Below, piece after piece: positions 1-64,000 of a stretch of DNA of 64,000 nucleotides. Origin of the DNA: Alkalitalea saponilacus. Lineage in GTDB: Bacteria > Bacteroidota > Bacteroidia > Bacteroidales > Marinilabiliaceae. Where the stretch lies: the NCBI RefSeq assembly GCF_900168165.1, contig NZ_FUYV01000009.1, positions 62,001 through 126,000 of the forward strand, read 5' to 3'. The notes below the pieces were generated by a model that saw nothing but the letters and a program-made list of their open reading frames with translations, was not told where the DNA came from and made no database searches. Position numbers and translations under genes: made by a program. Every line of letters starts with the position of its first letter. Positions within the stretch are counted from its first letter, which is position 1.

Positions 1-2694
1 CAGGTATTCCAGGTTCAAGACCTGATGAAGGTCAAGCCTGACTGTGTATATGTAATCCCTCCAAACAAAAGCATTTCCATTTTAAAAGGAGTACTTCATC
101 TCTTTGAGCCTGTCGAAGCCAGAGGGCTCCGACTTCCCATAGATTTTTTTCTGCGCTCACTGGCAGATGATCAAAACGAATATGCAATTGGAATTATTCT
201 CTCAGGAATGGGTTCCGATGGAAGTATTGGAATTAGATCTATCAAAGGAAAAAACGGAATTGTGATGGTACAGGATCCTGAAACGGCAAGATTTGATAGC
301 ATGCCGCGCAATGCCATTAACTCCGGATTGGTTGATATTATTGCTCCTCCGGCCAAATTGCCTTCTGAACTCATTGAATATCTGAAACACATCCCATTAG
401 TTAAAACGAATCTTAGTACAGAAGTAAAAGATAAAAGTGCATTTGAAAAAATAATTATACTATTGCGAACGCATACTGGAAATGACTTTTCACTCTACAA
501 AAAGAATACGGTATATCGACGCATAGAAAGAAGGATGGGCATACACAAAATGGACAGCATTTCCACTTATGTTCATTTTTTGCAGGAAAACCCTGAGGAG
601 ATACAAATTCTTTTCAAAGAGTTAATGATTGGTGTAACCAATTTCTTTCGGGATTCCGCAGTTTGGGAAAAACTTAAGGAAAAAGAATTACCATCTCTGA
701 TTGAAAATTTAAAACCGAATACACAATTGAGAGCCTGGATTCCGGGTTGCTCAACAGGCGAGGAAGCCTATTCCCTTGCCATCATATTTAAAGAAATACA
801 GGAGAAAGTTTATCCCAACTCAGGATTATCGTTGCAAATTTTTGCTTCCGACATTGATAACGACGCAATTGATTTTGCCCGAAAAGGAGTGTTTGCAGAA
901 AACATTGCCCCCGATGTCTCCCCTAAAAGACTAAACCGTTACTTCATAAAAACTGAAGAGGGATACCGCGTCAGTTCAGAAATCAGGGAGATGATCGTGT
1001 TCGCTCAGCATAATATTATTATGCATCCTCCTTTTACCAATATTGATTTTATTTCGTGTCGGAATCTGCTAATATATCTGGATACTGAACTACAGAGAAA
1101 ATTGATTGGATTGTTCTATTACAGTCTTAATCAGAATGGTATTATGGTACTTGGCACCTCTGAAACACTTGGATTGCAAAGCCATCTTTTCTCAACGGTC
1201 AATAGCAGTCTGAAAATATTCAAACGTTCAGAAGTGAATCATAATCCTCTCAATCTGAATTTCCCATCCTCGTTTACCCGACCCGGAATTGGAAATATTG
1301 AAAATAATCTACCCGACAAACCTATTATGAACATTCAAACACTTGCCGACCAACTACTTCTAAATCAATTTTCTCCGTCCGGAGTATTGGTCAACGAAAA
1401 TGGCGATATTCTTTACATCAGCGGACGAACCGGAAAATATCTTGAACCGGCGGTAGGCAAAGCAAATCTGAATATTTTTGCCATGTTACGGCCAGGTTTT
1501 CAGAGCGATTTTGCCATCGCATTTCGAAAAGCGGTAACGAATAAAGAAACGGTGGTTTTACATCATGTTGTAATAGGTACAAACGGGGGCTCTTTAACTT
1601 TAAATGTAACAATTCAGTGGATTCATAAACCGGAGCCATTATATGGCAAGCTCATAATCATTTTTACGGATGTACCGAAAACTGCTAATGAAAAGCCACT
1701 AAAGAAACAAGGAAGAAAATCACCAGCCACTGCCAGAGAAGCCAAACTTGAAGAAGAGTTGCAACACACACGTGAGGGAATGCAGAATATAACGGAAGAG
1801 ATGCAAACTTCGCAAGAAGAACTAAAATCAACCAATGAAGAGCTTCAATCCACAAATGAGGAATTGCAATCGACCAATGAAGAACTCATGACATCCAAGG
1901 AAGAGATGCAGAGTCTCAATGAAGAACTTCAAACGGTAAATGCAGAATTGATGGCCAAAGTGGATGATTATTCGCGGGTAAATAACGACATGAAAAATCT
2001 GCTGAACAGCATCGATATCGCAACTTTATTCCTGGATAAAGAGCTGAATATTCGTCGTTATACCAATCAGGCAACAAAAATATTTAAGCTCATTAAAAGC
2101 GACATTGGAAGACCGTTCACCGATCAAGTTTCACAACTCATTTACCCGGAACTTCCTGAAGATGCCCTCGAAGTTCTGAGAACGCTCATATTCATTGAAA
2201 AACAGATCCCAACCAAAAATGGCAGATGGTTTTCCATACGTATAATGCCTTACCGTACATTCGATGATCGAATTGACGGACTGGTAATAACTTTTATCGA
2301 TATTACCGAAATGAAACTGGTAGAAGATAAACTACTTAAAATGAACCAGGAGAATCGGCTGTTGATTGATTCTTCTTCGATGGTAATACTTAAAATATCA
2401 GCCAACTGGACAATTTTGGAATTCAACACGGCAGCTGAAACTTTTTTCGGGAAAAAGCGAGAAGAAGTTACAGGTTCAAATTTCATGAAATTGTTTATAT
2501 CTGAATCGTTGCAAAAACAGGTTGAAGATAAAATGACCCACCTTATAACAAAAAAAGGAGATGCTGACTTTAAAATGAAAGTAATTGCAGATGGAAATAA
2601 GGAGATTAATACTACATGGTCAATAAATGTGCTGTTTAACTGTCTTGAATTGTCTTCTGCAATAATAACAATCACAAAAAACGAACAGTCATGA
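1..2694 (+). CDS. CheB-CheR fusion with PAS domains (5' partial)
   Basis: The reading frame is open from base 1, so the gene starts outside the window and the first in-frame ATG (base 25) is probably internal. The N-terminal ~110 residues are the end of a CheB-type methylesterase (GMGSDGSIGIR, then PRNAINSG). CheR-type methyltransferase follows at about residues 140-400 (YRRIERRMG; the SAM-binding PGCSTGEEAYS; SCRNLLIYLD). A long Glu/Gln-rich coiled coil with repeated STNEEL units comes at about 580-660, then two PAS-like domains. The family methylates or demethylates chemoreceptor-like proteins, and the PAS part suggests sensing linked to a two-component system. The stop overlaps the start of the next PAS gene (ATGA), so the two are translationally coupled. 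Confidence 0.93.
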   Translation, partial: QVFQVQDLMKVKPDCVYVIPPNKSISILKGVLHLFEPVEARGLRLPIDFFLRSLADDQNEYAIGIILSGMGSDGSIGIRSIKGKNGIVMVQDPETARFDSMPRNAINSGLVDIIAPPAKLPSELIEYLKHIPLVKTNLSTEVKDKSAFEKIIILLRTHTGNDFSLYKKNTVYRRIERRMGIHKMDSISTYVHFLQENPEEIQILFKELMIGVTNFFRDSAVWEKLKEKELPSLIENLKPNTQLRAWIPGCSTGEEAYSLAIIFKEIQEKVYPNSGLSLQIFASDIDNDAIDFARKGVFAENIAPDVSPKRLNRYFIKTEEGYRVSSEIREMIVFAQHNIIMHPPFTNIDFISCRNLLIYLDTELQRKLIGLFYYSLNQNGIMVLGTSETLGLQSHLFSTVNSSLKIFKRSEVNHNPLNLNFPSSFTRPGIGNIENNLPDKPIMNIQTLADQLLLNQFSPSGVLVNENGDILYISGRTGKYLEPAVGKANLNIFAMLRPGFQSDFAIAFRKAVTNKETVVLHHVVIGTNGGSLTLNVTIQWIHKPEPLYGKLIIIFTDVPKTANEKPLKKQGRKSPATAREAKLEEELQHTREGMQNITEEMQTSQEELKSTNEELQSTNEELQSTNEELMTSKEEMQSLNEELQTVNAELMAKVDDYSRVNNDMKNLLNSIDIATLFLDKELNIRRYTNQATKIFKLIKSDIGRPFTDQVSQLIYPELPEDALEVLRTLIFIEKQIPTKNGRWFSIRIMPYRTFDDRIDGLVITFIDITEMKLVEDKLLKMNQENRLLIDSSSMVILKISANWTILEFNTAAETFFGKKREEVTGSNFMKLFISESLQKQVEDKMTHLITKKGDADFKMKVIADGNKEINTTWSINVLFNCLELSSAIITITKNEQS

Positions 2695-3245
2695 TAAACG
2701 ACGAGATGGATTTTACAAATATCCAAAAGCTGCGCGAAAAGGCTGAGAAAAAACTGAACGAAACCCGCAAAACCAAGAACGGTGAACTAAATACAATTGA
2801 TGTAAATAAACTATTACATGAATTACAGGTGCACCAGATTGAATTGGAAATGCAAAATGAAGAGTTGCAACAAGCGTATAAAGCAGCAGAAAAAGCATTG
2901 AAAAAATATACCACGTTGTTTGACTTCTCTCCTATGGGCTATTTTTCTCTTGATTCTGACGGTTCTATTTGCGATCTGAATTTTACGGGTGCAAATATGC
3001 TTGAAGAACGACGATTCAGTTTAATTAACAGCAATTTCAAACTTTTTATTGCAGACGAATCAAAACCGATATTTAATGATTTTTTCGGGAAATTATATGT
3101 TAGCAATGTAAGAGAATCATGCAAAGTTTGGCTTGGTTACGACAATAAAATACTATGCCAGGTTTATATGGAAGGAATTGTTTTAGAGAATGAAAAAAAT
3201 TGCTTTCTATCGGTCGTTGATATTTCAAAGTTCTCAAATGTATGA
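2691..3245 (+). CDS. Stand-alone PAS domain protein
   Basis: The 184-residue protein starts in a 4-base ATGA overlap with the CheB-CheR fusion. Residues 1-70 form a charged coiled coil containing HELQVHQIELEMQNEEL, a segment common at the start of Bacteroidota PAS sensor proteins. Residues 75-180 form one PAS domain (FSPMGYFSLDSDGSICDLN). No kinase, cyclase or regulator domain follows: the stop comes right after the PAS fold. It is either a small partner that binds the upstream fusion or the remaining front half of a longer sensor kinase. The sequence after the stop shows no continuation of the frame. Confidence 0.85.
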   Translation: MINDEMDFTNIQKLREKAEKKLNETRKTKNGELNTIDVNKLLHELQVHQIELEMQNEELQQAYKAAEKALKKYTTLFDFSPMGYFSLDSDGSICDLNFTGANMLEERRFSLINSNFKLFIADESKPIFNDFFGKLYVSNVRESCKVWLGYDNKILCQVYMEGIVLENEKNCFLSVVDISKFSNV

Positions 3246-3311
3246 TCGAAAATGTGTGAACCATGTAACTTAATAACTTAATTCTATAACATTTCAGCCT
3301 GCCAACGAGCC

Positions 3312-3319
3312 TACCTTTG
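3312..3319 (+). promoter_or_regulatory. Possible -7 box (TACCTTTG) for the DUF3494 gene
   Basis: TACCTTTG fits the Bacteroidota -7 consensus TAnnTTTG and lies about 40 bases before the ATG at 3360. No good TTTG -33 box sits at the usual 19-20 base spacing (the nearest is TTTC at 16), so support is weak. Confidence 0.35.
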
Positions 3320-3359
3320 ATTTGAAATTATTTTCACATAATTCAAATCTATTTAGGTG

Positions 3360-4430
3360 ATGAAAATTAAAATTATATTCTCAACTATTGCATTAGCAAT
3401 GGTTGTATTTATGAGCAGTTGTTCGAAAAAGGACAATGACAAAACTGACGAAGATCTTACAATCACTTTAATCAGCCCACTCAGCAATGCAACTGACATT
3501 GAACGAAATGTCGAAATAAAGGCGACTTTTAGTGAAGAAATGCAGGCCTCAACCATCAATCCTTCAACTTTTACCTTAAAACAAGGGGCAAACTTAATTG
3601 GTGGCACAGTACACTATTCCGGATTAATAGCAACATTCAATCCGACAAATGTTCTGTCGGCCGAAACGGTTTATACAGCCACTATAACAACGGGAGTAAA
3701 CGGCCTCACAGGAAACACACTGGCTGAAGATAAAGTTTGGAGTTTTACAACAGGTGTTAATACATCAAACCTGGCCGTAGTAGATTTGGCAACAGCAGGT
3801 CATTACGCAATTCTGGCAAAAACAGCTATCAACAATAATCCTACTTCCGCAATTACAGGAAATCTTGGATTAAGTCCGGCTGCCACATCCTACATAACGG
3901 GATTTGGATTAACTGCCGAAACTGGAAATGCCATTTCCGCTCAGGTTACAGGCAAAGTATTTGCCGCTGATATGGCCAATCCAACTCCAGGCAATCTTAC
4001 TACAGCCGTTGAAAATATGATTTCAGCCTATAACGATGCTGCCGGTCGTCCAACGCCTGAATTCATTGAACTGGGAATTGGAAATATTGGTGGTCAAACT
4101 CTTGTACCAGGATTATACAAATGGACCAGTTCTGTTACGATACCCTCTGACGTTACCATTTCTGGCAATGAAAATGATGTGTGGATTTTCCAAATTGCCG
4201 GCGATCTTAGCATGAGTTCATCTGCAAAAGTTATTCTTACGGGAGGTGCACAGATTCAAAACATTTTCTGGCAGGTTGCCGGCGATGCAACATTCGGAAC
4301 ATCATCTCATTTTGAAGGCATTATCTTGTCTATGACCGGCATTACTTTTCAAAGGGGAGCTTCATTGAAAGGGAGAGCATTGGCTCAAACGGCTGTTAAT
4401 CTTGATGGAAATGTGATTGTTCAACCATAA
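3360..4430 (+). CDS. Ice-binding-like (DUF3494) lipoprotein with Ig-like domain
   Basis: A lipoprotein signal ends in the lipobox MSSC at about residue 22. Residues ~35-130 look like a bacterial Ig-like domain of the SbsA type (SPLSNATDIERNVEIKATFSE through VWSFTTG). Residues ~145-355 are a DUF3494 / ice-binding-protein beta-solenoid: LGLSPAATS, then LTTAVENMISAYNDAAGR, then VWIFQIAGDLSMSSSAKV, ending in the FEGIILSMTGITFQRGASL segment. In characterised members this domain binds ice; many members are only predicted. ATG at 3360 is preferred over GTG at 3357. A surface or periplasmic, membrane-anchored location is inferred from the lipobox. Confidence 0.85.
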   Translation: MKIKIIFSTIALAMVVFMSSCSKKDNDKTDEDLTITLISPLSNATDIERNVEIKATFSEEMQASTINPSTFTLKQGANLIGGTVHYSGLIATFNPTNVLSAETVYTATITTGVNGLTGNTLAEDKVWSFTTGVNTSNLAVVDLATAGHYAILAKTAINNNPTSAITGNLGLSPAATSYITGFGLTAETGNAISAQVTGKVFAADMANPTPGNLTTAVENMISAYNDAAGRPTPEFIELGIGNIGGQTLVPGLYKWTSSVTIPSDVTISGNENDVWIFQIAGDLSMSSSAKVILTGGAQIQNIFWQVAGDATFGTSSHFEGIILSMTGITFQRGASLKGRALAQTAVNLDGNVIVQP

Positions 4431-4550
4431 TTCCTGATTTTACTATATTGACAAATAAAATTTGAACTGTTCCTGACCGACAGATTTAATTGCAGGTAGT
4501 ACCCAAAAGAATGGGTAACATGCTTAAAATATGACCAATAATTAAACAAA

Positions 4551-5027
4551 ATGAAAAAACTCGGATTAATCATCTTATTATCTGCCCTTTTGACATCATT
4601 CACCAATGCTCAGGACTATAAAACTGGAATTGGATTACGGGGAGGATATGCAAATGGTATAACTGTTAAACATTTTATCAGTCCCAATGCCGCTCTCGAA
4701 GGTATTCTTACTTCCCGATGGAAAGGAGTTCAGATTACAGGTCTTTACGAAATCCATAACAGAGCCTTTAATACCGACCGGTTAAATTGGTATTATGGTT
4801 TTGGGGGGCACGTGGGCTTTTGGGATGGTGACAACACCAAAAAATACTGGGGAGACCCAGGGAAAACCTATACTGTTGTGGGGATTGATGGGATACTGGG
4901 ATTAGAGTACAATTTCGCAGAAATTCCAATTAATTTAAGCATAGACTGGAAACCGTCTTACAATCTGGTTGGCCATACGGGCTATTGGGGCGATGGTGGT
5001 GCAATATCAGTACGTTATATTTTTTGA
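4551..5027 (+). CDS. Small secreted outer-membrane barrel-like protein
   Basis: The 158-residue protein has a clear signal peptide (MKKLGLIILLSALLTSFTNA, cleaved before QD). The rest is rich in Gly and aromatic residues in alternating strands (GIGLRGGYANGITVKHF, then YYGFGGHVGFW, then ISVRYIF). It ends in a C-terminal Phe, typical of outer-membrane beta-barrels. The size fits an 8-strand barrel of the OmpW/porin-like group. No specific family was recognised. It lies 120 bases after the DUF3494 gene on the same strand and may be co-transcribed with it. Confidence 0.75.
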   Translation: MKKLGLIILLSALLTSFTNAQDYKTGIGLRGGYANGITVKHFISPNAALEGILTSRWKGVQITGLYEIHNRAFNTDRLNWYYGFGGHVGFWDGDNTKKYWGDPGKTYTVVGIDGILGLEYNFAEIPINLSIDWKPSYNLVGHTGYWGDGGAISVRYIF

Positions 5028-5179
5028 AAACCGATAATATGCGTCACTCCAATGTCATTGATTACAATTAAAAATCTATTGATTATTAGAAATCAACTTT
5101 TTTATTAATAAACAGGTAGGAGTGAAAAAATACGATAGCTGAATTTAACCATTGGCCCTTCATCAAATTTAAGTTTCGA

Positions 5180-5229
5180 GCCACAGGAATTGTACTTACC
5201 AAAATAAGTATTCCTGTGGCTTATTTGTA
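5180..5229 (+). terminator. Rho-independent terminator
   Basis: An 11-bp perfect stem pairs GCCACAGGAAT (5180-5190) with ATTCCTGTGGC (5210-5220), extended inside by TACTT/AAGTA. TTATTTGTATT follows. It ends the plus-strand 3.4-5.0 kb unit. Confidence 0.75.
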
Positions 5230-5293
5230 TTAACTGTCTTAACCGATTTAAAATAATCTGATCATGTAGATTTCAGAGTTTGGCTTTCCACAT

Positions 5294-5854
5294 TTACAAA
5301 TTTTCGAGAGTATCACGACTTATATTCTTAAGTGTTTTGAACTGAGATGGTGTTAAGCCTGTTATTTTTTTAAATTGATTCGACAAATGTGCGACACTGC
5401 TATAATGCATTTTATATGCTATCTCTGATAGATTTAATTCATCGTACACCAGCAATTCTTTAACTCTTTCTATTTTATGTTTCAGATAAAACTTTTCAAT
5501 TGTGGTTCCCTTTACCTCAGTAAAAAGATTAGCCAGATAGGTATAGTCGTAATTTAGCTTGTCGCTCAAAAAAATCGACAGGTTTACTTTTATTTGTTCG
5601 TCGGTGTAATGCACCAGTTCTATAATTGCGTTGGTAGTTTTTTCAACAAGAATTCTTTTCCTGCTGCTCATCAACTCAAGTCCTGCCATTTTTAATGAGG
5701 TATCCAACTTCTTCAGGTCTTCTTCTGTTATCGTTCCAATAATATTTGCTTCCCCAATTTTTACATCAGAATACTCCAGATTGAGTTTTTTAAGTTCATT
5801 CTTAACCACCATCTGGCATCGAATACAAACCATATTTTTGATGTAAATCTTCAT
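5294..5854 (-). CDS. AraC-family regulator with N-terminal HMA-like metal-binding domain
   Basis: Residues 1-70 resemble a heavy-metal-associated (ferredoxin-like) fold: a MVCIRC motif at about 8-13, then alternating strands and helices (VKIGEANIIGTITEEDLKKL). The C-terminal ~100 residues form an AraC-type double helix-turn-helix (LNLSEIAYKMHYSSVAHLS, then FKKITGLTPSQFK). The arrangement suggests a transcription factor that senses a soft metal ion through the two cysteines. Target genes are not evident: no metal pump or chaperone is adjacent, and a 1.1 kb gap lies upstream. Assignment to AraC is firm; metal sensing is inference. Confidence 0.88.
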   Translation of the reverse strand: MKIYIKNMVCIRCQMVVKNELKKLNLEYSDVKIGEANIIGTITEEDLKKLDTSLKMAGLELMSSRKRILVEKTTNAIIELVHYTDEQIKVNLSIFLSDKLNYDYTYLANLFTEVKGTTIEKFYLKHKIERVKELLVYDELNLSEIAYKMHYSSVAHLSNQFKKITGLTPSQFKTLKNISRDTLENL

Positions 5855-6828
5855 TTGAATAAATTAAATTATTAATTGTTTCGCCGTAAATCAGGAAGCG
5901 AGGTACAGGAAAGCTCCGCTTTGAAGAACTTCGTATGATTGCCCTATCTTCATTTGAAAATAATCTGTTTAAGTTTATGGCTCCCGAACACATGAGGAGG
6001 CGAAGTGCAGAGAAGTTTTGTAACGCGGAAACTTCTAAGAGTTCCGATGGAATCGGAATTAGCTCCGTCTGTTTTCAATTGGTTAAGTTCTAACTTCATT
6101 TCGTGAGTACCTCACTCATGAGCGTTTAATAGAATTTGTCAAATCTTCATTCATGCTCGAATCAAAAAAAACTGATATCGAAAACTAACTTGTCAATGAC
6201 AGTTTATAGATATAAGACACTTCAAACTCAAACTTCATAACATGTTAATAAGCTAAATCTAAACAATTCCTAAATGTTAAGAGTTAAAAGCAAATAATTA
6301 AGTTAAGAGAACCATCATAAGAAGTCACAATATAAATCCCGCCGGAAAGCATCTACACTTTATCAATGTCATGAACTTGTCATATCAACAGATATAAGTT
6401 TAGTTAATCAATTCAACAGAAAAACTTGTGTTTTGATAAACACATATTTATAAGAGCAATCACCATTCTTGGCCGATATTGAAAGTTCGTCTTCTTTGTT
6501 CCTCTTTTCGACACCTTTAATATGCTTTTTGAATCAATGTAATTTAACCTAATCAAAGACTAAAAGCAAGTTTATCAATTAAAAACATTAATTATGCACC
6601 TATTTAATGCACGTTATTTAACTTGCGAGGCCTTTCCGCCTCATGTATTAAGGAATAGCCGACAAAATTGATCAAATCGCTTAAATTATAATTTCGATTA
6701 AATCATCGGAATGATTATGACCCTTTCTCAAATATTTTTGAAACACCTGCGAAACATATCGAATCTCAAACTAAGGTTGATATAAACACTAATCAAAAAA
6801 CATTTCTCGTTTGAAATGATTACAATTC
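5855..6828. other. Gene-poor 1 kb spacer with small inverted repeats
   Basis: No convincing coding frame is present on either strand. The only structure seen is two adjacent inverted repeats: AGAAGTTT/AAACTTCT (6011-6018 and 6029-6036) and TTCCGAT/ATCGGAA (6042-6048 and 6052-6058). The rest is AT-rich. It may hold the AraC promoter or decayed DNA. Confidence 0.5.
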
Positions 6829-6877
6829 TGGCAAAATTTCCTAAAAAAAACTATTTTTGCGACATCATTCCAAATGA
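6827..6877 (+). promoter_or_regulatory. Promoter and adjacent palindrome upstream of the membrane protein gene
   Basis: TATTTTTG (6852-6859) fits the -7 box TAnnTTTG. The best upstream partner is TCTG at 6827-6830 with 21-base spacing, so the -33 box is poor. Just downstream lies ATCATT-CCA-AATGAT (6863-6877), a perfect inverted repeat near the expected transcript start and a possible operator. The leader to the ATG is about 115 bases. Confidence 0.45.
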
Positions 6878-6974
6878 TAGGCAGAGCATTGCTGAAATAT
6901 ACCTTTTCTTCTGAAACCATGCAGACTACCATTTAATTTATCTGTAATTTTCAATTCAAACTAACAACTGAACA

Positions 6975-8513
6975 ATGGAGTATTTTAACGACCAAATGGC
7001 CAACGCTCATATTCTGAACCAGTTTTGGCTCACGTTTTTATTAGTTATTTCCATGGTTCTGGTCTCCAGAACTTTTGTAGCAGGAACACGCTACTCCCCC
7101 ATCCTTATTATCGTAGTTTTTGGATTAATTATGGGCTACGTAATGGTGAGCACAGGCATGGGAACCCCGGGACTACGAGAATTTCCCATCATTGATTTTG
7201 CAAGTAAAGTGACCATTACAGCCCTAAGCGCGTCCTTCTTCGTGGGTGGTCAGGAAATCAGGAAACTCATATCAAATCAATCCATTGACAACACCGACAT
7301 TGTTGAACCTTCAGCAGATGAAATGTTTCTGGGAACCAAGTTCACACAGTTCATGTTTCTGATCAGAGCATTCTTCATCATGATCGGAGTTGAATCCCTC
7401 AAACGCACAATTATTGGTTACAGCAACAATGAACCTCTGGACAATTTTTATCCATTGCTTGGATATATTGGTGTTGTAGGATCAATTATTCTAATTGATT
7501 ACCGCGCAAAAATCACCAATAAGCCAGTTTATATTCGAAAGGGAATGATTGAAACAGGACTGATTCTCAGCATTCTGGTTCTAGCATATTACATTGCAAC
7601 CTGGATCAGGCCAATTATTGCCCTGCCTGAGATATTCTTTGCCATGATTCTATCGGTCACCTTAGGAATGCTTTTCTCACGCTGGAAATTTGGGCCTACC
7701 ATCCGTTCACTGCTGTTCGCTGGGATTCCGGTTGTGCTGGCAGCCAATTTTATGGTTGGAGGTTCTCGCATTGCCGAAGCATTTTCACTAACAGGCATGA
7801 CTTCAGTTCTGTCATTCGGCTTTTTTGGACAGCTGGTCTGGATGTTTGGAGGACTTACGCTTTTAATCGTTTTAGGGCATGCCAACCACATGCGAAATCT
7901 GGCTCCCGGTATGGCCGGTTCGTTATCGCACTCAGGTCTTACAGGTGCATGTACTGCCGGCGATTTGGGTTATGAAGCACAACTGAGAGCACCCATTATG
8001 ATTAACATTCCTTTTATTGGCCATATTTTCGTATTCAGTATTCTGGCAGCAAGTGCCACTTCAGGAAAACTTCTTATTCCATATACGCTTTTAATTGTCG
8101 CCATAGGAATGCTGCTCACCTGGCTGGCATTAAGAACTCTGAAAACGGCCAACAGCAGGGAAAAACAAGAAATTCGCGGATTAATGATATTTTCTCTGGG
8201 TTGGCAGTTGGTGGCAGTATTTGGTGGTTTGTTAATTCTCAATCTCGGAGGAATGGGATTAAACGATTCAGTAATGGCAAATGCCTCGGCCATATCGCAT
8301 TTCGGATTATTTGCTGCCATACAGGGAGGTATGTTTGGAGAACAGGCTGCAGGTATGATTGCTTTCGTTTTTGCTATGCCGTTCCTTGTACACCCGCTGG
8401 TTTTTGGGATTTTTGGAAAAACAGCTGAAAACAATGGCGTAATGCCGGTTAAAATCGTATTTATACTTGCAGCTATTGGTATTTTAGGAGTACTATATGC
8501 TTTAGTATTTTAA
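6975..8513 (+). CDS. Multi-pass membrane protein, transporter-like, family not recognised
   Basis: The 512-residue protein is almost entirely hydrophobic, with roughly 13 membrane segments and one charged loop at about residues 100-120 (NQSIDNTDIVEPSADEM). Conserved-looking polar turns inside membrane regions include SASFFVGGQEIRK (about 93) and GHANHMRNLAPGMAGSLSHS (about 300), which could be substrate or ion sites. The overall look is of a secondary carboxylate/amino-acid or ion transporter; a distant GltS-like link is possible but unproven. The dipeptidase gene pepD follows after only 15 bases, so the two are probably co-transcribed and may act together in peptide or amino-acid use. Confidence 0.7.
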   Translation: MEYFNDQMANAHILNQFWLTFLLVISMVLVSRTFVAGTRYSPILIIVVFGLIMGYVMVSTGMGTPGLREFPIIDFASKVTITALSASFFVGGQEIRKLISNQSIDNTDIVEPSADEMFLGTKFTQFMFLIRAFFIMIGVESLKRTIIGYSNNEPLDNFYPLLGYIGVVGSIILIDYRAKITNKPVYIRKGMIETGLILSILVLAYYIATWIRPIIALPEIFFAMILSVTLGMLFSRWKFGPTIRSLLFAGIPVVLAANFMVGGSRIAEAFSLTGMTSVLSFGFFGQLVWMFGGLTLLIVLGHANHMRNLAPGMAGSLSHSGLTGACTAGDLGYEAQLRAPIMINIPFIGHIFVFSILAASATSGKLLIPYTLLIVAIGMLLTWLALRTLKTANSREKQEIRGLMIFSLGWQLVAVFGGLLILNLGGMGLNDSVMANASAISHFGLFAAIQGGMFGEQAAGMIAFVFAMPFLVHPLVFGIFGKTAENNGVMPVKIVFILAAIGILGVLYALVF

Positions 8514-8528
8514 TTAAAAAGAAATTGA

Positions 8529-9980
8529 ATGTATCCTTTTGAGAACTTAAAACCTGCAGAAATTTGGACATATTTCCATGAAATATGCCAGATACCCCGG
8601 CCTTCGAAGAATGAAGAGAAAATGATTAATTATCTTATTGACTTTGCCGAAAAGCATGGACTAGATCTTAAAAAGGACAAAATTGGAAACCTGGTGATTT
8701 CAAAGCCGGCCACGGCCGGTTTTGAAAGCCTCCCATCTGTTGTTTTGCAATCGCACATTGATATGGTGTGCGAAAAGAACAATGAAACAGTTCACAATTT
8801 TATGACCGACTCCATCAATCCATACATTGACCGAGAGTGGGTGAAAGCAAAAGGCACCACACTGGGAGCTGATGACGGAATCGGAATCGCTGCTCAACTG
8901 GCCATTCTGGCTTCAAAAGAGATTGAACACGGACACATTGAATGCTTGTTTACTGTTGATGAAGAGACAGGTCTGACAGGCGCTTTTGAGTTGGAACCGG
9001 ACATGTTCTCCGGAAAAATATTAATTAACCTGGACTCGGAAGATGAAGGTGAGATATTCATCGGATGCGCCGGAGGTATTGGTACCATTGGCTATTTTAA
9101 TCCTGAATTTGAAGCCACTTCCAAAGATGCCTTTGCGTTTAAGGTGTCAGTTTCCGGGTTAAAGGGCGGACATTCCGGCGATGATATTGACAAAGGACTT
9201 GGAAATGCCATAAAAATTCTGAACCGGTACATTTACGACGCCACCCGCCAGTTTGGTTTTCAACTGGCTACCATAGAAGGAGGCAATCTTCACAATGCCA
9301 TTGCGCGTGAAGCAAGCGCAACCGGCGTCGTGCCATGGAAATACAAAGAAGAGGTAAGGGTGCTTATAAACTGCTTTATTGCAGATTTACAGGAAGAGAT
9401 TGGAAAAACAGAACCCCATATAAAATTACATCTGGAGTCAATCAGTCTTCCGGAAAAAATCTTAACCAAGGATTTTCACAATCGTTTGGTGAACACCATC
9501 TATGCTATGCCACATGGAGTGATTACCATGAGCAGCAGCGTACCCGGGTTAGTCGAAACCTCCACCAATTTGGCCTCCATAAATTTTGAAGGAGAGCAGT
9601 TGGTCATTAATACAAGCCAAAGGAGCGCGCTTGAAAGCGGCATAAACAACATTGCCAACATGGTTGATTCAGTATTTAAACTGGGAGAAGCAACCACAAA
9701 GCAAACAGATGGCTATCCCGGTTGGAATCCTAATCCCGATTCCAGCATCCTGAAAACGGCTGTTGAAACATACAAAATGCTTTTCAAAACAGAGCCGCAG
9801 GTAAAAGCCATTCATGCAGGACTCGAATGTGGTTTGTTCTTGCAAAAGTATCCCGGATTGGATATGATCTCCATTGGCCCCACCATAAAAGGTGCTCATT
9901 CACCCGATGAAAGACTCAACATTGAAACGGTTCAAAAGTTCTGGGATCATTTACTTGCCATACTAAAACATGTAGCATAG
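8529..9980 (+). CDS. pepD: Cytosolic non-specific dipeptidase (aminoacyl-histidine dipeptidase), M20 family
   Basis: The 483-residue length matches PepD. M20 metal-site motifs are visible: the first zinc ligand in LQSHIDMVCEKN, the bridging Asp in GADDGIGIA, the catalytic Glu pair in TVDEETGLTGA, the Asp in NLDSEDEGE, and the late ligand His in GAHSPDERL. The inserted dimerisation domain holds GLKGGHSGDDIDKG. The enzyme hydrolyses dipeptides in the cytoplasm using zinc. It lies 15 bases behind the membrane protein gene. Confidence 0.95.
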   Translation: MYPFENLKPAEIWTYFHEICQIPRPSKNEEKMINYLIDFAEKHGLDLKKDKIGNLVISKPATAGFESLPSVVLQSHIDMVCEKNNETVHNFMTDSINPYIDREWVKAKGTTLGADDGIGIAAQLAILASKEIEHGHIECLFTVDEETGLTGAFELEPDMFSGKILINLDSEDEGEIFIGCAGGIGTIGYFNPEFEATSKDAFAFKVSVSGLKGGHSGDDIDKGLGNAIKILNRYIYDATRQFGFQLATIEGGNLHNAIAREASATGVVPWKYKEEVRVLINCFIADLQEEIGKTEPHIKLHLESISLPEKILTKDFHNRLVNTIYAMPHGVITMSSSVPGLVETSTNLASINFEGEQLVINTSQRSALESGINNIANMVDSVFKLGEATTKQTDGYPGWNPNPDSSILKTAVETYKMLFKTEPQVKAIHAGLECGLFLQKYPGLDMISIGPTIKGAHSPDERLNIETVQKFWDHLLAILKHVA

Positions 9981-9985
9981 ACGGT

Positions 9986-10006
9986 TATGACCAACGGTCA
10001 TATTTC
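9986..10006 (+). terminator. Weak terminator-like hairpin after pepD
   Basis: TATGACC pairs with GGTCATA around an AAC loop, followed by a T-rich run. The stem is short (7 bp), so termination is uncertain. Confidence 0.4.
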
Positions 10007-10017
10007 TTTGATAAAAA

Positions 10018-10059
10018 TATACATTTTTATGTATCCTATACATAGTTCCTGCGTATAGG
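10018..10059. promoter_or_regulatory. Two palindromes upstream of the Cse60-like gene
   Basis: ATACAT-TTTT-ATGTAT (10018-10033) and CCTATAC (10035-10041) with GTATAGG (10053-10059) lie in tandem in the leader. They could be operators or an RNA structure. No TAnnTTTG box was seen here. Confidence 0.35.
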
Positions 10060-10109
10060 AAGTATATAATAAACAAGTTTTTTCCCATCATACTTAAAAA
10101 AGAAGCAGA

Positions 10110-10304
10110 ATGGATAAAGTACTGACAAAACATTTCCAGTACACTGGACTTGATGATTACGATGAGTCATTGGACTCTCAAATGAATGCGTTCCTAACTG
10201 AGAACAACATCCATCCGGAGCAGGTGATAGATCTTGAGTACGCTGCGCATTCAAGCGGAGGAATAAACACGTATTCCGCACTTCTTATTTATAAGACGTC
10301 ATAG
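10110..10304 (+). CDS. Small Cse60-like protein
   Basis: The 64-residue protein begins after a purine-rich stretch (AAAAAAGAAGCAGA). The pattern of an N-terminal DEEx-rich helix, then QVIDLEYAAHS, then YSALLIYK at the C-terminus, resembles the small Cse60 / sporulation-associated family, in which VIDIKY and YSALVIY occur at the same positions. No molecular function is known for that family. It forms its own unit: a structured leader before it and a strong terminator after it. Confidence 0.7.
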   Translation: MDKVLTKHFQYTGLDDYDESLDSQMNAFLTENNIHPEQVIDLEYAAHSSGGINTYSALLIYKTS

Positions 10305-10328
10305 TAGAATATTTTTTGGTGAACAATG

Positions 10329-10372
10329 AAAAAAGGTTGGTAACTGCTTTAGCAGTTAACCAACCTTTTTTT
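10329..10372 (+). terminator. Strong rho-independent terminator
   Basis: GGTTGG-TAACTGC pairs with GCAGTTA-ACCAACC across a TTTA loop with one bulged base. It is flanked by an A run on the left and seven T on the right, so it may work in both directions. Confidence 0.85.
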
Positions 10373-10402
10373 ATATTTGAATGACCATAAAATAATTCAA
10401 TC

Positions 10403-11239
10403 ATGCTCGAATGGTTAAAACGTCTTATTGAAAACAGACGAAAAACAAAAAAATCAAACACAAACATAGAAACTGTAAGCGGTCTCGGGATTGCGCTAAG
10501 TGGAGGCAGTGCCAGAGGTTACGCACACATTGGGGTTTTAAACGCTCTTACAGAGCATGACATAGCACCAGAGATCATTTCAGGAACAAGCATGGGATCG
10601 CTGGTCGGAGTATTGTATGCAGCAGGTTATCATCCAAACGAGATTCAAAAAATTGTAAAAGAGGAACCTGTGCTTAAAATGGTAAGGCCGGCTTGGAATA
10701 AAAATGGCCTTTTCCAGATGACAGAGCTTCGAAAACTGCTAAAAAAATATATTGAGAAGGATGACTTTGCAGCACTAAAGAAACCATTCTGCCTGGCTGT
10801 AGCAAACATCAACACGGGTAAAAACGAAATCATCAGCGAAGGCCCCCTGATTGACTATGTGCTGGCCTCATGCGCTGTTCCGGTTATTTTTGCTCCACAA
10901 GTTATAAACGACACCACCTACATCGACGGAGGCCTCTTTGACAATCTCCCCGCCGATGCCATCAGGAAGAAATGCAAAACCCTGATTGGCGTTCATGTAA
11001 ATTACATTGGCCCCATGAATGAGTTTGACGGGATTACCAAGATTGCAGAACGTGCTTTCAGTCTGGGAATTGGTGAGAATGTCAGAGCTTCCATGGAAAT
11101 ATGCGACTACCTGATTGAACCAGCCGAAATGCAAAACTACTCGTTCTGGGATTTTGATAAATCTGAAGAGATTATTGAAGTGGGCTACAACTGTACAAAA
11201 AAAATGATCGAAAAAGGTGAATTAAAGATTAATGAATGA
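10403..11239 (+). CDS. Patatin-like phospholipase (RssA-type)
   Basis: The 278-residue protein carries the patatin signatures in order: oxyanion-hole GGSARGYAHIGVL (about residues 32-44), nucleophile Ser in GTSMGS, and catalytic Asp in YIDGGLFDNLP. These form the Ser-Asp dyad of acyl hydrolases that act on membrane lipids. There is no signal peptide, so action at the inner face of the cytoplasmic membrane is likely. The end overlaps the convergent ATP-grasp gene by 11 bases, leaving no room for a terminator between them. Confidence 0.92.
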   Translation: MLEWLKRLIENRRKTKKSNTNIETVSGLGIALSGGSARGYAHIGVLNALTEHDIAPEIISGTSMGSLVGVLYAAGYHPNEIQKIVKEEPVLKMVRPAWNKNGLFQMTELRKLLKKYIEKDDFAALKKPFCLAVANINTGKNEIISEGPLIDYVLASCAVPVIFAPQVINDTTYIDGGLFDNLPADAIRKKCKTLIGVHVNYIGPMNEFDGITKIAERAFSLGIGENVRASMEICDYLIEPAEMQNYSFWDFDKSEEIIEVGYNCTKKMIEKGELKINE

Positions 11240-12434
11240 CCTCAAGCCAGGCCATGTGGCCTTCCTTCTCCGGAGGAACTGTTAACGGCATAACACCTTC
11301 ATGAATCCGGCCATTTGAAACTTTAACCGGATTTTTGTCGGAAATCTTAATCCATTCCTGAGCTTTTAAACAACCAATTTGCCATTTTCCGGAACGCCCC
11401 GGAGCCATCTGCTCTCTGATTTTCAGGTTTACCAGCCCCATTGAATAACGCAGATTTACTTCAATGCAAGGGTTTAAAAAAATCCCCCCTTCGGTATTGA
11501 GAAAAAACAAACCATCAACACCCAGAGGGCCATGATATCTGGTATTGATCTTCATTTTTTCAAGAGCAGCCAAAAGAACAAATTCTGCCTGCCTCTCCCC
11601 TTCTTTCAACAGAGATTCCGGGATGTTGATGTTTTCAGGCAAGTGGGTAAAACAGCCCAAAAATTGTCCCGTCGAATCAGTTGAGAAGTAAGTGGTTCCA
11701 AGAAACCGGATTCCCTCTGAATCACACCAAAAATGAAACGAAACATCCTGAAGTTTATTTAAAAATGGCTCGACCAACAAAAAGCCCTGCTGTTTTAGTT
11801 TTCCAAGAACCCAGGGATTTTTATTCGCTTGCTCATTGTTATCCCTTATTTTGAAAAGACCTCTCCCGGAAGCACTCCAAGGGGTTTTAAGCAATCTTGG
11901 CAAAGTACCTTTTCGTTCTATGTCATCAATCTGCTGAGGGGTTTCAACAATCAAAGGAATTTCAGGAATGGAAATGGTTGGTATAGCCTCATTCTTTAAG
12001 ATTTCTGCTGTTTCCCTGATCAGTTTAAATCCTGTCAGTCTGCTCAGCATTTGCCTATATCCATGATGCCATTGACTCATGGGATTCGCATGCCACAATT
12101 TTTGTGTCTGTAAATCCTTTGATGAGAAGTATTTGTGCATGGCAGGACTCCACCCCCATGGGTGGAGTTCATCAAGGACTATGGATTCATGTAATGAATC
12201 TGCAACCACACATTTGGGGAGATCAAAACCAAAATCGGACAACCAACTGGCAAAATCTGCACTCAAACCATTTCGTGTCAGCAAAACATCATCGGATCTG
12301 CCCAACCAAAGCATAATGGATTCCAAATCCTCTTCAAATCTTTTCAGTCGCTGAGGAGGCGTATAGGAAGCATGGCTGTTAGCAACGGCCATCTCGCAAG
12401 TTGGATTGTAAAAGAATAGCTTATTACAGATCAT
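11229..12434 (-). CDS. ATP-grasp-like protein of unknown substrate
   Basis: The 401-residue cytoplasmic protein has ATP-grasp features in its second half: the Lys/Gly-rich ATP-binding segment LLKTPWSASGRGL (about residues 185-197), the acidic EPFLNKLQDVSFHF segment, GVDGLFF, and the late metal-binding pattern CIEVNLRYSMG (Glu and Asn ligands). The first ~180 residues are not recognisable. ATP-grasp enzymes usually ligate a carboxylate to an amine or thiol. It starts 6 bases after the stop of the upstream esterase gene, so the two form an operon. Confidence 0.75.
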   Translation of the reverse strand: MICNKLFFYNPTCEMAVANSHASYTPPQRLKRFEEDLESIMLWLGRSDDVLLTRNGLSADFASWLSDFGFDLPKCVVADSLHESIVLDELHPWGWSPAMHKYFSSKDLQTQKLWHANPMSQWHHGYRQMLSRLTGFKLIRETAEILKNEAIPTISIPEIPLIVETPQQIDDIERKGTLPRLLKTPWSASGRGLFKIRDNNEQANKNPWVLGKLKQQGFLLVEPFLNKLQDVSFHFWCDSEGIRFLGTTYFSTDSTGQFLGCFTHLPENINIPESLLKEGERQAEFVLLAALEKMKINTRYHGPLGVDGLFFLNTEGGIFLNPCIEVNLRYSMGLVNLKIREQMAPGRSGKWQIGCLKAQEWIKISDKNPVKVSNGRIHEGVMPLTVPPEKEGHMAWLEVIH

Positions 12435-12440
12435 CCTTTT

Positions 12441-13436
12441 TTAAGGATTTAGAACTTTCTTAAGGAAATCATCCGTTAACTCCACAGTTTTATCAAACCA
12501 TGGGTGGAAGAGCCAAAAAGTGTGCATGGCATTTTTATGTACAAAGTTTTGGGAGTAGATTCCATGTTCTGTTAACTTTTCAATCATATCATCCCTTCCG
12601 GCACTAAATCGGGGGATGGAACTATTTATGAAAAGAATAGGCACAGAGTTGGAATGAACATGGGTAATTGGAGATGCTTCATATCGCAAATCGGGTCGCT
12701 CATCGGTTGTTGAATTGAACCACCAGGTAGCAGCAGATGGTCTTCCTGGCCGATCCTGACCCTCGCCCGACTCCGGGTGTATAAACGCAGACAATCCATC
12801 TACATTTACAAGAGTATTTACCACTGCATCAATTTCTGTGTGGTAGGGCGGATTAAAAACAGAATCGACTCCATTAATTGTTCCCACAAGTGAAGCCAAC
12901 TGTCCTCCGGCCGAGGTGCCGTATAACACGATTTTTTGTCGATCAATAGGATAAGAGCAGGCGTTGGATCTGACCCAACGGACAGCGGTAATTACATCCT
13001 CAACAGCCACCGGGTAAACTGCTTCAGGCGAAAGTCTGTATTCTATACAAATGGAAACATAGCCCCTTCTTGCCAACTCCATGGCCATAGGATATTCCAT
13101 AGATTTATCACCGCTTCTCCATCCTCCCCCATGAATTAAAAGTACAGTGGGTAATTTTGATTTTTCAAGGTGGGATAAATAGATGATATCCAGTTTGAGA
13201 GAACGATTTTCCAATTGAAGATAAGTGATATCATGATGTATGGTCAAAGCAGATGTATCGCCCTTTTTAGCAAGAGATATATCAGGATAATTTATCTGTT
13301 GTTTTTTGAATTCGCTGATTAAGTTAAAGGAGGTATCTCTGGGGATTCCATCAATCTCCACCAATTGACCATACATAGCATATGGTAAGAGGAATAAAAA
13401 TATAAGCAGTGGAAACTTATTTGAAAGCAGAGTCAT
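12441..13436 (-). CDS. Secreted alpha/beta hydrolase (carbohydrate-esterase / lipase-like)
   Basis: A signal peptide spans residues 1-24. The HGGGW oxyanion motif is at about residue 102, nucleophile Ser in YGTSAGGQLA at about 173, and the C-terminal catalytic His near NAMHTFW at about 310. This set is typical of the BD-FAE / hormone-sensitive-lipase-like esterases of Bacteroidota, which remove acyl groups from glycans or small esters in the periplasm. The substrate is unknown. It is expressed from the consensus promoter at 13516-13546 through a hairpin-containing leader, with the ATP-grasp gene downstream. Confidence 0.88.
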   Translation of the reverse strand: MTLLSNKFPLLIFLFLLPYAMYGQLVEIDGIPRDTSFNLISEFKKQQINYPDISLAKKGDTSALTIHHDITYLQLENRSLKLDIIYLSHLEKSKLPTVLLIHGGGWRSGDKSMEYPMAMELARRGYVSICIEYRLSPEAVYPVAVEDVITAVRWVRSNACSYPIDRQKIVLYGTSAGGQLASLVGTINGVDSVFNPPYHTEIDAVVNTLVNVDGLSAFIHPESGEGQDRPGRPSAATWWFNSTTDERPDLRYEASPITHVHSNSVPILFINSSIPRFSAGRDDMIEKLTEHGIYSQNFVHKNAMHTFWLFHPWFDKTVELTDDFLKKVLNP

Positions 13437-13462
13437 TGATTATCTGGTTTACATAAAAATGA

Positions 13463-13497
13463 AAAGGGCCCGCCGACGTTCCGACGTGCCCTTTAAC
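13463..13497 (-). promoter_or_regulatory. Leader hairpin (possible attenuator) before the esterase gene
   Basis: Read on the minus strand, AAAGGGC-ACGT pairs with ACGT and GCCCTTT, the latter followed by a T-rich stretch. It lies between the promoter and the ATG at 13436, about 20 bases after the expected transcript start. The shape is that of a terminator in a leader; no leader peptide start was found. Confidence 0.5.
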
Positions 13498-13515
13498 CTT
13501 AACCCTAACCCACTA

Positions 13516-13546
13516 CAAATATAATGGGTAATTTTATAAATACAAA
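13516..13546 (-). promoter_or_regulatory. Consensus Bacteroidota promoter (TTTG-N19-TATATTTG)
   Basis: On the minus strand TTTG (13546-13543) is followed after exactly 19 bases by TATATTTG (13523-13516), matching both consensus boxes and the spacing. It drives the esterase / ATP-grasp operon. Confidence 0.75.
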
Positions 13547-13671
13547 AAAAATAACGGAATTTTTATTGTTTTTTTCTTTTTTCTCTTCAGGACGAAAGAT
13601 TCTTTAGCTAAATATTTTAATGCTGGCCCATTGTGGTATTCTATCTAATTTAAGTCATGCCGCTTCAAATA

Positions 13672-14262
13672 TTATTGATGTATCACAATTCTGAAACCAA
13701 CTTCATCTTCAGAAAATAATTCCGGTCTACAAATTAGAGCGTATCGAATTTTCAAGTCCGGTGCAACGATGAATGGATGAACCGGATCTCTTTCACGTTC
13801 GCTAAGGTTGTCATAAACCTTAGTGGTCTTCCAGATACAATAATAAGTAGCCAGTTTTTCGGAGACTCCAATAACTGGTTTATCTGCATATTGATCACTT
13901 TCAAAATAATTCGCAACCGGCCAGTTGGTTGAATCTGGTTTTTCTTTCAAAAGTTCAGAGAATAAGATGCTCCTAACTACAGGTTGGGAAGGCTTTGGGT
14001 CGCCTGGTGCATGTGTTAATTCAGCCCAAGACAATTCAACGTTGGGATTGCTTTTAGCATATTGCCAAAACTCCTGGAATTCTTTATTGGTGATCTGATC
14101 ACTTATCCAAAATGAAGGAAAGCTAACCTCCATATTGGGATCATCATCCATTATACCTTCCGGTATGTAATGCATATTTTCCAATCTGAATTCTCTCTGC
14201 GATAACAAATTGGTTACCGAAACAACAACAAGAAACAGTAACAGTGAAACATTTCTCTTCAT
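13672..14262 (-). CDS. Secreted FGE/SUMF1-fold protein, short and divergent
   Basis: After a signal peptide (residues 1-21), the sequence follows the outline of the formylglycine-generating-enzyme fold used by GldJ/GldK-type proteins: FWISDQITNKEFQEFW early, PVIGVSEKLATYYCIWKT in the middle, and the closing EVGFRIVIHQ. At 196 residues it is shorter than the family, and the catalytic cysteine pair is not evident, so it is probably a structural or binding member. It starts 22 bases after the TlpA-like gene and is likely in its operon. Confidence 0.7.
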   Translation of the reverse strand: MKRNVSLLLFLVVVSVTNLLSQREFRLENMHYIPEGIMDDDPNMEVSFPSFWISDQITNKEFQEFWQYAKSNPNVELSWAELTHAPGDPKPSQPVVRSILFSELLKEKPDSTNWPVANYFESDQYADKPVIGVSEKLATYYCIWKTTKVYDNLSERERDPVHPFIVAPDLKIRYALICRPELFSEDEVGFRIVIHQ

Positions 14263-14284
14263 AATTTCTGATTTTTGGTTAAAA

Positions 14285-15742
14285 TTAACTGGGTGATGAA
14301 TCCAGTAGTCGGGTGATTAAATCTTTTGAATGGAAAAAACCAATACTATGCCGCTTAACAATATGACCTTCCTTACCTATCACAAAATAATGAGGAATCC
14401 CATGTACACCCAAAGCAATTGAAATATCCTCGCTTTGTTCTTTGTTTGCAAAATAATGTCTCCCTCCAATGTCATTTTCGGCAAGAAAACCAGCCCAATT
14501 CTCCTCCGTTGATCTGATACAAAGAAAGATGAACTCAATCTCTTCATCTTCGTAGCGTGGCATAACATCTTTCATGGCTTCCATTCCCATAATGCAAGGC
14601 TTGCACCATGTTGCCCACAAATCAACAAATAAAAGTTTACCTCTGTTTTCAGCAATAATGGTTTCCATAAGCGACCGTCCTTCACTTCCCATATTAGAGA
14701 ATATGGGTTCTGAAGTAACTTTTGAAAGTTCAGGATTCTTTACAAGTTGGTAGAACTCCGATAAAGGCTGTTTTATAGAATATTCGCTGATGTTTTCCTC
14801 AAAAATATGTTTATAATCATTGAATTGGGTAAGATTAAAACTTCGAAGAATATAATGGAACACATTGCCAATAAGTAATTCCTTAAATATTCCATCTTCT
14901 TTTTCTAACAAAACTTCAAAAACATCCTCATGCGAAAGAACTCCCCCTTCAGGTAAATTATTTGCCAGCATTCGGCCATGAATGCGTTCATAACCATATG
15001 CCAAATCAAAAATTGCTGAATTAACTATCCTGTTGGCAGAACCTTTGCTGTCTGAGTCAGCTTCCCCATATAAATCCTCAATTTGAATCGCATTAAACCA
15101 ATTTATAAACCCCTGATCCAGAATGGCATCAGGAGGCAAATTTGTTAACATGGCGCGGTAATACTGGATGTTTATGTAATCCAGTGACCACTGCATGAAA
15201 TCTACAGGAGGATTTTCTCTCTCAATAAACATTCGCCTTTTCTCCAAAGCATCAACGCGAATGCTGTCACAGTATCTTCTTCTCTCTTCTAATCCAGAAG
15301 CCTGGGAACTAAAAAATTCGAAAGTGAATGCGCCGGTATTGCGACTTAAATATTTTTGCAGTGCAATGTTGGTTTCAGCACGATCGCCGAAAAAACGAAA
15401 ATTGCCAATGTCCATGAAGTCGATCTCAACAAAAATGCTGTCTCCGGGATGCAGAATCATTTTATTGCCCACTGGACTAAAACCGATGTCCTGCGGTGAG
15501 TACAAATTAAAAGTAAAATGAAAGGAACCATCGTCATTGATAGGACTGTTGAAGACACTTCTGAAGTTGCGGAAATCTGTTAGATGTACTGTCAACCTCT
15601 CGGTATTGGGATATACATCCCTGTTGTAAACCTTGCCACTAATGATGGTTAGGTTGTTAGCCTTGTCTGTCTCTTTCTGGCTTGAGCAACTCGATGCAAA
15701 AATCACGCATAAGCATAATAAGGTCAGGATTTCAGTTCTCAT
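14285..15742 (-). CDS. TlpA-like thioredoxin-fold lipoprotein
   Basis: The lipoprotein signal ends in FASSCSS (Cys at about 19). Residues ~30-130 look like a beta-rich N-terminal domain common in Bacteroidota TlpA proteins, then a helical middle. The C-terminal ~140 residues are a thioredoxin fold with the active site WATWCKPC at about residue 375 and the cis-Pro in GVHGIPHYFVIG. It would act as a membrane-anchored periplasmic thiol-disulfide reductase. The FGE-fold gene follows directly. Confidence 0.9.
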   Translation of the reverse strand: MRTEILTLLCLCVIFASSCSSQKETDKANNLTIISGKVYNRDVYPNTERLTVHLTDFRNFRSVFNSPINDDGSFHFTFNLYSPQDIGFSPVGNKMILHPGDSIFVEIDFMDIGNFRFFGDRAETNIALQKYLSRNTGAFTFEFFSSQASGLEERRRYCDSIRVDALEKRRMFIERENPPVDFMQWSLDYINIQYYRAMLTNLPPDAILDQGFINWFNAIQIEDLYGEADSDSKGSANRIVNSAIFDLAYGYERIHGRMLANNLPEGGVLSHEDVFEVLLEKEDGIFKELLIGNVFHYILRSFNLTQFNDYKHIFEENISEYSIKQPLSEFYQLVKNPELSKVTSEPIFSNMGSEGRSLMETIIAENRGKLLFVDLWATWCKPCIMGMEAMKDVMPRYEDEEIEFIFLCIRSTEENWAGFLAENDIGGRHYFANKEQSEDISIALGVHGIPHYFVIGKEGHIVKRHSIGFFHSKDLITRLLDSSPS

Positions 15743-16320
15743 AATTATTATTGTTTTAATTCAATTATTTAGCATAAAGATAATGAATTTTGATCTTTAA
15801 AAAAAACCAAGAAGTGAAATTTATGATCATCCTCCTTGAACAACAACATGTTTGCCCGATGAAAAATATTCTTTCAGGTTTGAAAATGCTGTGCTTAAAT
15901 TATAAATCTATTAAACATAGGTAATCAATATGCTCCGGAATATTTAATCTGGCACAATGAAACCGATATAGATAGCACTTTTAGAACCGCCTATGCCAGT
16001 AAGTGTTGCCTCAATCGATTTTATTCATAAAACCAAATATCGAACAATAAACCTAATTCCATAGTAGTTAATTGTCTTCATGACCATTCAATTTATGATT
16101 GTTAAAGATTATTTGGTTCACTTGAAAAAAAGGTTCACATTTTAGTTCTCAAAAAACATCCAAAACACTCCAAAATCTATCAGAACTAAATTTTCAAAAC
16201 CCTATATTACAATGCTTTGAACTCAATTTGAGAACCAAATATAAAAATAGATTTGGTTCACAGTTTAGTTCTCATTTATTCTGAAGTAATCTAAATTGAA
16301 TTAAATCATAAAAATCACAA
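15743..16320. repeat. Non-coding spacer with a 20-bp direct repeat and inverted copies
   Basis: No gene was found. GGTTCACATTTTAGTTCTCA (about 16132-16151) recurs as GGTTCACAGTTTAGTTCTCA (about 16255-16274) with one difference. The same words also occur inverted between them (AGAACTAAATTTTC near 16182; TGAGAACCAAAT near 16229), and ATTTGGTTCAC near 16110. This is a compact nest of direct and inverted copies. Confidence 0.55.
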
Positions 16321-16352
16321 AAGCCTGCAAATCATACGATTTGCAGGCTTTT
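16316..16352 (-). terminator. Terminator of the tRNA-Pro transcript
   Basis: A 13-bp perfect stem pairs AAGCCTGCAAATC (16321-16333) with GATTTGCAGGCTT (16338-16350) across a 4-base loop. On the minus strand it is followed by TTTTGTGATTTTT. Confidence 0.85.
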
Positions 16353-16372
16353 AGTTTTGTTTGATGTTGATT

Positions 16373-16450
16373 TGGTCGGGATGAGAAGATTCGAACTTCC
16401 GACCCCTCGCCCCCCAGACGAGTACTCTAACCGGACTGAGCTACATCCCG
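16373..16450 (-). tRNA. tRNA-Pro (anticodon GGG)
   Basis: On the minus strand the acceptor stem CGGGATG/CATCCCG, a D arm (GCTC...GAGT), an anticodon arm with loop CTGGGGG (anticodon GGG) and a T arm with TTCGAAT fold into a standard cloverleaf. The discriminator A is followed by an encoded CCA (16375-16373). It has its own promoter and terminator. Confidence 0.95.
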
Positions 16451-16481
16451 AACTTAATGATGCTTTTCTAAAAAAGCAGTG

Positions 16482-16513
16482 CAAAGATAACAACTTTTAT
16501 CATTAGACACAAC
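16482..16513 (-). promoter_or_regulatory. Promoter of tRNA-Pro
   Basis: On the minus strand TATCTTTG (16489-16482) fits the -7 box, with GTTG about 20 bases upstream as a 3/4 match to TTTG. It lies 32 bases before the tRNA. TGCTTTT/AAAAGCA (16461-16478) forms a small hairpin between them. The remaining bases to 16708 hold no recognisable feature. Confidence 0.55.
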
Positions 16514-16708
16514 CTCAACCTCCTTAAAAAATAGGGACATTTCCTCATAAGATATTAACAAATCTGTTTTCGTATTCAATTACAAATCTTTGCGCCAGCA
16601 AAACATTCTAATGTTAGTATAAAATAATTCCCATCCGCGATAAATTACAGTTCCTCCATTAAATTCGTCGTTTTAGCGAAATTCTCACCATTAATAAACA
16701 AAATCATC

Positions 16709-16716
16709 TATTTTTG
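16709..16716 (+). promoter_or_regulatory. Possible -7 box upstream of the sigma factor gene
   Basis: TATTTTTG fits TAnnTTTG about 75 bases before the ATG. No TTTG is present 19-20 bases further up, so another sigma factor (possibly its own product) may be used. Confidence 0.35.
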
Positions 16717-16791
16717 TAAAACCATATCAGAAGCATCCATGTTAGAGATATTAGGATCATCATCCCCAAAGAAACCAGGATAGAACATTTT

Positions 16792-17406
16792 ATGAGTACG
16801 AACGGCCAAACAAAAGAAGAGACCTTTTTGCTAAATGGGTTGATGCGTGGAGAAGAGTCCTTCTACCGCAGGCTGTTCGATCTTTACTACAAACAACTGG
16901 TTATATTTGCCAACCGTATCCTAAACGACGATGACCAGTCCCGCAATGTGGTGCAGGATGTATTCGTGATGATCTTTGATAAACGATCAGAGTTAAACAT
17001 TCATACAAGTCTGAAAGCACACCTTTATCAAACCGTTAAAAACAGATGCTTGAACATTGTAAAACGGGACAAAATTATTCATGAGCACCATCAAAATATT
17101 CTGAGCAGATCAAATCACTTTATCGAGCCATCAGAAAATTTGGAATATACTGAACTGGAGGAGAAAATCAACAACACCATCAACAGTCTTCCCGATCAGT
17201 GTCAGAGAATATTCAAAATGAGTCGCTTCGAGGGACACTCCAATCAGGATATTGCCGACCAGCTTGACATATCCAAAAGAACTGTAGAAACGCAAATCAG
17301 TAAAGCACTAAAAAAGCTTCGGGAAGAATTGTCGAAAAGCCAGATGTTGCCGCCGATATTGGCTGTTTTATTTTGCCTGATGCAGCCATCTCTGATGCTG
17401 ATCTGA
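16792..17406 (+). CDS. ECF-type RNA polymerase sigma-70 factor
   Basis: The 204-residue protein shows region 2 (FYRRLFDLYYKQLVIFANR, then NVVQDVFVMIF) and region 4 (LPDQCQRIFKMSRFEGHSN, then IADQLDISKRTVETQI), the layout of Bacteroidota ECF sigma factors that pair with FecR anti-sigma proteins. An odd hydrophobic tail (LPPILAVLFCLMQPSLMLI) ends the protein and might contact the membrane or the anti-sigma factor. It heads a block with a small unknown gene, a FecR anti-sigma gene and an STN-type TonB receptor, the usual cell-surface signalling set. Confidence 0.93.
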   Translation: MSTNGQTKEETFLLNGLMRGEESFYRRLFDLYYKQLVIFANRILNDDDQSRNVVQDVFVMIFDKRSELNIHTSLKAHLYQTVKNRCLNIVKRDKIIHEHHQNILSRSNHFIEPSENLEYTELEEKINNTINSLPDQCQRIFKMSRFEGHSNQDIADQLDISKRTVETQISKALKKLREELSKSQMLPPILAVLFCLMQPSLMLI

Positions 17407-17648
17407 TGCCTTGTATTTTCTTTTTTAAAAGAGCCTGGCACTTCCTGTTCTAAACACGAATTTCATTCAACTTCTATTCAATCAATAAAAAAATAACATT
17501 TTTTATACGTGTATGGGGAGGCTCGTTTGTCATATGAGTGATTAACCATTAATGGACGTTATCCGTCTATGAGCCAATATCATTTTGTTAGATCACGCCT
17601 TAATCATTATAAAAATCAAATAATTGTAACCATTAAAACCCAAGAGAG

Positions 17649-17834
17649 ATGGAATTTTTGTTGCAACTAATAGCAGACATGTTTGGAACGGTTCAAGCCG
17701 AAGAGACAGCTAAAACAATGCAAACAGCAGAGCCTGAAGCAACGGTATCCAAAGCAGCCAATGCTGTGGAGAAATCATTGCAGGAACCTGTGCCCGAAAC
17801 ACCAAATTTATTCAATGTCATTCAGTTTCGTTAA
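17649..17834 (+). CDS. Small acidic protein of unknown function
   Basis: The 61-residue frame has a purine-rich site (AAGAGAG) directly before the ATG. It starts with a short hydrophobic helix (FLLQLIADMF) followed by an Ala/Glu/Pro-rich, low-complexity acidic stretch. No family was recognised. It sits alone between the sigma and anti-sigma genes, where an extra gene is not usual. It may be a small accessory of the signalling set, or a chance frame. Confidence 0.5.
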   Translation: MEFLLQLIADMFGTVQAEETAKTMQTAEPEATVSKAANAVEKSLQEPVPETPNLFNVIQFR

Positions 17835-17886
17835 TAACCTTGGCATTAAGTAATACCTAAACCGGAACAAATTGTATTATAATCGT

Positions 17887-18843
17887 ATGACTTCTAATAT
17901 CAACAACCAGGAAGAGTTGATTGTGAGATACCTATGTGGTGATACATCACCCGAAGAGATAATCACAATTGAATCCTTGCTAGAAAATGACCGGGAATTT
18001 ATTCAGCTTTTTAATGAAACCCGGTTTGTTTGGGAGCAGGCTGCAAAACCCTGTTACAACCCCGAACAAGATTGGCAAGCCATCCGTCGGCGCATTGGTT
18101 TCACAAAAAAGAAATCGGGAGCTCTTTCATTTTTCATGAGAGTTGCCGCTGTAATTGGATTGGTGATATCAGTATCCGCAGGATTATGGGTTTATTGGAA
18201 TGTACCCGGATATGGAAGATGGGTTGTATTTGAAACGGGTGCATCGTCGGACTCGATAGTATTACCCGATCAAAGCATCGTGTTTCTTAACAGAAACTCT
18301 TCCCTTAAGTTTCTGAACTCATTTAAGCCTGACCAAAGAACCGTTGCACTGACCGGCGAAGGCTACTTTGAAATTCAACAGGACAAAGACCGTCCATTTA
18401 AAGTTGAGACCGGAATCGTTCAGGTTCATGTAACCGGTACAGCATTTCATCTGGATGCAACTCACGAAAATGGCATTATTGAACTCAATGTCACCAAAGG
18501 AGGTGTAACCATATATAGTCCAACCGGCAGTCTTGATGTAAAGCAGGGAGAAAGAGCGTTGGCCGGACAAAGATTGATTCAAAAATCGCTCATATCTGAT
18601 AATAATTTTCTGAGTTGGAAAACCGGGTTACTGGAATTTGATAATGCCACTCTTTACGAAATAGCAAAAACTCTTAAAGATCATTTCCCGGAAATTGAAG
18701 CATTCAACATAAAAGACACCACCAACATTAAAGTAACCACCCGTTTTCAGAAACAGTCGCTTCATGACATAACTGAAGAATTATCATTACATTTTCAAAA
18801 AAAGTTTGCACTTCATAACGGAGTTTTAGTAATCTCTGATTAA
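17887..18843 (+). CDS. FecR-family anti-sigma factor
   Basis: ATG at 17887 is preferred over the in-frame TTG at 17872. Residues 1-80 form the cytoplasmic anti-sigma part (EELIVRYLCGDTSPEEIITIE). One membrane helix lies at about 85-105 (AAVIGLVISVSAGLWVYW). The periplasmic FecR domain follows (GEGYFEIQQDKDRPFKVETG, then VTGTAFHLDA) with a C-terminal STN-like segment. It holds the ECF sigma factor until the TonB receptor signals through its STN domain. Confidence 0.92.
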   Translation: MTSNINNQEELIVRYLCGDTSPEEIITIESLLENDREFIQLFNETRFVWEQAAKPCYNPEQDWQAIRRRIGFTKKKSGALSFFMRVAAVIGLVISVSAGLWVYWNVPGYGRWVVFETGASSDSIVLPDQSIVFLNRNSSLKFLNSFKPDQRTVALTGEGYFEIQQDKDRPFKVETGIVQVHVTGTAFHLDATHENGIIELNVTKGGVTIYSPTGSLDVKQGERALAGQRLIQKSLISDNNFLSWKTGLLEFDNATLYEIAKTLKDHFPEIEAFNIKDTTNIKVTTRFQKQSLHDITEELSLHFQKKFALHNGVLVISD

Positions 18844-18849
18844 TTTTAT

Positions 18850-18880
18850 GGGATCATTCAATGCTTATTTAAATGATCCC
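18850..18880 (+). promoter_or_regulatory. Stem-loop that buries the TonB receptor start codon
   Basis: GGGATCATT (18850-18858) is exactly complementary to AATGATCCC (18872-18880), and the receptor ATG (18873-18875) lies inside the second arm. The loop is 13 bases. In the mRNA this 9-bp stem would hide the start codon just after the anti-sigma stop at 18843. Confidence 0.6.
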
Positions 18881-21554
18881 TTCCAGACCCTTATTAATTC
18901 AAATAATCACTCGAATCATATACGGGGTTGTTCTCTTAACCGGAACAACCTCGCAATTTTTATTGGCACAAACCGATGTTACCCCCCGTATTCAATTAGA
19001 ACCTGTCAGCGGCAGCACTCCCGAACTGATTCGGCTACTGGAAGAGAAATCGGGATGGGTCATCAGCTACAGTTCACGACTACCAATTCCTGAGCGCGGC
19101 CAGCTTTCCGGCCATGAAAAGACACTGCTTCAGCACGTCAGTCATCTGTTTAAGGACGCTCAATTCTCATATACAATTCGTTCAAACAGGCTGATTCTTA
19201 CACCTCCGCCAAAGAGAGAGATAAAACATACTATCAGCGGCTTTGTCCGTGAAGCCGGAAGCATGGAATCCTTGCCGGCAGCAAATATCTATACCTCCCC
19301 TGATTTTAAAGGAACCGTAAGTAATAACTATGGGTTTTTCAGCATCACTCTAATTCCGGGTAAGCATACCCTGAATGCATCGTACGTTGGTTACCAAACA
19401 GAATCAAAACCCCTGGAACTAAACAATGACACAGTCATCGTTTTTAATCTTCAACCCCACCTCCTGCTTGGTGAAATTGATGTGGTTGGACAACTATCCT
19501 ACGCACAGTTAAACGCGGCCAGAATGGGAAACATTCTGATTCCCATTCACGAAATAAAACAAACGCCTGCACTTTTAGGAGAAACTGATATTGTTAAGAA
19601 CATCCAGATGCTTCCCGGCATTCAGGGTGGAAGCGAAGGTTTCAGTGGCTTGTACGTGCGTGGTGGAGGACCCGATCAAAATTTAATCTTGCTGGATGAT
19701 GTTCCCATATACAACATAGGACATCTGCTTGGTTTCTTCTCGGTGTTTAACGCCGATGCCGTTAAACACGTTTCTGTACTTAAAAGTGGGTTTCCAGCTC
19801 GCTATGGAGGTAGAATATCGTCGGTAATAGACATTAGAATGCTGGAAGGAAACAACGAACGGGTTGAAGGAAACATCAACGTTGGGTTGCTATCCTCAGG
19901 CGTTTCCCTTAATGGACCGGTTCAAAAAGACCGGTCTGGGTTTGCAATCTCTTTCAGAAGAACCTATATGGATGCCATTGCCGCGTTGGCTCAGCGTGGA
20001 CAAGAAGAAACCACCAACTACTATTTTTTCGATCTAAACGCCAAATACAATCACATTATAAACGACAAAAACCGACTCTATCTCAGTGCTTATTGGGGAC
20101 GTGATAAATACATGACAACTTACAACTTTGTAGACCTTACTTTAAACAATGGTTCACCTGGTGGTGAACCGTTGAGAACCACAATAAACGACGAAAACAA
20201 TGCCGGTTGGGGGAATGTTGTAACTGCATTAAGATGGAACCACGTGTTCAATCAACGACTGTTTGGAAATCTCACTGCCACCTTTTCTGATTATCGTTTT
20301 TTCATAGGTGTAGAACGTAATCATGAAATCAACAATAATTGGGACAGTTTCGAGCAAAGATATATCAGCGGAATAAGAGATTATAGTGTTAAGGTAGATT
20401 TTGACTACTACCCGGCAAACAACCATCAGGTAAAATTTGGATTGAATGCCATCCAGCACGAATTTAACCCCGGGGTGGATGTGGTTCAACGAAGCCCGGG
20501 TACTTCCCAGCCGGTAGATACAACTTTAGGAGATGTCAGACTCACCGGAGGTGAATACCATTTTTATCTGGAAGACGAGTTTACGCTGATGCGTAAACTC
20601 AGGGTAAATGCAGGTGCAAGATATGTGCTTTTTAATGGAAACGATAAATTTTATCACTCACTTGAACCCAGAATCTCATTAAATTACGAATTGTCGCCCA
20701 TGTGGAACATGCGCACCGCGTATTCTCACATGTCACAGTTTATTCATTTGGTAAGTTCTTCCAATGTGGCGCTGCCAACAGACTTATGGTTGCCGGTTAC
20801 CGAAACCATTCCCCCCATGTATAGCAGACAGGTTTCACTGGGTACCGACTGGAAATCAGGATTTAATCAGAACTACTCCATATCGGGCGATGTTTACTAC
20901 AAACAGATGAAAAACCTCCTGCATTACAAAGAGAGCACAGGATTTTTTGATTACAGCACCGAATGGGAAGATAAGCTGACAGGAGGAGATGGGGAGTCCT
21001 ACGGCCTTGAGCTGATTCTGCGAAAAAACAACGGTGATTTCACCGGATGGTTGAGTTATACTTTGGCAAAAACCACTAACCAATTTGAAGAGATCAACAA
21101 TGGCAGATCCTTTCCCGCTAGGTTTGACCGTCGCCATGACATCAACCTGAACCTGAAATATCAGTTTAATGAACGAATTGATGGCAACCTGAATTGGCAA
21201 TTTGGTAGTGGAACCCCCATTACCCTCCCTTCAGAGAAATATTTTGCACCCGATTTTCCATTTTTGGATGAATCGCCAGGCAGCGGTTTTTCAGAAGATG
21301 CAGTTTCACTGAATCAATACAGAATGCCCCCTTTTCATAGAATGGATGTAGGTTTCAATTTCTCCAAACAGAGAGACCGAACCGAAAGAATATGGAGTCT
21401 GGGAGTGATAAATCTTTATGGACGTCAAAACCCTTTCCTCCTATATTTCGCATCCGATTCAAACTCCGAGCCGGGTTCTGCACAGCGCAACTTAAAGCAG
21501 TTGAGCCTATTCCCCTTCCCCATTCCTTATGTGAGATGGACTCTGATTTTTTAG
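18873..21554 (+). CDS. TonB-dependent outer-membrane receptor with STN and CarboxypepD_reg-like domains
   Basis: The 893-residue precursor has a signal peptide (about 1-32). An STN domain follows at about 45-115 (IQLEPVSGSTPELIRLLEEK, then GWVISYSSRL), then a carboxypeptidase-regulatory-like beta sandwich at about 125-205 (ISGFVREAGSMESLPAANIY). The plug comes at about 220-330 (MLPGIQGGSEGFSGLYVRGG, then LLDDVPIYN), then a 22-strand barrel. The STN domain lets ligand binding signal to the FecR / ECF pair encoded just upstream. The ligand is unknown and no SusD-like gene follows. Translation may be limited by the start-codon stem-loop. Confidence 0.94.
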   Translation: MIPSRPLLIQIITRIIYGVVLLTGTTSQFLLAQTDVTPRIQLEPVSGSTPELIRLLEEKSGWVISYSSRLPIPERGQLSGHEKTLLQHVSHLFKDAQFSYTIRSNRLILTPPPKREIKHTISGFVREAGSMESLPAANIYTSPDFKGTVSNNYGFFSITLIPGKHTLNASYVGYQTESKPLELNNDTVIVFNLQPHLLLGEIDVVGQLSYAQLNAARMGNILIPIHEIKQTPALLGETDIVKNIQMLPGIQGGSEGFSGLYVRGGGPDQNLILLDDVPIYNIGHLLGFFSVFNADAVKHVSVLKSGFPARYGGRISSVIDIRMLEGNNERVEGNINVGLLSSGVSLNGPVQKDRSGFAISFRRTYMDAIAALAQRGQEETTNYYFFDLNAKYNHIINDKNRLYLSAYWGRDKYMTTYNFVDLTLNNGSPGGEPLRTTINDENNAGWGNVVTALRWNHVFNQRLFGNLTATFSDYRFFIGVERNHEINNNWDSFEQRYISGIRDYSVKVDFDYYPANNHQVKFGLNAIQHEFNPGVDVVQRSPGTSQPVDTTLGDVRLTGGEYHFYLEDEFTLMRKLRVNAGARYVLFNGNDKFYHSLEPRISLNYELSPMWNMRTAYSHMSQFIHLVSSSNVALPTDLWLPVTETIPPMYSRQVSLGTDWKSGFNQNYSISGDVYYKQMKNLLHYKESTGFFDYSTEWEDKLTGGDGESYGLELILRKNNGDFTGWLSYTLAKTTNQFEEINNGRSFPARFDRRHDINLNLKYQFNERIDGNLNWQFGSGTPITLPSEKYFAPDFPFLDESPGSGFSEDAVSLNQYRMPPFHRMDVGFNFSKQRDRTERIWSLGVINLYGRQNPFLLYFASDSNSEPGSAQRNLKQLSLFPFPIPYVRWTLIF

Positions 21555-21680
21555 TTTTTCCGTTATATCTAATTTCTATTATTGTAAAAGCAACAGACCC
21601 ATAAAATTTCATACCTTATTTATAGTATTTATCTATACAGCATAAAAAGCATTGATTGTAATTACTTTGTGACACGAAAA

Positions 21681-21700
21681 TAATTTTGAACATTTGTTCA
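21681..21700 (+). promoter_or_regulatory. -7 box with overlapping palindromic operator before the peroxiredoxin gene
   Basis: TAATTTTG (21681-21688) fits the -7 box. TGAACA-TT-TGTTCA (21687-21700), a perfect 14-base palindrome, overlaps its end and the expected transcript start. A repressor bound there would block initiation. The -33 box is not well matched. Confidence 0.5.
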
Positions 21701-21747
21701 TTATTTATTAAATTTAGTAAAAACAATCAATCACAAAAAAAGAGATT

Positions 21748-22455
21748 ATGGAACAACAAGAAACCATCGCCATGCCTCGCATTGGCGACGACGCACCACA
21801 ATTTACAGCGGTAACCACTCAGGGTACCATTAATTTTCCATCCGACTATGAAGGGAAATGGGTTATTCTTTTCAGCCACCCGGCAGATTTCACCCCTGTA
21901 TGTACATCAGAATTCATGACATTCGCAAAGATGCAGGATGAATTTAAGGAACTCAACACCGAATTGGTCGGACTATCTGTTGACGGACTTTACAGCCATA
22001 TAGCATGGCTGCGCACCATAAAGGAAAAAATTGAGTACAAAGGGATGAAGGATGTAGAAGTTACTTTCCCTCTTATTGAAGACATCACCATGGAAGTCTC
22101 TAAAAAATATGGAATGATTCAACCCGGCGAAAGCAACACCAAAGCAGTACGTGCTGTTTTCTTTGTGGATCCAAAAGGAAAAATCAGAACCATCATTTAT
22201 TATCCACTTTCACTTGGACGAAACTTTGATGAGCTGAAAAGAGTTGTCATTGCTCTTCAAACAGCCGATGCTTTAGAAGTAGCAACTCCGGCAGACTGGC
22301 AACCGGGAGACGACCTGATTGTACCTCCGGCAGGTTCATGCGGAACAGCCAAAGACAGAGTGGATGGTAAAGAGAGCGGAATTAAATGTTATGACTGGTT
22401 TTTCTGCACCAAACCACTGGCAAAAGATGAAGTGTTTAAAGCCATAAAAAAATAG
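21748..22455 (+). CDS. Peroxiredoxin (Prx6 / archaeal-type)
   Basis: The 235-residue protein has the peroxidatic Cys52 in HPADFTPVCTSEF and the long C-terminal extension of the Prx6-like group. Three further cysteines lie near residues 207-226 (GSCGTAK, KCYDWFFC), as in archaeal-type members that resolve through C-terminal thiols. It reduces peroxides in the cytoplasm. It is followed after one base by the DUF134 gene and heads a four-gene redox cluster. The palindrome over its promoter suggests regulation, plausibly by an oxidative-stress regulator. Confidence 0.94.
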   Translation: MEQQETIAMPRIGDDAPQFTAVTTQGTINFPSDYEGKWVILFSHPADFTPVCTSEFMTFAKMQDEFKELNTELVGLSVDGLYSHIAWLRTIKEKIEYKGMKDVEVTFPLIEDITMEVSKKYGMIQPGESNTKAVRAVFFVDPKGKIRTIIYYPLSLGRNFDELKRVVIALQTADALEVATPADWQPGDDLIVPPAGSCGTAKDRVDGKESGIKCYDWFFCTKPLAKDEVFKAIKK

Positions 22456-22456
22456 A

Positions 22457-22858
22457 ATGGCCAGACCACCAAAAAAGCGAAAACTAAAAAACCCTCCCGT
22501 AATGGAGGGTTTTCGCCCTTTTGGGATACCATTCACCGACCTTGAACCTGAAATCCTTATGTTTGAGGAGTATGAAGCCATCAAACTGGCAGATTACGAA
22601 GGATTGAATCACATTGAGGCGGCAAAAAGCATGGGAGTTTCGCGTCCTACCTTTACACGCATTTATGAAAATGCCAGAAGAGCTATTGCCAGAGCTTTTA
22701 CAGAAGGTAAAGCGATATTTTTTGATGGTGGTAATTATTACACCCAGGATTACTGGTACAGATGTAATGAGTGTTTAAAACTCAACATAAATACCCAACA
22801 ATTACTTGAGTGTAATTATTGTAAATCAGATAATTTACGAAGAATAGATAAAAAATAA
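22457..22858 (+). CDS. DUF134 (UPF0251) helix-turn-helix protein
   Basis: The 133-residue protein begins MARPPKKRKL and carries the DUF134 core: FEEYEAIKLADYEGLNHIEA, then SMGVSRPTFTRIYENARR, a sigma-region-4-like helix-turn-helix. Members often end in a zinc site; here CNECLKL and CNYCKSD supply four cysteines. The role is probably DNA binding linked to redox or iron-sulfur genes in anaerobes, but it is not established. The start lies one base after the peroxiredoxin stop, so they are co-transcribed. Confidence 0.9.
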   Translation: MARPPKKRKLKNPPVMEGFRPFGIPFTDLEPEILMFEEYEAIKLADYEGLNHIEAAKSMGVSRPTFTRIYENARRAIARAFTEGKAIFFDGGNYYTQDYWYRCNECLKLNINTQQLLECNYCKSDNLRRIDKK

Positions 22859-22869
22859 CAGAGAAAATT

Positions 22870-23061
22870 ATGTCTGACCAGAAGTGCAAAGGGGATTGTA
22901 TATGTGTTCATTGCAACATCAAATACATTCATAAACCCGGAATCCCTTGCCGCGAAAAGGTTTGTGAAAAATGTCACAAACCATTAATGAGGGAAGGAAG
23001 TTTTCATCATCAACTGTATCTAAAAAAGCTACAGGATTCAGGAAACAACCTCAACCTTTAA
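22870..23061 (+). CDS. Small cysteine-rich, zinc-ribbon-like protein
   Basis: The 63-residue protein contains CKGDCICVHC and CREKVCEKCHKPLM, giving CxxC pairs suited to bind a zinc ion or a small cluster. No known family was recognised with confidence. It starts 11 bases after the DUF134 gene and lies in the same unit as the peroxiredoxin and metallo-hydrolase genes, suggesting a redox or metal-handling accessory role. Confidence 0.75.
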   Translation: MSDQKCKGDCICVHCNIKYIHKPGIPCREKVCEKCHKPLMREGSFHHQLYLKKLQDSGNNLNL

Positions 23062-23100
23062 GAATCTGACCAACATTTAAGAAAAGCTAAACCAAAAGAC

Positions 23101-23943
23101 ATGAGGTTCACCATTCTCATCGATAATAACCCAAATCCTAAAGAAAAGCTTCTGACAGAGCATGGTTTGAGCATCTTTATTGAATCACAAAAGACGAAAA
23201 TATTATACGATACAGGCAACTCAGATGCCTTTATAAAAAATGTTGTAAAATTAGGAATCAACATCAAAGAGATAGACTATCTTGTTCTGTCGCACGGACA
23301 TCGTGACCACACCGGTGGCTTGGGAGCGTTTCTGGAAATCAATAAAAAAGCGGTTGTATTTCTTTCCGAAAGAATTAAAAATCAATCATTCTACTCAACC
23401 AAATTGAGCGATCCAAAGGACATTTCTACCGATCATTCACTCTTCAATAAATATAAAAACAGATTCGAATTCATTAGTCAAAATGGGTTAATCAATGATA
23501 ACATCGCGTTGATTGCCAGCTTTAACCAAATTTATCCTGTCCCAAAAGGGAACCGGCATCTGTTAACAGAGATCAACAACAATTTAATTCCTGACAATTT
23601 CAGCCATGAAATTGCTCTGACGCTAAAACAAGGCGATAAAATTGTGGTATTTTCGGCCTGCACACACAATGGGTTGCTAAATACGCTAAATGCAGCCTCA
23701 AGCTATTGGAAAAACAAATCCATTATACTTTTTGCCGGTGGGACTCACCTCCTCGACAGCAACTCCGCTATATATGAAAATAAAGAGGAAATTTCAACCA
23801 TAGCCAACACCTTTAGGTCAGAGTACCCGGATGCCATGCTGATAACCGGTCATTGTACGGGAAAACGTGCAATGGATCAATTTGAAGAGAAACTGGGAGG
23901 AAAGTTTGACAGATTCTTTAGCGGATATAGTAAATCACTATAA
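23101..23943 (+). CDS. Metallo-beta-lactamase-fold hydrolase (COG1237-like)
   Basis: The 280-residue protein shows the metal-site motif HGHRDHTGG at about residue 61, later ligands at SACTHNG (about 182) and TGHCTGKRAM (about 243), and the starting strand FTILIDNNP. The overall pattern fits the COG1237 group of single-domain metal hydrolases, often found near DUF134 and iron-sulfur genes in anaerobes. The substrate is unknown. It is the last gene of the cluster and is followed directly by a terminator. Confidence 0.88.
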   Translation: MRFTILIDNNPNPKEKLLTEHGLSIFIESQKTKILYDTGNSDAFIKNVVKLGINIKEIDYLVLSHGHRDHTGGLGAFLEINKKAVVFLSERIKNQSFYSTKLSDPKDISTDHSLFNKYKNRFEFISQNGLINDNIALIASFNQIYPVPKGNRHLLTEINNNLIPDNFSHEIALTLKQGDKIVVFSACTHNGLLNTLNAASSYWKNKSIILFAGGTHLLDSNSAIYENKEEISTIANTFRSEYPDAMLITGHCTGKRAMDQFEEKLGGKFDRFFSGYSKSL

Positions 23944-23972
23944 AAACAGCGACTCTCAGGTCGCTGTTTAAT
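23944..23972 (+). terminator. Terminator of the peroxiredoxin cluster
   Basis: AAACAGCGA pairs perfectly with TCGCTGTTT across an 8-base loop, directly after the metallo-hydrolase stop, followed by TAATT. It lies between convergent units and may also serve the minus strand. Confidence 0.8.
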
Positions 23973-23984
23973 TAAGTCATTATT

Positions 23985-24536
23985 CTAAACTGTTGCTATC
24001 TCCTGCACTATTTCAGTACCACGCTTGATGGCGGCCTCATTTAGCGGTAAAAGATGATGATGACGATCTGGTAGAGATTTCTTAAGTCCGTTCATGACAT
24101 TCTCCATCGTAACCACCGGATTGATTTTCAAATATCCTCCTAACACTATCATGTTAAAAGTTTTTGCACTTTGCATTTTAGACGCCTCCTCTGCTGCATC
24201 AACCCTGTAGATATTGATGTCATCTCGCTCGGGATGTCGTGTGATTCCATTTCCATCGTATACCAATAAACCACCCGGTTTAACCGTCTGCTCAAACTTA
24301 TCCATTGACTGTTGGTTAAGAATAATGGCGGTGTCATACTTGCGTAAAATTGGGGAACTGATTCGGCTATCGCTCAGGATTACCGTAACATTGGCTGTAC
24401 CGCCCCGCATTTCGGGTCCATAAGATGGCATCCATGAAACTTCCATACCTTGCATAACGCCGGAATATGCCAGGATTTTACCCATTGACAGGACACCCTG
24501 ACCACCAAAACCGGCTATAATTATTTCTTCATTCAT
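23985..24536 (-). CDS. 2-oxoacid:ferredoxin oxidoreductase, gamma subunit
   Basis: The 183-residue protein starts EEIIIAGFGGQGVLSMGKIL, the hallmark of the gamma subunit, and has the typical WMPSYGPEMRGGTANV segment. With the alpha, beta and ferredoxin-like subunits encoded just upstream it forms a four-subunit enzyme that decarboxylates a 2-oxoacid to acyl-CoA while reducing ferredoxin. The 71-base gap from the beta gene is the largest in the core operon. Confidence 0.93.
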   Translation of the reverse strand: MNEEIIIAGFGGQGVLSMGKILAYSGVMQGMEVSWMPSYGPEMRGGTANVTVILSDSRISSPILRKYDTAIILNQQSMDKFEQTVKPGGLLVYDGNGITRHPERDDINIYRVDAAEEASKMQSAKTFNMIVLGGYLKINPVVTMENVMNGLKKSLPDRHHHLLPLNEAAIKRGTEIVQEIATV

Positions 24537-24607
24537 GATCTCGTGATTTTAATAAACCCAAGGCAAAATCTCTACTCTTTTAAAAAGAATGTGAACTTTT
24601 CACTTGA

Positions 24608-25375
24608 TTATACATCTTTTATATCGCCCAACGGATAAATTGGAAACATATTGGCCTCCATCCATTTATTGGATTGAACGGGATTCATTTTCCATCCGGA
24701 GCTACAGGTGGCCACCACCTCAATAAACGATGTTCCCTTTTTATCTTTTTGATTTTCAAAAGCTTTTCGCAAAGCTTTTTTAAGTTTTCGAACTGCCGGA
24801 GCTGTATGCGCTGCCTGGCGGGTTACATAACATGTTCCCGGTAAGGTAGCCACAATGCTGGTCATATTAAGTGGATTTCCATCGTGCTCCACATCCCGTC
24901 CAAAAGGACAGGTTGATGCTTTCATTCCTTCAAGGGTTGTAGGAGCCATTTGCCCTCCGGTCATCCCGTAAATTCCGTTATTTATAAAAACCATCAGCAT
25001 ATTTTCACCCCTGTTACAGGCATGAATGGTCTCTGCTGTACCTATGGCAGCCAAGTCGCCATCGCCCTGGTAGGTAAAAACGTACTTTTCAGGCCGCAAA
25101 CGTTTAATGCCGGTACCTACGGCAGGTGCACGACCATGCGCAGCTTCATGCCAGTCGATTTCTATATAATTATAAAGAAGAACAGAACAACCAACCGGAG
25201 TAACACCAATGGTATCTTCCTGAATGTTTAATTCATCAATTACTTCGGCAATTAGTTTATTTACTACCCCGTGAGTACAGCCGGGACAGTAATGTAACAT
25301 CCTTTCGGTGAGGAGCTTGGTTTTTGCGTAAACCAAATTTTCCGGTTTAATAATATCTTTAACTTCCAACGCCAT
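24608..25375 (-). CDS. 2-oxoacid:ferredoxin oxidoreductase, beta subunit (TPP-binding)
   Basis: The ATG at 25375, two bases after the alpha stop, is preferred over the upstream TTG. The CPGCTHG cluster-like motif is at about residue 31. The thiamine-diphosphate/Mg motif runs GDGDLAAIG through NNGIYGMTGGQ (about 95-135). The subunit carries the TPP site and binds the oxoacid with alpha. Sequence alone does not fix the substrate (2-oxoglutarate or branched/aromatic 2-oxoacids). Confidence 0.93.
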   Translation of the reverse strand: MALEVKDIIKPENLVYAKTKLLTERMLHYCPGCTHGVVNKLIAEVIDELNIQEDTIGVTPVGCSVLLYNYIEIDWHEAAHGRAPAVGTGIKRLRPEKYVFTYQGDGDLAAIGTAETIHACNRGENMLMVFINNGIYGMTGGQMAPTTLEGMKASTCPFGRDVEHDGNPLNMTSIVATLPGTCYVTRQAAHTAPAVRKLKKALRKAFENQKDKKGTSFIEVVATCSSGWKMNPVQSNKWMEANMFPIYPLGDIKDV

Positions 25376-25377
25376 AA

Positions 25378-26460
25378 TCAACCTTTTAAAAAGTTTTTTT
25401 CCAAAGCTTCAACCACCTCTTCGGGTGAATGAATAACACCGCCCATACGGCCAAAATGCTCCACCGGCACTTTACCGTTAACAGCCAGACGTACATCACG
25501 CACCAACTGTCCGGCACTCAACTCCACGGCCAGCATTCCTTTAACCTGACCTGCAAGTTTTTCCAGTTCAACTCCCGGAAACGGGAACAGTGTGATGGGA
25601 CGTAACAGGCCTGCTTTGATGCCCTTTTCCCTCAATAACTGTACAGATTTCTGACATATGCGAGCACTAGATCCATAGGCCACCAATAAGTACTCTGCAT
25701 CTTCGCACTGAAACTGCTCAAAACGAACATCCTCCTTGTGCATCTGCTTATATTTTGCCTGAACTTTGTTATTAAACCGTTCAAAAGCATATGGATCAAG
25801 CTCTACAGATGTTATGATATTTCTTTCGCGAGATGAGGGTTTACCTGTGGTTGCCCAAGGATATTTTTCAGCGATTTCCTCGTTGGACATGCGTGTTTTT
25901 TGAGGCTTTAGCTCAACTTTCTCCATCATTTGACCTATCATTCCATCAGAGAGAATCATGGCCGGGTTGCGGTATTTAAAAGCCAGTTCGAAAGCCAATT
26001 CCACAAAATCGGCCATCTCCTGTACAGACGAAGGAGCAAGCACTATCAAATTGTAATCTCCGTGTCCGCCACCATTAACCGCCTGAGCATAATCAGACTG
26101 AGCAGGCTGAATGGTTCCCAAACCTGGTCCGCCACGAACCACATTTACGACAACGCAAGGTAATTCGGCGCCTGCCAGATAAGACAACCCCTCCTGCATT
26201 AAGCTGATTCCGGGACTGGATGAAGATGTCATTACTTTTTTTCCGCATCCTGCTCCACCATACATCATATTGATGGACGCAATTTCACTCTCAGCCTGTA
26301 AAACCACCATTCCGGTTGATTCCCAGGGACGAAGATCCATTAAAGTCTCCATTACTTCAGACTGAGGCGTTATGGGATAGCCAAAATATCCGTCTACTCC
26401 ATATCGTATGGCAGCTTCGGCGATGGCCTCATTTCCCTTCATTAACCTTAATTCGCTCAT
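25378..26460 (-). CDS. 2-oxoacid:ferredoxin oxidoreductase, alpha subunit (VorB/KorA-like)
   Basis: The 360-residue protein shows GNEAIAEAAIRYGVDGYFGYPITPQSE split as GNEAIAEAA and FGYPITPQSE at the N-terminus, SSSSPGISLMQEGLSYL at about 80, and the transketolase-C-like domain with RPITLFPFPG at about 290. This is the VorB/KorA-type alpha subunit. Together with the nearby aminotransferase, PaaK and ADP-forming synthetase, a role in breaking down branched-chain or aromatic 2-oxoacids fits better than a pure TCA role, but this is inference. Confidence 0.93.
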   Translation of the reverse strand: MSELRLMKGNEAIAEAAIRYGVDGYFGYPITPQSEVMETLMDLRPWESTGMVVLQAESEIASINMMYGGAGCGKKVMTSSSSPGISLMQEGLSYLAGAELPCVVVNVVRGGPGLGTIQPAQSDYAQAVNGGGHGDYNLIVLAPSSVQEMADFVELAFELAFKYRNPAMILSDGMIGQMMEKVELKPQKTRMSNEEIAEKYPWATTGKPSSRERNIITSVELDPYAFERFNNKVQAKYKQMHKEDVRFEQFQCEDAEYLLVAYGSSARICQKSVQLLREKGIKAGLLRPITLFPFPGVELEKLAGQVKGMLAVELSAGQLVRDVRLAVNGKVPVEHFGRMGGVIHSPEEVVEALEKNFLKG

Positions 26461-26538
26461 TGTTATGAATTCGTTACCTGATTTATTTTGTTGGCATAAA
26501 CCAACAGAAAGAGAGATTTAGTTGCAATGATTCAACTG

Positions 26539-26775
26539 TCAGACAGCTTCAGCAACTTTAACTTTATAAACAGTGATACAACTATCTGGACATACCATTG
26601 CACAATTGGCGCATCCGATACAAGCCTCCGGGTTCTCCATATAAGCGTAATTGTATCCTTTTGCGTTTACCTCCGCAGCCAGACGGATAACATCGGTGGG
26701 ACAAGACTCTACACAAAGAGAACAACCTTTGCAGGTTACCGTATCCACCACAATTGCACCTCTAACTTTTGCCAT
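26539..26775 (-). CDS. Ferredoxin-like delta subunit, two [4Fe-4S] clusters
   Basis: The 78-residue protein has two CxxCxxCxxxCP motifs: CKGCSLCVESCP and CIGCANCAMVCP. It lies first in the oxidoreductase operon, before alpha, beta and gamma, which is the KorD/VorD position. It passes electrons from the TPP site to free ferredoxin, and so perhaps to an [FeFe] hydrogenase. Confidence 0.93.
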   Translation of the reverse strand: MAKVRGAIVVDTVTCKGCSLCVESCPTDVIRLAAEVNAKGYNYAYMENPEACIGCANCAMVCPDSCITVYKVKVAEAV

Positions 26776-26942
26776 AAATTATTTAATTAACATTTGAATT
26801 GATTACGAATTTAATCATATTCCCCGATTTCACCACATTTCTTTATTTTAGATTACATCTAAACAAAGCTTTACAAACCGGTTACGGTTTATAATCTATA
26901 AATAAAACAGAGAGTTACGCAACTAATTTGTAAACATTCTAA

Positions 26943-28274
26943 TTACTCCCCATGAACCGTTCTAAATAATTTCAAACGCTCCTCCATATCTGCAAACCTA
27001 TCCGATGATGTTTGCGAAACACAGATTCTTAAACCCTCAGTTCTGGAGCTTCCTGTTGTATCAAGTGTTATTGCACTTATTCCGAAGCGCAAAAGTTCAC
27101 CAAGCAGCTCCTCTCCTGTCATACCGGGGTAGCAAATGGTAAAATAAAACCCATCTGCCAGCTCCTTCTCCTCATCATGATCGTAAACAATTTTAAATCC
27201 ATTCTCCAGAAACAGGCGCTTCATGGATGCCGCTCTCTTTCCATATTCTCTTACATTGCCAATAAAATCATAAGTTCCATCGTTTGCAGCCTTCAGCATG
27301 GCTGCAAACCCTACCTGTGAAGAATGTGCCGTGCCGGCAGAAGCCGTGTACATGGCTTCCTGCAAAACAGCCCGTCCAAAGACATCAGAAACAAACCACC
27401 CCGAAAGATTTGGAAACTGCATATTAAACAGCTCATCCGAAATAAGCATGGCACCAGTACGTTGGCCTGCATAGCTAAAAACTTTAGAGCTGGAAAAAAT
27501 CAGTGCATAATTATTGGTGTAATTTGCAACAGTTGGCTGATATGGTGGCTCACCGGGACAACCAAAGTCTTCCCGGAAATCCATTCCAAAATAGGCTAGA
27601 TCCTCAAGTACGATGACATCGTACTTGTTTGCCAGTTCTCCGATGATTCTCAGCTCATTTTCCGTAAAACAAATCCACGCGGGATTATTTGGGTTTGAAT
27701 ACAAAAATGTACTGATGTTTCCCTTTTTAAGATAAGACTCCAGTTTTTCCCTTAATTTATCACCCCGGAAATTATAAATATCAAAACTTTCATATTTCAT
27801 TCCCAAAACGCCAAGCTGGCGTTTTTGAACGGGAAAGCCGGGATCAATAAAAAGAGTGGTATCCTTTACTGCGTCCCGACGATTAGCCACCAGAAACAAA
27901 AGCATTGAAGCCTGCATGGCTCCCACTGTTGGGATGCAAACATCCGGAGATATCTCAATATTTAGAAAGAGTTTGGCAAACCTCGACAACTCCTGCTTCA
28001 ATGCAGGAATGCCTTCAATTGGCGGGTATATTGATGCAACACCACTTTTCAATGCCTCAATTTCAGCTTCAACACCTATGGATGGCGCCGGTAATCCAGG
28101 TACTCCCATTTCAGTGCGAATGAATTGCACACCGTATTTTTCCTGCAATTTATTCACCAGATAAACAATCTGGCGAATGGAAGCATGAGCCAGGGTTTTT
28201 ATGCCCAACTCTTCCCTGAACTTGTATATAACCTCTTTGCTAAGAGGAAAAGGATTACTCATATCAAAATACAT
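26943..28274 (-). CDS. PLP-dependent aminotransferase, class I/II
   Basis: The 443-residue protein has the fold-type I signatures: SNPNNPAW, the Asp in VLEDLAYFGMDFR, and the PLP Lys in SSSKVFSYAGQR (about residue 262), with the phosphate Arg three residues on. ATG at 28262 is a possible alternative start. It is probably a catabolic aminotransferase feeding 2-oxoacids to the neighbouring oxidoreductase. The substrate is not predictable; position between the oxidoreductase and PaaK favours aromatic or branched amino acids. Confidence 0.9.
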   Translation of the reverse strand: MYFDMSNPFPLSKEVIYKFREELGIKTLAHASIRQIVYLVNKLQEKYGVQFIRTEMGVPGLPAPSIGVEAEIEALKSGVASIYPPIEGIPALKQELSRFAKLFLNIEISPDVCIPTVGAMQASMLLFLVANRRDAVKDTTLFIDPGFPVQKRQLGVLGMKYESFDIYNFRGDKLREKLESYLKKGNISTFLYSNPNNPAWICFTENELRIIGELANKYDVIVLEDLAYFGMDFREDFGCPGEPPYQPTVANYTNNYALIFSSSKVFSYAGQRTGAMLISDELFNMQFPNLSGWFVSDVFGRAVLQEAMYTASAGTAHSSQVGFAAMLKAANDGTYDFIGNVREYGKRAASMKRLFLENGFKIVYDHDEEKELADGFYFTICYPGMTGEELLGELLRFGISAITLDTTGSSRTEGLRICVSQTSSDRFADMEERLKLFRTVHGE

Positions 28275-28705
28275 ATTATCAGACGACAGGTAACCGATTG
28301 TACCTTATCTCCCATTCAGATAAAATAAAAAAAACATCCCAAATAACATCGAACTGTATTTATTTTGCACACCTACGGCGTGCCTTTTCTCAATGAAACA
28401 TTCTGACCTACCGACATTAGCCACCTGCGGCGGCATTATCAATCGCTCCCGAAGGCTTCGGGAATTGGCAGGCTCTACTCCCGTATTTTCATCCGCCTCT
28501 CTACCTCTTGACCTAACTCCCACCTTGATATATCAGGCTGCACTCATCGCACCTTTTCCTAACCAGCAACGTTCAACCTGAAACCCTCCTCCGTTCTCCG
28601 GTTTCCAGTCTCCGCTCTCCGCTCTCCGCTCTCCGATTTCCGGTCTCCGCTCTCCGGTCTCCGTAATCCCCTTTCACCCTCCAACCATAAACCACAAAAA
28701 AGAAC
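28275..28705. repeat. Spacer with CTCCG-type low-complexity repeat and a CCCGA hairpin
   Basis: No gene is present. About 28590-28665 is an irregular tandem array of CTCTCCG, GTCTCCG and TTTCCG units. TCCCGAAGGCTTCGGGA (about 28447-28463) is a short perfect hairpin related to others in the window. Confidence 0.6.
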
Positions 28706-30016
28706 CTACAACAACTTTCTTTTATCAATCACCCGTTTGGCTTTGCCCTCGCTGCGTTCAATCGTTTTCGGCTCAACCAGTTTTACGGCCACTGAAAGTC
28801 CGGTGGCACTCTCCACATGGTTTTGAATTTTCATGCGTAAAGTCTGCAGTTCACTGATTTTATCCTGGTAAAACCGATCCTCAACTTCTACATGCAATTC
28901 CAGGGTGTCCAGATTATTATGCCTGTCGACCACCAAAAGATAATGAGGAGTTGTTTCGTCCATTTCAAGCAATACACTTTCAATTTGTGATGGAAACAGG
29001 TTTACTCCGCGAATAATCAACATATCATCACTTCTACCTGTGCACTTGTTCATTCTGACCAGGGTTCTGCCACAGGCACAGGTTTCAAAATTCAGGCGAG
29101 TCAAATCGCGTGTTCGGTATCTGATAATTGGCAGTCCCTCCTTTGTCACTGTAGAAAACACCAGTTCTCCCAGTTCTCCTTCGGGAAGAACTTCCAGCGT
29201 TTCAGGATCAATGATTTCAGGAATAAAATGGTCTTCATTGATGTGCAGACCGCACTGGTACTGACACTCAAAAGAGACACCCGGACCAATAATTTCGCTC
29301 AAACCATATATATCAATGGCCTTGATTTTAAGTTTTTTCTCTATTTCGCGACGCATGTTTTCAGTCCATGGCTCTGCACCAAACACACCTACCCGCAATT
29401 TAAGCTCATCCCTGTCAATATCTCCTTCTTCAATGGCTTCGGCAAGATAAGAAGCATAGGATGGTGTGCAGGCCAGCACTGTACTTCCAAAATCGCGCAT
29501 TAACTGCAATTGTCTTTTTGTATTTCCTCCTGAAATAGGAATGACTGATGCTCCAATTTTTTCGCCGCCATAGTGCAGTCCCAATCCACCTGTAAACAGT
29601 CCGTAACCGTATGAAATGTGAATAAAATCATTTTTCCCGGCACCAGCACCTGTTAATGTCCGTGCCATAACTTCGCTCCACACTCCAATATCTCGTCGGG
29701 AATAACCAACCACAGTTGGTTTTCCGGTTGTTCCTGAGGACGCATGTAACCGGATTATTTCGCTCATGGGAACTGCAAACAATCCAAAAGGATAATTATC
29801 CCGTAAATCGTTTTTGGTAGTAAAAGGTAAAAGCTTTAAATCATCAACAGACTTTATATGTTCAGGCCCAAGACCTTGTTGCTGCATTCTTTCCCTGTAA
29901 TAAGGAACATTATAGTATACACGTTCCACCACATCTCTAAGCCGTTCACTTTGAACAACTTTCATTTGTTCCCGCGGCATGGTTTCAAAATGCCGGTTCC
30001 AGATTGTATTTGTCAT
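28706..30016 (-). CDS. paaK: Phenylacetate--CoA ligase (PaaK family)
   Basis: The 436-residue adenylate-forming enzyme shows the P-loop-like [17 protein letters not shown] at about residue 90, [10 protein letters not shown] at about 240, the YRTRDLTR Asp/Arg motif at about 300, and [20 protein letters not shown] with the C-terminal lid. It converts phenylacetate or a related aryl acid to the CoA thioester using ATP. In fermenters with an aryl-2-oxoacid oxidoreductase the homologue may run with aryl-acid end products. It follows the ACT gene in the same direction. Confidence 0.93.
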
Positions 30017-30051
30017 TTAGGTTTAGTTTGATGAATGAGATTGAATATGAT

Positions 30052-30477
30052 TTAAAATTTATACAGATCACTGGCCGAAATCAGTTCCATCTGGTTTCGT
30101 TGTAATTCCATAATGGCCTGCTCAACATTATCGCTTCTGAGAGCGATAAATGATTTTTCACCAACTGAAAATCCATATAAATATTCAATGCTGATATTGG
30201 CTTTGGAAAGTATCTGAAGAGCTTTGGCCAATGCACCCGGAGTATTGGGTGTTGCAAATGAAATGACTTCACTGATATTAACCGAGAACAGTTTTTCCTT
30301 CAGAACATCTCTGGCCTTTTCCGGTTCAGAAACAATCATCCGTAGAATTCCAAATTCAGAAGTATCGGCAACACTACAGGCCGAAACATTTATATTATTT
30401 TCCCCAAAAATCTCGAAAACTTCGTGTAAACGACCAGATTTGTTTTCAAGGAATACAGATAATTGTTTGATTATCAT
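30052..30477 (-). CDS. Tandem ACT-domain amino-acid-binding protein
   Basis: The ATG at 30477 is chosen because the 16 residues before it in the longer GTG frame are unlike the family. The 142-residue protein is two ACT domains: MIIKQLSVFLENKSGRLHEV at residue 1 and NTPGALAKALQILSKANISI at about 72. Stand-alone tandem ACT proteins commonly neighbour paaK in Bacteroidota and Firmicutes, and probably sense an aromatic amino acid or 2-oxoacid. Confidence 0.88.
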   Translation of the reverse strand: MIIKQLSVFLENKSGRLHEVFEIFGENNINVSACSVADTSEFGILRMIVSEPEKARDVLKEKLFSVNISEVISFATPNTPGALAKALQILSKANISIEYLYGFSVGEKSFIALRSDNVEQAIMELQRNQMELISASDLYKF

Positions 30478-30563
30478 ATTTTTAAGTTTTAGCAGATTAA
30501 GCACGCAAAATACAAACATTAACACTTATCAAGAAATGTTAATAACATGTTTTATAACATATG

Positions 30564-32627
30564 TCATGTTTTTTCTATCAACATTCTGGCATCCACAACC
30601 CTTATGTAATCCTGATTACCGAGCAATGGATTAAGATCAATCTCCTTAATTTCAGTAGCATACCTCAACAAAGTTGATAATCTGACAATAATTTCTGCGA
30701 ATAAATCTTCATTTACACCCTCTGTACCCCTAATCCCCTGAATGATGGGATAGCTTTTCAGGCTTCGGATCATGGATCTAGCTTCATCAAAAGTCAAAGG
30801 TGCCAATCCATGGGAATGATCACCTAATGCTTCGACAAAAATTCCTCCCAGACCACATAATACCACATGTCCGAAACGGGGTTCATACTTTGCTCCAATA
30901 AACAACTCCATCCCCGACTGCATCTTCTGAACCAACACGGCATTTACACCTTTTATCTTTCTCATTCGGCGATATTCGGCATTTAAATGTGCTTCAGTTT
31001 TGATGTTAAGGGTCACTCCTCCAACATCCGATTTATGAACTGGACCAATCACCTTAAGCGCTACCGGATAACCAATTCTTCTGGCAATTCGCAAAGCACC
31101 CCGACGTGTAGCTGCAACCCCCTCCTCCACTATCGGAATACCGGCAGCCTTAAGCAAACGGCCTACCACTCCGGGTTCCTGAAATCCATCCATAGCAGTT
31201 TCAACAATCCTTCGGATTTCAGTAATATCAATTCCTTCCATATAAACATTCTCACCTGCAGGTTTTGGGGTGTTGTGAACTGAGGTCAGAGCCTTACCTA
31301 AAACTACCTCATCAGGGAAATTAATGTGTCCTTTTGCCAGGAACTCTTCCACTTCGCTCCTGGCGCTACTGATAGACGGCAATATGGGAAATACAGGCTT
31401 CCGGCAATTTTGCATCTTCTCATGAATCATGTCAAAAGCATCATAAACGGTAGTCAGCCCCGTACTTCCAAAGATAATGATCATCCCGTCTACTTCATCC
31501 ATCTCGTTGTCACAGTAGTCGATGACTTTCCCAAGTTGCTCAGCGGTTCCTGTTGCCAGAATATCGATGGGATTGGATGCAGAAGAACCGGGATTTAACA
31601 TTTTCAGAATACGATCATGATCCGCACCTTCTAAGGCAGGGATGTTTAAACCGCCATCAGATAACGCATCGGTAAGCATTACACCAGGCCCGCCGGCCTG
31701 TGTGATGATGACCAGATTCTTGCCTCTTAACTCGTTGTACATAAACACAGAAGCCACTGTTGTAAGCTCCTCTCTGCCAAAACATCGAACAATGCCGGCT
31801 TTTCTAAACAGAGCCTCTACAGCAGAGTCGGCACTTGCCATCGCACCTGTGTGCGATGAAGTTGCACGCTGCCCCGCATCAGTTACTCCGGATTTGATGG
31901 CTGCAATCCGGCATCCTTTGTTAATAAGGGAAGTGGCATGCTTTAATAATTTATCAGGCTTCTGTATGTTCTCTACATAAATTAGTTTGATTTTTGAACT
32001 TGTTGATACATCAAATGATTCATCCCAGTATTCCAACACCTCTTCAATACCTGTCTGAGCACTATTTCCTACAGTAATGATGGATGAAAAAGTTAGCCCC
32101 TTGGGAAGTGCAGATTCGAGAATAAAAACGGCTGTAGCACCAGAGCCGGAAACAAAATCGCATCCGGCCGGATTTAGTCGTGGTACAGGTGAAGTGAAAA
32201 CCCCGTTGTAAACAGGGGTGATGACACCAATGCAATTTGGTCCAATAAGAGTTCCTCCTAAAGAATTTACAGCATCACGCAGTTCATTTTCCAATAATGC
32301 GCCCTCTTCACCCTCCTCACTAAAGCCTGCTGAAATAACTATAAAAGCACGTGTATTTCTTAATTCTGCAAGTTCTCTGACAGCTGCCGGACACTGATGT
32401 GCGGTTATGGCAAGAATGGCTAAATCGACGTCGCCGGGCAGCTCTTTTGCACTGGAAAAAGAAGCAACTCCCTGCACCATATCACGCCCGGGGTTAATTA
32501 CAAATAAATTCCCTGTATAACCACCATCCACAATATTCTTCACAATTTTGCCTCCCGGCTTGGATATGTTTTCTGAACCACCCACGACAACAATTCCCGA
32601 TGGCGAAAACAATGTTTTATTTATCAT
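30564..32627 (-). CDS. ADP-forming acyl-CoA synthetase, fused alpha-beta
   Basis: The 687-residue protein has the CoA-binding Rossmann domain at the N-terminus (FSPSGIVVVGGSENISKPGG), the succinyl-CoA-ligase-like domain with the catalytic His of SSHTGAMA at about residue 258, and a C-terminal ATP-grasp domain (GYPVALKVIGPVHKSDVGGV, then FGHVVLCGLGGI). It converts acyl-CoA plus ADP and phosphate into acid plus ATP. Beside a 2-oxoacid oxidoreductase this gives substrate-level ATP from amino acids, as in archaeal and anaerobic bacterial peptide fermentation. Confidence 0.92.
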   Translation of the reverse strand: MINKTLFSPSGIVVVGGSENISKPGGKIVKNIVDGGYTGNLFVINPGRDMVQGVASFSSAKELPGDVDLAILAITAHQCPAAVRELAELRNTRAFIVISAGFSEEGEEGALLENELRDAVNSLGGTLIGPNCIGVITPVYNGVFTSPVPRLNPAGCDFVSGSGATAVFILESALPKGLTFSSIITVGNSAQTGIEEVLEYWDESFDVSTSSKIKLIYVENIQKPDKLLKHATSLINKGCRIAAIKSGVTDAGQRATSSHTGAMASADSAVEALFRKAGIVRCFGREELTTVASVFMYNELRGKNLVIITQAGGPGVMLTDALSDGGLNIPALEGADHDRILKMLNPGSSASNPIDILATGTAEQLGKVIDYCDNEMDEVDGMIIIFGSTGLTTVYDAFDMIHEKMQNCRKPVFPILPSISSARSEVEEFLAKGHINFPDEVVLGKALTSVHNTPKPAGENVYMEGIDITEIRRIVETAMDGFQEPGVVGRLLKAAGIPIVEEGVAATRRGALRIARRIGYPVALKVIGPVHKSDVGGVTLNIKTEAHLNAEYRRMRKIKGVNAVLVQKMQSGMELFIGAKYEPRFGHVVLCGLGGIFVEALGDHSHGLAPLTFDEARSMIRSLKSYPIIQGIRGTEGVNEDLFAEIIVRLSTLLRYATEIKEIDLNPLLGNQDYIRVVDARMLIEKT

Positions 32628-32681
32628 ATCTCATTTTTTTTCGATTTTGGATGGATAACTGGATTTCAACTTCCATCAAAA

Positions 32682-32689
32682 CAAAATTA
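32682..32689 (-). promoter_or_regulatory. Possible -7 box for the acyl-CoA synthetase transcript
   Basis: On the minus strand TAATTTTG fits the -7 consensus about 55 bases before the ATG at 32627. No clear -33 box was seen. Confidence 0.35.
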
Positions 32690-32787
32690 CATTAAATTAA
32701 TGAACAGATGCTTTGAGTTTTATCATACTCAACTACCACAATGGTATTCTACCCATATATTTTTTATATTTTTACAAAAAAAAGAAC

Positions 32788-33891
32788 GTGACAACCAACA
32801 TAAACCAAATTGATTTTAAAAAGAGTCTGTCAGGTGAAGAGATAGCCTTTCTAATAGGATGCTCCGGAGCCAACAGCAAAGCTTTACGTGAAATGGCCGG
32901 ACAAAAAGCCATTGAATTAAGAGGCTCCAAAGTTTGGTTTAGAGGTCTGATCGAGTTTTCGAACGTATGTATAAAAGATTGCTTTTACTGTGGAATCAGG
33001 AAAAGCAACACAAAAGTACCCCGATACAATCTGGATGATGAGGCCATCATCCAGGCAGCCAGATATGCCTTCGAAAATCGGTATGGGTCTGTGGTGTTGC
33101 AATCAGGCGAACGAATTGACAACAAATTTATTGATCGCATCGACCAATTGATAAAAAAAATCAAGGAGATTTCAGACAACAAGATAGGAATCACACTTAG
33201 TTTAGGAGAACAAACCAAGGAGACCTATCAAAAGTGGTTCAACAGCGGAGCACATCGCTACTTATTACGCATAGAAACAACCAGCAAGGAACTTTACCAA
33301 AAGCTACATCCTGTAAACAAACTGCACAGTTTTGAACGTAGATTGGAAGCCCTTAAAGCTCTTAAAGAAATTGGTTATCAAACCGGATCGGGAGTTATGG
33401 TTGGTCTTCCCAGTCAAACCATCAGCGATTTGGCAAATGATCTTCTGTTTTTAAAAGAATTTGACATAGACATGGTTGGCATGGGGCCATACATTGAACA
33501 CGAAGACACGCCATTGGCTAAATCATCTCAGTCGGCGTACACACAGGAAGAGAGACTGCATATGACGCTGAACATGATAGCCACGCTTCGGTTAATGATG
33601 CCCGATATAAACATTGCAGCCTCCACAGCGTTGCAGGCCATTGATCCCATGGGAAGAGAAAAAGCCATAAAATGTGGTGCCAACATCATCATGCCCAATA
33701 TTACCCCTGCCACAGAGCGCAAAAACTATCAACTGTATAACAATAAACCTTGTATTGATGAATCAGCCGACGACTGCCTCTCTTGTCTCCAAATGCGTAT
33801 AGCCTTTACGGGAAGAGAAACCGGATTGGGAGAGTGGGGTGATTCTCTGCATTTTTTCAAAAAACAGAAAAATGAACAATTGAAGCGTTAG
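32788..33891 (+). CDS. hydE: [FeFe]-hydrogenase maturase HydE (radical SAM)
   Basis: The longer frame begins at a TTG with unrelated hydrophobic residues; GTG at 32788 gives the usual length of about 367 residues. The radical-SAM cluster motif CIKDCFYC holds Cys61, 65 and 68, and the ELRGSKVWFRGLIEFSNVC lead-in, VVLQSGE and GVMVGLPSQT segments are typical of HydE. The enzyme makes an intermediate of the H-cluster diiron site. Its partner hydG is 3 kb away; hydF is not in the window. Confidence 0.92.
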   Translation: MTTNINQIDFKKSLSGEEIAFLIGCSGANSKALREMAGQKAIELRGSKVWFRGLIEFSNVCIKDCFYCGIRKSNTKVPRYNLDDEAIIQAARYAFENRYGSVVLQSGERIDNKFIDRIDQLIKKIKEISDNKIGITLSLGEQTKETYQKWFNSGAHRYLLRIETTSKELYQKLHPVNKLHSFERRLEALKALKEIGYQTGSGVMVGLPSQTISDLANDLLFLKEFDIDMVGMGPYIEHEDTPLAKSSQSAYTQEERLHMTLNMIATLRLMMPDINIAASTALQAIDPMGREKAIKCGANIIMPNITPATERKNYQLYNNKPCIDESADDCLSCLQMRIAFTGRETGLGEWGDSLHFFKKQKNEQLKR

Positions 33892-34010
33892 CGCCGTTAA
33901 TATTATTTTTAACCCGAACAACCTGATGAAGAAAAATATTATATTAATCATTTAAAATAATATTCACTGTATGGTTTATTTAAAACCATAAGATTAATGT
34001 AAAGTAAAAC

Positions 34011-35537
34011 ATGAGACAACCGGAAAAACATATTTTAGTAATTTTTGGAGCCTCTGGCGACCTGACATACCGTAAACTGATTCCGTCGGTTTTTGATCTT
34101 TATACACAAAAGCTGCTTCCCGATAATTTTGGAGTTTTAGGTTTGGGAAGAACCGATCTGAGCGACGATCAGTTTCGGGATAAGATGAAAGAGGGAATTG
34201 AAAAGTTCTCAGGAACCATCAAAACAAAAAAAGGTATGGAAGAAGAGTTTCTTACGAAACTCTTCTATTACGCCTTCAACACCAAAGAAGAGAAAGAGTA
34301 CCCCGATTTTAAAAATCATCTGGAATCACTCAACAAAAAATTAAAAACCGGGAACAACTACATTTTTTACCTGGCTACACCACCAAGCATGTATCCCTTG
34401 GTTCCAAAATTTCTGGCCAATAACCAATTAAATGATGAATCCAATGGTTTTAAAAGACTGATAGTTGAGAAACCATTTGGTTATGATCTGGAAAGTGCCA
34501 GAAGCCTGAATCGAGATCTTCAAAACCAGTTTCGAGAAGATCAAATATACAGGATAGACCACTACCTGGGAAAAGAGACCGTGCAGAACCTTTTGGTTAC
34601 ACGTTTTTCCAATGGGATTTTTGAACCCCTTTGGAATCGTAATTTCATTGATCATGTAGAAATTACTTCTGCCGAAGACATTGGTGTAGGCGATCGTGGA
34701 GGATACTACGAAGATTCGGGTGCTTTGCGAGACATGGTGCAAAACCACCTGATGTTGCTGGCTTCGCTGGTGGCCATGGAGCCACCTGCATTAATCAAGG
34801 ATGAGAGCATCAGGAATGAAATCGTGAAGGTGATGCAATCGCTTCGGCCAATACCAGAGGAAAAAGTTCCGGAATTTGTGATTCGCGGGCAGTATATCGG
34901 TTCAGAAATCAGAGGTAAAAAACAAAAAGGATATCGCGAAGAAAAAGGAGTAAACCCCAAGTCAAGAACAGAGACCTTCGTGGCCATGAAGTTTTTTATT
35001 GATAACTGGCGATGGGCCGGTGTTCCGTTTTACATACGCACCGGAAAAAGTTTGCCGACTCGTGTAACTGAAATTGTTATACATTTCCGACCTACGCCAC
35101 ATCACCTGTTTCATGGGGATAAAGATATTATGAAACAAAAAAACCAGCTGGTCATCAGGATACAACCGGATGAAGGAATTCTCCTGAAATTCGGAATGAA
35201 GGTTCCCGGCGCCGGATTCAACGTACAGGATGTGAATATGGATTTTCACTATTCCGAACTGAACGACACTTATTTACCAAGTGCTTACGAAAGGCTACTG
35301 CTTGACTGTATGCTTGGCGACGCCACACTTTATTCCAGAGCTGATGCCGTGGAGGCCGCTTGGGAATTTGTTGATCCTATACTCAAAGCCTGGAAAAACC
35401 AACCTTGCATCAAAGTTCATGGTTATCCGGCCGGAACATGGGGTCCGGATGTTTCAGATCAGCTGATTGAAGGAGAACAAACATGGAGATACCCATGTAA
35501 AAATCTGGTTGGCGACGGAGAGTATTGCGAATTATAG
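34011..35537 (+). CDS. zwf: Glucose-6-phosphate 1-dehydrogenase
   Basis: The 508-residue length matches the family. The NADP-binding GASGDLTYRKLIPSV is at residue 13, and the active-site signature RIDHYLGKE is at about 182. It oxidises glucose 6-phosphate to the lactone, the first step of the oxidative pentose phosphate pathway. The next enzyme, Pgl, is encoded 46 bases downstream. Confidence 0.96.
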   Translation: MRQPEKHILVIFGASGDLTYRKLIPSVFDLYTQKLLPDNFGVLGLGRTDLSDDQFRDKMKEGIEKFSGTIKTKKGMEEEFLTKLFYYAFNTKEEKEYPDFKNHLESLNKKLKTGNNYIFYLATPPSMYPLVPKFLANNQLNDESNGFKRLIVEKPFGYDLESARSLNRDLQNQFREDQIYRIDHYLGKETVQNLLVTRFSNGIFEPLWNRNFIDHVEITSAEDIGVGDRGGYYEDSGALRDMVQNHLMLLASLVAMEPPALIKDESIRNEIVKVMQSLRPIPEEKVPEFVIRGQYIGSEIRGKKQKGYREEKGVNPKSRTETFVAMKFFIDNWRWAGVPFYIRTGKSLPTRVTEIVIHFRPTPHHLFHGDKDIMKQKNQLVIRIQPDEGILLKFGMKVPGAGFNVQDVNMDFHYSELNDTYLPSAYERLLLDCMLGDATLYSRADAVEAAWEFVDPILKAWKNQPCIKVHGYPAGTWGPDVSDQLIEGEQTWRYPCKNLVGDGEYCEL

Positions 35538-35583
35538 GCAAAGGGAATACTTAAGATCTTATGATAATCTATTTGAGACAACT

Positions 35584-36297
35584 ATGACACCAAAAATTGA
35601 AATATACCCCGGCAAAAAAGCCATGGCCAGAGAGTTTGGAAAACAACTGGAGCAACTGACTCAAGAATCGGAAAATGTCACCATTGCTCTTTCCGGCGGA
35701 AGTACACCAAAAGCCATTTTCGAAATCCTGGTATTAGAGTTTAAAGACCTAATTAACTGGAAAAACATCAAATTCTTCTGGGGTGACGAGCGGTGTGTGG
35801 AACCCATAGATCCGGAAAGTAACTATGGAATGGCCCATGATCTGTTGCTTAGCAGAGTTCCGGTTGATAAAACTAAAATATTTAGAGTCTCCGGTGAAAT
35901 CAGCCCCCACGATGCGGCTCTCCAATACGAACAGTCCATAAAAAAAGAAGTGCCTTTTATCAACGGTCTCCCCCAATTCGACCTCATGATACTGGGTTTG
36001 GGTGATGATGGTCATACCGCATCCATTTTTCCCCACCAAATTGAATTGTGGAACTCAGAAAACATATGTGAAGTTGCTACTCATCCCGACACCGGACAAA
36101 ACAGGGTCACCCTGACCGGCAATGTAATAAACAACTCAAAGCAAATTCTTTTCTGGATTACAGGTGAGAAAAAAGCGGAGAAAGTGGATGAAATCATCAA
36201 TAAAAAAGACAACTACAAACAATACCCGGCATCACTTGTTAAGCCTGATAACAGCATCTGGATGATGGATGAAAAAGCAGCGAAGAAAGTTGGTTGA
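35584..36297 (+). CDS. pgl: 6-phosphogluconolactonase
   Basis: The ATG at 35584 is used; the longer frame overlaps zwf and adds residues unlike the family. The 237-residue protein carries ALSGGSTPKAIFE, the FWGDERCVEP motif and LGLGDDGHTASIFP. It hydrolyses 6-phosphogluconolactone made by Zwf. The gene for 6-phosphogluconate dehydrogenase is not in the window. Confidence 0.95.
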   Translation: MTPKIEIYPGKKAMAREFGKQLEQLTQESENVTIALSGGSTPKAIFEILVLEFKDLINWKNIKFFWGDERCVEPIDPESNYGMAHDLLLSRVPVDKTKIFRVSGEISPHDAALQYEQSIKKEVPFINGLPQFDLMILGLGDDGHTASIFPHQIELWNSENICEVATHPDTGQNRVTLTGNVINNSKQILFWITGEKKAEKVDEIINKKDNYKQYPASLVKPDNSIWMMDEKAAKKVG

Positions 36298-36329
36298 TTT
36301 TAGACTGAAGACAGGACAGAGGGTTGGGT

Positions 36330-36560
36330 TGTTTTGTGTTGATAGTTGATAGTTGAGGGTTGAGAGTTGAGAGTTGAGGGTTGAGAGTTGAGGGTTTGAG
36401 GTTCTAGGTTTAATGTTCTAGGTTTTACGCTCAATGTTTTCAAACCTTTCCCGATATGCTCCGAAACTTAAAACCATCAACTTAAAACCTTAAACTAAAA
36501 ACCATAAACTCAAAACCATAAACTTAAAACAATCAACTAAAAACCTTTAACTTATAACCT
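36330..36560. repeat. Inverted low-complexity repeat between convergent genes
   Basis: The left arm (about 36338-36400) repeats GTTGAGA/GTTGATA units. The right arm (about 36462-36560) repeats AACCATAAAC/AACTTAAAACC units, roughly the reverse complement. The transcript from either pgl or hydG would fold into a long imperfect hairpin, and no other terminator was seen here. Confidence 0.65.
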
Positions 36561-36573
36561 TTAACTTTAAGCC

Positions 36574-38004
36574 TCAAAAATACAGATCCCTCTGACCTTT
36601 TTTAATCAAATCCAGGCGTTCAATCAACTTATCTTTAAAAGCATCATCCGGATAATGCTCCAGGTTATCGGTAATCAGCTGATAACCTTTTATTTTAATT
36701 TCATCCGAAGCGTAATCTTCAAGATATTCAGCCAAAGTAAGCATGGCATTGGGTTGGCAGAATCGCTTGATAAAACCCGGTACCGAAAACTCCATAAAAT
36801 GCTCGCCTGTTCTGTTTAATCTGTAGCATGCAGTACAAAAAGAAGGGATATACTCCTTTTCAATTAATTCAGTCATAACCTCCTGTAACGAGCGGTTATC
36901 GTTAATCTCGAACTGTTCAGCATTTAGATTTTGCTCTGGTTTTTGATTGGAATATCCTTTCATCTCAATATTGGTTCCACCATCAATTTGAGATACACCA
37001 AACTGCAAAACTTCATCACGCACATGCCAAGGTTCTCTGGCTGTAAGTATTAAGCCGGTATATGGCACGGCCAGCCTCAATATGGCTACAAGTTTAGTAA
37101 AATCGGCATCGCTCACCGCATATTTCTGATCGATGGTATATCCCGAAGCCTTTTTAATACGTGGAAAAGAGATGGTATGTGGACCTACATTATAGACAGC
37201 CTCGAAATGATTGACATGCCTAACTAGGCCTAAAATCTCAAAACGCCAGTCGTACAATCCGAGTAAAGTACCAATTCCCACATCATCTATTCCTGCTTCC
37301 TGTGCTCTGTCAAGTGCTGTCAAACGCCAGTCATAATCCCGCTTTTTCCCTCCTTGATGAACTTCCAGATAAGTTTCTGGGTGGTAAGTTTCCTGAAAAA
37401 CCTGGTAAGTTCCTATTCCGGCCTCTTTGATGGTTCTGAAACCCTCAACATCAAACGGCGCAGCGTTGATGTTGACTCGTCGAATTTCGCCGAAACCCTT
37501 TTTCACTCCATAAACCGTACAAACCGACTCCGCAATAAATTCCGCATTATATTGGGGATGTTCGCCAAAAACAAGAATGAGACGTTTATGTCCGGCATCT
37601 TCAAGGATCTCCACCTCTTTAACTATCTCCTCTTTATTTAGCGTTACTCTCAGCTGATCTTTATTGGTTGCTCTGAATCCGCAGTAGGCGCAATTATTGG
37701 TGCAATAATTCCCGATGTATAATGGAGCAAACAACACAATTCGACGACCATACACCTGTTCTTTCAGTTTCCGTGCACCATCTTTTATGGCTTCAATGAG
37801 CAATGGATCAGTCGTGTTAACCAAAACAGCTGTCTCTTCAAGTGTGAGACGATTTTTGTTCAAAGCTCGATCAATAACTTCCAGCACCCTTTCTGCTGAT
37901 GGATTTTTAAACCCATTAATATAATCCCATATTTCATTGGGATCAATAAAAGGTGTCATGGATTTGTCCCCGATCTTGTATTTTTGTGGCTGGTATATCA
38001 TCAT
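36574..38004 (-). CDS. hydG: [FeFe]-hydrogenase maturase HydG (radical SAM tyrosine lyase)
   Basis: The 476-residue protein has the radical-SAM motif CTNNCAYC (Cys101, 105, 108) and the HydG-specific C-terminal cluster motif CX2CX22C (CTAC, then FIKRFC). It cleaves tyrosine to supply CO and cyanide for the H-cluster. It faces away from the hydE-zwf-pgl group and is separated from it by the low-complexity repeat. Start could also be the internal MTPFID at residue 16. Confidence 0.94.
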   Translation of the reverse strand: MMIYQPQKYKIGDKSMTPFIDPNEIWDYINGFKNPSAERVLEVIDRALNKNRLTLEETAVLVNTTDPLLIEAIKDGARKLKEQVYGRRIVLFAPLYIGNYCTNNCAYCGFRATNKDQLRVTLNKEEIVKEVEILEDAGHKRLILVFGEHPQYNAEFIAESVCTVYGVKKGFGEIRRVNINAAPFDVEGFRTIKEAGIGTYQVFQETYHPETYLEVHQGGKKRDYDWRLTALDRAQEAGIDDVGIGTLLGLYDWRFEILGLVRHVNHFEAVYNVGPHTISFPRIKKASGYTIDQKYAVSDADFTKLVAILRLAVPYTGLILTAREPWHVRDEVLQFGVSQIDGGTNIEMKGYSNQKPEQNLNAEQFEINDNRSLQEVMTELIEKEYIPSFCTACYRLNRTGEHFMEFSVPGFIKRFCQPNAMLTLAEYLEDYASDEIKIKGYQLITDNLEHYPDDAFKDKLIERLDLIKKGQRDLYF

Positions 38005-38199
38005 TTCTTCTTGAAATCATTCAGAAAATGCAGCTCTCCTGAAACAGTAAAATTAACACTCCTTTTGCATTCATCCATATAGATTAGAAAAAATAATCAA
38101 AAAACAATATTGATTAAACTAAACTTATGTCAGATTACCCTCACAACCTTTTTAATTTAGAAAATTTCCTATAACTTGTGAGTAAATTATCACGACTTT

Positions 38200-40455
38200 A
38201 TGATACGAAAAAATCAACTGTTAGTAATTCTGTTTATCCTGACTACAGGAGCAACAGTTGCTGATACTTGCGTTAAACTGACAGATATCGTCATCATCAA
38301 CTCATACCATACTACATTCAAGTGGACACAGGATCTGACCAATGCCATAATCAAAGAACTGCCTGAAAAAGATAATTACAGGCTCTTTGTTGAATATATG
38401 GATACAAAGAAATTCCACACGCAACCTCAATTGGAAGCCTTCAGAAATTACATGTTTGAAAAATATAAAGGGATAAATGTACAGGGCATTATTTGTAGCG
38501 ATAATCATGCCATGGAATTCATTCTAAAATATGGAGATGAGTTGTTTGGCAAGGTACCGGTGGTATTTTGCGGGGTAAATAACATCAGGGACTTTAACAT
38601 TGACACCACCCGTTATCGGGGTGTTGCTGAAGATATTGACATTGAATCAACCCTTAGACTCATTGAAATAGTTCAGCCTGAGATAGAAGAGTTGATTGTA
38701 ATATCTGACTCAACTTTATCCGGCCTGCTCTTCGTTAACCAATTCAAGAATGCTATAGAACCAGAGTTCACACACCTAAACTATGAGATTATTTATGCTA
38801 CAACTCCCTTTCAATTAAAAGAGCAACTTTCGGCATTTCCTGAAAATAATCGCGCCATATACCTTCTGAGTTTATACCTGGATAGAGATGGTTCGTCTCG
38901 GGACATCATTCTAGAGGCCGATTTTATCAGGGAATCTCTCGATGTTCCTGTATATGGGAATTGGGACTTTTTGTTTGGTAATTTTATAGTTGGGGGTTCT
39001 GTTATAAACGGAACCGATCAGGGGATAGAAGCAGGAAGAGCCATGCGGAAGATACTCTCCGGCCAGGCCGAACAGGTTCCATTTCTTATAAAGACTCCTC
39101 AACATGTGATATTTGATTATGCTCAACTAAAAAGATACGATCTCATCATACCCAGAGAAGGCTACATAACATTCATTAACCGGCCTGAAAACCTATTTCG
39201 AAAATATCAAAGGACGATTATTATAGGTGGTTCTGTGCTTATATTTTTTGTAACTGCCATACTTATATTGCTGCATATACTCAATCAGAAAAGAATCATT
39301 GAAAAAAGACTCCGCAAAAGTGAGAATCGTCTGGAACTAGCTCTGGAAGGATCTAATACCGGATTATGGGACATCGATTTTGAAAACAAAACCATTTATC
39401 TAAATAAACGATTATCTCGTTTTCTGGGATATGATGATAAAATTGAAACAAACTTTAATATCAAGATGGTAAGAAATCTGTTTCATCCTGAGGACATTGA
39501 CCAGATAAGAGAAGCATTTATCATGCACGTTAAAGGAACCAACAGAGGATTTCACGGTGAATTCAGATTAAAAACAGATAACGGAGAATATGGATGGCAT
39601 AGCGTACATGGAAGGGTTACTGAGTTTAATGAATCAAACAGACCGGTAAGGATGGTTGGGATACTTACCGATATTAACTTTCAAAAAGAGTTTGAGAACG
39701 AACTACATAAAGCACGTAACCGGGCGCTTGAAAGCGACCGGTTAAAATCAGCATTCCTTGCCAATATGTCTCATGAGATTCGCACACCAATGAATGCCAT
39801 CATTGGTTTTTCGGACATCATCCTTAAAGAAAAAATGAGCAGCAAGGAGGCTGAGAAATACCTGAAAATGATATTAAAAAGCGGAGAAAGTTTGTTAAAC
39901 CTAATCAACGACATCATTGATATCAGTAAAATTGAGTCGGGACAAATTCAGATTAAACCAGAAACATTCGATCTGCACACGCTGTTGCAAAACATTGAAA
40001 TGGTGGCAAAAACATTGATTAACACCAAGAACAAAAACATTGCATTTGTCGTAAAAAAAGGAAACACAAAAAAGGATTTCTTCATTGAATCTGATCCGCA
40101 CCGAATTGAACAAATCATTTATAACCTGATCAATAACGCGATAAAATTCACTAATTCCGGATCAATTGAACTTGCCTATTTTATAAATAATGATCGGCAA
40201 ATTGAGTTTTCGGTGACCGATACTGGAGTTGGAATTGCCTCAGAAGACCAGTCTCTTATATTTGAACGATTCCGCCAAGCAGGAAATGGTGATCACCATA
40301 CAGCCGGCACCGGATTGGGACTGGCCATTTCCAAAAGTCTGATTGATTTAATGGGCGGTCAGATATCTGTTGAATCGGAGCCCAAAAAAGGCTCTTGTTT
40401 TCGATTTGTTATTCCCTGTCGGGTAAAATCACAGCTATCAGGAATCCATTTCTGA
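38200..40455 (+). CDS. Sensor histidine kinase with periplasmic ABC-substrate-binding-like domain
   Basis: The 751-residue protein has a signal or N-terminal anchor (about 1-22) and a periplasmic ligand domain of the ABC_sub_bind type (about 30-320: VIINSYHTTFKWTQ, then VVFCGVNNIRDFN). One membrane helix lies at about 345-365 (IIIGGSVLIFFVTAILILLH), a PAS domain at about 380-500, HisKA with FLANMSHEIRTPMNA at about 525, and HATPase_c with TGVGIASED and GTGLGLAIS. No receiver domain or response-regulator gene is adjacent. Confidence 0.92.
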   Translation: MIRKNQLLVILFILTTGATVADTCVKLTDIVIINSYHTTFKWTQDLTNAIIKELPEKDNYRLFVEYMDTKKFHTQPQLEAFRNYMFEKYKGINVQGIICSDNHAMEFILKYGDELFGKVPVVFCGVNNIRDFNIDTTRYRGVAEDIDIESTLRLIEIVQPEIEELIVISDSTLSGLLFVNQFKNAIEPEFTHLNYEIIYATTPFQLKEQLSAFPENNRAIYLLSLYLDRDGSSRDIILEADFIRESLDVPVYGNWDFLFGNFIVGGSVINGTDQGIEAGRAMRKILSGQAEQVPFLIKTPQHVIFDYAQLKRYDLIIPREGYITFINRPENLFRKYQRTIIIGGSVLIFFVTAILILLHILNQKRIIEKRLRKSENRLELALEGSNTGLWDIDFENKTIYLNKRLSRFLGYDDKIETNFNIKMVRNLFHPEDIDQIREAFIMHVKGTNRGFHGEFRLKTDNGEYGWHSVHGRVTEFNESNRPVRMVGILTDINFQKEFENELHKARNRALESDRLKSAFLANMSHEIRTPMNAIIGFSDIILKEKMSSKEAEKYLKMILKSGESLLNLINDIIDISKIESGQIQIKPETFDLHTLLQNIEMVAKTLINTKNKNIAFVVKKGNTKKDFFIESDPHRIEQIIYNLINNAIKFTNSGSIELAYFINNDRQIEFSVTDTGVGIASEDQSLIFERFRQAGNGDHHTAGTGLGLAISKSLIDLMGGQISVESEPKKGSCFRFVIPCRVKSQLSGIHF

Positions 40456-40457
40456 AA

Positions 40458-40964
40458 TTACTTTTGAACTTTCAACACCTTAGGATAGATAAAGTATTCT
40501 TTTCGTCCTTTTCCTACTTCCATATCGCTCCATTTTGTAATTGGGAAAGAAATTACGGTACTTGCCGTGGTAGGAAAATGGAACATATCCTGTCCGCTCA
40601 ATCTGATGCTTAACATAGCAATGTCCGGATTATGCCCAACCACCAGAGCTGTTTTTGCCTCGCCACACAATTGCGAAATGCCATGCAACATTCCGGCAGT
40701 GGTATCACCATCATAAATAAAAGATGCTTGTTGAATGGTCATAATGTCCAAATCAAAAACTCTGGAGAAAATCTCAGCAGTTTGAAGAGCCCGGGTTGCC
40801 GGGCTTGAAATAATCACGTCGGGGTGGTAACCTTTTTCCTTAAGATCCCTTGCCACCAAGGTAGCATCTTTATGTCCACGCTTTTTCAGTTTTCTTTGAA
40901 AATCTGATCCTGCATCACTATATGCCTCTGTTTTGGCATGTCTTACTAATATCAATCGTTTCAT
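40458..40964 (-). CDS. SixA-like phosphohistidine phosphatase
   Basis: The 168-residue protein has the catalytic RHAK motif at residues 8-11 (LILVRHAKTEAYS), SSPATRALQTAEIF at about 55, and the second His in VVGHNPDIA. SixA removes phosphate from histidine of signalling or PTS proteins. It converges with the histidine kinase gene, with two bases between the stops; a functional link is possible but not shown. Confidence 0.88.
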   Translation of the reverse strand: MKRLILVRHAKTEAYSDAGSDFQRKLKKRGHKDATLVARDLKEKGYHPDVIISSPATRALQTAEIFSRVFDLDIMTIQQASFIYDGDTTAGMLHGISQLCGEAKTALVVGHNPDIAMLSIRLSGQDMFHFPTTASTVISFPITKWSDMEVGKGRKEYFIYPKVLKVQK

Positions 40965-40987
40965 GTGTCAATAATTTGTTTATAAGT

Positions 40988-41030
40988 TACTCCCGAAGCC
41001 TCGGGAGAACTCGTCCCGAAGTCTCGGAAC
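40988..41030. repeat. REP-like CCCGA hairpin pair
   Basis: CTCCCGAAGCCTCGGGAG is followed by a degenerate second copy (TCCCGAAGTCTCGGA). Related short hairpins occur near 28450, 59520 and 59634. Confidence 0.5.
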
Positions 41031-41084
41031 TCGTTTCATAATGTTTTTATTGGTATCTGCTCTTCTGAGTTTGTAGGCGAATAT

Positions 41085-43184
41085 TTAAACTTCAAATAAA
41101 TCGCCATTGTAATCCGGTTCTTTGGCAGCCAACATATTAAAAGTACTCCATTGAGATCTGATCCGCTCATAGCCATCGTGTTCTACCTTAATATTATTAA
41201 GTTGATGGTCAATATACCTGGCTTTCACGTTGTCTCTTAACTGAAGGTTTAAAATATCAAGCAGTTCTTCTAGAATCTCCTCGTCATCAACAGGAAATGC
41301 GATCTCAATACGTCGGTTAATGTTGCGATTCATCCAATCTGCAGAAGTCATGTATACCTTTTTATTACCGCTGTTTCCAAACACCCATATGCGAGCGTGC
41401 TCCAGGTAGCTGTCAACAATTCTGCGGATGCGAATATTTTTACTGAATGGCTGGTCGGGAACCACGCTGCATATTCCGCGAACAATGAGATCAATTTTTA
41501 CACCAGCATCGCTTGCTTCGTACAATTTATTAATAAAGGTTTTATTTTGAATGCCATTCATCTTTAAAAGAATGTATCCCTCACCTCCGTTTTGAGCCAA
41601 TTCGATCTCACGATCGATATAGCGCATTAAATCCTGCTTAAAATTAAATTGAGTAACTAGTATTTTATTAAAAACCGGAAGTTCACTTTGGTCTTCCAGA
41701 TAATTGAAAAGCCTCTCTAGATCATAAATATACTCATCTTTGCATGTAAAGAATCCATGATCTGCGTACAAACGAGCCGTTTTTTCATTGAAATTCCCTG
41801 TGCTTAAATAGGCATAAGATCTTTTCCGCACACCTCCTGCACGGCGGATGACCAGCGCCATCTTGGCATGAACTTTTAGTCCAGGCAGACTGTAAATAAT
41901 CCTGACTCCGGCCTTCTCCATCAGGCGTGCCATTTGGAGGTTATTCTCCTCGTCAAACCTTGCCTTTACTTCAACAAAAACAGTGACTCGCTTTCCATTT
42001 CTGGCGGCATTGATCAGTGCGTTTACAACGGCCGAATTTGAGGCCACCCTGTACTGAGTAACCTTAATCTCCTCCACTTTTGGATCAAGCGATGCTTCAT
42101 TTAAGAATTTTAATACAAAATCAAAAGACTGATAAGGATAATGAAGCACCCGATCCTTGATTTTGATGGCTGAAAACATAGAACCATACTTCCGCAGTGC
42201 TGCCGGCTGAATGGGTGATGGATGATTCATTTGCAGACGAGGCGAAAACGGGTTTGGGAAAGAGAAAAAATCCTGAAAACTTAAGTAACGCTCACCTGCC
42301 AGCATATCTTCTTTATAAAGGCCAAAAGTCTCTTTCAATATCTGAAGAAATTCCGAAGGAATTGCTCGATCATAAGTAAACAAAGTGGGCTCTCCAACTT
42401 TTCGAAGCCCGATGTTGCGCCTAATTTTCTCCACAAGATTTCCACTGAATTCATCCTGAATTCCCAAATCTGCATCTCTCAAAAGTTTTATGCAGTAACT
42501 TGAATCAACATCATAGCCCGGAAAAAGCTCCTGCAAATTGAATCTTACCAGATCATCCAAAAAAAGGAAGTGATATTGTCCTCCCAAATCCGGCAATCGA
42601 ATAAAGCGCGGCAGGTCATTGGTAGGCAACTTAACAATGGCGTAACGGGGTCGTCGCTTCTTTAGTCGTTCGGGATCATCGGTATTTTTTTTTCTAAAAA
42701 GTTTGATGGCCAGATACAATCTGTTATCCCTTAAGAACGAGCGTGTACCGCGAGTTAAAAGAACCGGTTGCAGATAGGGAATAACCTCACGATAAAAATA
42801 GTCCCGGATAAAAGTCTGATGCACTTTGGCAGGAGGCTCAAACCCTTGATACAACATAAGCCCTTCTTCATATAATCCGGCCAGAATCTCATTATGAAAA
42901 ATTCGACTAAAATCGATCAATTGTTTGTCAACAATGGTGTTGATTTGCTTAAGCACCTTTACGGGCGATGCTCCCTGAATTTCATCGACTTCTTCAGGAT
43001 CAAAATTATATTTATATTCTGCGACTCTTACCTTATAAAATTCATCCAGGTTGGATGAATAGATAGCCAGGAATTTCAAACGCTCATAAAGCGGCAGTCT
43101 CTTATCATCGGCCTCCTCAAGAACCCGATAATTGAATGATAGCCAACTAATATCACGATTGAAATATTTCGGAACATTTACCAT
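41085..43184 (-). CDS. ppk1: Polyphosphate kinase 1
   Basis: The 699-residue length matches PPK1. It starts with YFNRDISWLSFNYRVLEEA. The autophosphorylated His lies in LPGLKVHAKMAL at about residue 435 and the second His in DSYLEHARIWVFG at about 590, with STGNFNEKTARLYADHG between. It makes polyphosphate from ATP at the membrane and is linked to stress and phosphate storage. No exopolyphosphatase gene is next to it. Confidence 0.96.
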   Translation of the reverse strand: MVNVPKYFNRDISWLSFNYRVLEEADDKRLPLYERLKFLAIYSSNLDEFYKVRVAEYKYNFDPEEVDEIQGASPVKVLKQINTIVDKQLIDFSRIFHNEILAGLYEEGLMLYQGFEPPAKVHQTFIRDYFYREVIPYLQPVLLTRGTRSFLRDNRLYLAIKLFRKKNTDDPERLKKRRPRYAIVKLPTNDLPRFIRLPDLGGQYHFLFLDDLVRFNLQELFPGYDVDSSYCIKLLRDADLGIQDEFSGNLVEKIRRNIGLRKVGEPTLFTYDRAIPSEFLQILKETFGLYKEDMLAGERYLSFQDFFSFPNPFSPRLQMNHPSPIQPAALRKYGSMFSAIKIKDRVLHYPYQSFDFVLKFLNEASLDPKVEEIKVTQYRVASNSAVVNALINAARNGKRVTVFVEVKARFDEENNLQMARLMEKAGVRIIYSLPGLKVHAKMALVIRRAGGVRKRSYAYLSTGNFNEKTARLYADHGFFTCKDEYIYDLERLFNYLEDQSELPVFNKILVTQFNFKQDLMRYIDREIELAQNGGEGYILLKMNGIQNKTFINKLYEASDAGVKIDLIVRGICSVVPDQPFSKNIRIRRIVDSYLEHARIWVFGNSGNKKVYMTSADWMNRNINRRIEIAFPVDDEEILEELLDILNLQLRDNVKARYIDHQLNNIKVEHDGYERIRSQWSTFNMLAAKEPDYNGDLFEV

Positions 43185-43281
43185 ATAAAACCCAATTACT
43201 CACTCGTATGTTGCTCTCTAAAATATTAAAAAAAACAATACCATTGAAGAAAAGACCGCAAGACTTTTACTTATCTGCAAG

Positions 43282-43782
43282 TTAAACGCGCACCGGTGAA
43301 AGTTCGATAACTTCCATATCGCTGATATTTCCTTCATCCAGAACAAACCTGATCGCAGTTCGTACTAAGTGAAAACCATATTTACCGGCAGCTCCGGGAT
43401 TTACATGTAACAAATTTAATGATGAATCGTTCATCACTTTCAGAATATGACTGTGGCCGCAAATAAAAAGTTTTGGGGGATTGGAATAAATGACCTGTTT
43501 TACTTTGGGTGCATATTTGCCGGGATACCCCCCAATGTGAGTCATTAAAACATCTATCCCTTCAATGGTAAATCGTTGAAGTTCGGGTACTTTTCGCCGC
43601 AATTCCGCTCCATCAATGTTACCATAAACAGCCCTTACCGGTTTAAAAGACTCCAGTTGATCTAAAACTTCTTCACAGCCTATATCACCGGCATGCCAAA
43701 CCTCATCAACATCTTTAAAAAGTTCGAACAATCGTGGATCCAACCAACTGTGTGTATCAGAAATCAACCCGATTTTTTGCAT
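43282..43782 (-). CDS. YfcE-like metallophosphoesterase
   Basis: The 166-residue protein has the motifs ISDTHSWLD, HAGDIGCEEVL, YGNIDG and ICGHSHILK, HVNPGAAG of the MJ0936/YfcE phosphodiesterase group with two metal ions. It starts 9 bases after mnmA and is co-transcribed with it. The natural substrate is not known. Confidence 0.93.
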   Translation of the reverse strand: MQKIGLISDTHSWLDPRLFELFKDVDEVWHAGDIGCEEVLDQLESFKPVRAVYGNIDGAELRRKVPELQRFTIEGIDVLMTHIGGYPGKYAPKVKQVIYSNPPKLFICGHSHILKVMNDSSLNLLHVNPGAAGKYGFHLVRTAIRFVLDEGNISDMEVIELSPVRV

Positions 43783-43791
43783 ATATAATAA

Positions 43792-44997
43792 CTATCCAAT
43801 TACACCTGAACCAATTAATTCGTCATCGCGATACCATGCAGCAAACTGTCCGGCTGTGACTCCTCTTTGCGGCTCATCAAAAACGATAAACAGACCATTG
43901 GTTCGCCGAATTATTAAAGCGTCTTGCAAAGGCTGCCGGTATCTGATACGTACTTTTAACCGCATCGATTGACCAATTTCAAGTGCCAAATCAGGCCTGA
44001 TCCAATGAATTTCCGAAGGTTGAATCTGAATAACTGAACGGAATAACCCGTTATGCTCCTGCCCCATTCCAACATAAACCTGGTTAAAGTCCACGTTAAT
44101 TCCAATCACAAACAGGGGCTCCGGGAAACCGCCTATGTTGAGCCCCTTCCTTTGTCCGATGGTATAAAAATGAGCCCCATTATGTTCGCCAACTCTGCTT
44201 CCAAATTTTGGATGAAATGGAAATGGTTTTGAAAGTTCCGCCAGTTCGTCGTCTGTGGAATTTTCATCTGCCCTGCTCCAATCTCTCTGAAACAGTTCAC
44301 AATTTGGTTCAACCAGAAACACCTTCCCCTTTTTTGCTTCAAGCTTTTGCTGCAAAAAGACAGGCAGGTCAACTTTCCCTACGAAACAAATTCCCTGTGA
44401 ATCCTTTTTATGAGCCGTTACCAGTTTAAGTTCATTGGCTATTCTTCTTACTTCAGGCTTTTGCAAATCACCTATGGGGAAAAGCGCCTTCTCTAATTGC
44501 TTTTGAGATAACTGGCACAAAAAATAACTCTGATCCTTGTTCTGATCGGCGCCAGCTAGAAGTTTGTAAACCGGTTGTCCGTTAATTATTTCAGTTTCTT
44601 TCCGGCAATAGTGTCCCGTGGCCACATAATCAGCACCAAGGCGCATGGCTTCATCCATGAACACGTCAAACTTGATCTCACGATTACAAAGCACATCAGG
44701 ATTTGGGGTACGACCCTTTTCATATTCGGCAAACATATAATCGACAACCCTTTTCCGGTAATGATCGCTTAAATCAACAAAATGGAAAGGAATATTCAGT
44801 TTACGCGCAACAGATTCCGCATCAAATTTATCATCAAGCCAAGGGCAATCAGCCTTTAACACACCGGTGGTATCGTGCCAGTTTTTCATAAACAACCCAA
44901 TAACATCGTATCCCTGCTCTTTCAGAACAAATGCTGCAATGCTAGAATCCACGCCTCCCGACAAACCAATAACTACCTTCTCTTTTTTAACTGACAT
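43792..44997 (-). CDS. mnmA: tRNA-specific 2-thiouridylase
   Basis: The 401-residue protein has the P-loop GLSGGVDSSIAAFVL at residue 11, the catalytic cysteines in NPDVLCNREIKF (about 108) and SQGICFVGK (about 210), and YFLCQLSQ. It thiolates uridine-34 of Lys, Glu and Gln tRNAs. An inserted stretch at about residues 235-265 (NCELFQRDWSRADENSTDD) is longer than in E. coli. Confidence 0.96.
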   Translation of the reverse strand: MSVKKEKVVIGLSGGVDSSIAAFVLKEQGYDVIGLFMKNWHDTTGVLKADCPWLDDKFDAESVARKLNIPFHFVDLSDHYRKRVVDYMFAEYEKGRTPNPDVLCNREIKFDVFMDEAMRLGADYVATGHYCRKETEIINGQPVYKLLAGADQNKDQSYFLCQLSQKQLEKALFPIGDLQKPEVRRIANELKLVTAHKKDSQGICFVGKVDLPVFLQQKLEAKKGKVFLVEPNCELFQRDWSRADENSTDDELAELSKPFPFHPKFGSRVGEHNGAHFYTIGQRKGLNIGGFPEPLFVIGINVDFNQVYVGMGQEHNGLFRSVIQIQPSEIHWIRPDLALEIGQSMRLKVRIRYRQPLQDALIIRRTNGLFIVFDEPQRGVTAGQFAAWYRDDELIGSGVIG

Positions 44998-45065
44998 GCT
45001 AACTAAAATTTTGAATAGACAAAGATAGAGTTTTTAACCTGATTAATAAATACAGATTTCAAGAT

Positions 45066-45101
45066 ACACAAAAGGCTGTCCAAACCATGTTTGGACAGCC
45101 T
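45066..45101 (-). terminator. Terminator of dnaN
   Basis: AGGCTGTCCAAA (45073-45084) pairs perfectly with TTTGGACAGCCT (45090-45101). On the minus strand a TTTTGTGT run follows. The arm sequence is shared with the end of the short mobile element at 46.5 kb. Confidence 0.8.
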
Positions 45102-45129
45102 CCGTAAAATATTAAACGTATGATCAGAA

Positions 45130-46257
45130 TTATGCGTTAATCATCATCGGCATGATCAGCATCAATTCATCTTCATCATCACTTTTTTCGTAAGGTAATA
45201 CAATAGCGGCTCTTGAAGGATCTGATAACTCAATGATGATATCACCAGAATTGATATTCTCAAGAATATCACTTAAAAACACCGATTTGAATCCGATCTC
45301 CATTTCATCACCGTCATACTGACAATTAAGTTTCTCAAAACCTGAAATTGAGAAATCAATATCCTGTCCGGATACCACCAGTTCATCTTTACCAAGATGC
45401 AGCTTCACTAAATTGGAAGCCTGGTTTGAGAATATCGATACCCTACCAAGTGAGTTGGCCAGATCAACTCTGTCAACTACAGCTTTATTGGGATTGTCCT
45501 GTGGAATCACAGCATTGTAGCTGGGATAATTACCCTCAACAAGTCTGCAAACCAATTTATAGTTTGGCAGGTTAAAAAATGCATTTTTATGGTCAAATTC
45601 AATCATTACATCACCACTTTCGCGAGGCAACACATTTTTCAATAAGCCTGCGGGCTTTTTAGGAAGAATAAATGATGCTTCAAACTCGCTCTTGGCATCC
45701 AATCTTCTATAGCGAACCAGTTTATGCGAATCGGAAGCCACAAAAGTAAGGCTCTCAGAAGACAATTCGAATAAAATACCGTTCATTACTGGTCTCAGTT
45801 CGTCGTCGGCTGTAGCAAACAGGGTTTTGGTAATACCTGTAAGCAACATTGAAGCAGGAACCTGCAATTTACTAGCCTTATCCTCATCAATTTCAGGAAT
45901 AACAGGATAGTCATCACCAGCTTGCGCCACAAAATTGTACTTTCCTTTTTCCGAAACCATATCAACCATGAGCGAATCCATAGCTAATTCAAAAGTTAGA
46001 GGCTGCTCCGGAAGCTTCTTAAGAACCTCTAATAACATTTTAGAAGGCAACGCAACTTTCCCATCGCCTTCGGTGCTTTCGGTTTCCATGGTGGTAGTCA
46101 TGGTAACCTCCAGATCGGAAGCTGTGATATTCAGGGTAGTTCCATTTAAATCGAACAGGAAACAATCAAGCACCGGTAACTGACTTTTTGTAGAAATTGC
46201 CCGGCTTATGGCCGTCAGGTGCGACAGCAATTCGGAGCTGGATACGACAAACTTCAT
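45130..46257 (-). CDS. dnaN: DNA polymerase III beta subunit (sliding clamp)
   Basis: The 375-residue length and three repeated clamp domains match DnaN: MKFVVSSSELLSHLTAISRA at the N-terminus, SKMLLEVLKKLPEQPLTFEL in the first domain, ATADDELRPVMNGILFEL at about 155, and the closing LMLIMPMMINA, which replaces the usual MPMR tail. The clamp ring tethers the replicative polymerase. dnaA is not adjacent. Confidence 0.96.
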   Translation of the reverse strand: MKFVVSSSELLSHLTAISRAISTKSQLPVLDCFLFDLNGTTLNITASDLEVTMTTTMETESTEGDGKVALPSKMLLEVLKKLPEQPLTFELAMDSLMVDMVSEKGKYNFVAQAGDDYPVIPEIDEDKASKLQVPASMLLTGITKTLFATADDELRPVMNGILFELSSESLTFVASDSHKLVRYRRLDAKSEFEASFILPKKPAGLLKNVLPRESGDVMIEFDHKNAFFNLPNYKLVCRLVEGNYPSYNAVIPQDNPNKAVVDRVDLANSLGRVSIFSNQASNLVKLHLGKDELVVSGQDIDFSISGFEKLNCQYDGDEMEIGFKSVFLSDILENINSGDIIIELSDPSRAAIVLPYEKSDDEDELMLIMPMMINA

Positions 46258-46303
46258 AGTTATTTTGTTTTATTTTAATGCATTAAGTACTTTTCTTTCT
46301 TCT

Positions 46304-46311
46304 CAAATATA
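46304..46311 (-). promoter_or_regulatory. -7 box of the dnaN promoter
   Basis: TATATTTG on the minus strand matches TAnnTTTG, about 47 bases before the dnaN ATG. The -33 box is not well conserved. Confidence 0.45.
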
Positions 46312-46451
46312 TGAAATATCAATTAATTTTTGATTGAATTCCTCTTCTGTTTTTCATGAAAAAACTAAAAAGTCATTGTGATGTTTTATATCATAAATAC
46401 GGCAAAGCATAAAAGCTTAAAAAGCGTTCGAATATACAAATTTTTGAAACA

Positions 46452-46647
46452 GATGAGGCTGTCCAAAAAGTAAATTTAAATTTTCCTTATCTTTCAAATC
46501 GTAAATTACACGTTAATAATTCACCCCTAAATCCCCTAGGGGACTTTAAGTCTCCCACTATGGGGAGGTTTGGTGGAGTGAAAGCAAGGTTGTTTTACAA
46601 ATTGTAAGTATTGAATATTATTAACAGACTTTTTAGACAGCCTCATC
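46452..46647. mobile_element. MITE-like element with 20-bp inverted ends
   Basis: GATGAGGCTGTCCAAAAAGT (46452-46471) recurs inverted at 46628-46647 with one difference (TCT for TCC), enclosing about 155 bases with no frame. Inside lies a further imperfect inverted repeat (CCCCTAGGGG near 46533, then CTCCCACTATGGGGAG near 46552). The right end overlaps the last codons of the GldG-like gene and supplies its stop codon. No transposase is in the window; ends of this type occur on Bacteroidota insertion sequences. Confidence 0.7.
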
Positions 46648-48354
46648 AACTCCCTTATGTTTTCCAAAAGTAAACTTACGCCATACTGGAAGCGTCACCC
46701 CAATCAACAACAGAAAAAGAAGCGGTACCAAAACATTAATGGTTTGCCAAAACTTAATTTGTGAAGATAATTTCTCCCTATCAAGCAAACGAAGTTCATA
46801 ATTTCTGGTTCTTAGCTCCATCCAACCTTCATCGTCAACCAGATAATTGATGGCATTAAGAATAAATTGCTTGTTTCCAAAGGTCTGGTTGCCCATTTCA
46901 TCAAACCCTAAGGGCATGGCACGTGGCGATGCTCCATGGCGGTTTCTCACTTCATTTTTAATGATGTCGCCATCTGCTACCACTATCATACGGGTTGGTT
47001 CACTCCGGTGTCGTACTTCTGAAGCTTCCATTTCAATACCCGGGGGTATTAACCGATTTGCAAAAACCGATGGAAATGAGCCTTCCATTGCTACTGCAAC
47101 AGGCACATATGAACTTCGGAAATCCTCTCTTTCCGGTCGTTCGTTTACCATGGCAAGAGAAATATATACAGGAACCGGCAATCGTCGGGTAAATCTGCTG
47201 GTATGCAACAAAACCTCACGGTATATGTCTTCCGGACTCCCAACGGTATCAATGCTGCTGACAAATTCTCCTCTTACTGCATTCAGATTGCGGGTAACCG
47301 GGTGTTCCATATTAACATTCAGAAGCGGGTTAAAAAGCCATGGAACCGGAACGAATCTGGGTTGCTGACCGTCTGGAGCGGTATTTATAGGAATCATTGC
47401 TGCCTGAATATCCTGCAACAACTCATGGTTGATTCGAACTCCATATCTGAAAAGCTGGTCGGAAAGATTTACATCCGTTGCCAATCCAACTGTTTGAGTG
47501 GCACGTCTTAAACTGTCGAGCGTTACATTAACGGCATCCACCAACCAAAGAACCTTACCTCCTCGCATGATGTACTGATCGATAATAAACTTGTCGCTCT
47601 CGGAGAAACGCTCCTGTGGTTTGGCAATGATGATGGCTTCGTAATTATCTAAAACCCATGGATCGCCTGTCAAAGCGCCCCTGTCCACCTGGTAGTAGTG
47701 TGACAAAGCTTCGGTAATATCATACACATCCCATTCATCCAATTCTCCATGCCCTTCCAGAAATGCAACGGCAGGAATCTCATCAGTTGCGAGACGTCGC
47801 ATGGCGTCGGTAATTTTATACTCCAGCGATTCCATAGATATATTCAGGTTCTCAGCACCCGATTTTCCCGGCAGATTTTCCAATAAATTCACAGGCAGCT
47901 CATACCCATCTATATGAAAAATTGCGTAAGGAAAAACATTGGTTTGTGTTCTCCGACCATCAGCTTCGGCCTCATAAACGGGAACGGGAGAAAGCCCCCA
48001 CTCCCGAAGTTCTTCACGGATGTTTGCATCGGTAGCAGGATCCACAAATTCATATTGTATAGCACCTCTTGATACCAAACGGAACTCATCAAGTGTTTCA
48101 CGAGTGGTACGTGCCAACCTCTGAAAACCTACATTGAGATCTCCATGTAAATAGACTCTTACTAATACCTGATGATCGAGATTACGTAAGTAATCTCTGG
48201 TGACAGGAGCCAGTGTATATCGCTTTTCTGCGGTTAAATCAATTCGAAAAAACCAGTTGGATGAAATCAGGTTAACAACTATAATTATAGCAAAAACCAA
48301 AGCCAGCTGAATTAAATCTTTTTTGCGGGGGTTGAATCTACTCATCTCCTTCAT
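46633..48354 (-). CDS. gldG: GldG-like ABC transporter auxiliary protein
   Basis: The 573-residue protein has an N-terminal membrane helix (LALVFAIIIVVNLIS), a large periplasmic part with YTLAPVTRDYLRNLDHQVLV and the GldG features (VAFLEGHGELDEWDVYDITE, then WLVDAVNVTLDSL), and a C-terminal membrane helix (LVPLLFLLLIGVTLPVW). It works with GldF and an ATPase in the ABC system linked to gliding and export in Bacteroidota. Its final codons come from the end of the short mobile element, so the native tail may have been changed. Confidence 0.9.
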   Translation of the reverse strand: MKEMSRFNPRKKDLIQLALVFAIIIVVNLISSNWFFRIDLTAEKRYTLAPVTRDYLRNLDHQVLVRVYLHGDLNVGFQRLARTTRETLDEFRLVSRGAIQYEFVDPATDANIREELREWGLSPVPVYEAEADGRRTQTNVFPYAIFHIDGYELPVNLLENLPGKSGAENLNISMESLEYKITDAMRRLATDEIPAVAFLEGHGELDEWDVYDITEALSHYYQVDRGALTGDPWVLDNYEAIIIAKPQERFSESDKFIIDQYIMRGGKVLWLVDAVNVTLDSLRRATQTVGLATDVNLSDQLFRYGVRINHELLQDIQAAMIPINTAPDGQQPRFVPVPWLFNPLLNVNMEHPVTRNLNAVRGEFVSSIDTVGSPEDIYREVLLHTSRFTRRLPVPVYISLAMVNERPEREDFRSSYVPVAVAMEGSFPSVFANRLIPPGIEMEASEVRHRSEPTRMIVVADGDIIKNEVRNRHGASPRAMPLGFDEMGNQTFGNKQFILNAINYLVDDEGWMELRTRNYELRLLDREKLSSQIKFWQTINVLVPLLFLLLIGVTLPVWRKFTFGKHKGVDEAV

Positions 48355-48363
48355 TTTAAAAAT

Positions 48364-49095
48364 TTACCACTTACGGCTTCCCAAAACGGTTTTTGTTAAC
48401 ACTAAAAAGAAAGTTATAATACCGACAAAATATACCAAATCGCGCGAATCAACAACCCCACGGCTGATTGATTGATAATGCTCATCAATTCCTAACTGAA
48501 CCAGAAAACCTCCAATGGGACGAAAAAACGGTAAAACTGCCATGGACTGTATTCCACTGTAGAAGAAAAAACAGATGACTACGGCAATAACAAAGGATAC
48601 AATCTGATTTTCTGTTAAAGCCGAAGCAAATAACCCGATGGATGCATAGACGGCGGCAAGTAGTACCAGCCCGATATATGACCCCCAAATGGCTCCGTGG
48701 TCAATGTGCCCCACCGGCTGAGCGAGGTAATGTACAGAGATAAAATAGACCAAAGTGGGTATCAGAGATATGACCACCAAAGTCACCCCGGCCAGATATT
48801 TACCCAACACAATGTGCCAATCAGTTAAAGGATTAGTCATAAGCAACTCGATGGTGCCTGATTTTTTTTCATCGGCCAGCAAACGCATGGTGACTGCCGG
48901 AACTAGAAATAGATACAACCAGGGTGCAATCCAGAACAGAGAATCCAGGGTAGCATAACCTCCGAAGGGAATATTCAGGTTTCCGGGAATGACCCACAAA
49001 AACAGTGCTGTCATTAACAGGAATACGCCTGCTACCAAATAGCCCGTAAGTGAGCTGAAAAACGACATGACTTCTTTTTTCCAAAGTGCCAGCAT
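48364..49095 (-). CDS. gldF: GldF-like ABC-2 permease
   Basis: The ATG at 49095 (MLALWKKE) is preferred over the upstream TTG. The 243-residue membrane protein has six hydrophobic segments and the typical cytoplasmic LLADEKKSGTIELLMTNPLT. It starts the gldF-gldG pair (9 bases apart). The ATPase gene (gldA) is not adjacent. Confidence 0.9.
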   Translation of the reverse strand: MLALWKKEVMSFFSSLTGYLVAGVFLLMTALFLWVIPGNLNIPFGGYATLDSLFWIAPWLYLFLVPAVTMRLLADEKKSGTIELLMTNPLTDWHIVLGKYLAGVTLVVISLIPTLVYFISVHYLAQPVGHIDHGAIWGSYIGLVLLAAVYASIGLFASALTENQIVSFVIAVVICFFFYSGIQSMAVLPFFRPIGGFLVQLGIDEHYQSISRGVVDSRDLVYFVGIITFFLVLTKTVLGSRKW

Positions 49096-49163
49096 AATAC
49101 AGAACAAATTATTAGAAACAAGATGTTTAGACTGATGGGTTAGGTTTAAATTTCTGTGACCTC

Positions 49164-49183
49164 TGCAAATTTAAAGATTTGCA
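49164..49183 (-). promoter_or_regulatory. gldF promoter -7 box with overlapping palindrome
   Basis: TAAATTTG on the minus strand (49173-49166) fits the -7 box. It sits inside a perfect inverted repeat TGCAAAT / ATTTGCA (49164-49170 and 49177-49183), a possible operator. Confidence 0.4.
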
Positions 49184-49216
49184 TAAAACATATATTTTAA
49201 GCAATCCCAAAGGATT

Positions 49217-50350
49217 TTATTCACTTAAAGTATCGGCCATTAATCTAGCGGTACGTTCACTGCTGCCAGGCCCTCCCATTATAAAACTAAGTTCATCGTA
49301 ACCTTTAAAAACTTTGTTACGATGAGATTCATCGTAACATAACTTTTTCAATTCATCAAGCAATGCCTCGGTCGAAAAAGAACTCTGAAAGAGTTCTTTA
49401 ATCACTTCGCGCTGCATGATCAGATTCACCAAAGAGATGTATGGTACTTTTATAATCACCCGCTTAGACATAAAATCAGTAAAAACTCCTCCCCACATTT
49501 TGTAACATACTACTTGCGGACAATTAAGCAAGGCCGCTTCGAGGGTTGCGGTGCCGGAAGTCACCATGGCGGCATGGGCATGCTGCAACAAACTGTATGT
49601 TTCATCAAACAAAACCTTGGCCTCCTTCACATTTTGAAGATATGGCTCGTAATGACTCATGGTGAAAGATGGTGCACCAGCTATAACAAACTGAAAATCG
49701 GGAAAATGAGGCATCATCGTCACCATTTCAGGCAGCAAACGATGAACTTCTTCTTTGCGACTGCCGGCAAGCATGGCTATGATGGGTTTTCCGTTTAACC
49801 CGTTACGAACTCGAAACTCCTCTCCCGTTTCGTTTTTATTCTTCCTCTGATCAATTGAATCCAATAAAGGATTCCCTGAATATATGGCATTTATGCCATA
49901 TTTGGCAAAAAAATCGGTTTCAAAAGGTAAAATAGAGTAAACTCTATCAACATATTTTCTAATTTTCTTTACACGACTCCTGTTCCATGCCCAAACCTTT
50001 GGTGCAATGTAGTAAAACACCTTAAACCCGCTTCTTTTAATAAATTTGGCCATTCGCAGGTTGAAACCAGGATAATCAACCAAAATTACGACGTCAGGTT
50101 GATAGTTGAGAATGTCTTTTTCGCATTTTCTAAAATTCCTGAATATGTTGAACAGATTCTTTACCACTTCAAAAACACCCATGTAGGCGGTATCTCTGTA
50201 ATGAGCCACCAATTGTCCGCCTTCGGCAGCCATTAAATCGCCTCCCCAATAGCGAAAATGCGCCATATTATCGTTTTTTTTAATCTGGCGCATCAGGTTT
50301 GATGCGTGTAAATCGCCGGATGCTTCGCCTGCTATTATATAGTACTTCAC
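49217..50350 (-). CDS. lpxB: Lipid-A-disaccharide synthase
   Basis: The 377-residue protein starts YYIIAGEASGDLHASNLM and has GGDLMAAEGG, YYIAPKVWAWN and the donor-site AMVTSGTATLEAAL, all typical of LpxB. It joins two acylated glucosamines in lipid A synthesis at the inner membrane. It ends the surE - small membrane protein - lpxB unit. Confidence 0.96.
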   Translation of the reverse strand: MKYYIIAGEASGDLHASNLMRQIKKNDNMAHFRYWGGDLMAAEGGQLVAHYRDTAYMGVFEVVKNLFNIFRNFRKCEKDILNYQPDVVILVDYPGFNLRMAKFIKRSGFKVFYYIAPKVWAWNRSRVKKIRKYVDRVYSILPFETDFFAKYGINAIYSGNPLLDSIDQRKNKNETGEEFRVRNGLNGKPIIAMLAGSRKEEVHRLLPEMVTMMPHFPDFQFVIAGAPSFTMSHYEPYLQNVKEAKVLFDETYSLLQHAHAAMVTSGTATLEAALLNCPQVVCYKMWGGVFTDFMSKRVIIKVPYISLVNLIMQREVIKELFQSSFSTEALLDELKKLCYDESHRNKVFKGYDELSFIMGGPGSSERTARLMADTLSE

Positions 50351-50363
50351 CTAAACAACTATT

Positions 50364-50663
50364 TTACTGAGCCATAAAAATAATCAAAGCCACAACACCG
50401 TATATCATGGTGGCCGTTAAAACTCCCCTTGCACTTTTCATCCACTCCTTTTTCAACCCGATAAAAAAGAACAGCAAATTGGGAATTACACTTAAACTCA
50501 ACAACTTTCCCAAACTGTCCCACTCATTGAGTTTCGAAAGGAATTCAATATAGGTTCCTGCACCGGGATACCTGAAATGATAAATGAGCAAGGAGGCTAT
50601 CAAAGGGACTATAAATCCAATAATTAAACCTGTAATTTGGTTGTTTTTCCAATTTCTATTCAT
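50364..50663 (-). CDS. Small three-helix membrane protein
   Basis: The 99-residue protein has hydrophobic segments at about 12-28, 54-70 and 80-98. The family is not recognised. It lies 13 bases upstream of lpxB and about 105 bases after surE in the same direction, suggesting a link to lipid A synthesis, but no function can be assigned. Confidence 0.75.
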   Translation of the reverse strand: MNRNWKNNQITGLIIGFIVPLIASLLIYHFRYPGAGTYIEFLSKLNEWDSLGKLLSLSVIPNLLFFFIGLKKEWMKSARGVLTATMIYGVVALIIFMAQ

Positions 50664-50768
50664 CTGTTAATAATTTGTTTTTCAATAATCAGATGGAACT
50701 CGACAGCTAGTGATCTCCTTGAGTGTTGAAACATTCGACATGGCTCGTTTCATCTGTGGAATTTATTT

Positions 50769-51575
50769 TCAAACAATCTGATGAGAAGCAACCCTGTCGA
50801 GACCCGCATTTTTCAAATGCTCCAGGGAAGGTTGGTGTGTGGCATCAATGGTACAGGGTACCACGGATACATAACCGTTATTAAGCGCCCATTCATCGGT
50901 ATCGGTGGATTCGGGTTCATTATTCTGGAAATGTCCGGTCAGCCAATAATAGGTTCGTCCTCTGGGATCGATTCTTTTATCGAACTCTTCAACCCAAACA
51001 CCTTTGGCCTGGCGACAAACTTTAATCCCATTTATACTTTTTCCTTTAGGGATGTTAACATTATAGCAAATACCCTGTTCCATGCCGTTGCTAAGCACAA
51101 AACTGAAGATTTCACGACAATAGTGGATGGCATTTGAAAAATCGGCTTCAGGATGATGATCGAGCAGAGAAAATCCTATGGCAGGAATTCCATTTAAGGC
51201 ACCTTCTCTGGCTCCTCCAATGGTGCCTGAATAATGCATGCTCACAGAACTGTTGGTTCCGTGATTAATTCCTGATACAACAAAATCCGGTTTTTTCTCC
51301 AAAAGAGAATTCATCGCTAGTTTTATACAATCGGCGGGAGTTCCGTTTGTTTTATAAATCTCCAGTCCGGGTTCATCTGTTACTTTTGTAAGATATAAAG
51401 GATATTTCACTGTAATGGCGTGTGACATGCCGGACATAGGCTGATCAGATGCCACAACCAAAAGATCTCCAAACGGCCGAACCACCTCAATCAAAGCCTT
51501 TAATCCACGCGCTTCAACCCCGTCATCATTGGTCACTAATATCAAAGGCCTGTGGTTGGTACTTATTCTTTCCAT
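50769..51575 (-). CDS. surE: 5'/3'-nucleotidase SurE
   Basis: The 268-residue protein has the metal-site ILVTNDDGVEARGL at residue 13, the VSGINHGTNSS motif at about 100 and GTIGGAREG at about 118. SurE removes phosphate from nucleoside monophosphates and short polyphosphates in stressed cells. It is transcribed away from pheT. Confidence 0.95.
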   Translation of the reverse strand: MERISTNHRPLILVTNDDGVEARGLKALIEVVRPFGDLLVVASDQPMSGMSHAITVKYPLYLTKVTDEPGLEIYKTNGTPADCIKLAMNSLLEKKPDFVVSGINHGTNSSVSMHYSGTIGGAREGALNGIPAIGFSLLDHHPEADFSNAIHYCREIFSFVLSNGMEQGICYNVNIPKGKSINGIKVCRQAKGVWVEEFDKRIDPRGRTYYWLTGHFQNNEPESTDTDEWALNNGYVSVVPCTIDATHQPSLEHLKNAGLDRVASHQIV

Positions 51576-51910
51576 GTTTACTTGTTTAAGAAATCAAAGA
51601 TAACATTAAAGGAAGAAACAACAATGGGTATTTATTGATCTCTATTTGAAAAATCAATCCTCACTCCGTTTCAACCATAGGATGGACCAACCGCTTCAAC
51701 CAATCTGCTATTGTTTATATCATGCCCGGACATGGACCGGATCTGTTTCATCACCCCCAATACCGAAAATTAATTGCCAATGCAGTCGGGTACGTATCAA
51801 AACAAACGGAATAATTTTTCGCTCCATAAAAGTAAAATGCTATTTTTGTGAATTCTTAAAGAACTCACAAAAAATTGTAATTATATAATTAACAGATAAC
51901 CGCTACTGGC
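51576..51910. promoter_or_regulatory. Divergent surE-pheT intergenic region with pheT promoter
   Basis: TTCG (51818-51821) followed after exactly 19 bases by TATTTTTG (51841-51848) is a good promoter for pheT. Starting in the -7 box, TTTTTGTGA (51843-51851) is the complement of TCACAAAAA (about 51874 region), giving a leader stem-loop around GAATTC. No further gene is seen. Confidence 0.55.
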
Positions 51911-54361
51911 ATGGATATTTCATATAACTGGCTAAAAAATTACATCAATACCGATAAATCACCTTCTGAAATTGCTGCTGCATTAACTGCTTTGGGACTC
52001 GAAGTTGGCAGTATTGAAGAAAAAGAAACCGTTAAAGGAGGTTTAAAAGGACTGGTTGTTGGAAAGGTTCTTTCATGCCAAAGACACCCAAACGCTGACA
52101 AACTTAGTGTAACCACAGTAGATGTGGGGACAGGTGAACCATTGCCCATTGTTTGTGGAGCACCCAATGTTGCGGCCGGACAAAAAGTGGTGGTAGCCAC
52201 GGTGGGAACAACCCTATACAGTGGGGAAGAATCGTTCGTTATCAAGAAAACAAAAATACGCGGAGAAGCATCAGAAGGGATGATTTGTGCCGAAGATGAA
52301 ATTGGACTGGGAACCAGTCACGATGGAATTATGGTGCTGAATCCCGAAACAAAAGTTGGAACACCCGCTGCTGAATATTTCAAAATTGAATCGGATACCA
52401 TATTTGAAGTTGATTTGACCCCAAACCGCATTGATGGGGCCTCCCACATTGGCGTAGCTAGAGATTTGGCGGCATCGCTTCAACTGACCGACCCCAATAT
52501 TAAAGTAACAAAACCATCGGTTGACGATTTCAAAACCGATAATAACAATTATCCGATAAAAATTACCGTTGAAGATGCAGAGGCATGTCCGCGATACAGT
52601 GGAGTGACCATTTCCGGGGTAAAAGTCACGGAATCGCCCGACTGGCTTAAAAACAGACTCCTGAGCATTGGTATGACACCCATCAACAATATTGTTGACA
52701 TCACCAACTTTGTTTTGCATGAATGTGGCCAACCGTTACATGCGTTCGACGGAGATCAGATAACCGGTGATCATGTTGTTGTAAAAACCATGTCTGCAGG
52801 CACTAAATTTATCACACTCGATGAAAAAGAGAGAACACTCCACGAAAAAGACCTGATGATATGCAACGAAACTGAAGGCATGTGTATTGCCGGAGTTTTT
52901 GGAGGAATTAAAAGCGGGGTTACTGAAAAAACCACACGTATTTTTCTCGAAAGTGCCTGCTTTAACCCGGTATATATCCGTCAAACATCTCGACGCCACC
53001 TTCTTTTCACCGATGCATCATTCAGATTTGAAAGAGGCTCCGACCCAAACATCACAGTTTATGCTTTAAAACGAGCGGCACTTCTGATAAAAGAAATTGC
53101 CGGTGGTGAAATATCGTCCGAGGTTGTGGACGTCTATCCAAACCCGGTAACTGATTTTAAAGTAGATGTAAGCTGGAAAAACATCACCCGTTTGATAGGG
53201 AAAATCATTGACCAAACCCTGGTGAAAAAAATTCTGACATCCCTTGACATCAAAATTACCAATGAAACCGAAACCGGATTAAGCGTGGCAGTTCCGCCAT
53301 ACAGGGTTGATGTGCAACGTGAGGCCGACGTTATTGAAGAAATTCTTAGGGTTTACGGTTTCAACAACGTTGAAGCCCCCACAACTGTAAACTCCACCAT
53401 TGTTTACTCGCCACAGCCCAACCATCACCAGTTACGAAACGAAATTTCCGCACAATTGGCCGGAAGCGGATTTCAGGAAATCATGTGCAACTCCTTAACA
53501 AAGTCGGCCTATTACGATGATTGCACCGAATTTCCTGCATCACGAACTGTTATTCTGGCCAACCCTTTAAGCAGTGATTTGAACGGCATGCGCCAAACTT
53601 TACTTTTTGGAGGATTGGAGACCATTCGTCACAACCGAAATCGCCAACATCAGGATTTAAAACTGTTTGAACTTGGAAACTGTTATTTTCTGAAAGGAAA
53701 CAGTGATGTTACTGTTCAGGAAAGTTACATTGAAGAACAACGCCTCTCGTTGTTCATGACAGGACACGTGGCATCTGCCAATTGGTATTCTCCTGCAAAA
53801 AAAGCATCCTTTGCCGACATTAAAGCACATTCAGAAAATGTACTGTTAAAGATGGGAATATCACCTGAAATGTGTCAGGTTTCAGGCATAACTCCCGGAC
53901 TGCTTTCTGACGGACTGGAATATAAAACTGGAAATTCGGTGCTTTTGACCATCGGCATGGTGAAAACCAAACTTCTGAAGGAGTTTGACATTGATGAAGC
54001 TGTTTTCTTCGCAGAATTTAACTGGGATAATCTGGTGAAAGCATCCTCCCGTCAACAAATTACATACTCAGAACTGTCCAGATTCCCTGAAGTGAAAAGA
54101 GACCTTGCGCTCTTACTTGATGAATCTGTTCAGTATGCTGCCATTGAACAAACAGCCCGAAAAACAGAGAAAAATCTGCTTAAGAGAATCTCCTTGTTCG
54201 ATGTGTACGAAGGTGATAAAATTGGCGCAGGAAAAAAATCCTACGCGGTGACCTTTGTACTGGAAGACACATCAAAAACTCTTACAGACAAACAGATTGA
54301 TAAAACCATGCAGAAACTGACCATGGCGTTCGAGAGAGAACTGGGAGCGAAGTTAAGGTAA
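51911..54361 (+). CDS. pheT: Phenylalanine--tRNA ligase, beta subunit
   Basis: The 816-residue length matches PheT. The domains are in order: MDISYNWLKNYI, the tRNA-binding EMAP-like domain (VVGKVLSCQRHPNADKLSV), B3/B4 editing domain (SIGMTPINNIVDITNFV), B5 (VSWKNITRLIGKII), and the C-terminal FDX-ACB domain (SRFPEVKRDLALLLDES). The partner pheS is not in the window. Confidence 0.97.
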   Translation: MDISYNWLKNYINTDKSPSEIAAALTALGLEVGSIEEKETVKGGLKGLVVGKVLSCQRHPNADKLSVTTVDVGTGEPLPIVCGAPNVAAGQKVVVATVGTTLYSGEESFVIKKTKIRGEASEGMICAEDEIGLGTSHDGIMVLNPETKVGTPAAEYFKIESDTIFEVDLTPNRIDGASHIGVARDLAASLQLTDPNIKVTKPSVDDFKTDNNNYPIKITVEDAEACPRYSGVTISGVKVTESPDWLKNRLLSIGMTPINNIVDITNFVLHECGQPLHAFDGDQITGDHVVVKTMSAGTKFITLDEKERTLHEKDLMICNETEGMCIAGVFGGIKSGVTEKTTRIFLESACFNPVYIRQTSRRHLLFTDASFRFERGSDPNITVYALKRAALLIKEIAGGEISSEVVDVYPNPVTDFKVDVSWKNITRLIGKIIDQTLVKKILTSLDIKITNETETGLSVAVPPYRVDVQREADVIEEILRVYGFNNVEAPTTVNSTIVYSPQPNHHQLRNEISAQLAGSGFQEIMCNSLTKSAYYDDCTEFPASRTVILANPLSSDLNGMRQTLLFGGLETIRHNRNRQHQDLKLFELGNCYFLKGNSDVTVQESYIEEQRLSLFMTGHVASANWYSPAKKASFADIKAHSENVLLKMGISPEMCQVSGITPGLLSDGLEYKTGNSVLLTIGMVKTKLLKEFDIDEAVFFAEFNWDNLVKASSRQQITYSELSRFPEVKRDLALLLDESVQYAAIEQTARKTEKNLLKRISLFDVYEGDKIGAGKKSYAVTFVLEDTSKTLTDKQIDKTMQKLTMAFERELGAKLR

Positions 54362-54379
54362 GCAAGAGACCAATAGGTT

Positions 54380-55522
54380 TTAACCCTTCAAAAACTTCCC
54401 CGGTGTGATGCCTTCAATTTGTTTAAACGCCCGGATAAAAGAACTGGCTGAGCCAAAACCTGATTCTGATGCAAGATAATCCAGAGAATAATCACAAGCA
54501 GGGTTGTCTTTCATCAGTTTCTTTGCATACTCAACCCTGTAACGGTTGATAAAGCCATTAAAACTCTCACCAAACTCTTCGTTAATAATACTTGAAATAT
54601 AGGTTCGGTTAGTATTGAGCTTCTTACAAAGCAATGTGATTCGTAAATCAGGCATCCGAAACAACTCCTCTTTAACCATCAAATCAAGAATCAAATCTTT
54701 TAGCAACTCTCGCGTTGTGGTCAATTGCGGAAGAGAATCGGTCTCCTCAGACTCCTCCTCTACATCCTTTACCGTAAATTGTTGAATACTTCCCTGATAA
54801 CCAATTAAAAACAACAAAACAGAAAACAAGCCGGAAGGAATAATTAGCATTTCAGGATGATCAAGAAAAAAACCACGACCAATCACATTCACTGTTGAGC
54901 TGGTGATGGATGTAAATAAAAAAACCAGGCTCAATAACCTCACCCATATCAGTTGTCGGTTTTGCAGATTGCTGTAAAATTGTAATAAACGATCATCATA
55001 CTGACTCGCCAATCTATATCCTGAAACCAAATATATGATTACCTGAAAAGCAAATACAATCCGACTGATAAAAAAAACAACAGCCATAAGGGAAACATTA
55101 CCACCCATAAAAATTGTTTCACGATTCTGATAAATCAGTACTTCACGATAATAGACCATTTTATCTTCCTGTGAAGAATAGTACATTATTACTGAAAGAA
55201 TAGTGGCCAAAACAGCAGCTGGCGCAAAATGCCAAACATTCCGATAATTGATCTTAACATCTCGTGTTAACATCCTAACGTAACAATAATAAAGGGGGTA
55301 AACAGACAAAGAAGTGAAAAGATACAACGAGTCCAATGCAATATAAAACTCCTTATAACCAAGAAAATAAGAAGCATGAGTAAAAAAAAGCAAAGCAGAA
55401 AAAAACATAAACACCGACAAAACAAGTGCCGGAGGATTATTCATTCGTCCTTTTAAAAAAAGTAAAATCGCCCATATTACAGTGATATAAAATGGACTAA
55501 GTGCAGTTATTAAAAAAAACAT
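54380..55522 (-). CDS. Membrane-bound AraC-type regulator
   Basis: The 380-residue protein has seven hydrophobic segments over residues 1-235 (ITALSPFYITVIWAILLFL onward), then an AraC helix-turn-helix at about 275-380 (LRITLLCKKLNTNRTYISSI, then YLASESGFGSASSFIRAFKQ). This 7TM-AraC layout occurs widely in Bacteroidota; the membrane part probably senses an external or lipid signal. It converges with pheT and is the nearest regulator to the peptide locus at 56-64 kb, which may be coincidence. Confidence 0.9.
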   Translation of the reverse strand: MFFLITALSPFYITVIWAILLFLKGRMNNPPALVLSVFMFFSALLFFTHASYFLGYKEFYIALDSLYLFTSLSVYPLYYCYVRMLTRDVKINYRNVWHFAPAAVLATILSVIMYYSSQEDKMVYYREVLIYQNRETIFMGGNVSLMAVVFFISRIVFAFQVIIYLVSGYRLASQYDDRLLQFYSNLQNRQLIWVRLLSLVFLFTSITSSTVNVIGRGFFLDHPEMLIIPSGLFSVLLFLIGYQGSIQQFTVKDVEEESEETDSLPQLTTTRELLKDLILDLMVKEELFRMPDLRITLLCKKLNTNRTYISSIINEEFGESFNGFINRYRVEYAKKLMKDNPACDYSLDYLASESGFGSASSFIRAFKQIEGITPGKFLKG

Positions 55523-55741
55523 TTTCCCATCTGTTCAAAAATCATTTGCAATTTATGTAATATAAATTTAATTTTCATAAATTGATTACAGGGTTTATAA
55601 ACAATAAGTGATTAAATTAGTTGTGAGGATTCCATATTCAAGAAAAACACACAGGTGGGATGAGGTCTCAGGCGTTTAATTTATAGTATAAGATATAGAG
55701 GTTAAGTATTTTAAGTTTATGGTTATAAAGTGAGTAAGATA
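55523..55741. other. AT-rich spacer upstream of the ligase remnant
   Basis: No gene, hairpin or promoter pair was recognised. It contains the AraC start region and ends at a TACATTTG box (55742-55749) that resembles the -7 boxes of the two paralogues downstream. Confidence 0.45.
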
Positions 55742-55746
55742 TACAT

Positions 55747-55929
55747 TTGACAATAAGGGGTTTCTTCAACGATTTAATTACAGCTAAAAAATATGGTCTC
55801 GAAATTATCTGCTTGTTTGCAGTCGGGCTGGATGTGCATTCAATCCGCTTGTACAAGCAAGTTCATTTCACAAAAATCGATTTGCAGGTGACTCTTTTTC
55901 CCTTAACCATCATCCCTAACCATTCCTGA
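55747..55929 (+). pseudogene. Remnant of the O-antigen-ligase 5' end
   Basis: The frame reads GFFNDLITAKKYGLEIICLF, clearly related to GFFNDLLTSKLFGLGMACLF, which is present in both the chimeric peptide gene (56139) and the ligase (58167). Upstream homology (MRT-NHIH...) is lost and downstream the sequence becomes unrelated. It is a decayed third copy. Confidence 0.65.
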
Positions 55930-56138
55930 TACTCGGAATTCCGCTATGCTTCATTCTGCTGCGCTTCGAAATCTTGAACTTAAAACCTTGAACTTAAAAC
56001 ATTACCAACCTCAACACCCTTGGGCTAAAAACAATAAATAACATCCCCCCCCAAAATTTGATTTTAAAAACATATATTATACTTTTGTAATAGTTAATCA
56101 TACTTTAATCCAAACCTAAAAACACCCAAAACCCAAAA
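55930..56138 (+). promoter_or_regulatory. Consensus promoter with poly-C tract upstream of the chimeric peptide gene
   Basis: TTTG (56057-56060), then exactly 19 bases, then TACTTTTG (56080-56087) matches both consensus boxes. Eight C (56045-56052) lie four bases before the -33 box. The preceding bases hold low-complexity GAACTTAAAACCTT units. The arrangement is repeated upstream of the ligase at 58062-58106. Confidence 0.75.
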
Positions 56139-56516
56139 ATGAGAACCTATACTAACCATATCCATACCTCTTTCCAAGTGCTGCTGATAGCTACTAAGCT
56201 TTGCAACGTATTTCTGTCTTTCACAGGATTTTTCAACGACCTTCTTACTTCCAAACTATTCGGACTGGGAATGGCATGCCTTCTTGTTTTTGCAATAGCT
56301 ACAGGTTTTTTCTCAGTGGCAACTGTGTTTAATATGAATGTGTTACAAGGTAATAGTGCCGGGGATGTTTCGTTAGACAGTATACTTGTGATGGCGCAGG
56401 CGCAGGGCGATGAGTCAAGTAATGAGCCAAGTAACAGGAGATGTGTCATTTGGGATGGTGAATGTTGGCCTACACTTAGTGAAGATCCTGATTGGCCAGC
56501 ATGTGCAGGGTGCTAA
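56139..56516 (+). CDS. Chimeric secreted peptide: ligase N-terminus fused to NVEALA-like peptide
   Basis: Residues 1-48 (MRTYTNHIHTSFQVLLIATK to GLGMACL) match the N-terminus of the ligase at 58167. From residue 51 (FAIATGFFSVATVFNMNVLQ) the protein is the leader of the peptide family at 60831, 62179 and 62502. It then has its own tail (CVIWDGECW ... CAGC) with four Cys. The junction lies in TTTTTGCAATAGC, shared by the peptide genes. The product would have two hydrophobic segments rather than a plain signal peptide. It is followed by a 14-bp hairpin and a lipoprotein gene. Real translation is likely but unproven. Confidence 0.65.
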   Translation: MRTYTNHIHTSFQVLLIATKLCNVFLSFTGFFNDLLTSKLFGLGMACLLVFAIATGFFSVATVFNMNVLQGNSAGDVSLDSILVMAQAQGDESSNEPSNRRCVIWDGECWPTLSEDPDWPACAGC

Positions 56517-56524
56517 TAGTTTTA

Positions 56525-56561
56525 GTAGCCGGTCTGATATAAACCACATCAGACCGGCTAC
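56525..56561 (+). terminator. Intercistronic hairpin after the chimeric peptide
   Basis: GTAGCCGGTCTGAT pairs perfectly (14 bp) with ATCAGACCGGCTAC across a 9-base loop, 8 bases after the stop. No T run follows, so it may protect the 3' end or partly terminate rather than stop transcription. Confidence 0.7.
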
Positions 56562-56618
56562 CCCCTATAGTGGAAAAACTCCACAATTACTGTTTTAACA
56601 TTTAACCGACCATAATTT

Positions 56619-57770
56619 ATGATCACAAATACATATAAATTTTATGTACTAATCATGACATTTCTCTCCATTATGTCATGCAACAATAAAGCTATATTTA
56701 TTGAATCAAGTCAAAAACTGTCAAAACAGGAATCTCTTCTTTCAATCAAGATTCCTCCTAATTTCCACCCGCAAAGCAAATACATTCAGGTTCTTAAAGG
56801 AGACAGTTCTAAAAACATACTTGCATATGGTAGTAATAACCAAATACATTTTTTCTGTTTAGAAAGTTTGAGTTTACAAAAATCAACTAACTATCAGCAG
56901 TATGGCCCCGAGGGAATTTCAACTTATACGGGCTTCCATGTAATAAATATGGACTCTGTTGTCTTAACATCGCAAACCTCAGTTATATTGACAGACACTT
57001 ACGATAAAATCCTCCAAAAATTGGATTTTATCGAATGGAACTCGCAACACACTGACCAACCATACCTCATTTTTGCTCCATCACGTGGGAGCAGGAATAG
57101 TGCGGTAAGAATTAATGATAATATATTTTTCTTGAGCTTTCAATTTGATCTTAAAAGTGATGATTTTAAAAACACGCCTATTGGCCTATATTACAACCTC
57201 AAAGACAATAGCATGCATGAAGCGGAAATGAAATATCCTGAATTTCCTTCAAATTACACAAGCTTATCTCACAATCCTACGATGGCGATTAAAGATAATT
57301 GTTTAATATATTCATTTAGTGTTCTTGATGAAATCTATCTCTTTGATAAAACTAAAGGGGTTACAAATAAACAGAATTTCAGCAGATTTAATAGAGTTAG
57401 AGTTAACACTAATTCTGGTGGCAATAGTTTTTATAATCAAATTAAAAGACCTCGATACTTATCAATTATATACGATCCTTGGAAAGATGTTTTCTATCGG
57501 ATATTCTACCCAGGGTATGAGGTGTCAGGGAATTACGATGATAATTATTACTTTTCTTTGATTGCTACACCTCCTGTTTTTTCTGTAATAATAATAGATT
57601 CTGAATTTAAAATTATTGGAGAAACAACCATGCCGTTTCAACATTATGATCCTTCTTCAAATTTCATAACAAAAGACGGATTATTTTTCGGTTTACACGA
57701 AAACCACCCCGAATTCGATCCAGATCATCTGAAATTCGCAAGATTTACTGTTGAACCAATAAACCAATAA
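56619..57770 (+). CDS. Lipoprotein A, predicted beta-propeller (DUF4221-like)
   Basis: The 383-residue protein has a lipobox at FLSIMSC (Cys23). The mature part is all-beta in outline with repeated segments such as LKGDSSKNILAYGSNNQIHF and FDKTKGV, resembling the DUF4221 / six-bladed propeller lipoproteins that Bacteroidales encode next to NVEALA peptides. No catalytic residues were seen. It lies 102 bases after the chimeric peptide gene, beyond the hairpin. Confidence 0.75.
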   Translation: MITNTYKFYVLIMTFLSIMSCNNKAIFIESSQKLSKQESLLSIKIPPNFHPQSKYIQVLKGDSSKNILAYGSNNQIHFFCLESLSLQKSTNYQQYGPEGISTYTGFHVINMDSVVLTSQTSVILTDTYDKILQKLDFIEWNSQHTDQPYLIFAPSRGSRNSAVRINDNIFFLSFQFDLKSDDFKNTPIGLYYNLKDNSMHEAEMKYPEFPSNYTSLSHNPTMAIKDNCLIYSFSVLDEIYLFDKTKGVTNKQNFSRFNRVRVNTNSGGNSFYNQIKRPRYLSIIYDPWKDVFYRIFYPGYEVSGNYDDNYYFSLIATPPVFSVIIIDSEFKIIGETTMPFQHYDPSSNFITKDGLFFGLHENHPEFDPDHLKFARFTVEPINQ

Positions 57771-58166
57771 CAAGAAGTTATCCGCATATAGCATATCGTT
57801 TTTTTAATATTTGGCCTGTCCTGCGCCCTTGTTAGTCCTTAATCTTCTTATATACAAAACATCAACAACACAGTAAACAATGACAATTTACAAACCATTC
57901 CCGGTTCTAGGCTTCCGGAATCATCAAATATTATGTATCAGAATTATATTGTGTTTAAATTCCGCAACACTGAAAACATTAAACTTTAAACATTGAACTT
58001 AAAATATAATCAACCTCAACAACCATGCGCCAAAAACATAAATTAAGTATTATTAACATAACCCCCCCCCCGATATTTGATAATATAAATAATGTTAATA
58101 CATTTGTAATAGTTACAATTTCTTTAATCCGAACCCCAAACAAAGTAGAGACCCTAATTCCCAAAA
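57771..58166 (+). promoter_or_regulatory. Spacer with poly-C tract and consensus promoter for the ligase gene
   Basis: No gene is present. TTTG (58076-58079), 19 bases, TACATTTG (58099-58106) is a full promoter match. A run of ten C (58062-58071) lies four bases upstream of the -33 box. The last ~150 bases resemble those before the chimeric peptide gene (for example CAACCTCAAC, then CAAAAACATAAA), showing duplication of the regulatory region. Confidence 0.75.
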
Positions 58167-60425
58167 ATGAGAACCTTTACTAACCATATCCACCTCTCTT
58201 TCCAAGTGCTGCTTATTGCTACTACGCTTTGCAGCTTATTTCTAACTTTCACAGGATTTTTCAACGACCTTCTTACGTCCAAACTATTCGGACTGGGAAT
58301 GGCATGCCTGTTTGTTGTGGGGTATTTTGTTGTTTCTTCACTTTTCAGGAAACAGTTAAAAGTATCTGCAATTGATGTTTTGGTGTTACTGTTCGCAGCA
58401 TGGTATTTTATTAGTGAGCTGATTTCTGGCAGCGCTTTAAGACCTTTGGATCATTTATTATTTCCACTGCTCCTTTGGGGAGTAATCTATATGTTTGTTC
58501 GGCAGGCATCTGGCAACATGTACTTTATATTGGGTGTGGCTATTGTTTGGATGATGGTTGTTTGCGCACAGGCGATACTGGGTTTAATGCAACTCTATGG
58601 CTTTGAGAAGTCATTCCACGGCCTGTTTAGTATTACAGGAACATTTCACAATCCCGGACCATTTTCGGGGTTTGTGGTTAGTGGATTGCCGTTGGCATTG
58701 GGGGTAATTTGTTACACAAAGATTCACGGAGACAGTACGGAGAAACACAGAGGAATTTATTTAAAATGGGTGAACATCATCCTACCCTACGGTTTAATTG
58801 CCAAATATGCTATTCAGACTTTGGCATGGATAACTCTGATAGCAATATTGCTGATACTTCCGCCTGCTCAATCACGAGCGGCTTGGATTGCAGGCATTGC
58901 CGGTAGTTTATTTGTACTTGCCGGACACCCTAGGCTGTTAGCCTTTAAAGAAAATCTGAGAAATAAGTTTTTATCATTAAAAAAACCCATACGCATTCTG
59001 CTATTAACCGCCATTTTGCTACCCTTAGCCACAGCAGCTTTTGGCCTCTATACTATGAAACAAGGCTCAGCCGATGGCCGCCTGCTCATGTGGCAGGTTA
59101 CCTCTCAACTAATAAAAGAGCGCCCCATCACCGGACACGGCGCAGGCGCCTTCAATGCCCTTTACATGAACGAACAGGCCAACTGGTTCTCATCCGGCAA
59201 AGGCACCGAAGCCCAGGCCATGGTAGCCGGCTCACCCGAAGCCCCCTTCAACGAACCACTAAAACTATGGCTCGAAAAAGGACTCATTGGAATATTGATA
59301 GTCGGTGGAATTCTATATCTTATATTTTTCAAAAAAAGAACCAACAACCAAAAACTCTCAACCAACAACATTAAACTTCAAACCTCAAACTTTGAACCTA
59401 AAACTTCAAAAAACCTTCAACCCTATAACCTTTCGACCCAAAACCATAAACTCACAACTATAAACTATCAACCATCAACCCCGAACCATCAACCATCAAC
59501 CATCAACCCTGAACTATTCCCGATTCTCGGGACTTCGCTACGCTACGCAACCCAAAACCATAAACTCACAACTATAAACTATCAACCATCAACCCCGAAC
59601 CATCAACCATCAACCATCAACCCTGAACTATTCCCGATTCTCGGGACTTCGCTACGCTACGCAACCCAAAACCATAAACTCACAACTATAAACGATCAAC
59701 CATCAACCCAAAACTTCGAACTATCAACCGCAATAAAAGGAGCCCTCTTAACAGTCTTGACTTTCAGCCTATTCTCTTACCCCTTCGACATCAGCTCATT
59801 CATCCTGCAACTGGTCATTTTAGTAGCTATACTGGCAGGCACCACCAAAACACTGTTTAGCATTAGAGGAGGGAAAGTCCTGTTTCTGACAATTCCGGTA
59901 GCCATGCTATTAATCGCCGCAACCATTCATTTCATACCCCAGCGGCAATCACATTACCAAGCCATGAAAATCTGGCAGGAGGCCGACCGCTTTTACAGTT
60001 TTGGAAGCTACCATACAGCAGTTGACGCTTACGAAGAAGCCTTCCCGGCACTCCAAACCACCGGCCTCTTCCTGCAAATGTATGGCAAAGCCCTCAACAT
60101 GGATGAACAACACCAAAAAAGCAACGAAATACTGGCAATGGCGCAACAACGCTTCAGCAGTCAAATCATCCAAAACACCCTTGGCGACAACCACAAAGCC
60201 CTGGGTAATTACCCCGCAGCCGAAGCCGCATACATTAAAAGCACAAACATGATACCATCATTACTATTACCAAAATATTTACTGGCCAAACTTTACACAG
60301 AAAGCGGCCAACACCATAAAGCCAAACAAACCGCCGAAGAGATCCTCAACAGCCCGGTAAAAGTTGAGTCCTCGGCGACGAGAGAGATTATTAATGAAAT
60401 GAGATCAGTTATCAATGAGCAGTGA
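58167..60425 (+). CDS. O-antigen-ligase / Wzy-like membrane protein with TPR tail
   Basis: The 752-residue protein has about ten membrane segments before residue 390 with Wzy/ligase marks: TGTFHNPGPFSGFVVSGLPL (about 170), SRAAWIAGIAG (about 235), and DGRLLMWQVTSQLIKERPIT with GHGAGAFNALY (about 300). Residues ~392-525 are a low-complexity Thr/Asn/Gln/Pro stretch that includes two exact 38-residue repeats. Two or three membrane helices follow, then TPR-like repeats at about 590-740 (SYHTAVDAYEEAFPALQTTG). The family joins glycans to lipid A or to proteins (PglL-type). In this peptide cluster, glycosylation of exported products is a possible role, unproven. Confidence 0.85.
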   Translation: MRTFTNHIHLSFQVLLIATTLCSLFLTFTGFFNDLLTSKLFGLGMACLFVVGYFVVSSLFRKQLKVSAIDVLVLLFAAWYFISELISGSALRPLDHLLFPLLLWGVIYMFVRQASGNMYFILGVAIVWMMVVCAQAILGLMQLYGFEKSFHGLFSITGTFHNPGPFSGFVVSGLPLALGVICYTKIHGDSTEKHRGIYLKWVNIILPYGLIAKYAIQTLAWITLIAILLILPPAQSRAAWIAGIAGSLFVLAGHPRLLAFKENLRNKFLSLKKPIRILLLTAILLPLATAAFGLYTMKQGSADGRLLMWQVTSQLIKERPITGHGAGAFNALYMNEQANWFSSGKGTEAQAMVAGSPEAPFNEPLKLWLEKGLIGILIVGGILYLIFFKKRTNNQKLSTNNIKLQTSNFEPKTSKNLQPYNLSTQNHKLTTINYQPSTPNHQPSTINPELFPILGTSLRYATQNHKLTTINYQPSTPNHQPSTINPELFPILGTSLRYATQNHKLTTINDQPSTQNFELSTAIKGALLTVLTFSLFSYPFDISSFILQLVILVAILAGTTKTLFSIRGGKVLFLTIPVAMLLIAATIHFIPQRQSHYQAMKIWQEADRFYSFGSYHTAVDAYEEAFPALQTTGLFLQMYGKALNMDEQHQKSNEILAMAQQRFSSQIIQNTLGDNHKALGNYPAAEAAYIKSTNMIPSLLLPKYLLAKLYTESGQHHKAKQTAEEILNSPVKVESSATREIINEMRSVINEQ
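59340..59735 (+). repeat. Exact 114-bp in-frame tandem repeat inside the ligase gene
   Basis: Copies begin at 59436, 59550 and 59664 (third partial). Each contains ACCATAAACTCACAACTATA-type units, repeated CAACCATCAACC words and a CCCGATTCTCGGG hairpin. The period is 38 codons, so copy-number change keeps the frame. Bases 59340-59435 are a less regular stretch of the same kind. Confidence 0.9.
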
Positions 60426-60540
60426 ACAGTGAACAGTTATCAGTTATCAATGAACAGTCATCAGTGAACAGTGAGTTAACTAATAACTGAACACTGATAA
60501 CTGATAACTGATAACTGGTAACTGAACACTGATTTTTCTG
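60426..60540. repeat. Inverted low-complexity repeat after the ligase gene
   Basis: CAGTGAACAGT and TCAGTTATCA units on the left (60420-60475) are mirrored by AACTGATAACTGATAACTG and AACTGAACACTGA on the right (60485-60532), so the transcript end folds into a long hairpin. Confidence 0.65.
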
Positions 60541-60547
60541 GGAAAAA

Positions 60548-60589
60548 GAAGAGGAAGCCCCTGTGCTCCTACGCCCACGCTTCCTCTTC
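60548..60589 (+). terminator. 11-bp hairpin in the leader region
   Basis: GAAGAGGAAGC pairs perfectly with GCTTCCTCTTC across a 20-base loop rich in C. It may end the ligase transcript or be part of a structured leader for the next gene. Confidence 0.55.
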
Positions 60590-60631
60590 CGACTCCCTCC
60601 AAACTTAAAAAAGAAAGGAGGTAAAACGTTT

Positions 60632-60679
60632 ATGAAAAAAATCGTCAGTATTATGCCGAAGAACTTCGGTATAATGTGA
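60632..60679 (+). CDS. 15-residue mini-ORF with strong Shine-Dalgarno
   Basis: AAAGGAGG (60614-60621) precedes ATG at 60632 by 10 bases, unusually strong for a Bacteroidota gene. The frame encodes MKKIVSIMPKNFGIM. ATTATGCCGAAG and CTTCGGTATAAT within it form an 11-12 bp inverted repeat, and CCTCC (60596-60600) can pair with GGAGG. It looks like a regulated leader ORF; no product is known. Confidence 0.45.
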   Translation: MKKIVSIMPKNFGIM

Positions 60680-60781
60680 CAAAGATAAAGTTTTAAAACA
60701 AATTACGATAACTGAATTATTCGGTTACAAAAAATGTACCTGCCAGGCAGTGATGCATTTCTATTAAAAGTTTTAATTCAA

Positions 60782-60800
60782 CAAGCTGTTTTCAAAACAG
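60782..60800 (+). promoter_or_regulatory. Perfect palindrome upstream of peptide 1
   Basis: AGCTGTTTT-C-AAAACAGCT lies 31 bases before the peptide ATG. It may be an operator or a leader hairpin. The spacer 60680-60830 otherwise holds no recognised promoter. Confidence 0.45.
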
Positions 60801-60830
60801 CTAATCTTTAAACAAGTAATTTTTATAACA

Positions 60831-61061
60831 ATGAAGAAAAAGTTAATTTTTGCAATAGCAACAGGTTTTTTCGCAGTAGCAACTGTAGTTAATATGAACA
60901 TGTTACAGGCTGATAGTGCCGGGGATGTTACGCTGGAGAGTATTGCAACGATGGCGCAGGCGCAAGTAGAATGGGGAGGTAGTAATGGCATCTGTATGAA
61001 CATACCTTGGGGTTGGTGCTTGTGGGATGACGGTTTTTTTATTAATGGCATATTCATTTAA
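60831..61061 (+). CDS. NVEALA-like secreted peptide 1
   Basis: The 76-residue precursor has a signal-peptide leader (MKKKLIFAIATGFFAVATVV), then SAGDVTLESIATMAQAQ, which matches the spacing of the DVxLxNVEALA motif of the Bacteroidales NVEALA family. The 30-residue tail (VEWGGSNGICMNIPWGWCLW...) has two Cys and many Trp/Gly. The mature peptide is probably exported, with a disulfide possible. A hairpin and lipoprotein B gene follow. Function in the family is unknown. Confidence 0.8.
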   Translation: MKKKLIFAIATGFFAVATVVNMNMLQADSAGDVTLESIATMAQAQVEWGGSNGICMNIPWGWCLWDDGFFINGIFI

Positions 61062-61068
61062 ACAAGTT

Positions 61069-61100
61069 TTATGCGGAAAAGCTTATGCTTTTCCGCATAA
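61069..61100 (+). terminator. Intercistronic hairpin after peptide 1
   Basis: TTATGCGGAAAAGC pairs perfectly (14 bp) with GCTTTTCCGCATAA across a TTAT loop, 7 bases after the stop. TTAATT follows. It separates the peptide from lipoprotein B. Confidence 0.8.
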
Positions 61101-61120
61101 TTAATTCACTTTGAAAAACT

Positions 61121-62185
61121 ATGAAAAACATAATCAAAATACCTTTCGTTATTGCAATATTTTCGATTATTGCAAATGGATGTAACCCTAAGTATAAACC
61201 AGATTATCCGATTTACCATATACAAAATGATGTTGTTAATATTGATTCCGGTTTTTTTGGCAATCCTAACAAGATGCTAATCTCAGATTCTCTATTGTTC
61301 TTCGAAGATGAAGTAAATAACTACTATTTTGGTGTAATAGACATTAAAAACTTGATTTTTTTAAAGAGGTTTGGGAAAAAAGGCAGTGGGCCAAATGAGA
61401 TTATCACGCCGTCTAGTTTATTTATAAAAAATGAAAAGTTTTCCTTTAATACCGTTAACACAAATATAATAGCAGAATTTCCTTTCAAAGAAATTTTCAA
61501 TTCTCCTACTGAACCTAAAATGAACATTATTGCAAATCTAAGAGTAAAAAATAAAGAGGTAATGTATTCATTTATGACTCCCTTAATGATTGATAAATAC
61601 TATTTAGCAACAGGATTCTTTTCAAATGGAAAATATGCTCTAATTGATGTTAAAAATAATAGAGATTCCATATTTGGCTTTCATCCTATAACAGAAAATA
61701 TTGGACAATTTGAATTAGGAATTATTTTTCAATCGGTACTTGTACATCATCCTAGTAAAAGAAGAGTTGTAAATGTTAGTCTTCTTACAAATGATCTATT
61801 AGAAGTAATTACCTATTGCGAAAATCAACAATTTACAATTAAATCAAACACTTCATCATATAATCCAACTTTAGCAACAACAGGAGAACGGATTCATTTA
61901 TCATCTGAAAGCAAGTTTACTTACCTTAATTTCTCTGTAACCGATAAGTTTATTTACCTGTTATATTCAGGTAAATCAGTCGCTGAACATGGTTATGATG
62001 CTGCATTTGGTAATACAATTCACGTATTTGATTGGGAACTTAATAAAGTATGTGAATATGTTCTGGATTTTAATTTACAGTCAATAGCAGTTACTGCTGA
62101 TGATAGATATTTATATTCTTTTGGAGCTATAACAAGTAATGTTGAATTATTAAAATGGAGTTTAACTCATAATAGTAGAAGTTAA
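61121..62185 (+). CDS. Lipoprotein B, predicted six-bladed beta-propeller (BF3164-like)
   Basis: The 354-residue protein has a lipobox at IANGC (about 21). Mature segments such as FGVIDIKNLIFLKRFGKKGS with the GSGPNEI turn are typical of BF3164-like / 6-bladed propeller lipoproteins. Its stop codon TAA (62183-62185) lies within sequence homologous to the leader of the peptide family (AAGTTAATTTT), so the gene end was formed by recombination with the next peptide gene. A few native C-terminal residues may be missing. Confidence 0.8.
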   Translation: MKNIIKIPFVIAIFSIIANGCNPKYKPDYPIYHIQNDVVNIDSGFFGNPNKMLISDSLLFFEDEVNNYYFGVIDIKNLIFLKRFGKKGSGPNEIITPSSLFIKNEKFSFNTVNTNIIAEFPFKEIFNSPTEPKMNIIANLRVKNKEVMYSFMTPLMIDKYYLATGFFSNGKYALIDVKNNRDSIFGFHPITENIGQFELGIIFQSVLVHHPSKRRVVNVSLLTNDLLEVITYCENQQFTIKSNTSSYNPTLATTGERIHLSSESKFTYLNFSVTDKFIYLLYSGKSVAEHGYDAAFGNTIHVFDWELNKVCEYVLDFNLQSIAVTADDRYLYSFGAITSNVELLKWSLTHNSRS

Positions 62186-62397
62186 TTTTCGCAATAGCAA
62201 CAGGTTTTTTCGCAGTGGCAACAGTGTTTAATATGAATATGTTACAGGCCAATAGTGCAGGTGATGTATCGTTGGAGAGTATTATGATTATGCAGCAGGC
62301 CGAGGCGGAAAGTTTTGGTTGTCCAAATGGTTGTCTGACATCTAGGGGCATGTGTTATTGTTTTGGATTCCATCGATATGAGGAAAAAAGATGGTAA
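62179..62397 (+). pseudogene. NVEALA-like peptide 2, start codon lost
   Basis: From AAG at 62179 the frame reads KLIFAIATGFFAVATVFNMN and continues to a full tail with four Cys (SFGCPNGCLTSRGMCYCFGF), but the codon before is TAG and the expected ATG-AAG-AAA is missing. The first usable start is GTG at 62215, which would delete half the signal peptide. Translation could restart after the overlapping lipoprotein B stop, but export would be doubtful. The tail is intact, suggesting recent damage or a stored cassette. Confidence 0.7.
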
Positions 62398-62408
62398 TGC
62401 TATTGTTT

Positions 62409-62443
62409 ACTTGGACTGCCTTTTATTGGCAGTCCAAGTTTTC
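62409..62443 (+). terminator. Hairpin after peptide 2
   Basis: ACTTGGACTGCC pairs perfectly (12 bp) with GGCAGTCCAAGT across a 7-base loop, followed by TTTTC. It is the most terminator-like of the four peptide hairpins. Confidence 0.8.
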
Positions 62444-62501
62444 ACGTCTCAGCTTATTCAAACTTCTTTCACATATTTCATTAAACAACTAATTTAAAAA
62501 A

Positions 62502-62723
62502 ATGAAAAAGAAATTAATTTTTGCAATAACAACAGGTTTTTTCGCAGTGGCGACTGTGTTTAATATGACTATGTTACAAGCCAATAGTAGCGGTGATGTT
62601 TCATTGGAGAGCATTATGATTATGCAGCAGGCCGAGGCGGAAAGTTCTGCTAATCCATGTGGTAGCACTAAGGGCTATTGTTATGATCGTGGGTGGAGAC
62701 CCTTTATTGAACTTCACTGGTAA
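62502..62723 (+). CDS. NVEALA-like secreted peptide 3
   Basis: The 73-residue precursor has the family leader MKKKLIFAITTGFFAVATVF and SSGDVSLESIMIMQQAEAES. The nucleotide sequence of the leader is nearly identical to peptide 2 up to GAGGCGGAAAGTT, after which the tails are unrelated. The tail SANPCGSTKGYCYDRGWRPF has two Cys. A hairpin and lipoprotein C follow. Confidence 0.8.
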   Translation: MKKKLIFAITTGFFAVATVFNMTMLQANSSGDVSLESIMIMQQAEAESSANPCGSTKGYCYDRGWRPFIELHW

Positions 62724-62749
62724 CATCATGAATAACTAAATAAATAAAA

Positions 62750-62796
62750 GAAGTGAAATAGAGTTGAGGTTATAATTCAGCTCAATTATTCACTTC
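62750..62796 (+). terminator. Intercistronic hairpin after peptide 3
   Basis: GAAGTGAA (62750-62757) pairs with TTCACTTC (62789-62796), with an inner TTGAG/CTCAA pairing. It lies 26 bases after the peptide stop and just before lipoprotein C. Confidence 0.65.
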
Positions 62797-62822
62797 ATAA
62801 CAAGTAAACTAACGTCAATATT

Positions 62823-63869
62823 ATGAAACTTTTAAAATACATAAGCCCAATTGTATTCATTGCTCTAATTGGATGCAATAACCATAAACTTGATAATGCA
62901 AAACCATTCAGTATCCAAGCAGTTAAAACAGTGAATATTCAAGATCTAATTGTGGATTTTAATAAGGATTTCTATGTGCGGTTTGGAGATTTTCAATTAA
63001 TTGGCGACTATTTAATGTTTAATGATTTTACACCAACAAACGAAAAAGGAATCCACATATTTAACAGAAGTTCTTTTGAATATATTACAAGTACAGGTGT
63101 ATTGGGAAGAGGCCCTGGAGAGATTACCAGATTAGGACAAAGTGTTATCAGTTTTTGCGGAGACTTCTTTTGGGTTGATGACTACGGTTTAGAGGTTAGA
63201 TGGAAATTTCCTATAGATAGTGTCATTAGTAATAAGAACTTCTTACCTTCTATTAATAAAGCGATGGACAGCAAAATGTTTTTAGTAGATTATGAGCTTA
63301 TAAATGATAGTATAGCACTGGGAATTGCTGTAGTTCCGTTAAGTGCTAATGCAGCGGAAATGACTTTGGCGAAATATAATTTTAATACCTCCAAAACGGA
63401 AAGGTACGGATATGAGCATTCTGCAATTAATGATCACCGACAAACATATTCAAGTTTTAAGCTGGATAGAAAAAATGATAGATATATAAGGGGTTATGTG
63501 AATTTAGACCTTATGACTATTTGTAATTTAAACGGAGACTTAATATATAACATATGTGGACCTTTAATCAACAATCAAAATAATGAATTTAATCAATACT
63601 TCCAAGGAGTAGATATTTATAAAGACTTGATACTTGCTTCATACCTAGGAGATAAGCATGTAATATTAGAAGAAGGTCAACCAGCACAAATGGAATATCC
63701 ATCTAAGTTATTAACTTTCAATAGTACAGGAGATCTTATTAAAGTAATTGAGACAGGATATAGCTTTTCTTCATTTTGCATAGATGAAGTCTACGATAGA
63801 GTAATTCTCTATTTTGAAGATAAAGAGAACCCTCTCGGTTATTTTTCCTTAGAAGGGATTTTAAACTAA
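62823..63869 (+). CDS. Lipoprotein C, predicted six-bladed beta-propeller
   Basis: The 348-residue protein has a lipobox at FIALIGC (Cys18). The first propeller blade with GIHIFNRSSFEYITSTGVLG and the GRGPGEI turn is typical of the BF3164-like / 6-bladed propeller lipoproteins. It is a paralogue in outline of lipoprotein B but diverged in sequence. Position directly after peptide 3 and its hairpin repeats the cassette layout. Confidence 0.8.
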   Translation: MKLLKYISPIVFIALIGCNNHKLDNAKPFSIQAVKTVNIQDLIVDFNKDFYVRFGDFQLIGDYLMFNDFTPTNEKGIHIFNRSSFEYITSTGVLGRGPGEITRLGQSVISFCGDFFWVDDYGLEVRWKFPIDSVISNKNFLPSINKAMDSKMFLVDYELINDSIALGIAVVPLSANAAEMTLAKYNFNTSKTERYGYEHSAINDHRQTYSSFKLDRKNDRYIRGYVNLDLMTICNLNGDLIYNICGPLINNQNNEFNQYFQGVDIYKDLILASYLGDKHVILEEGQPAQMEYPSKLLTFNSTGDLIKVIETGYSFSSFCIDEVYDRVILYFEDKENPLGYFSLEGILN

Positions 63870-63918
63870 TTGTTAAATGGAGTTATTTTGAATTAACTTA
63901 CAAATTTAATTGAAAACA

Positions 63919-64000
63919 ATGAAGATTAAATTATTAGTAATGTCATTTACTATTCTGTTCTGCTCCTGTTCCCGTGTTTCTCAAAGCGAAAATGAGCTAC
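63919..64000 (+). CDS. Start of another lipoprotein gene (3' partial)
   Basis: ATG at 63919 opens a frame to the end of the window encoding KIKLLVMSFTILFCSCSRVS, a lipoprotein signal with Cys at the lipobox (LFCSC). It is probably the next lipoprotein of the cluster, here without a peptide gene before it (49 bases after lipoprotein C). Confidence 0.6.
   Translation, partial: MKIKLLVMSFTILFCSCSRVSQSENEL

What the first reader, a model, noticed from the sequence alone, without database searches (positions are those of the whole stretch)
56139..63869. Repeated peptide - hairpin - lipoprotein cassettes with conserved leader and unrelated Cys tails
Four peptide genes share a leader (FAIATGFFAVATV ... 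GDVxLESI) but end in unrelated tails with 2 or 4 Cys. Each is followed within 7-26 bases by a strong hairpin, and three of them then by a propeller-like lipoprotein. This is the layout of a precursor peptide family with a partner receptor or processing lipoprotein. The leader resembles the NVEALA family of Bacteroidales, whose function I do not know to be established. Conserved leader plus hypervariable core suggests signalling, toxin or RiPP-like peptides.
Basis: partly seen in the sequence, partly recalled or inferred. Interest (0 to 1): 0.85.

Follow-up and report, generated by a model that had tools for sequence, protein, structure and literature searches.

The report
Secreted peptides with matched propeller partners
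This bacterium carries a row of small cysteine-rich peptide genes with a shared leader, most followed by a propeller-type lipoprotein gene; in related bacteria the variable peptide tails and the propellers change together as matched pairs, which points to an undescribed peptide weapon or signalling system.

Summary
In detail: four peptide genes with one leader and unrelated Cys tails, hairpins after their stops, propeller lipoproteins after three. Two corrections: the first leader is fused to the 5' end of an O-antigen-ligase-like gene; the third peptide has no start codon. The window shows part of an array built from ligase, peptide, propeller and TlpA-like genes. The leader is a divergent relative of NVEALA (profile-profile 92.6%) but misses the Pfam cut-off. 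Canonical NVEALA loci have the same neighbours, plus a signal peptidase I, a transglutaminase-like lipoprotein and, in some families, a divergent membrane regulator. Main new result: among cross-family pairs with clearly similar tails, 28 of 31 also have similar propellers (base rate 2.9%, permutation maximum 6), although leaders follow lineage; over all pairs the correlation is weak. Regulator-adjacent peptides share one two-Cys tail type (29 of 29 against 34 of 174). I read it as a multi-peptide antagonism, or else signalling, system whose propellers bind their own peptides. Toxicity, binding and export are untested.

The parts
56139..56516 (+). Peptide 1: leader fused behind the N-terminus of the ligase-like protein; tail with 4 Cys. 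An internal ATG at 56271 would give a shorter form.
56525..56561 (+). 14-bp hairpin after peptide 1
   Evidence: read; dG -31.5, z -9.3
56619..57770 (+). DUF4221 propeller lipoprotein, partner of peptide 1
   Evidence: PF13970 E 6e-22; solved relative 3s9j E 1.4e-13
58167..60425 (+). O-antigen-ligase-like membrane protein (Wzy_C) with C-terminal TPR; one of four full-length copies in the C55 array
   Evidence: PF04932 E 7.3e-15; copies
60831..61061 (+). Peptide 2, intact leader, two-Cys tail
61069..61100 (+). Hairpin after peptide 2
   Evidence: one search lists the same palindrome on the - strand
61121..62185 (+). TolB_like six-blade propeller lipoprotein, partner of peptide 2
   Evidence: PF15869 E 3.5e-26
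62179..62397 (+). Peptide 3, start codon lost; its frame opens inside the end of the preceding lipoprotein gene; tail CPNGC..CYC
   Evidence: repeat DNA 88% identical to peptide 4
62410..62438 (+). Hairpin after peptide 3
   Evidence: read; dG -24.5, z -6.4
62502..62723 (+). Peptide 4, intact leader, two-Cys tail
62823..63869 (+). Propeller-type lipoprotein ('prop3' type), next partner downstream of peptides 3 and 4
   Evidence: no significant Pfam hit; AlphaFold2 pLDDT 63.2, pTM 0.68 from four rows; Foldseek 3s9j TMq 0.56
63919..64000 (+). Start of a TlpA-like CxxC lipoprotein that runs off the window (L015:9920-10465)
   Evidence: family profile hits StoA E 1.7e-4, ResA E 0.035 and weaker
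54380..55522 (-). AraC-type regulator with a hydrophobic N-terminal half, divergent from peptide 1; link to the array uncertain
   Evidence: PF12833 E 1.6e-16; also beside the array in G041

Best explanation
A peptide-partner system of Bacteroidia. Each module makes a small precursor whose hydrophobic leader takes it across the inner membrane. The conserved leader end (SIAVMA-like here, NVEALA elsewhere, with a Glu a few residues on) would be the processing site; in many relatives a signal peptidase I gene lies alongside. The released tail, usually with an even number of Cys, would be folded by the TlpA-like thiol protein and perhaps modified by the Wzy_C ligase-like or transglutaminase-like protein. 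A hairpin after the peptide stop would keep peptide mRNA above that of the downstream gene. The propeller lipoprotein binds its own peptide. I commit to antagonism: the variable peptides act on other bacteria and each propeller protects its producer; in other families (f105, f59, f106; unnamed) one conserved two-Cys peptide beside a membrane regulator induces the operon, as in class II bacteriocin loci (recalled). Shown: module, synteny, leader relation, hairpin enrichment, tail-propeller pairing, conserved regulator-adjacent peptide. Inferred: export, cleavage, disulfides, binding, toxicity, protection, induction. My estimate is 0.8 for specific peptide-propeller binding and 0.45 for the antagonism role.
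For: Pairing: 172 peptide-propeller pairs from 7 families gave 10,198 cross-family comparisons; tail z >= 8: 31, of which 28 with propeller SW >= 200 (base 2.9%; within-family permutations mean 0.96, maximum 6 in 2000 runs) and 3 without; z >= 6: 42 of 59. Example: tail CPNGC..CYC in the window, G041, G035 and in families f59 and f105, with similar propellers in the comparisons listed. Partner presence: 159 of 173 peptides not beside a regulator are followed by a propeller, after any tandem peptides; 17 of 30 beside one are, 9 of 30 being followed by a TlpA-like gene, as expected if only effector peptides need a protector. Conserved inducer-like tail: 29 of 29 against 34 of 174. Asymmetric decay in this genome: 5 of 11 peptide genes altered or broken; the 13 propeller genes that I took as queries are full length. 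In the C55 array the ligase is 70-88% (6 pairs), TlpA-like 63-86% (3) and leader 57-78% (10) identical, while propellers align over a median quarter of their length and tails only in short stretches. DNA identity between modules is 0.90-1.00 in the first part of the leader and falls stepwise (0.76-0.84, then 0.61-0.67) to 0.44-0.48 in the tail; two C90 copies share a nearly identical upstream block and leader before unrelated DNA. Cys counts are even in 175 of 202 tails as cut. Signal peptidase I cluster: 29 genes in 28 loci (Pfam on three members).
Against: No toxicity, binding, secretion or expression data. Neighbours can be co-inherited without interacting. A Mantel test over all pairs is weak (rho 0.085, 0 of 2000 permutations reach it; distant pairs 0.043, 19 of 2000; cross-clade 0.061, 57 of 2000; window-clade only 111 of 2000, partly with wrong leader ends). 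151 of 222 propellers with room upstream have a detected peptide directly before them, so about a third look orphaned, which suits receptors as well as protectors. No regulator of this type was found in the Marinilabiliaceae loci. Only 13 of 188 propellers with a recognised lipobox (of 240) carry two or more acidic residues just after the Cys, so by the recalled surface-export rule most would face the periplasm, which suits self-protection but not surface reception.
Confidence: 0.48

Rival explanations
1. Peptide signalling: the propellers are receptors for secreted peptides (quorum sensing or kin recognition), and the membrane regulator or two-component system passes the signal on; the tandem pairs are separate channels.
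For: A divergent membrane regulator (two hydrophobic stretches by reading; C-terminal PhoB/ToxR-like winged helix, PDB profile E 5.2e-12; Trans_reg_C in 12 of 16) or a histidine kinase with response regulator beside one conserved peptide type (29 of 29); tail-propeller pairing; orphan propellers could be listening receptors.
Against: Most pairs in a locus do not sit beside a regulator; in 9 of 30 regulator-adjacent cases the next gene is TlpA-like, not a propeller; no regulator of this type in the Marinilabiliaceae loci.
Confidence: 0.3
2. Each propeller is a tail-specific maturation or folding factor, not a receptor or protector.
For: Same gene row, lipoprotein, next to thiol, peptidase and ligase-like genes; pairing would follow from substrate recognition.
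Against: No enzyme family recognised for the three window propellers; propellers without a detected peptide directly before them.
Confidence: 0.12
3. The ligase-like protein is an O-oligosaccharyltransferase and the peptides are glycosylated surface parts; propellers are accessory.
For: Four Wzy_C-TPR genes interleaved with the peptides of the C55 array; genes of this cluster in 33 loci.
Against: Many of the fetched stretches show no ligase, though stretches are cut; tails are hypervariable and Cys-rich; acceptor site unknown; no solved relative found by sequence.
Confidence: 0.06
4. Linkage only: tail and propeller descend together because they are neighbours, with no functional tie.
For: They are adjacent; the weak Mantel values show that most divergent pairs carry no signal; DNA identity decays gradually along the leader rather than at one sharp point.
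Against: The leader is just as close yet follows the lineage, not the tail; a propeller follows 159 of 173 peptides away from regulators.
Confidence: 0.04

Closest known systems
NVEALA family (Pfam PF14055)
   Same: Same length class, Lys-rich start, hydrophobic stretch, conserved leader end followed by Glu, Cys tail, propeller lipoprotein downstream.
   Different: Leader end reads SIAVMA-like; no hit over the curated cut-off in this genome. No paper in the held library names NVEALA.
Bacteroidetocins (PMC6671954, passages read)
   Same: Small Cys peptides of Bacteroidales encoded with a thiol oxidoreductase; the authors state that Bacteroides lack the general disulfide machinery.
   Different: There a leader cleaved after GG, a peptidase-ABC transporter and no immunity protein; here a long hydrophobic leader, signal peptidase I in relatives, and a paired lipoprotein.
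Class II bacteriocin loci of Gram-positives (recalled)
   Same: One inducer-like peptide beside a regulator plus several variable peptide-partner pairs, in families other than the window's.
   Different: Partner is a propeller lipoprotein; no GG leader; Gram-negative; no activity shown.
B. thetaiotaomicron BT0662-BT0669 (table rows in PMC10434189)
   Same: O-antigen ligase BT0662, hypothetical BT0663, 6-bladed propeller BT0664, signal peptidase I BT0667, RND adaptor BT0669.
   Different: I did not read its sequence; whether an NVEALA peptide lies there is inference. The values printed beside these rows (0.113 to 0.437) give no significant iron effect.

Membership tests
NVEALA (PF14055) | Score over the curated Pfam cut-off | tested here: not met
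   Not listed for the four peptides at E <= 1; own genome 0 over cut-off
NVEALA (PF14055) | Homologous leader | tested here: met
   hhalign 92.6%, E 4.7e-7; NVEALA-only HMM finds 19 window-clade peptides among 22 hits in 1653 ORFs at E <= 0.1, the rows shown running from 7.5e-5 to 0.06
NVEALA (PF14055) | Literal NVEALA motif | tested here: not met
   SIAVMA, SIATMA, SIMIMQ and the like
Bacteroidetocin | 15-residue leader cleaved after GG, peptidase-ABC transporter | tested here: not met
   Window leaders about 45 residues without GG; no such transporter among the recurrent neighbour clusters whose members were scanned
Bacteroidetocin | No immunity protein | not testable with these tools
   Role of the propeller unknown
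RiPP cluster (lanthipeptide, rSAM, YcaO, graspetide) | Known modification enzyme next to the precursor | tested here: inconclusive
   None among the recurrent clusters whose members were scanned; other neighbours were not annotated
Class II bacteriocin-type locus | Inducer-like conserved peptide beside a regulator, plus variable peptide-partner pairs | tested here: inconclusive
   Layout present in families f105, f59 and f106 (29 of 29); absent from the window's own family (0 regulator hits)
Class II bacteriocin-type locus | Killing activity and immunity | not testable with these tools
   needs bench work
Wzy_C O-oligosaccharyltransferase with paired acceptor | Wzy_C domain beside the acceptor gene | tested here: met
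   PF04932 E 7.3e-15; gene order
Wzy_C O-oligosaccharyltransferase with paired acceptor | Glycosylated peptide | not testable with these tools
   needs mass spectrometry

The most novel reading that the evidence does not exclude
A diversified peptide-recognition system of Gram-negative Bacteroidia: secreted disulfide peptides matured by their own signal peptidase and thiol protein, each recognised by a dedicated beta-propeller lipoprotein, with exchangeable tail-propeller cassettes behind a shared leader and one conserved peptide that switches the operon on. It would be the first peptide communication and kin-discrimination or self-protection system built on propeller lipoproteins that I know of.
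Probability: 0.4. Interest if true: 0.92.

Novelty: new variant of a known kind. Interest (0 to 1): 0.84.

Why it matters
It ties several orphan families (NVEALA, TolB_like, DUF4221, DUF5128, a TlpA-like family, a Wzy_C-TPR family, a transglutaminase-like lipoprotein, a membrane regulator) into one system and gives each a testable role. Searches of the held open library for NVEALA, BF3164 family and DUF4221, DUF5128 and four Pfam ids found no paper that, by its listing, deals with them; a search for '6-bladed beta-propeller' with Bacteroides listed 7 papers, of which I looked into one. One genome of family f105 has 23 matches. I infer from the control genome Bacteroides ihuae and from B. thetaiotaomicron gene names that gut Bacteroides carry such loci, so the peptides could be an unseen layer of competition or communication there. 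The pairing gives direct bench tests: which peptide binds which propeller.

Tried and rejected
Integron-like or shufflon origin of the hairpins: judged unlikely; hairpin sequences differ between copies and lie before the propeller gene, while DNA identity decays along the leader to background in the tail. Intrinsic terminators: the first three window hairpins have no T-run. Phage origin: no tblastn match of propeller 62823-63869 in 50,697 phage records; a leader DNA pattern found 0 times in viral contigs. Anti-phage defence: no PADLOC hit for six proteins. TlpA-like fold by AlphaFold2: failed (pLDDT 43.4), so I did not search with that model and relied on the profile search. Mantel tests: weak; kept as evidence against. 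In some searches a wrong leader end was taken for some window-clade fusions; corrected. Hairpin z used mononucleotide shuffles.

Rows dropped: one search dropped 41 duplicate tails, 30 peptides too near a contig end and 17 without the motif, leaving 202. One search started from those pairs and dropped those with no downstream ORF, a TlpA-like protein only, a downstream protein outside 280-470 aa, a gap over 450 nt, a tail under 12 aa, and the frameshifted L017:10090 copy, leaving 172; peptides 3 and 4 share one propeller there. Pairs from one genus are not independent; families f105 and f59 supply 127 of the 172. The two-Cys tail was noticed after regulator adjacency was defined. The 13 propellers counted as full length were those chosen as queries; one search listed no propeller fragment in L015-L018. 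Family handles f1, f59, f105, f106 and so on are the tool's; that f1 is Marinilabiliaceae rests on contig matches and taxonomy; that f105 is Bacteroidaceae is only my guess.
Full report
What is in the window. The region 56139-63869 holds four peptide genes with one leader and unrelated tails. They form a repeat family at DNA level (D1). Peptides 2 and 4 are intact. Peptide 1 begins with a duplicate of the start of the O-antigen-ligase-like gene at 58167 (164 nt, 90%). Peptide 3 has lost its start; its frame opens in the end of the preceding lipoprotein gene. Lipoproteins follow peptides 1, 2 and 4: DUF4221, TolB_like, and one without a significant Pfam hit. The last was modelled from a four-row alignment (pLDDT 63.2, pTM 0.68). 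Foldseek lists many propellers; among the 50 rows shown the DUF4221 structure 3s9j has the highest query TM-score, 0.56. No solved sequence relative was found for it, for the TolB_like protein or for the ligase; DUF4221 has 3s9j.

The array goes on. The window is C55:62001-126000 of a 4.56 Mb assembly. Downstream, genes of the four kinds (ligase, peptide, propeller, TlpA-like CxxC lipoprotein) repeat in that order, with some parts missing, to about C55:146000. Two further arrays lie on C90 and C52. Of 8 DUF5128 propeller hits in the genome 7 lie in these arrays; of 4 TolB_like hits over the cut-off all 4 do. Pairwise identity in the C55 array is 70-88% for the ligase (6 pairs), 63-86% for TlpA-like (3 pairs) and 57-78% for the leader (10 pairs); propellers align over a median quarter of their length (15 pairs) and tails only in short stretches. 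DNA identity between modules is 0.90-1.00 in the first 45-50 nt of the leader and falls stepwise to 0.44-0.48 in the tail; the decline is gradual. Two C90 copies share a nearly identical upstream block and leader before unrelated DNA.

Relatives. The leader profile hits 9 of 71 genomes of the same family, among them Natronoflexus, Alkaliflexus, Geofilum and Marinilabilia by matching contigs. PF14055 does not find this genome over its cut-off but finds 15 of 198 genomes of the tool's order (6 over the cut-off), 56 of 118 in the family of G174 and 22 of 121 in the family of G233 (18 over the cut-off). From the loci fetched I collected 202 distinct peptides. 163 are followed by a protein that matches one of this genome's propellers at E < 1e-3: 134 of 170 canonical NVEALA and 29 of 32 of the window clade. 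Of the rest, 32 are followed by another protein and 7 by no ORF of 200 aa. The leaders are related: hhalign 92.6%, and an HMM trained with no window-clade sequence retrieves 19 of them among its 22 hits in 1653 ORFs.

Neighbours. Clustering 741 ORFs near the peptides gave propellers (221 in 75 loci), TlpA-like (75 in 56), a ~650 aa lipoprotein (41 in 33), Wzy_C-TPR (40 in 33), a ~344 aa membrane protein (34 in 31) and signal peptidase I (29 in 28) (three of the last scanned). The 650 aa protein has Transglut_core in 9 of 13 and F5/8 type C in 12 of 13 members scanned at E <= 0.1. The membrane protein has a C-terminal winged-helix domain (12 of 16 scanned; PhoB and ToxR by profile). The TlpA-like family matches StoA (E 1.7e-4) and, more weakly, ResA, and has CxxC in 66 of 75; Pfam thioredoxin matches are few and weak. 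A common order in family f105 is regulator (divergent), peptide, propeller, TlpA-like, peptide, propeller, transglutaminase-like, signal peptidase, ligase.

Pairing. For 172 pairs in seven families I compared tails and propellers only across families. Of 31 comparisons with tail z >= 8, 28 had propeller SW >= 200; the base rate is 2.9% and the largest value in 2000 within-family permutations was 6. At z >= 6 it is 42 of 59, at z >= 4, 62 of 191. The CPNGC..CYC tail of peptide 3 recurs with the same propeller type in families whose leaders read NVEALA. Over all pairs the correlation is weak (rho 0.085): most divergent pairs carry no signal, so the case rests on recognisably similar tails.

Inducer-like peptide. 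All 29 peptides divergent from a membrane regulator or histidine kinase in the stretches of 6 kb or more have a CX6-8C tail, mostly like CxGxGS(V/I)DC; 34 of 174 others do. Counted by gene order, peptides away from regulators are followed by a propeller in 159 of 173 cases; those beside one in 17 of 30, with 9 followed by TlpA-like, 3 by an unlabelled gene and 1 by none. This is the layout expected of an inducer plus effector-protector pairs; the window's own family lacks the regulator.

RNA hairpin. The 70 nt after the stop fold more stably than shuffles for 25 of 36 ORFs of the Marinilabiliaceae loci and 92 of 206 others (z < -2), against 19 of 231 propeller ends (Mann-Whitney p 4e-17 for peptides against propellers). 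Sequences differ, so the structure seems to be what is kept. A partial stop or stabiliser that raises peptide over partner is my inference.

Decay. In this genome 5 of 11 peptide genes are altered or broken: fused leader, lost start, stop after the leader, frameshift, lost start with a deletion. The 13 propeller genes taken as queries are full length. Kept partners after peptide loss suit orphan protectors or listening receptors.

Literature. No paper in the held library names NVEALA or 'BF3164 family'. A search for DUF4221, DUF5128 and four Pfam ids returned five papers, seen as a listing only: four are on Plasmodium by title and one is an enzyme-annotation method, so the matches look like gene ids. 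One table lists BT0662 O-antigen ligase, BT0663, BT0664 6-bladed propeller, BT0667 signal peptidase I and BT0669 RND adaptor in B. thetaiotaomicron (PMC10434189, passages). The bacteroidetocin paper (PMC6671954, passages) gives the nearest studied peptide toxins; the BfUbb paper (PMC5705921, passages) describes a secreted toxin that seems to need no immunity protein; the RiPP survey of Bacteroidales (PMC10352776, outline and abstract) stresses GG motifs. Other searches gave listings in which I saw nothing on this system.

Verdict. Real, widespread and, as far as these searches reach, undescribed as a system. The tail-propeller pairing is the strongest result. Whether it kills, signals or both needs the bench.

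Noticed in passing
L016:14076-15146 and 16022-19000; also L086, L089, L092, L094, L096, L100, L119, L196, L197, L208, L209, L214, L216: An RND efflux set (adaptor, pump, sometimes outer-membrane factor) lies near the peptide genes in four families; adaptor cluster 15 members in 14 loci. Could be a shared export route or old synteny.
   Followed up: partly
window 59436-59777: Three 114-nt direct repeats (two identical, one 66%) inside the ligase-like gene, before its TPR part.
   Followed up: no
window 60411-60533: Dense short direct and inverted repeats around and after the ligase stop.
   Followed up: no
L017:12095-13222: A propeller protein whose own C-terminus ends in a Cys-rich tail (GCSGGSFCWGC), as if peptide and propeller were joined.
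   Followed up: no
L017:7133-7399 and 10090-10362: Two more ligase/leader fusions, one with a stop right after the leader, one frameshifted.
   Followed up: partly
L078: A contig titled Clostridium sp. MAG carries a peptide, propeller and ligase of this kind, with an IS-like insert before a TlpA-like remnant; the label may be wrong.
   Followed up: no
L015:10600-12387: A 595 aa lipoprotein with a weak alpha/beta-hydrolase match inside the array; a short fragment of it in G041.
   Followed up: no
window 54380-55522 (-): AraC-type regulator divergent from the array, also beside it in the sister species; may take the regulator's place here.
   Followed up: partly
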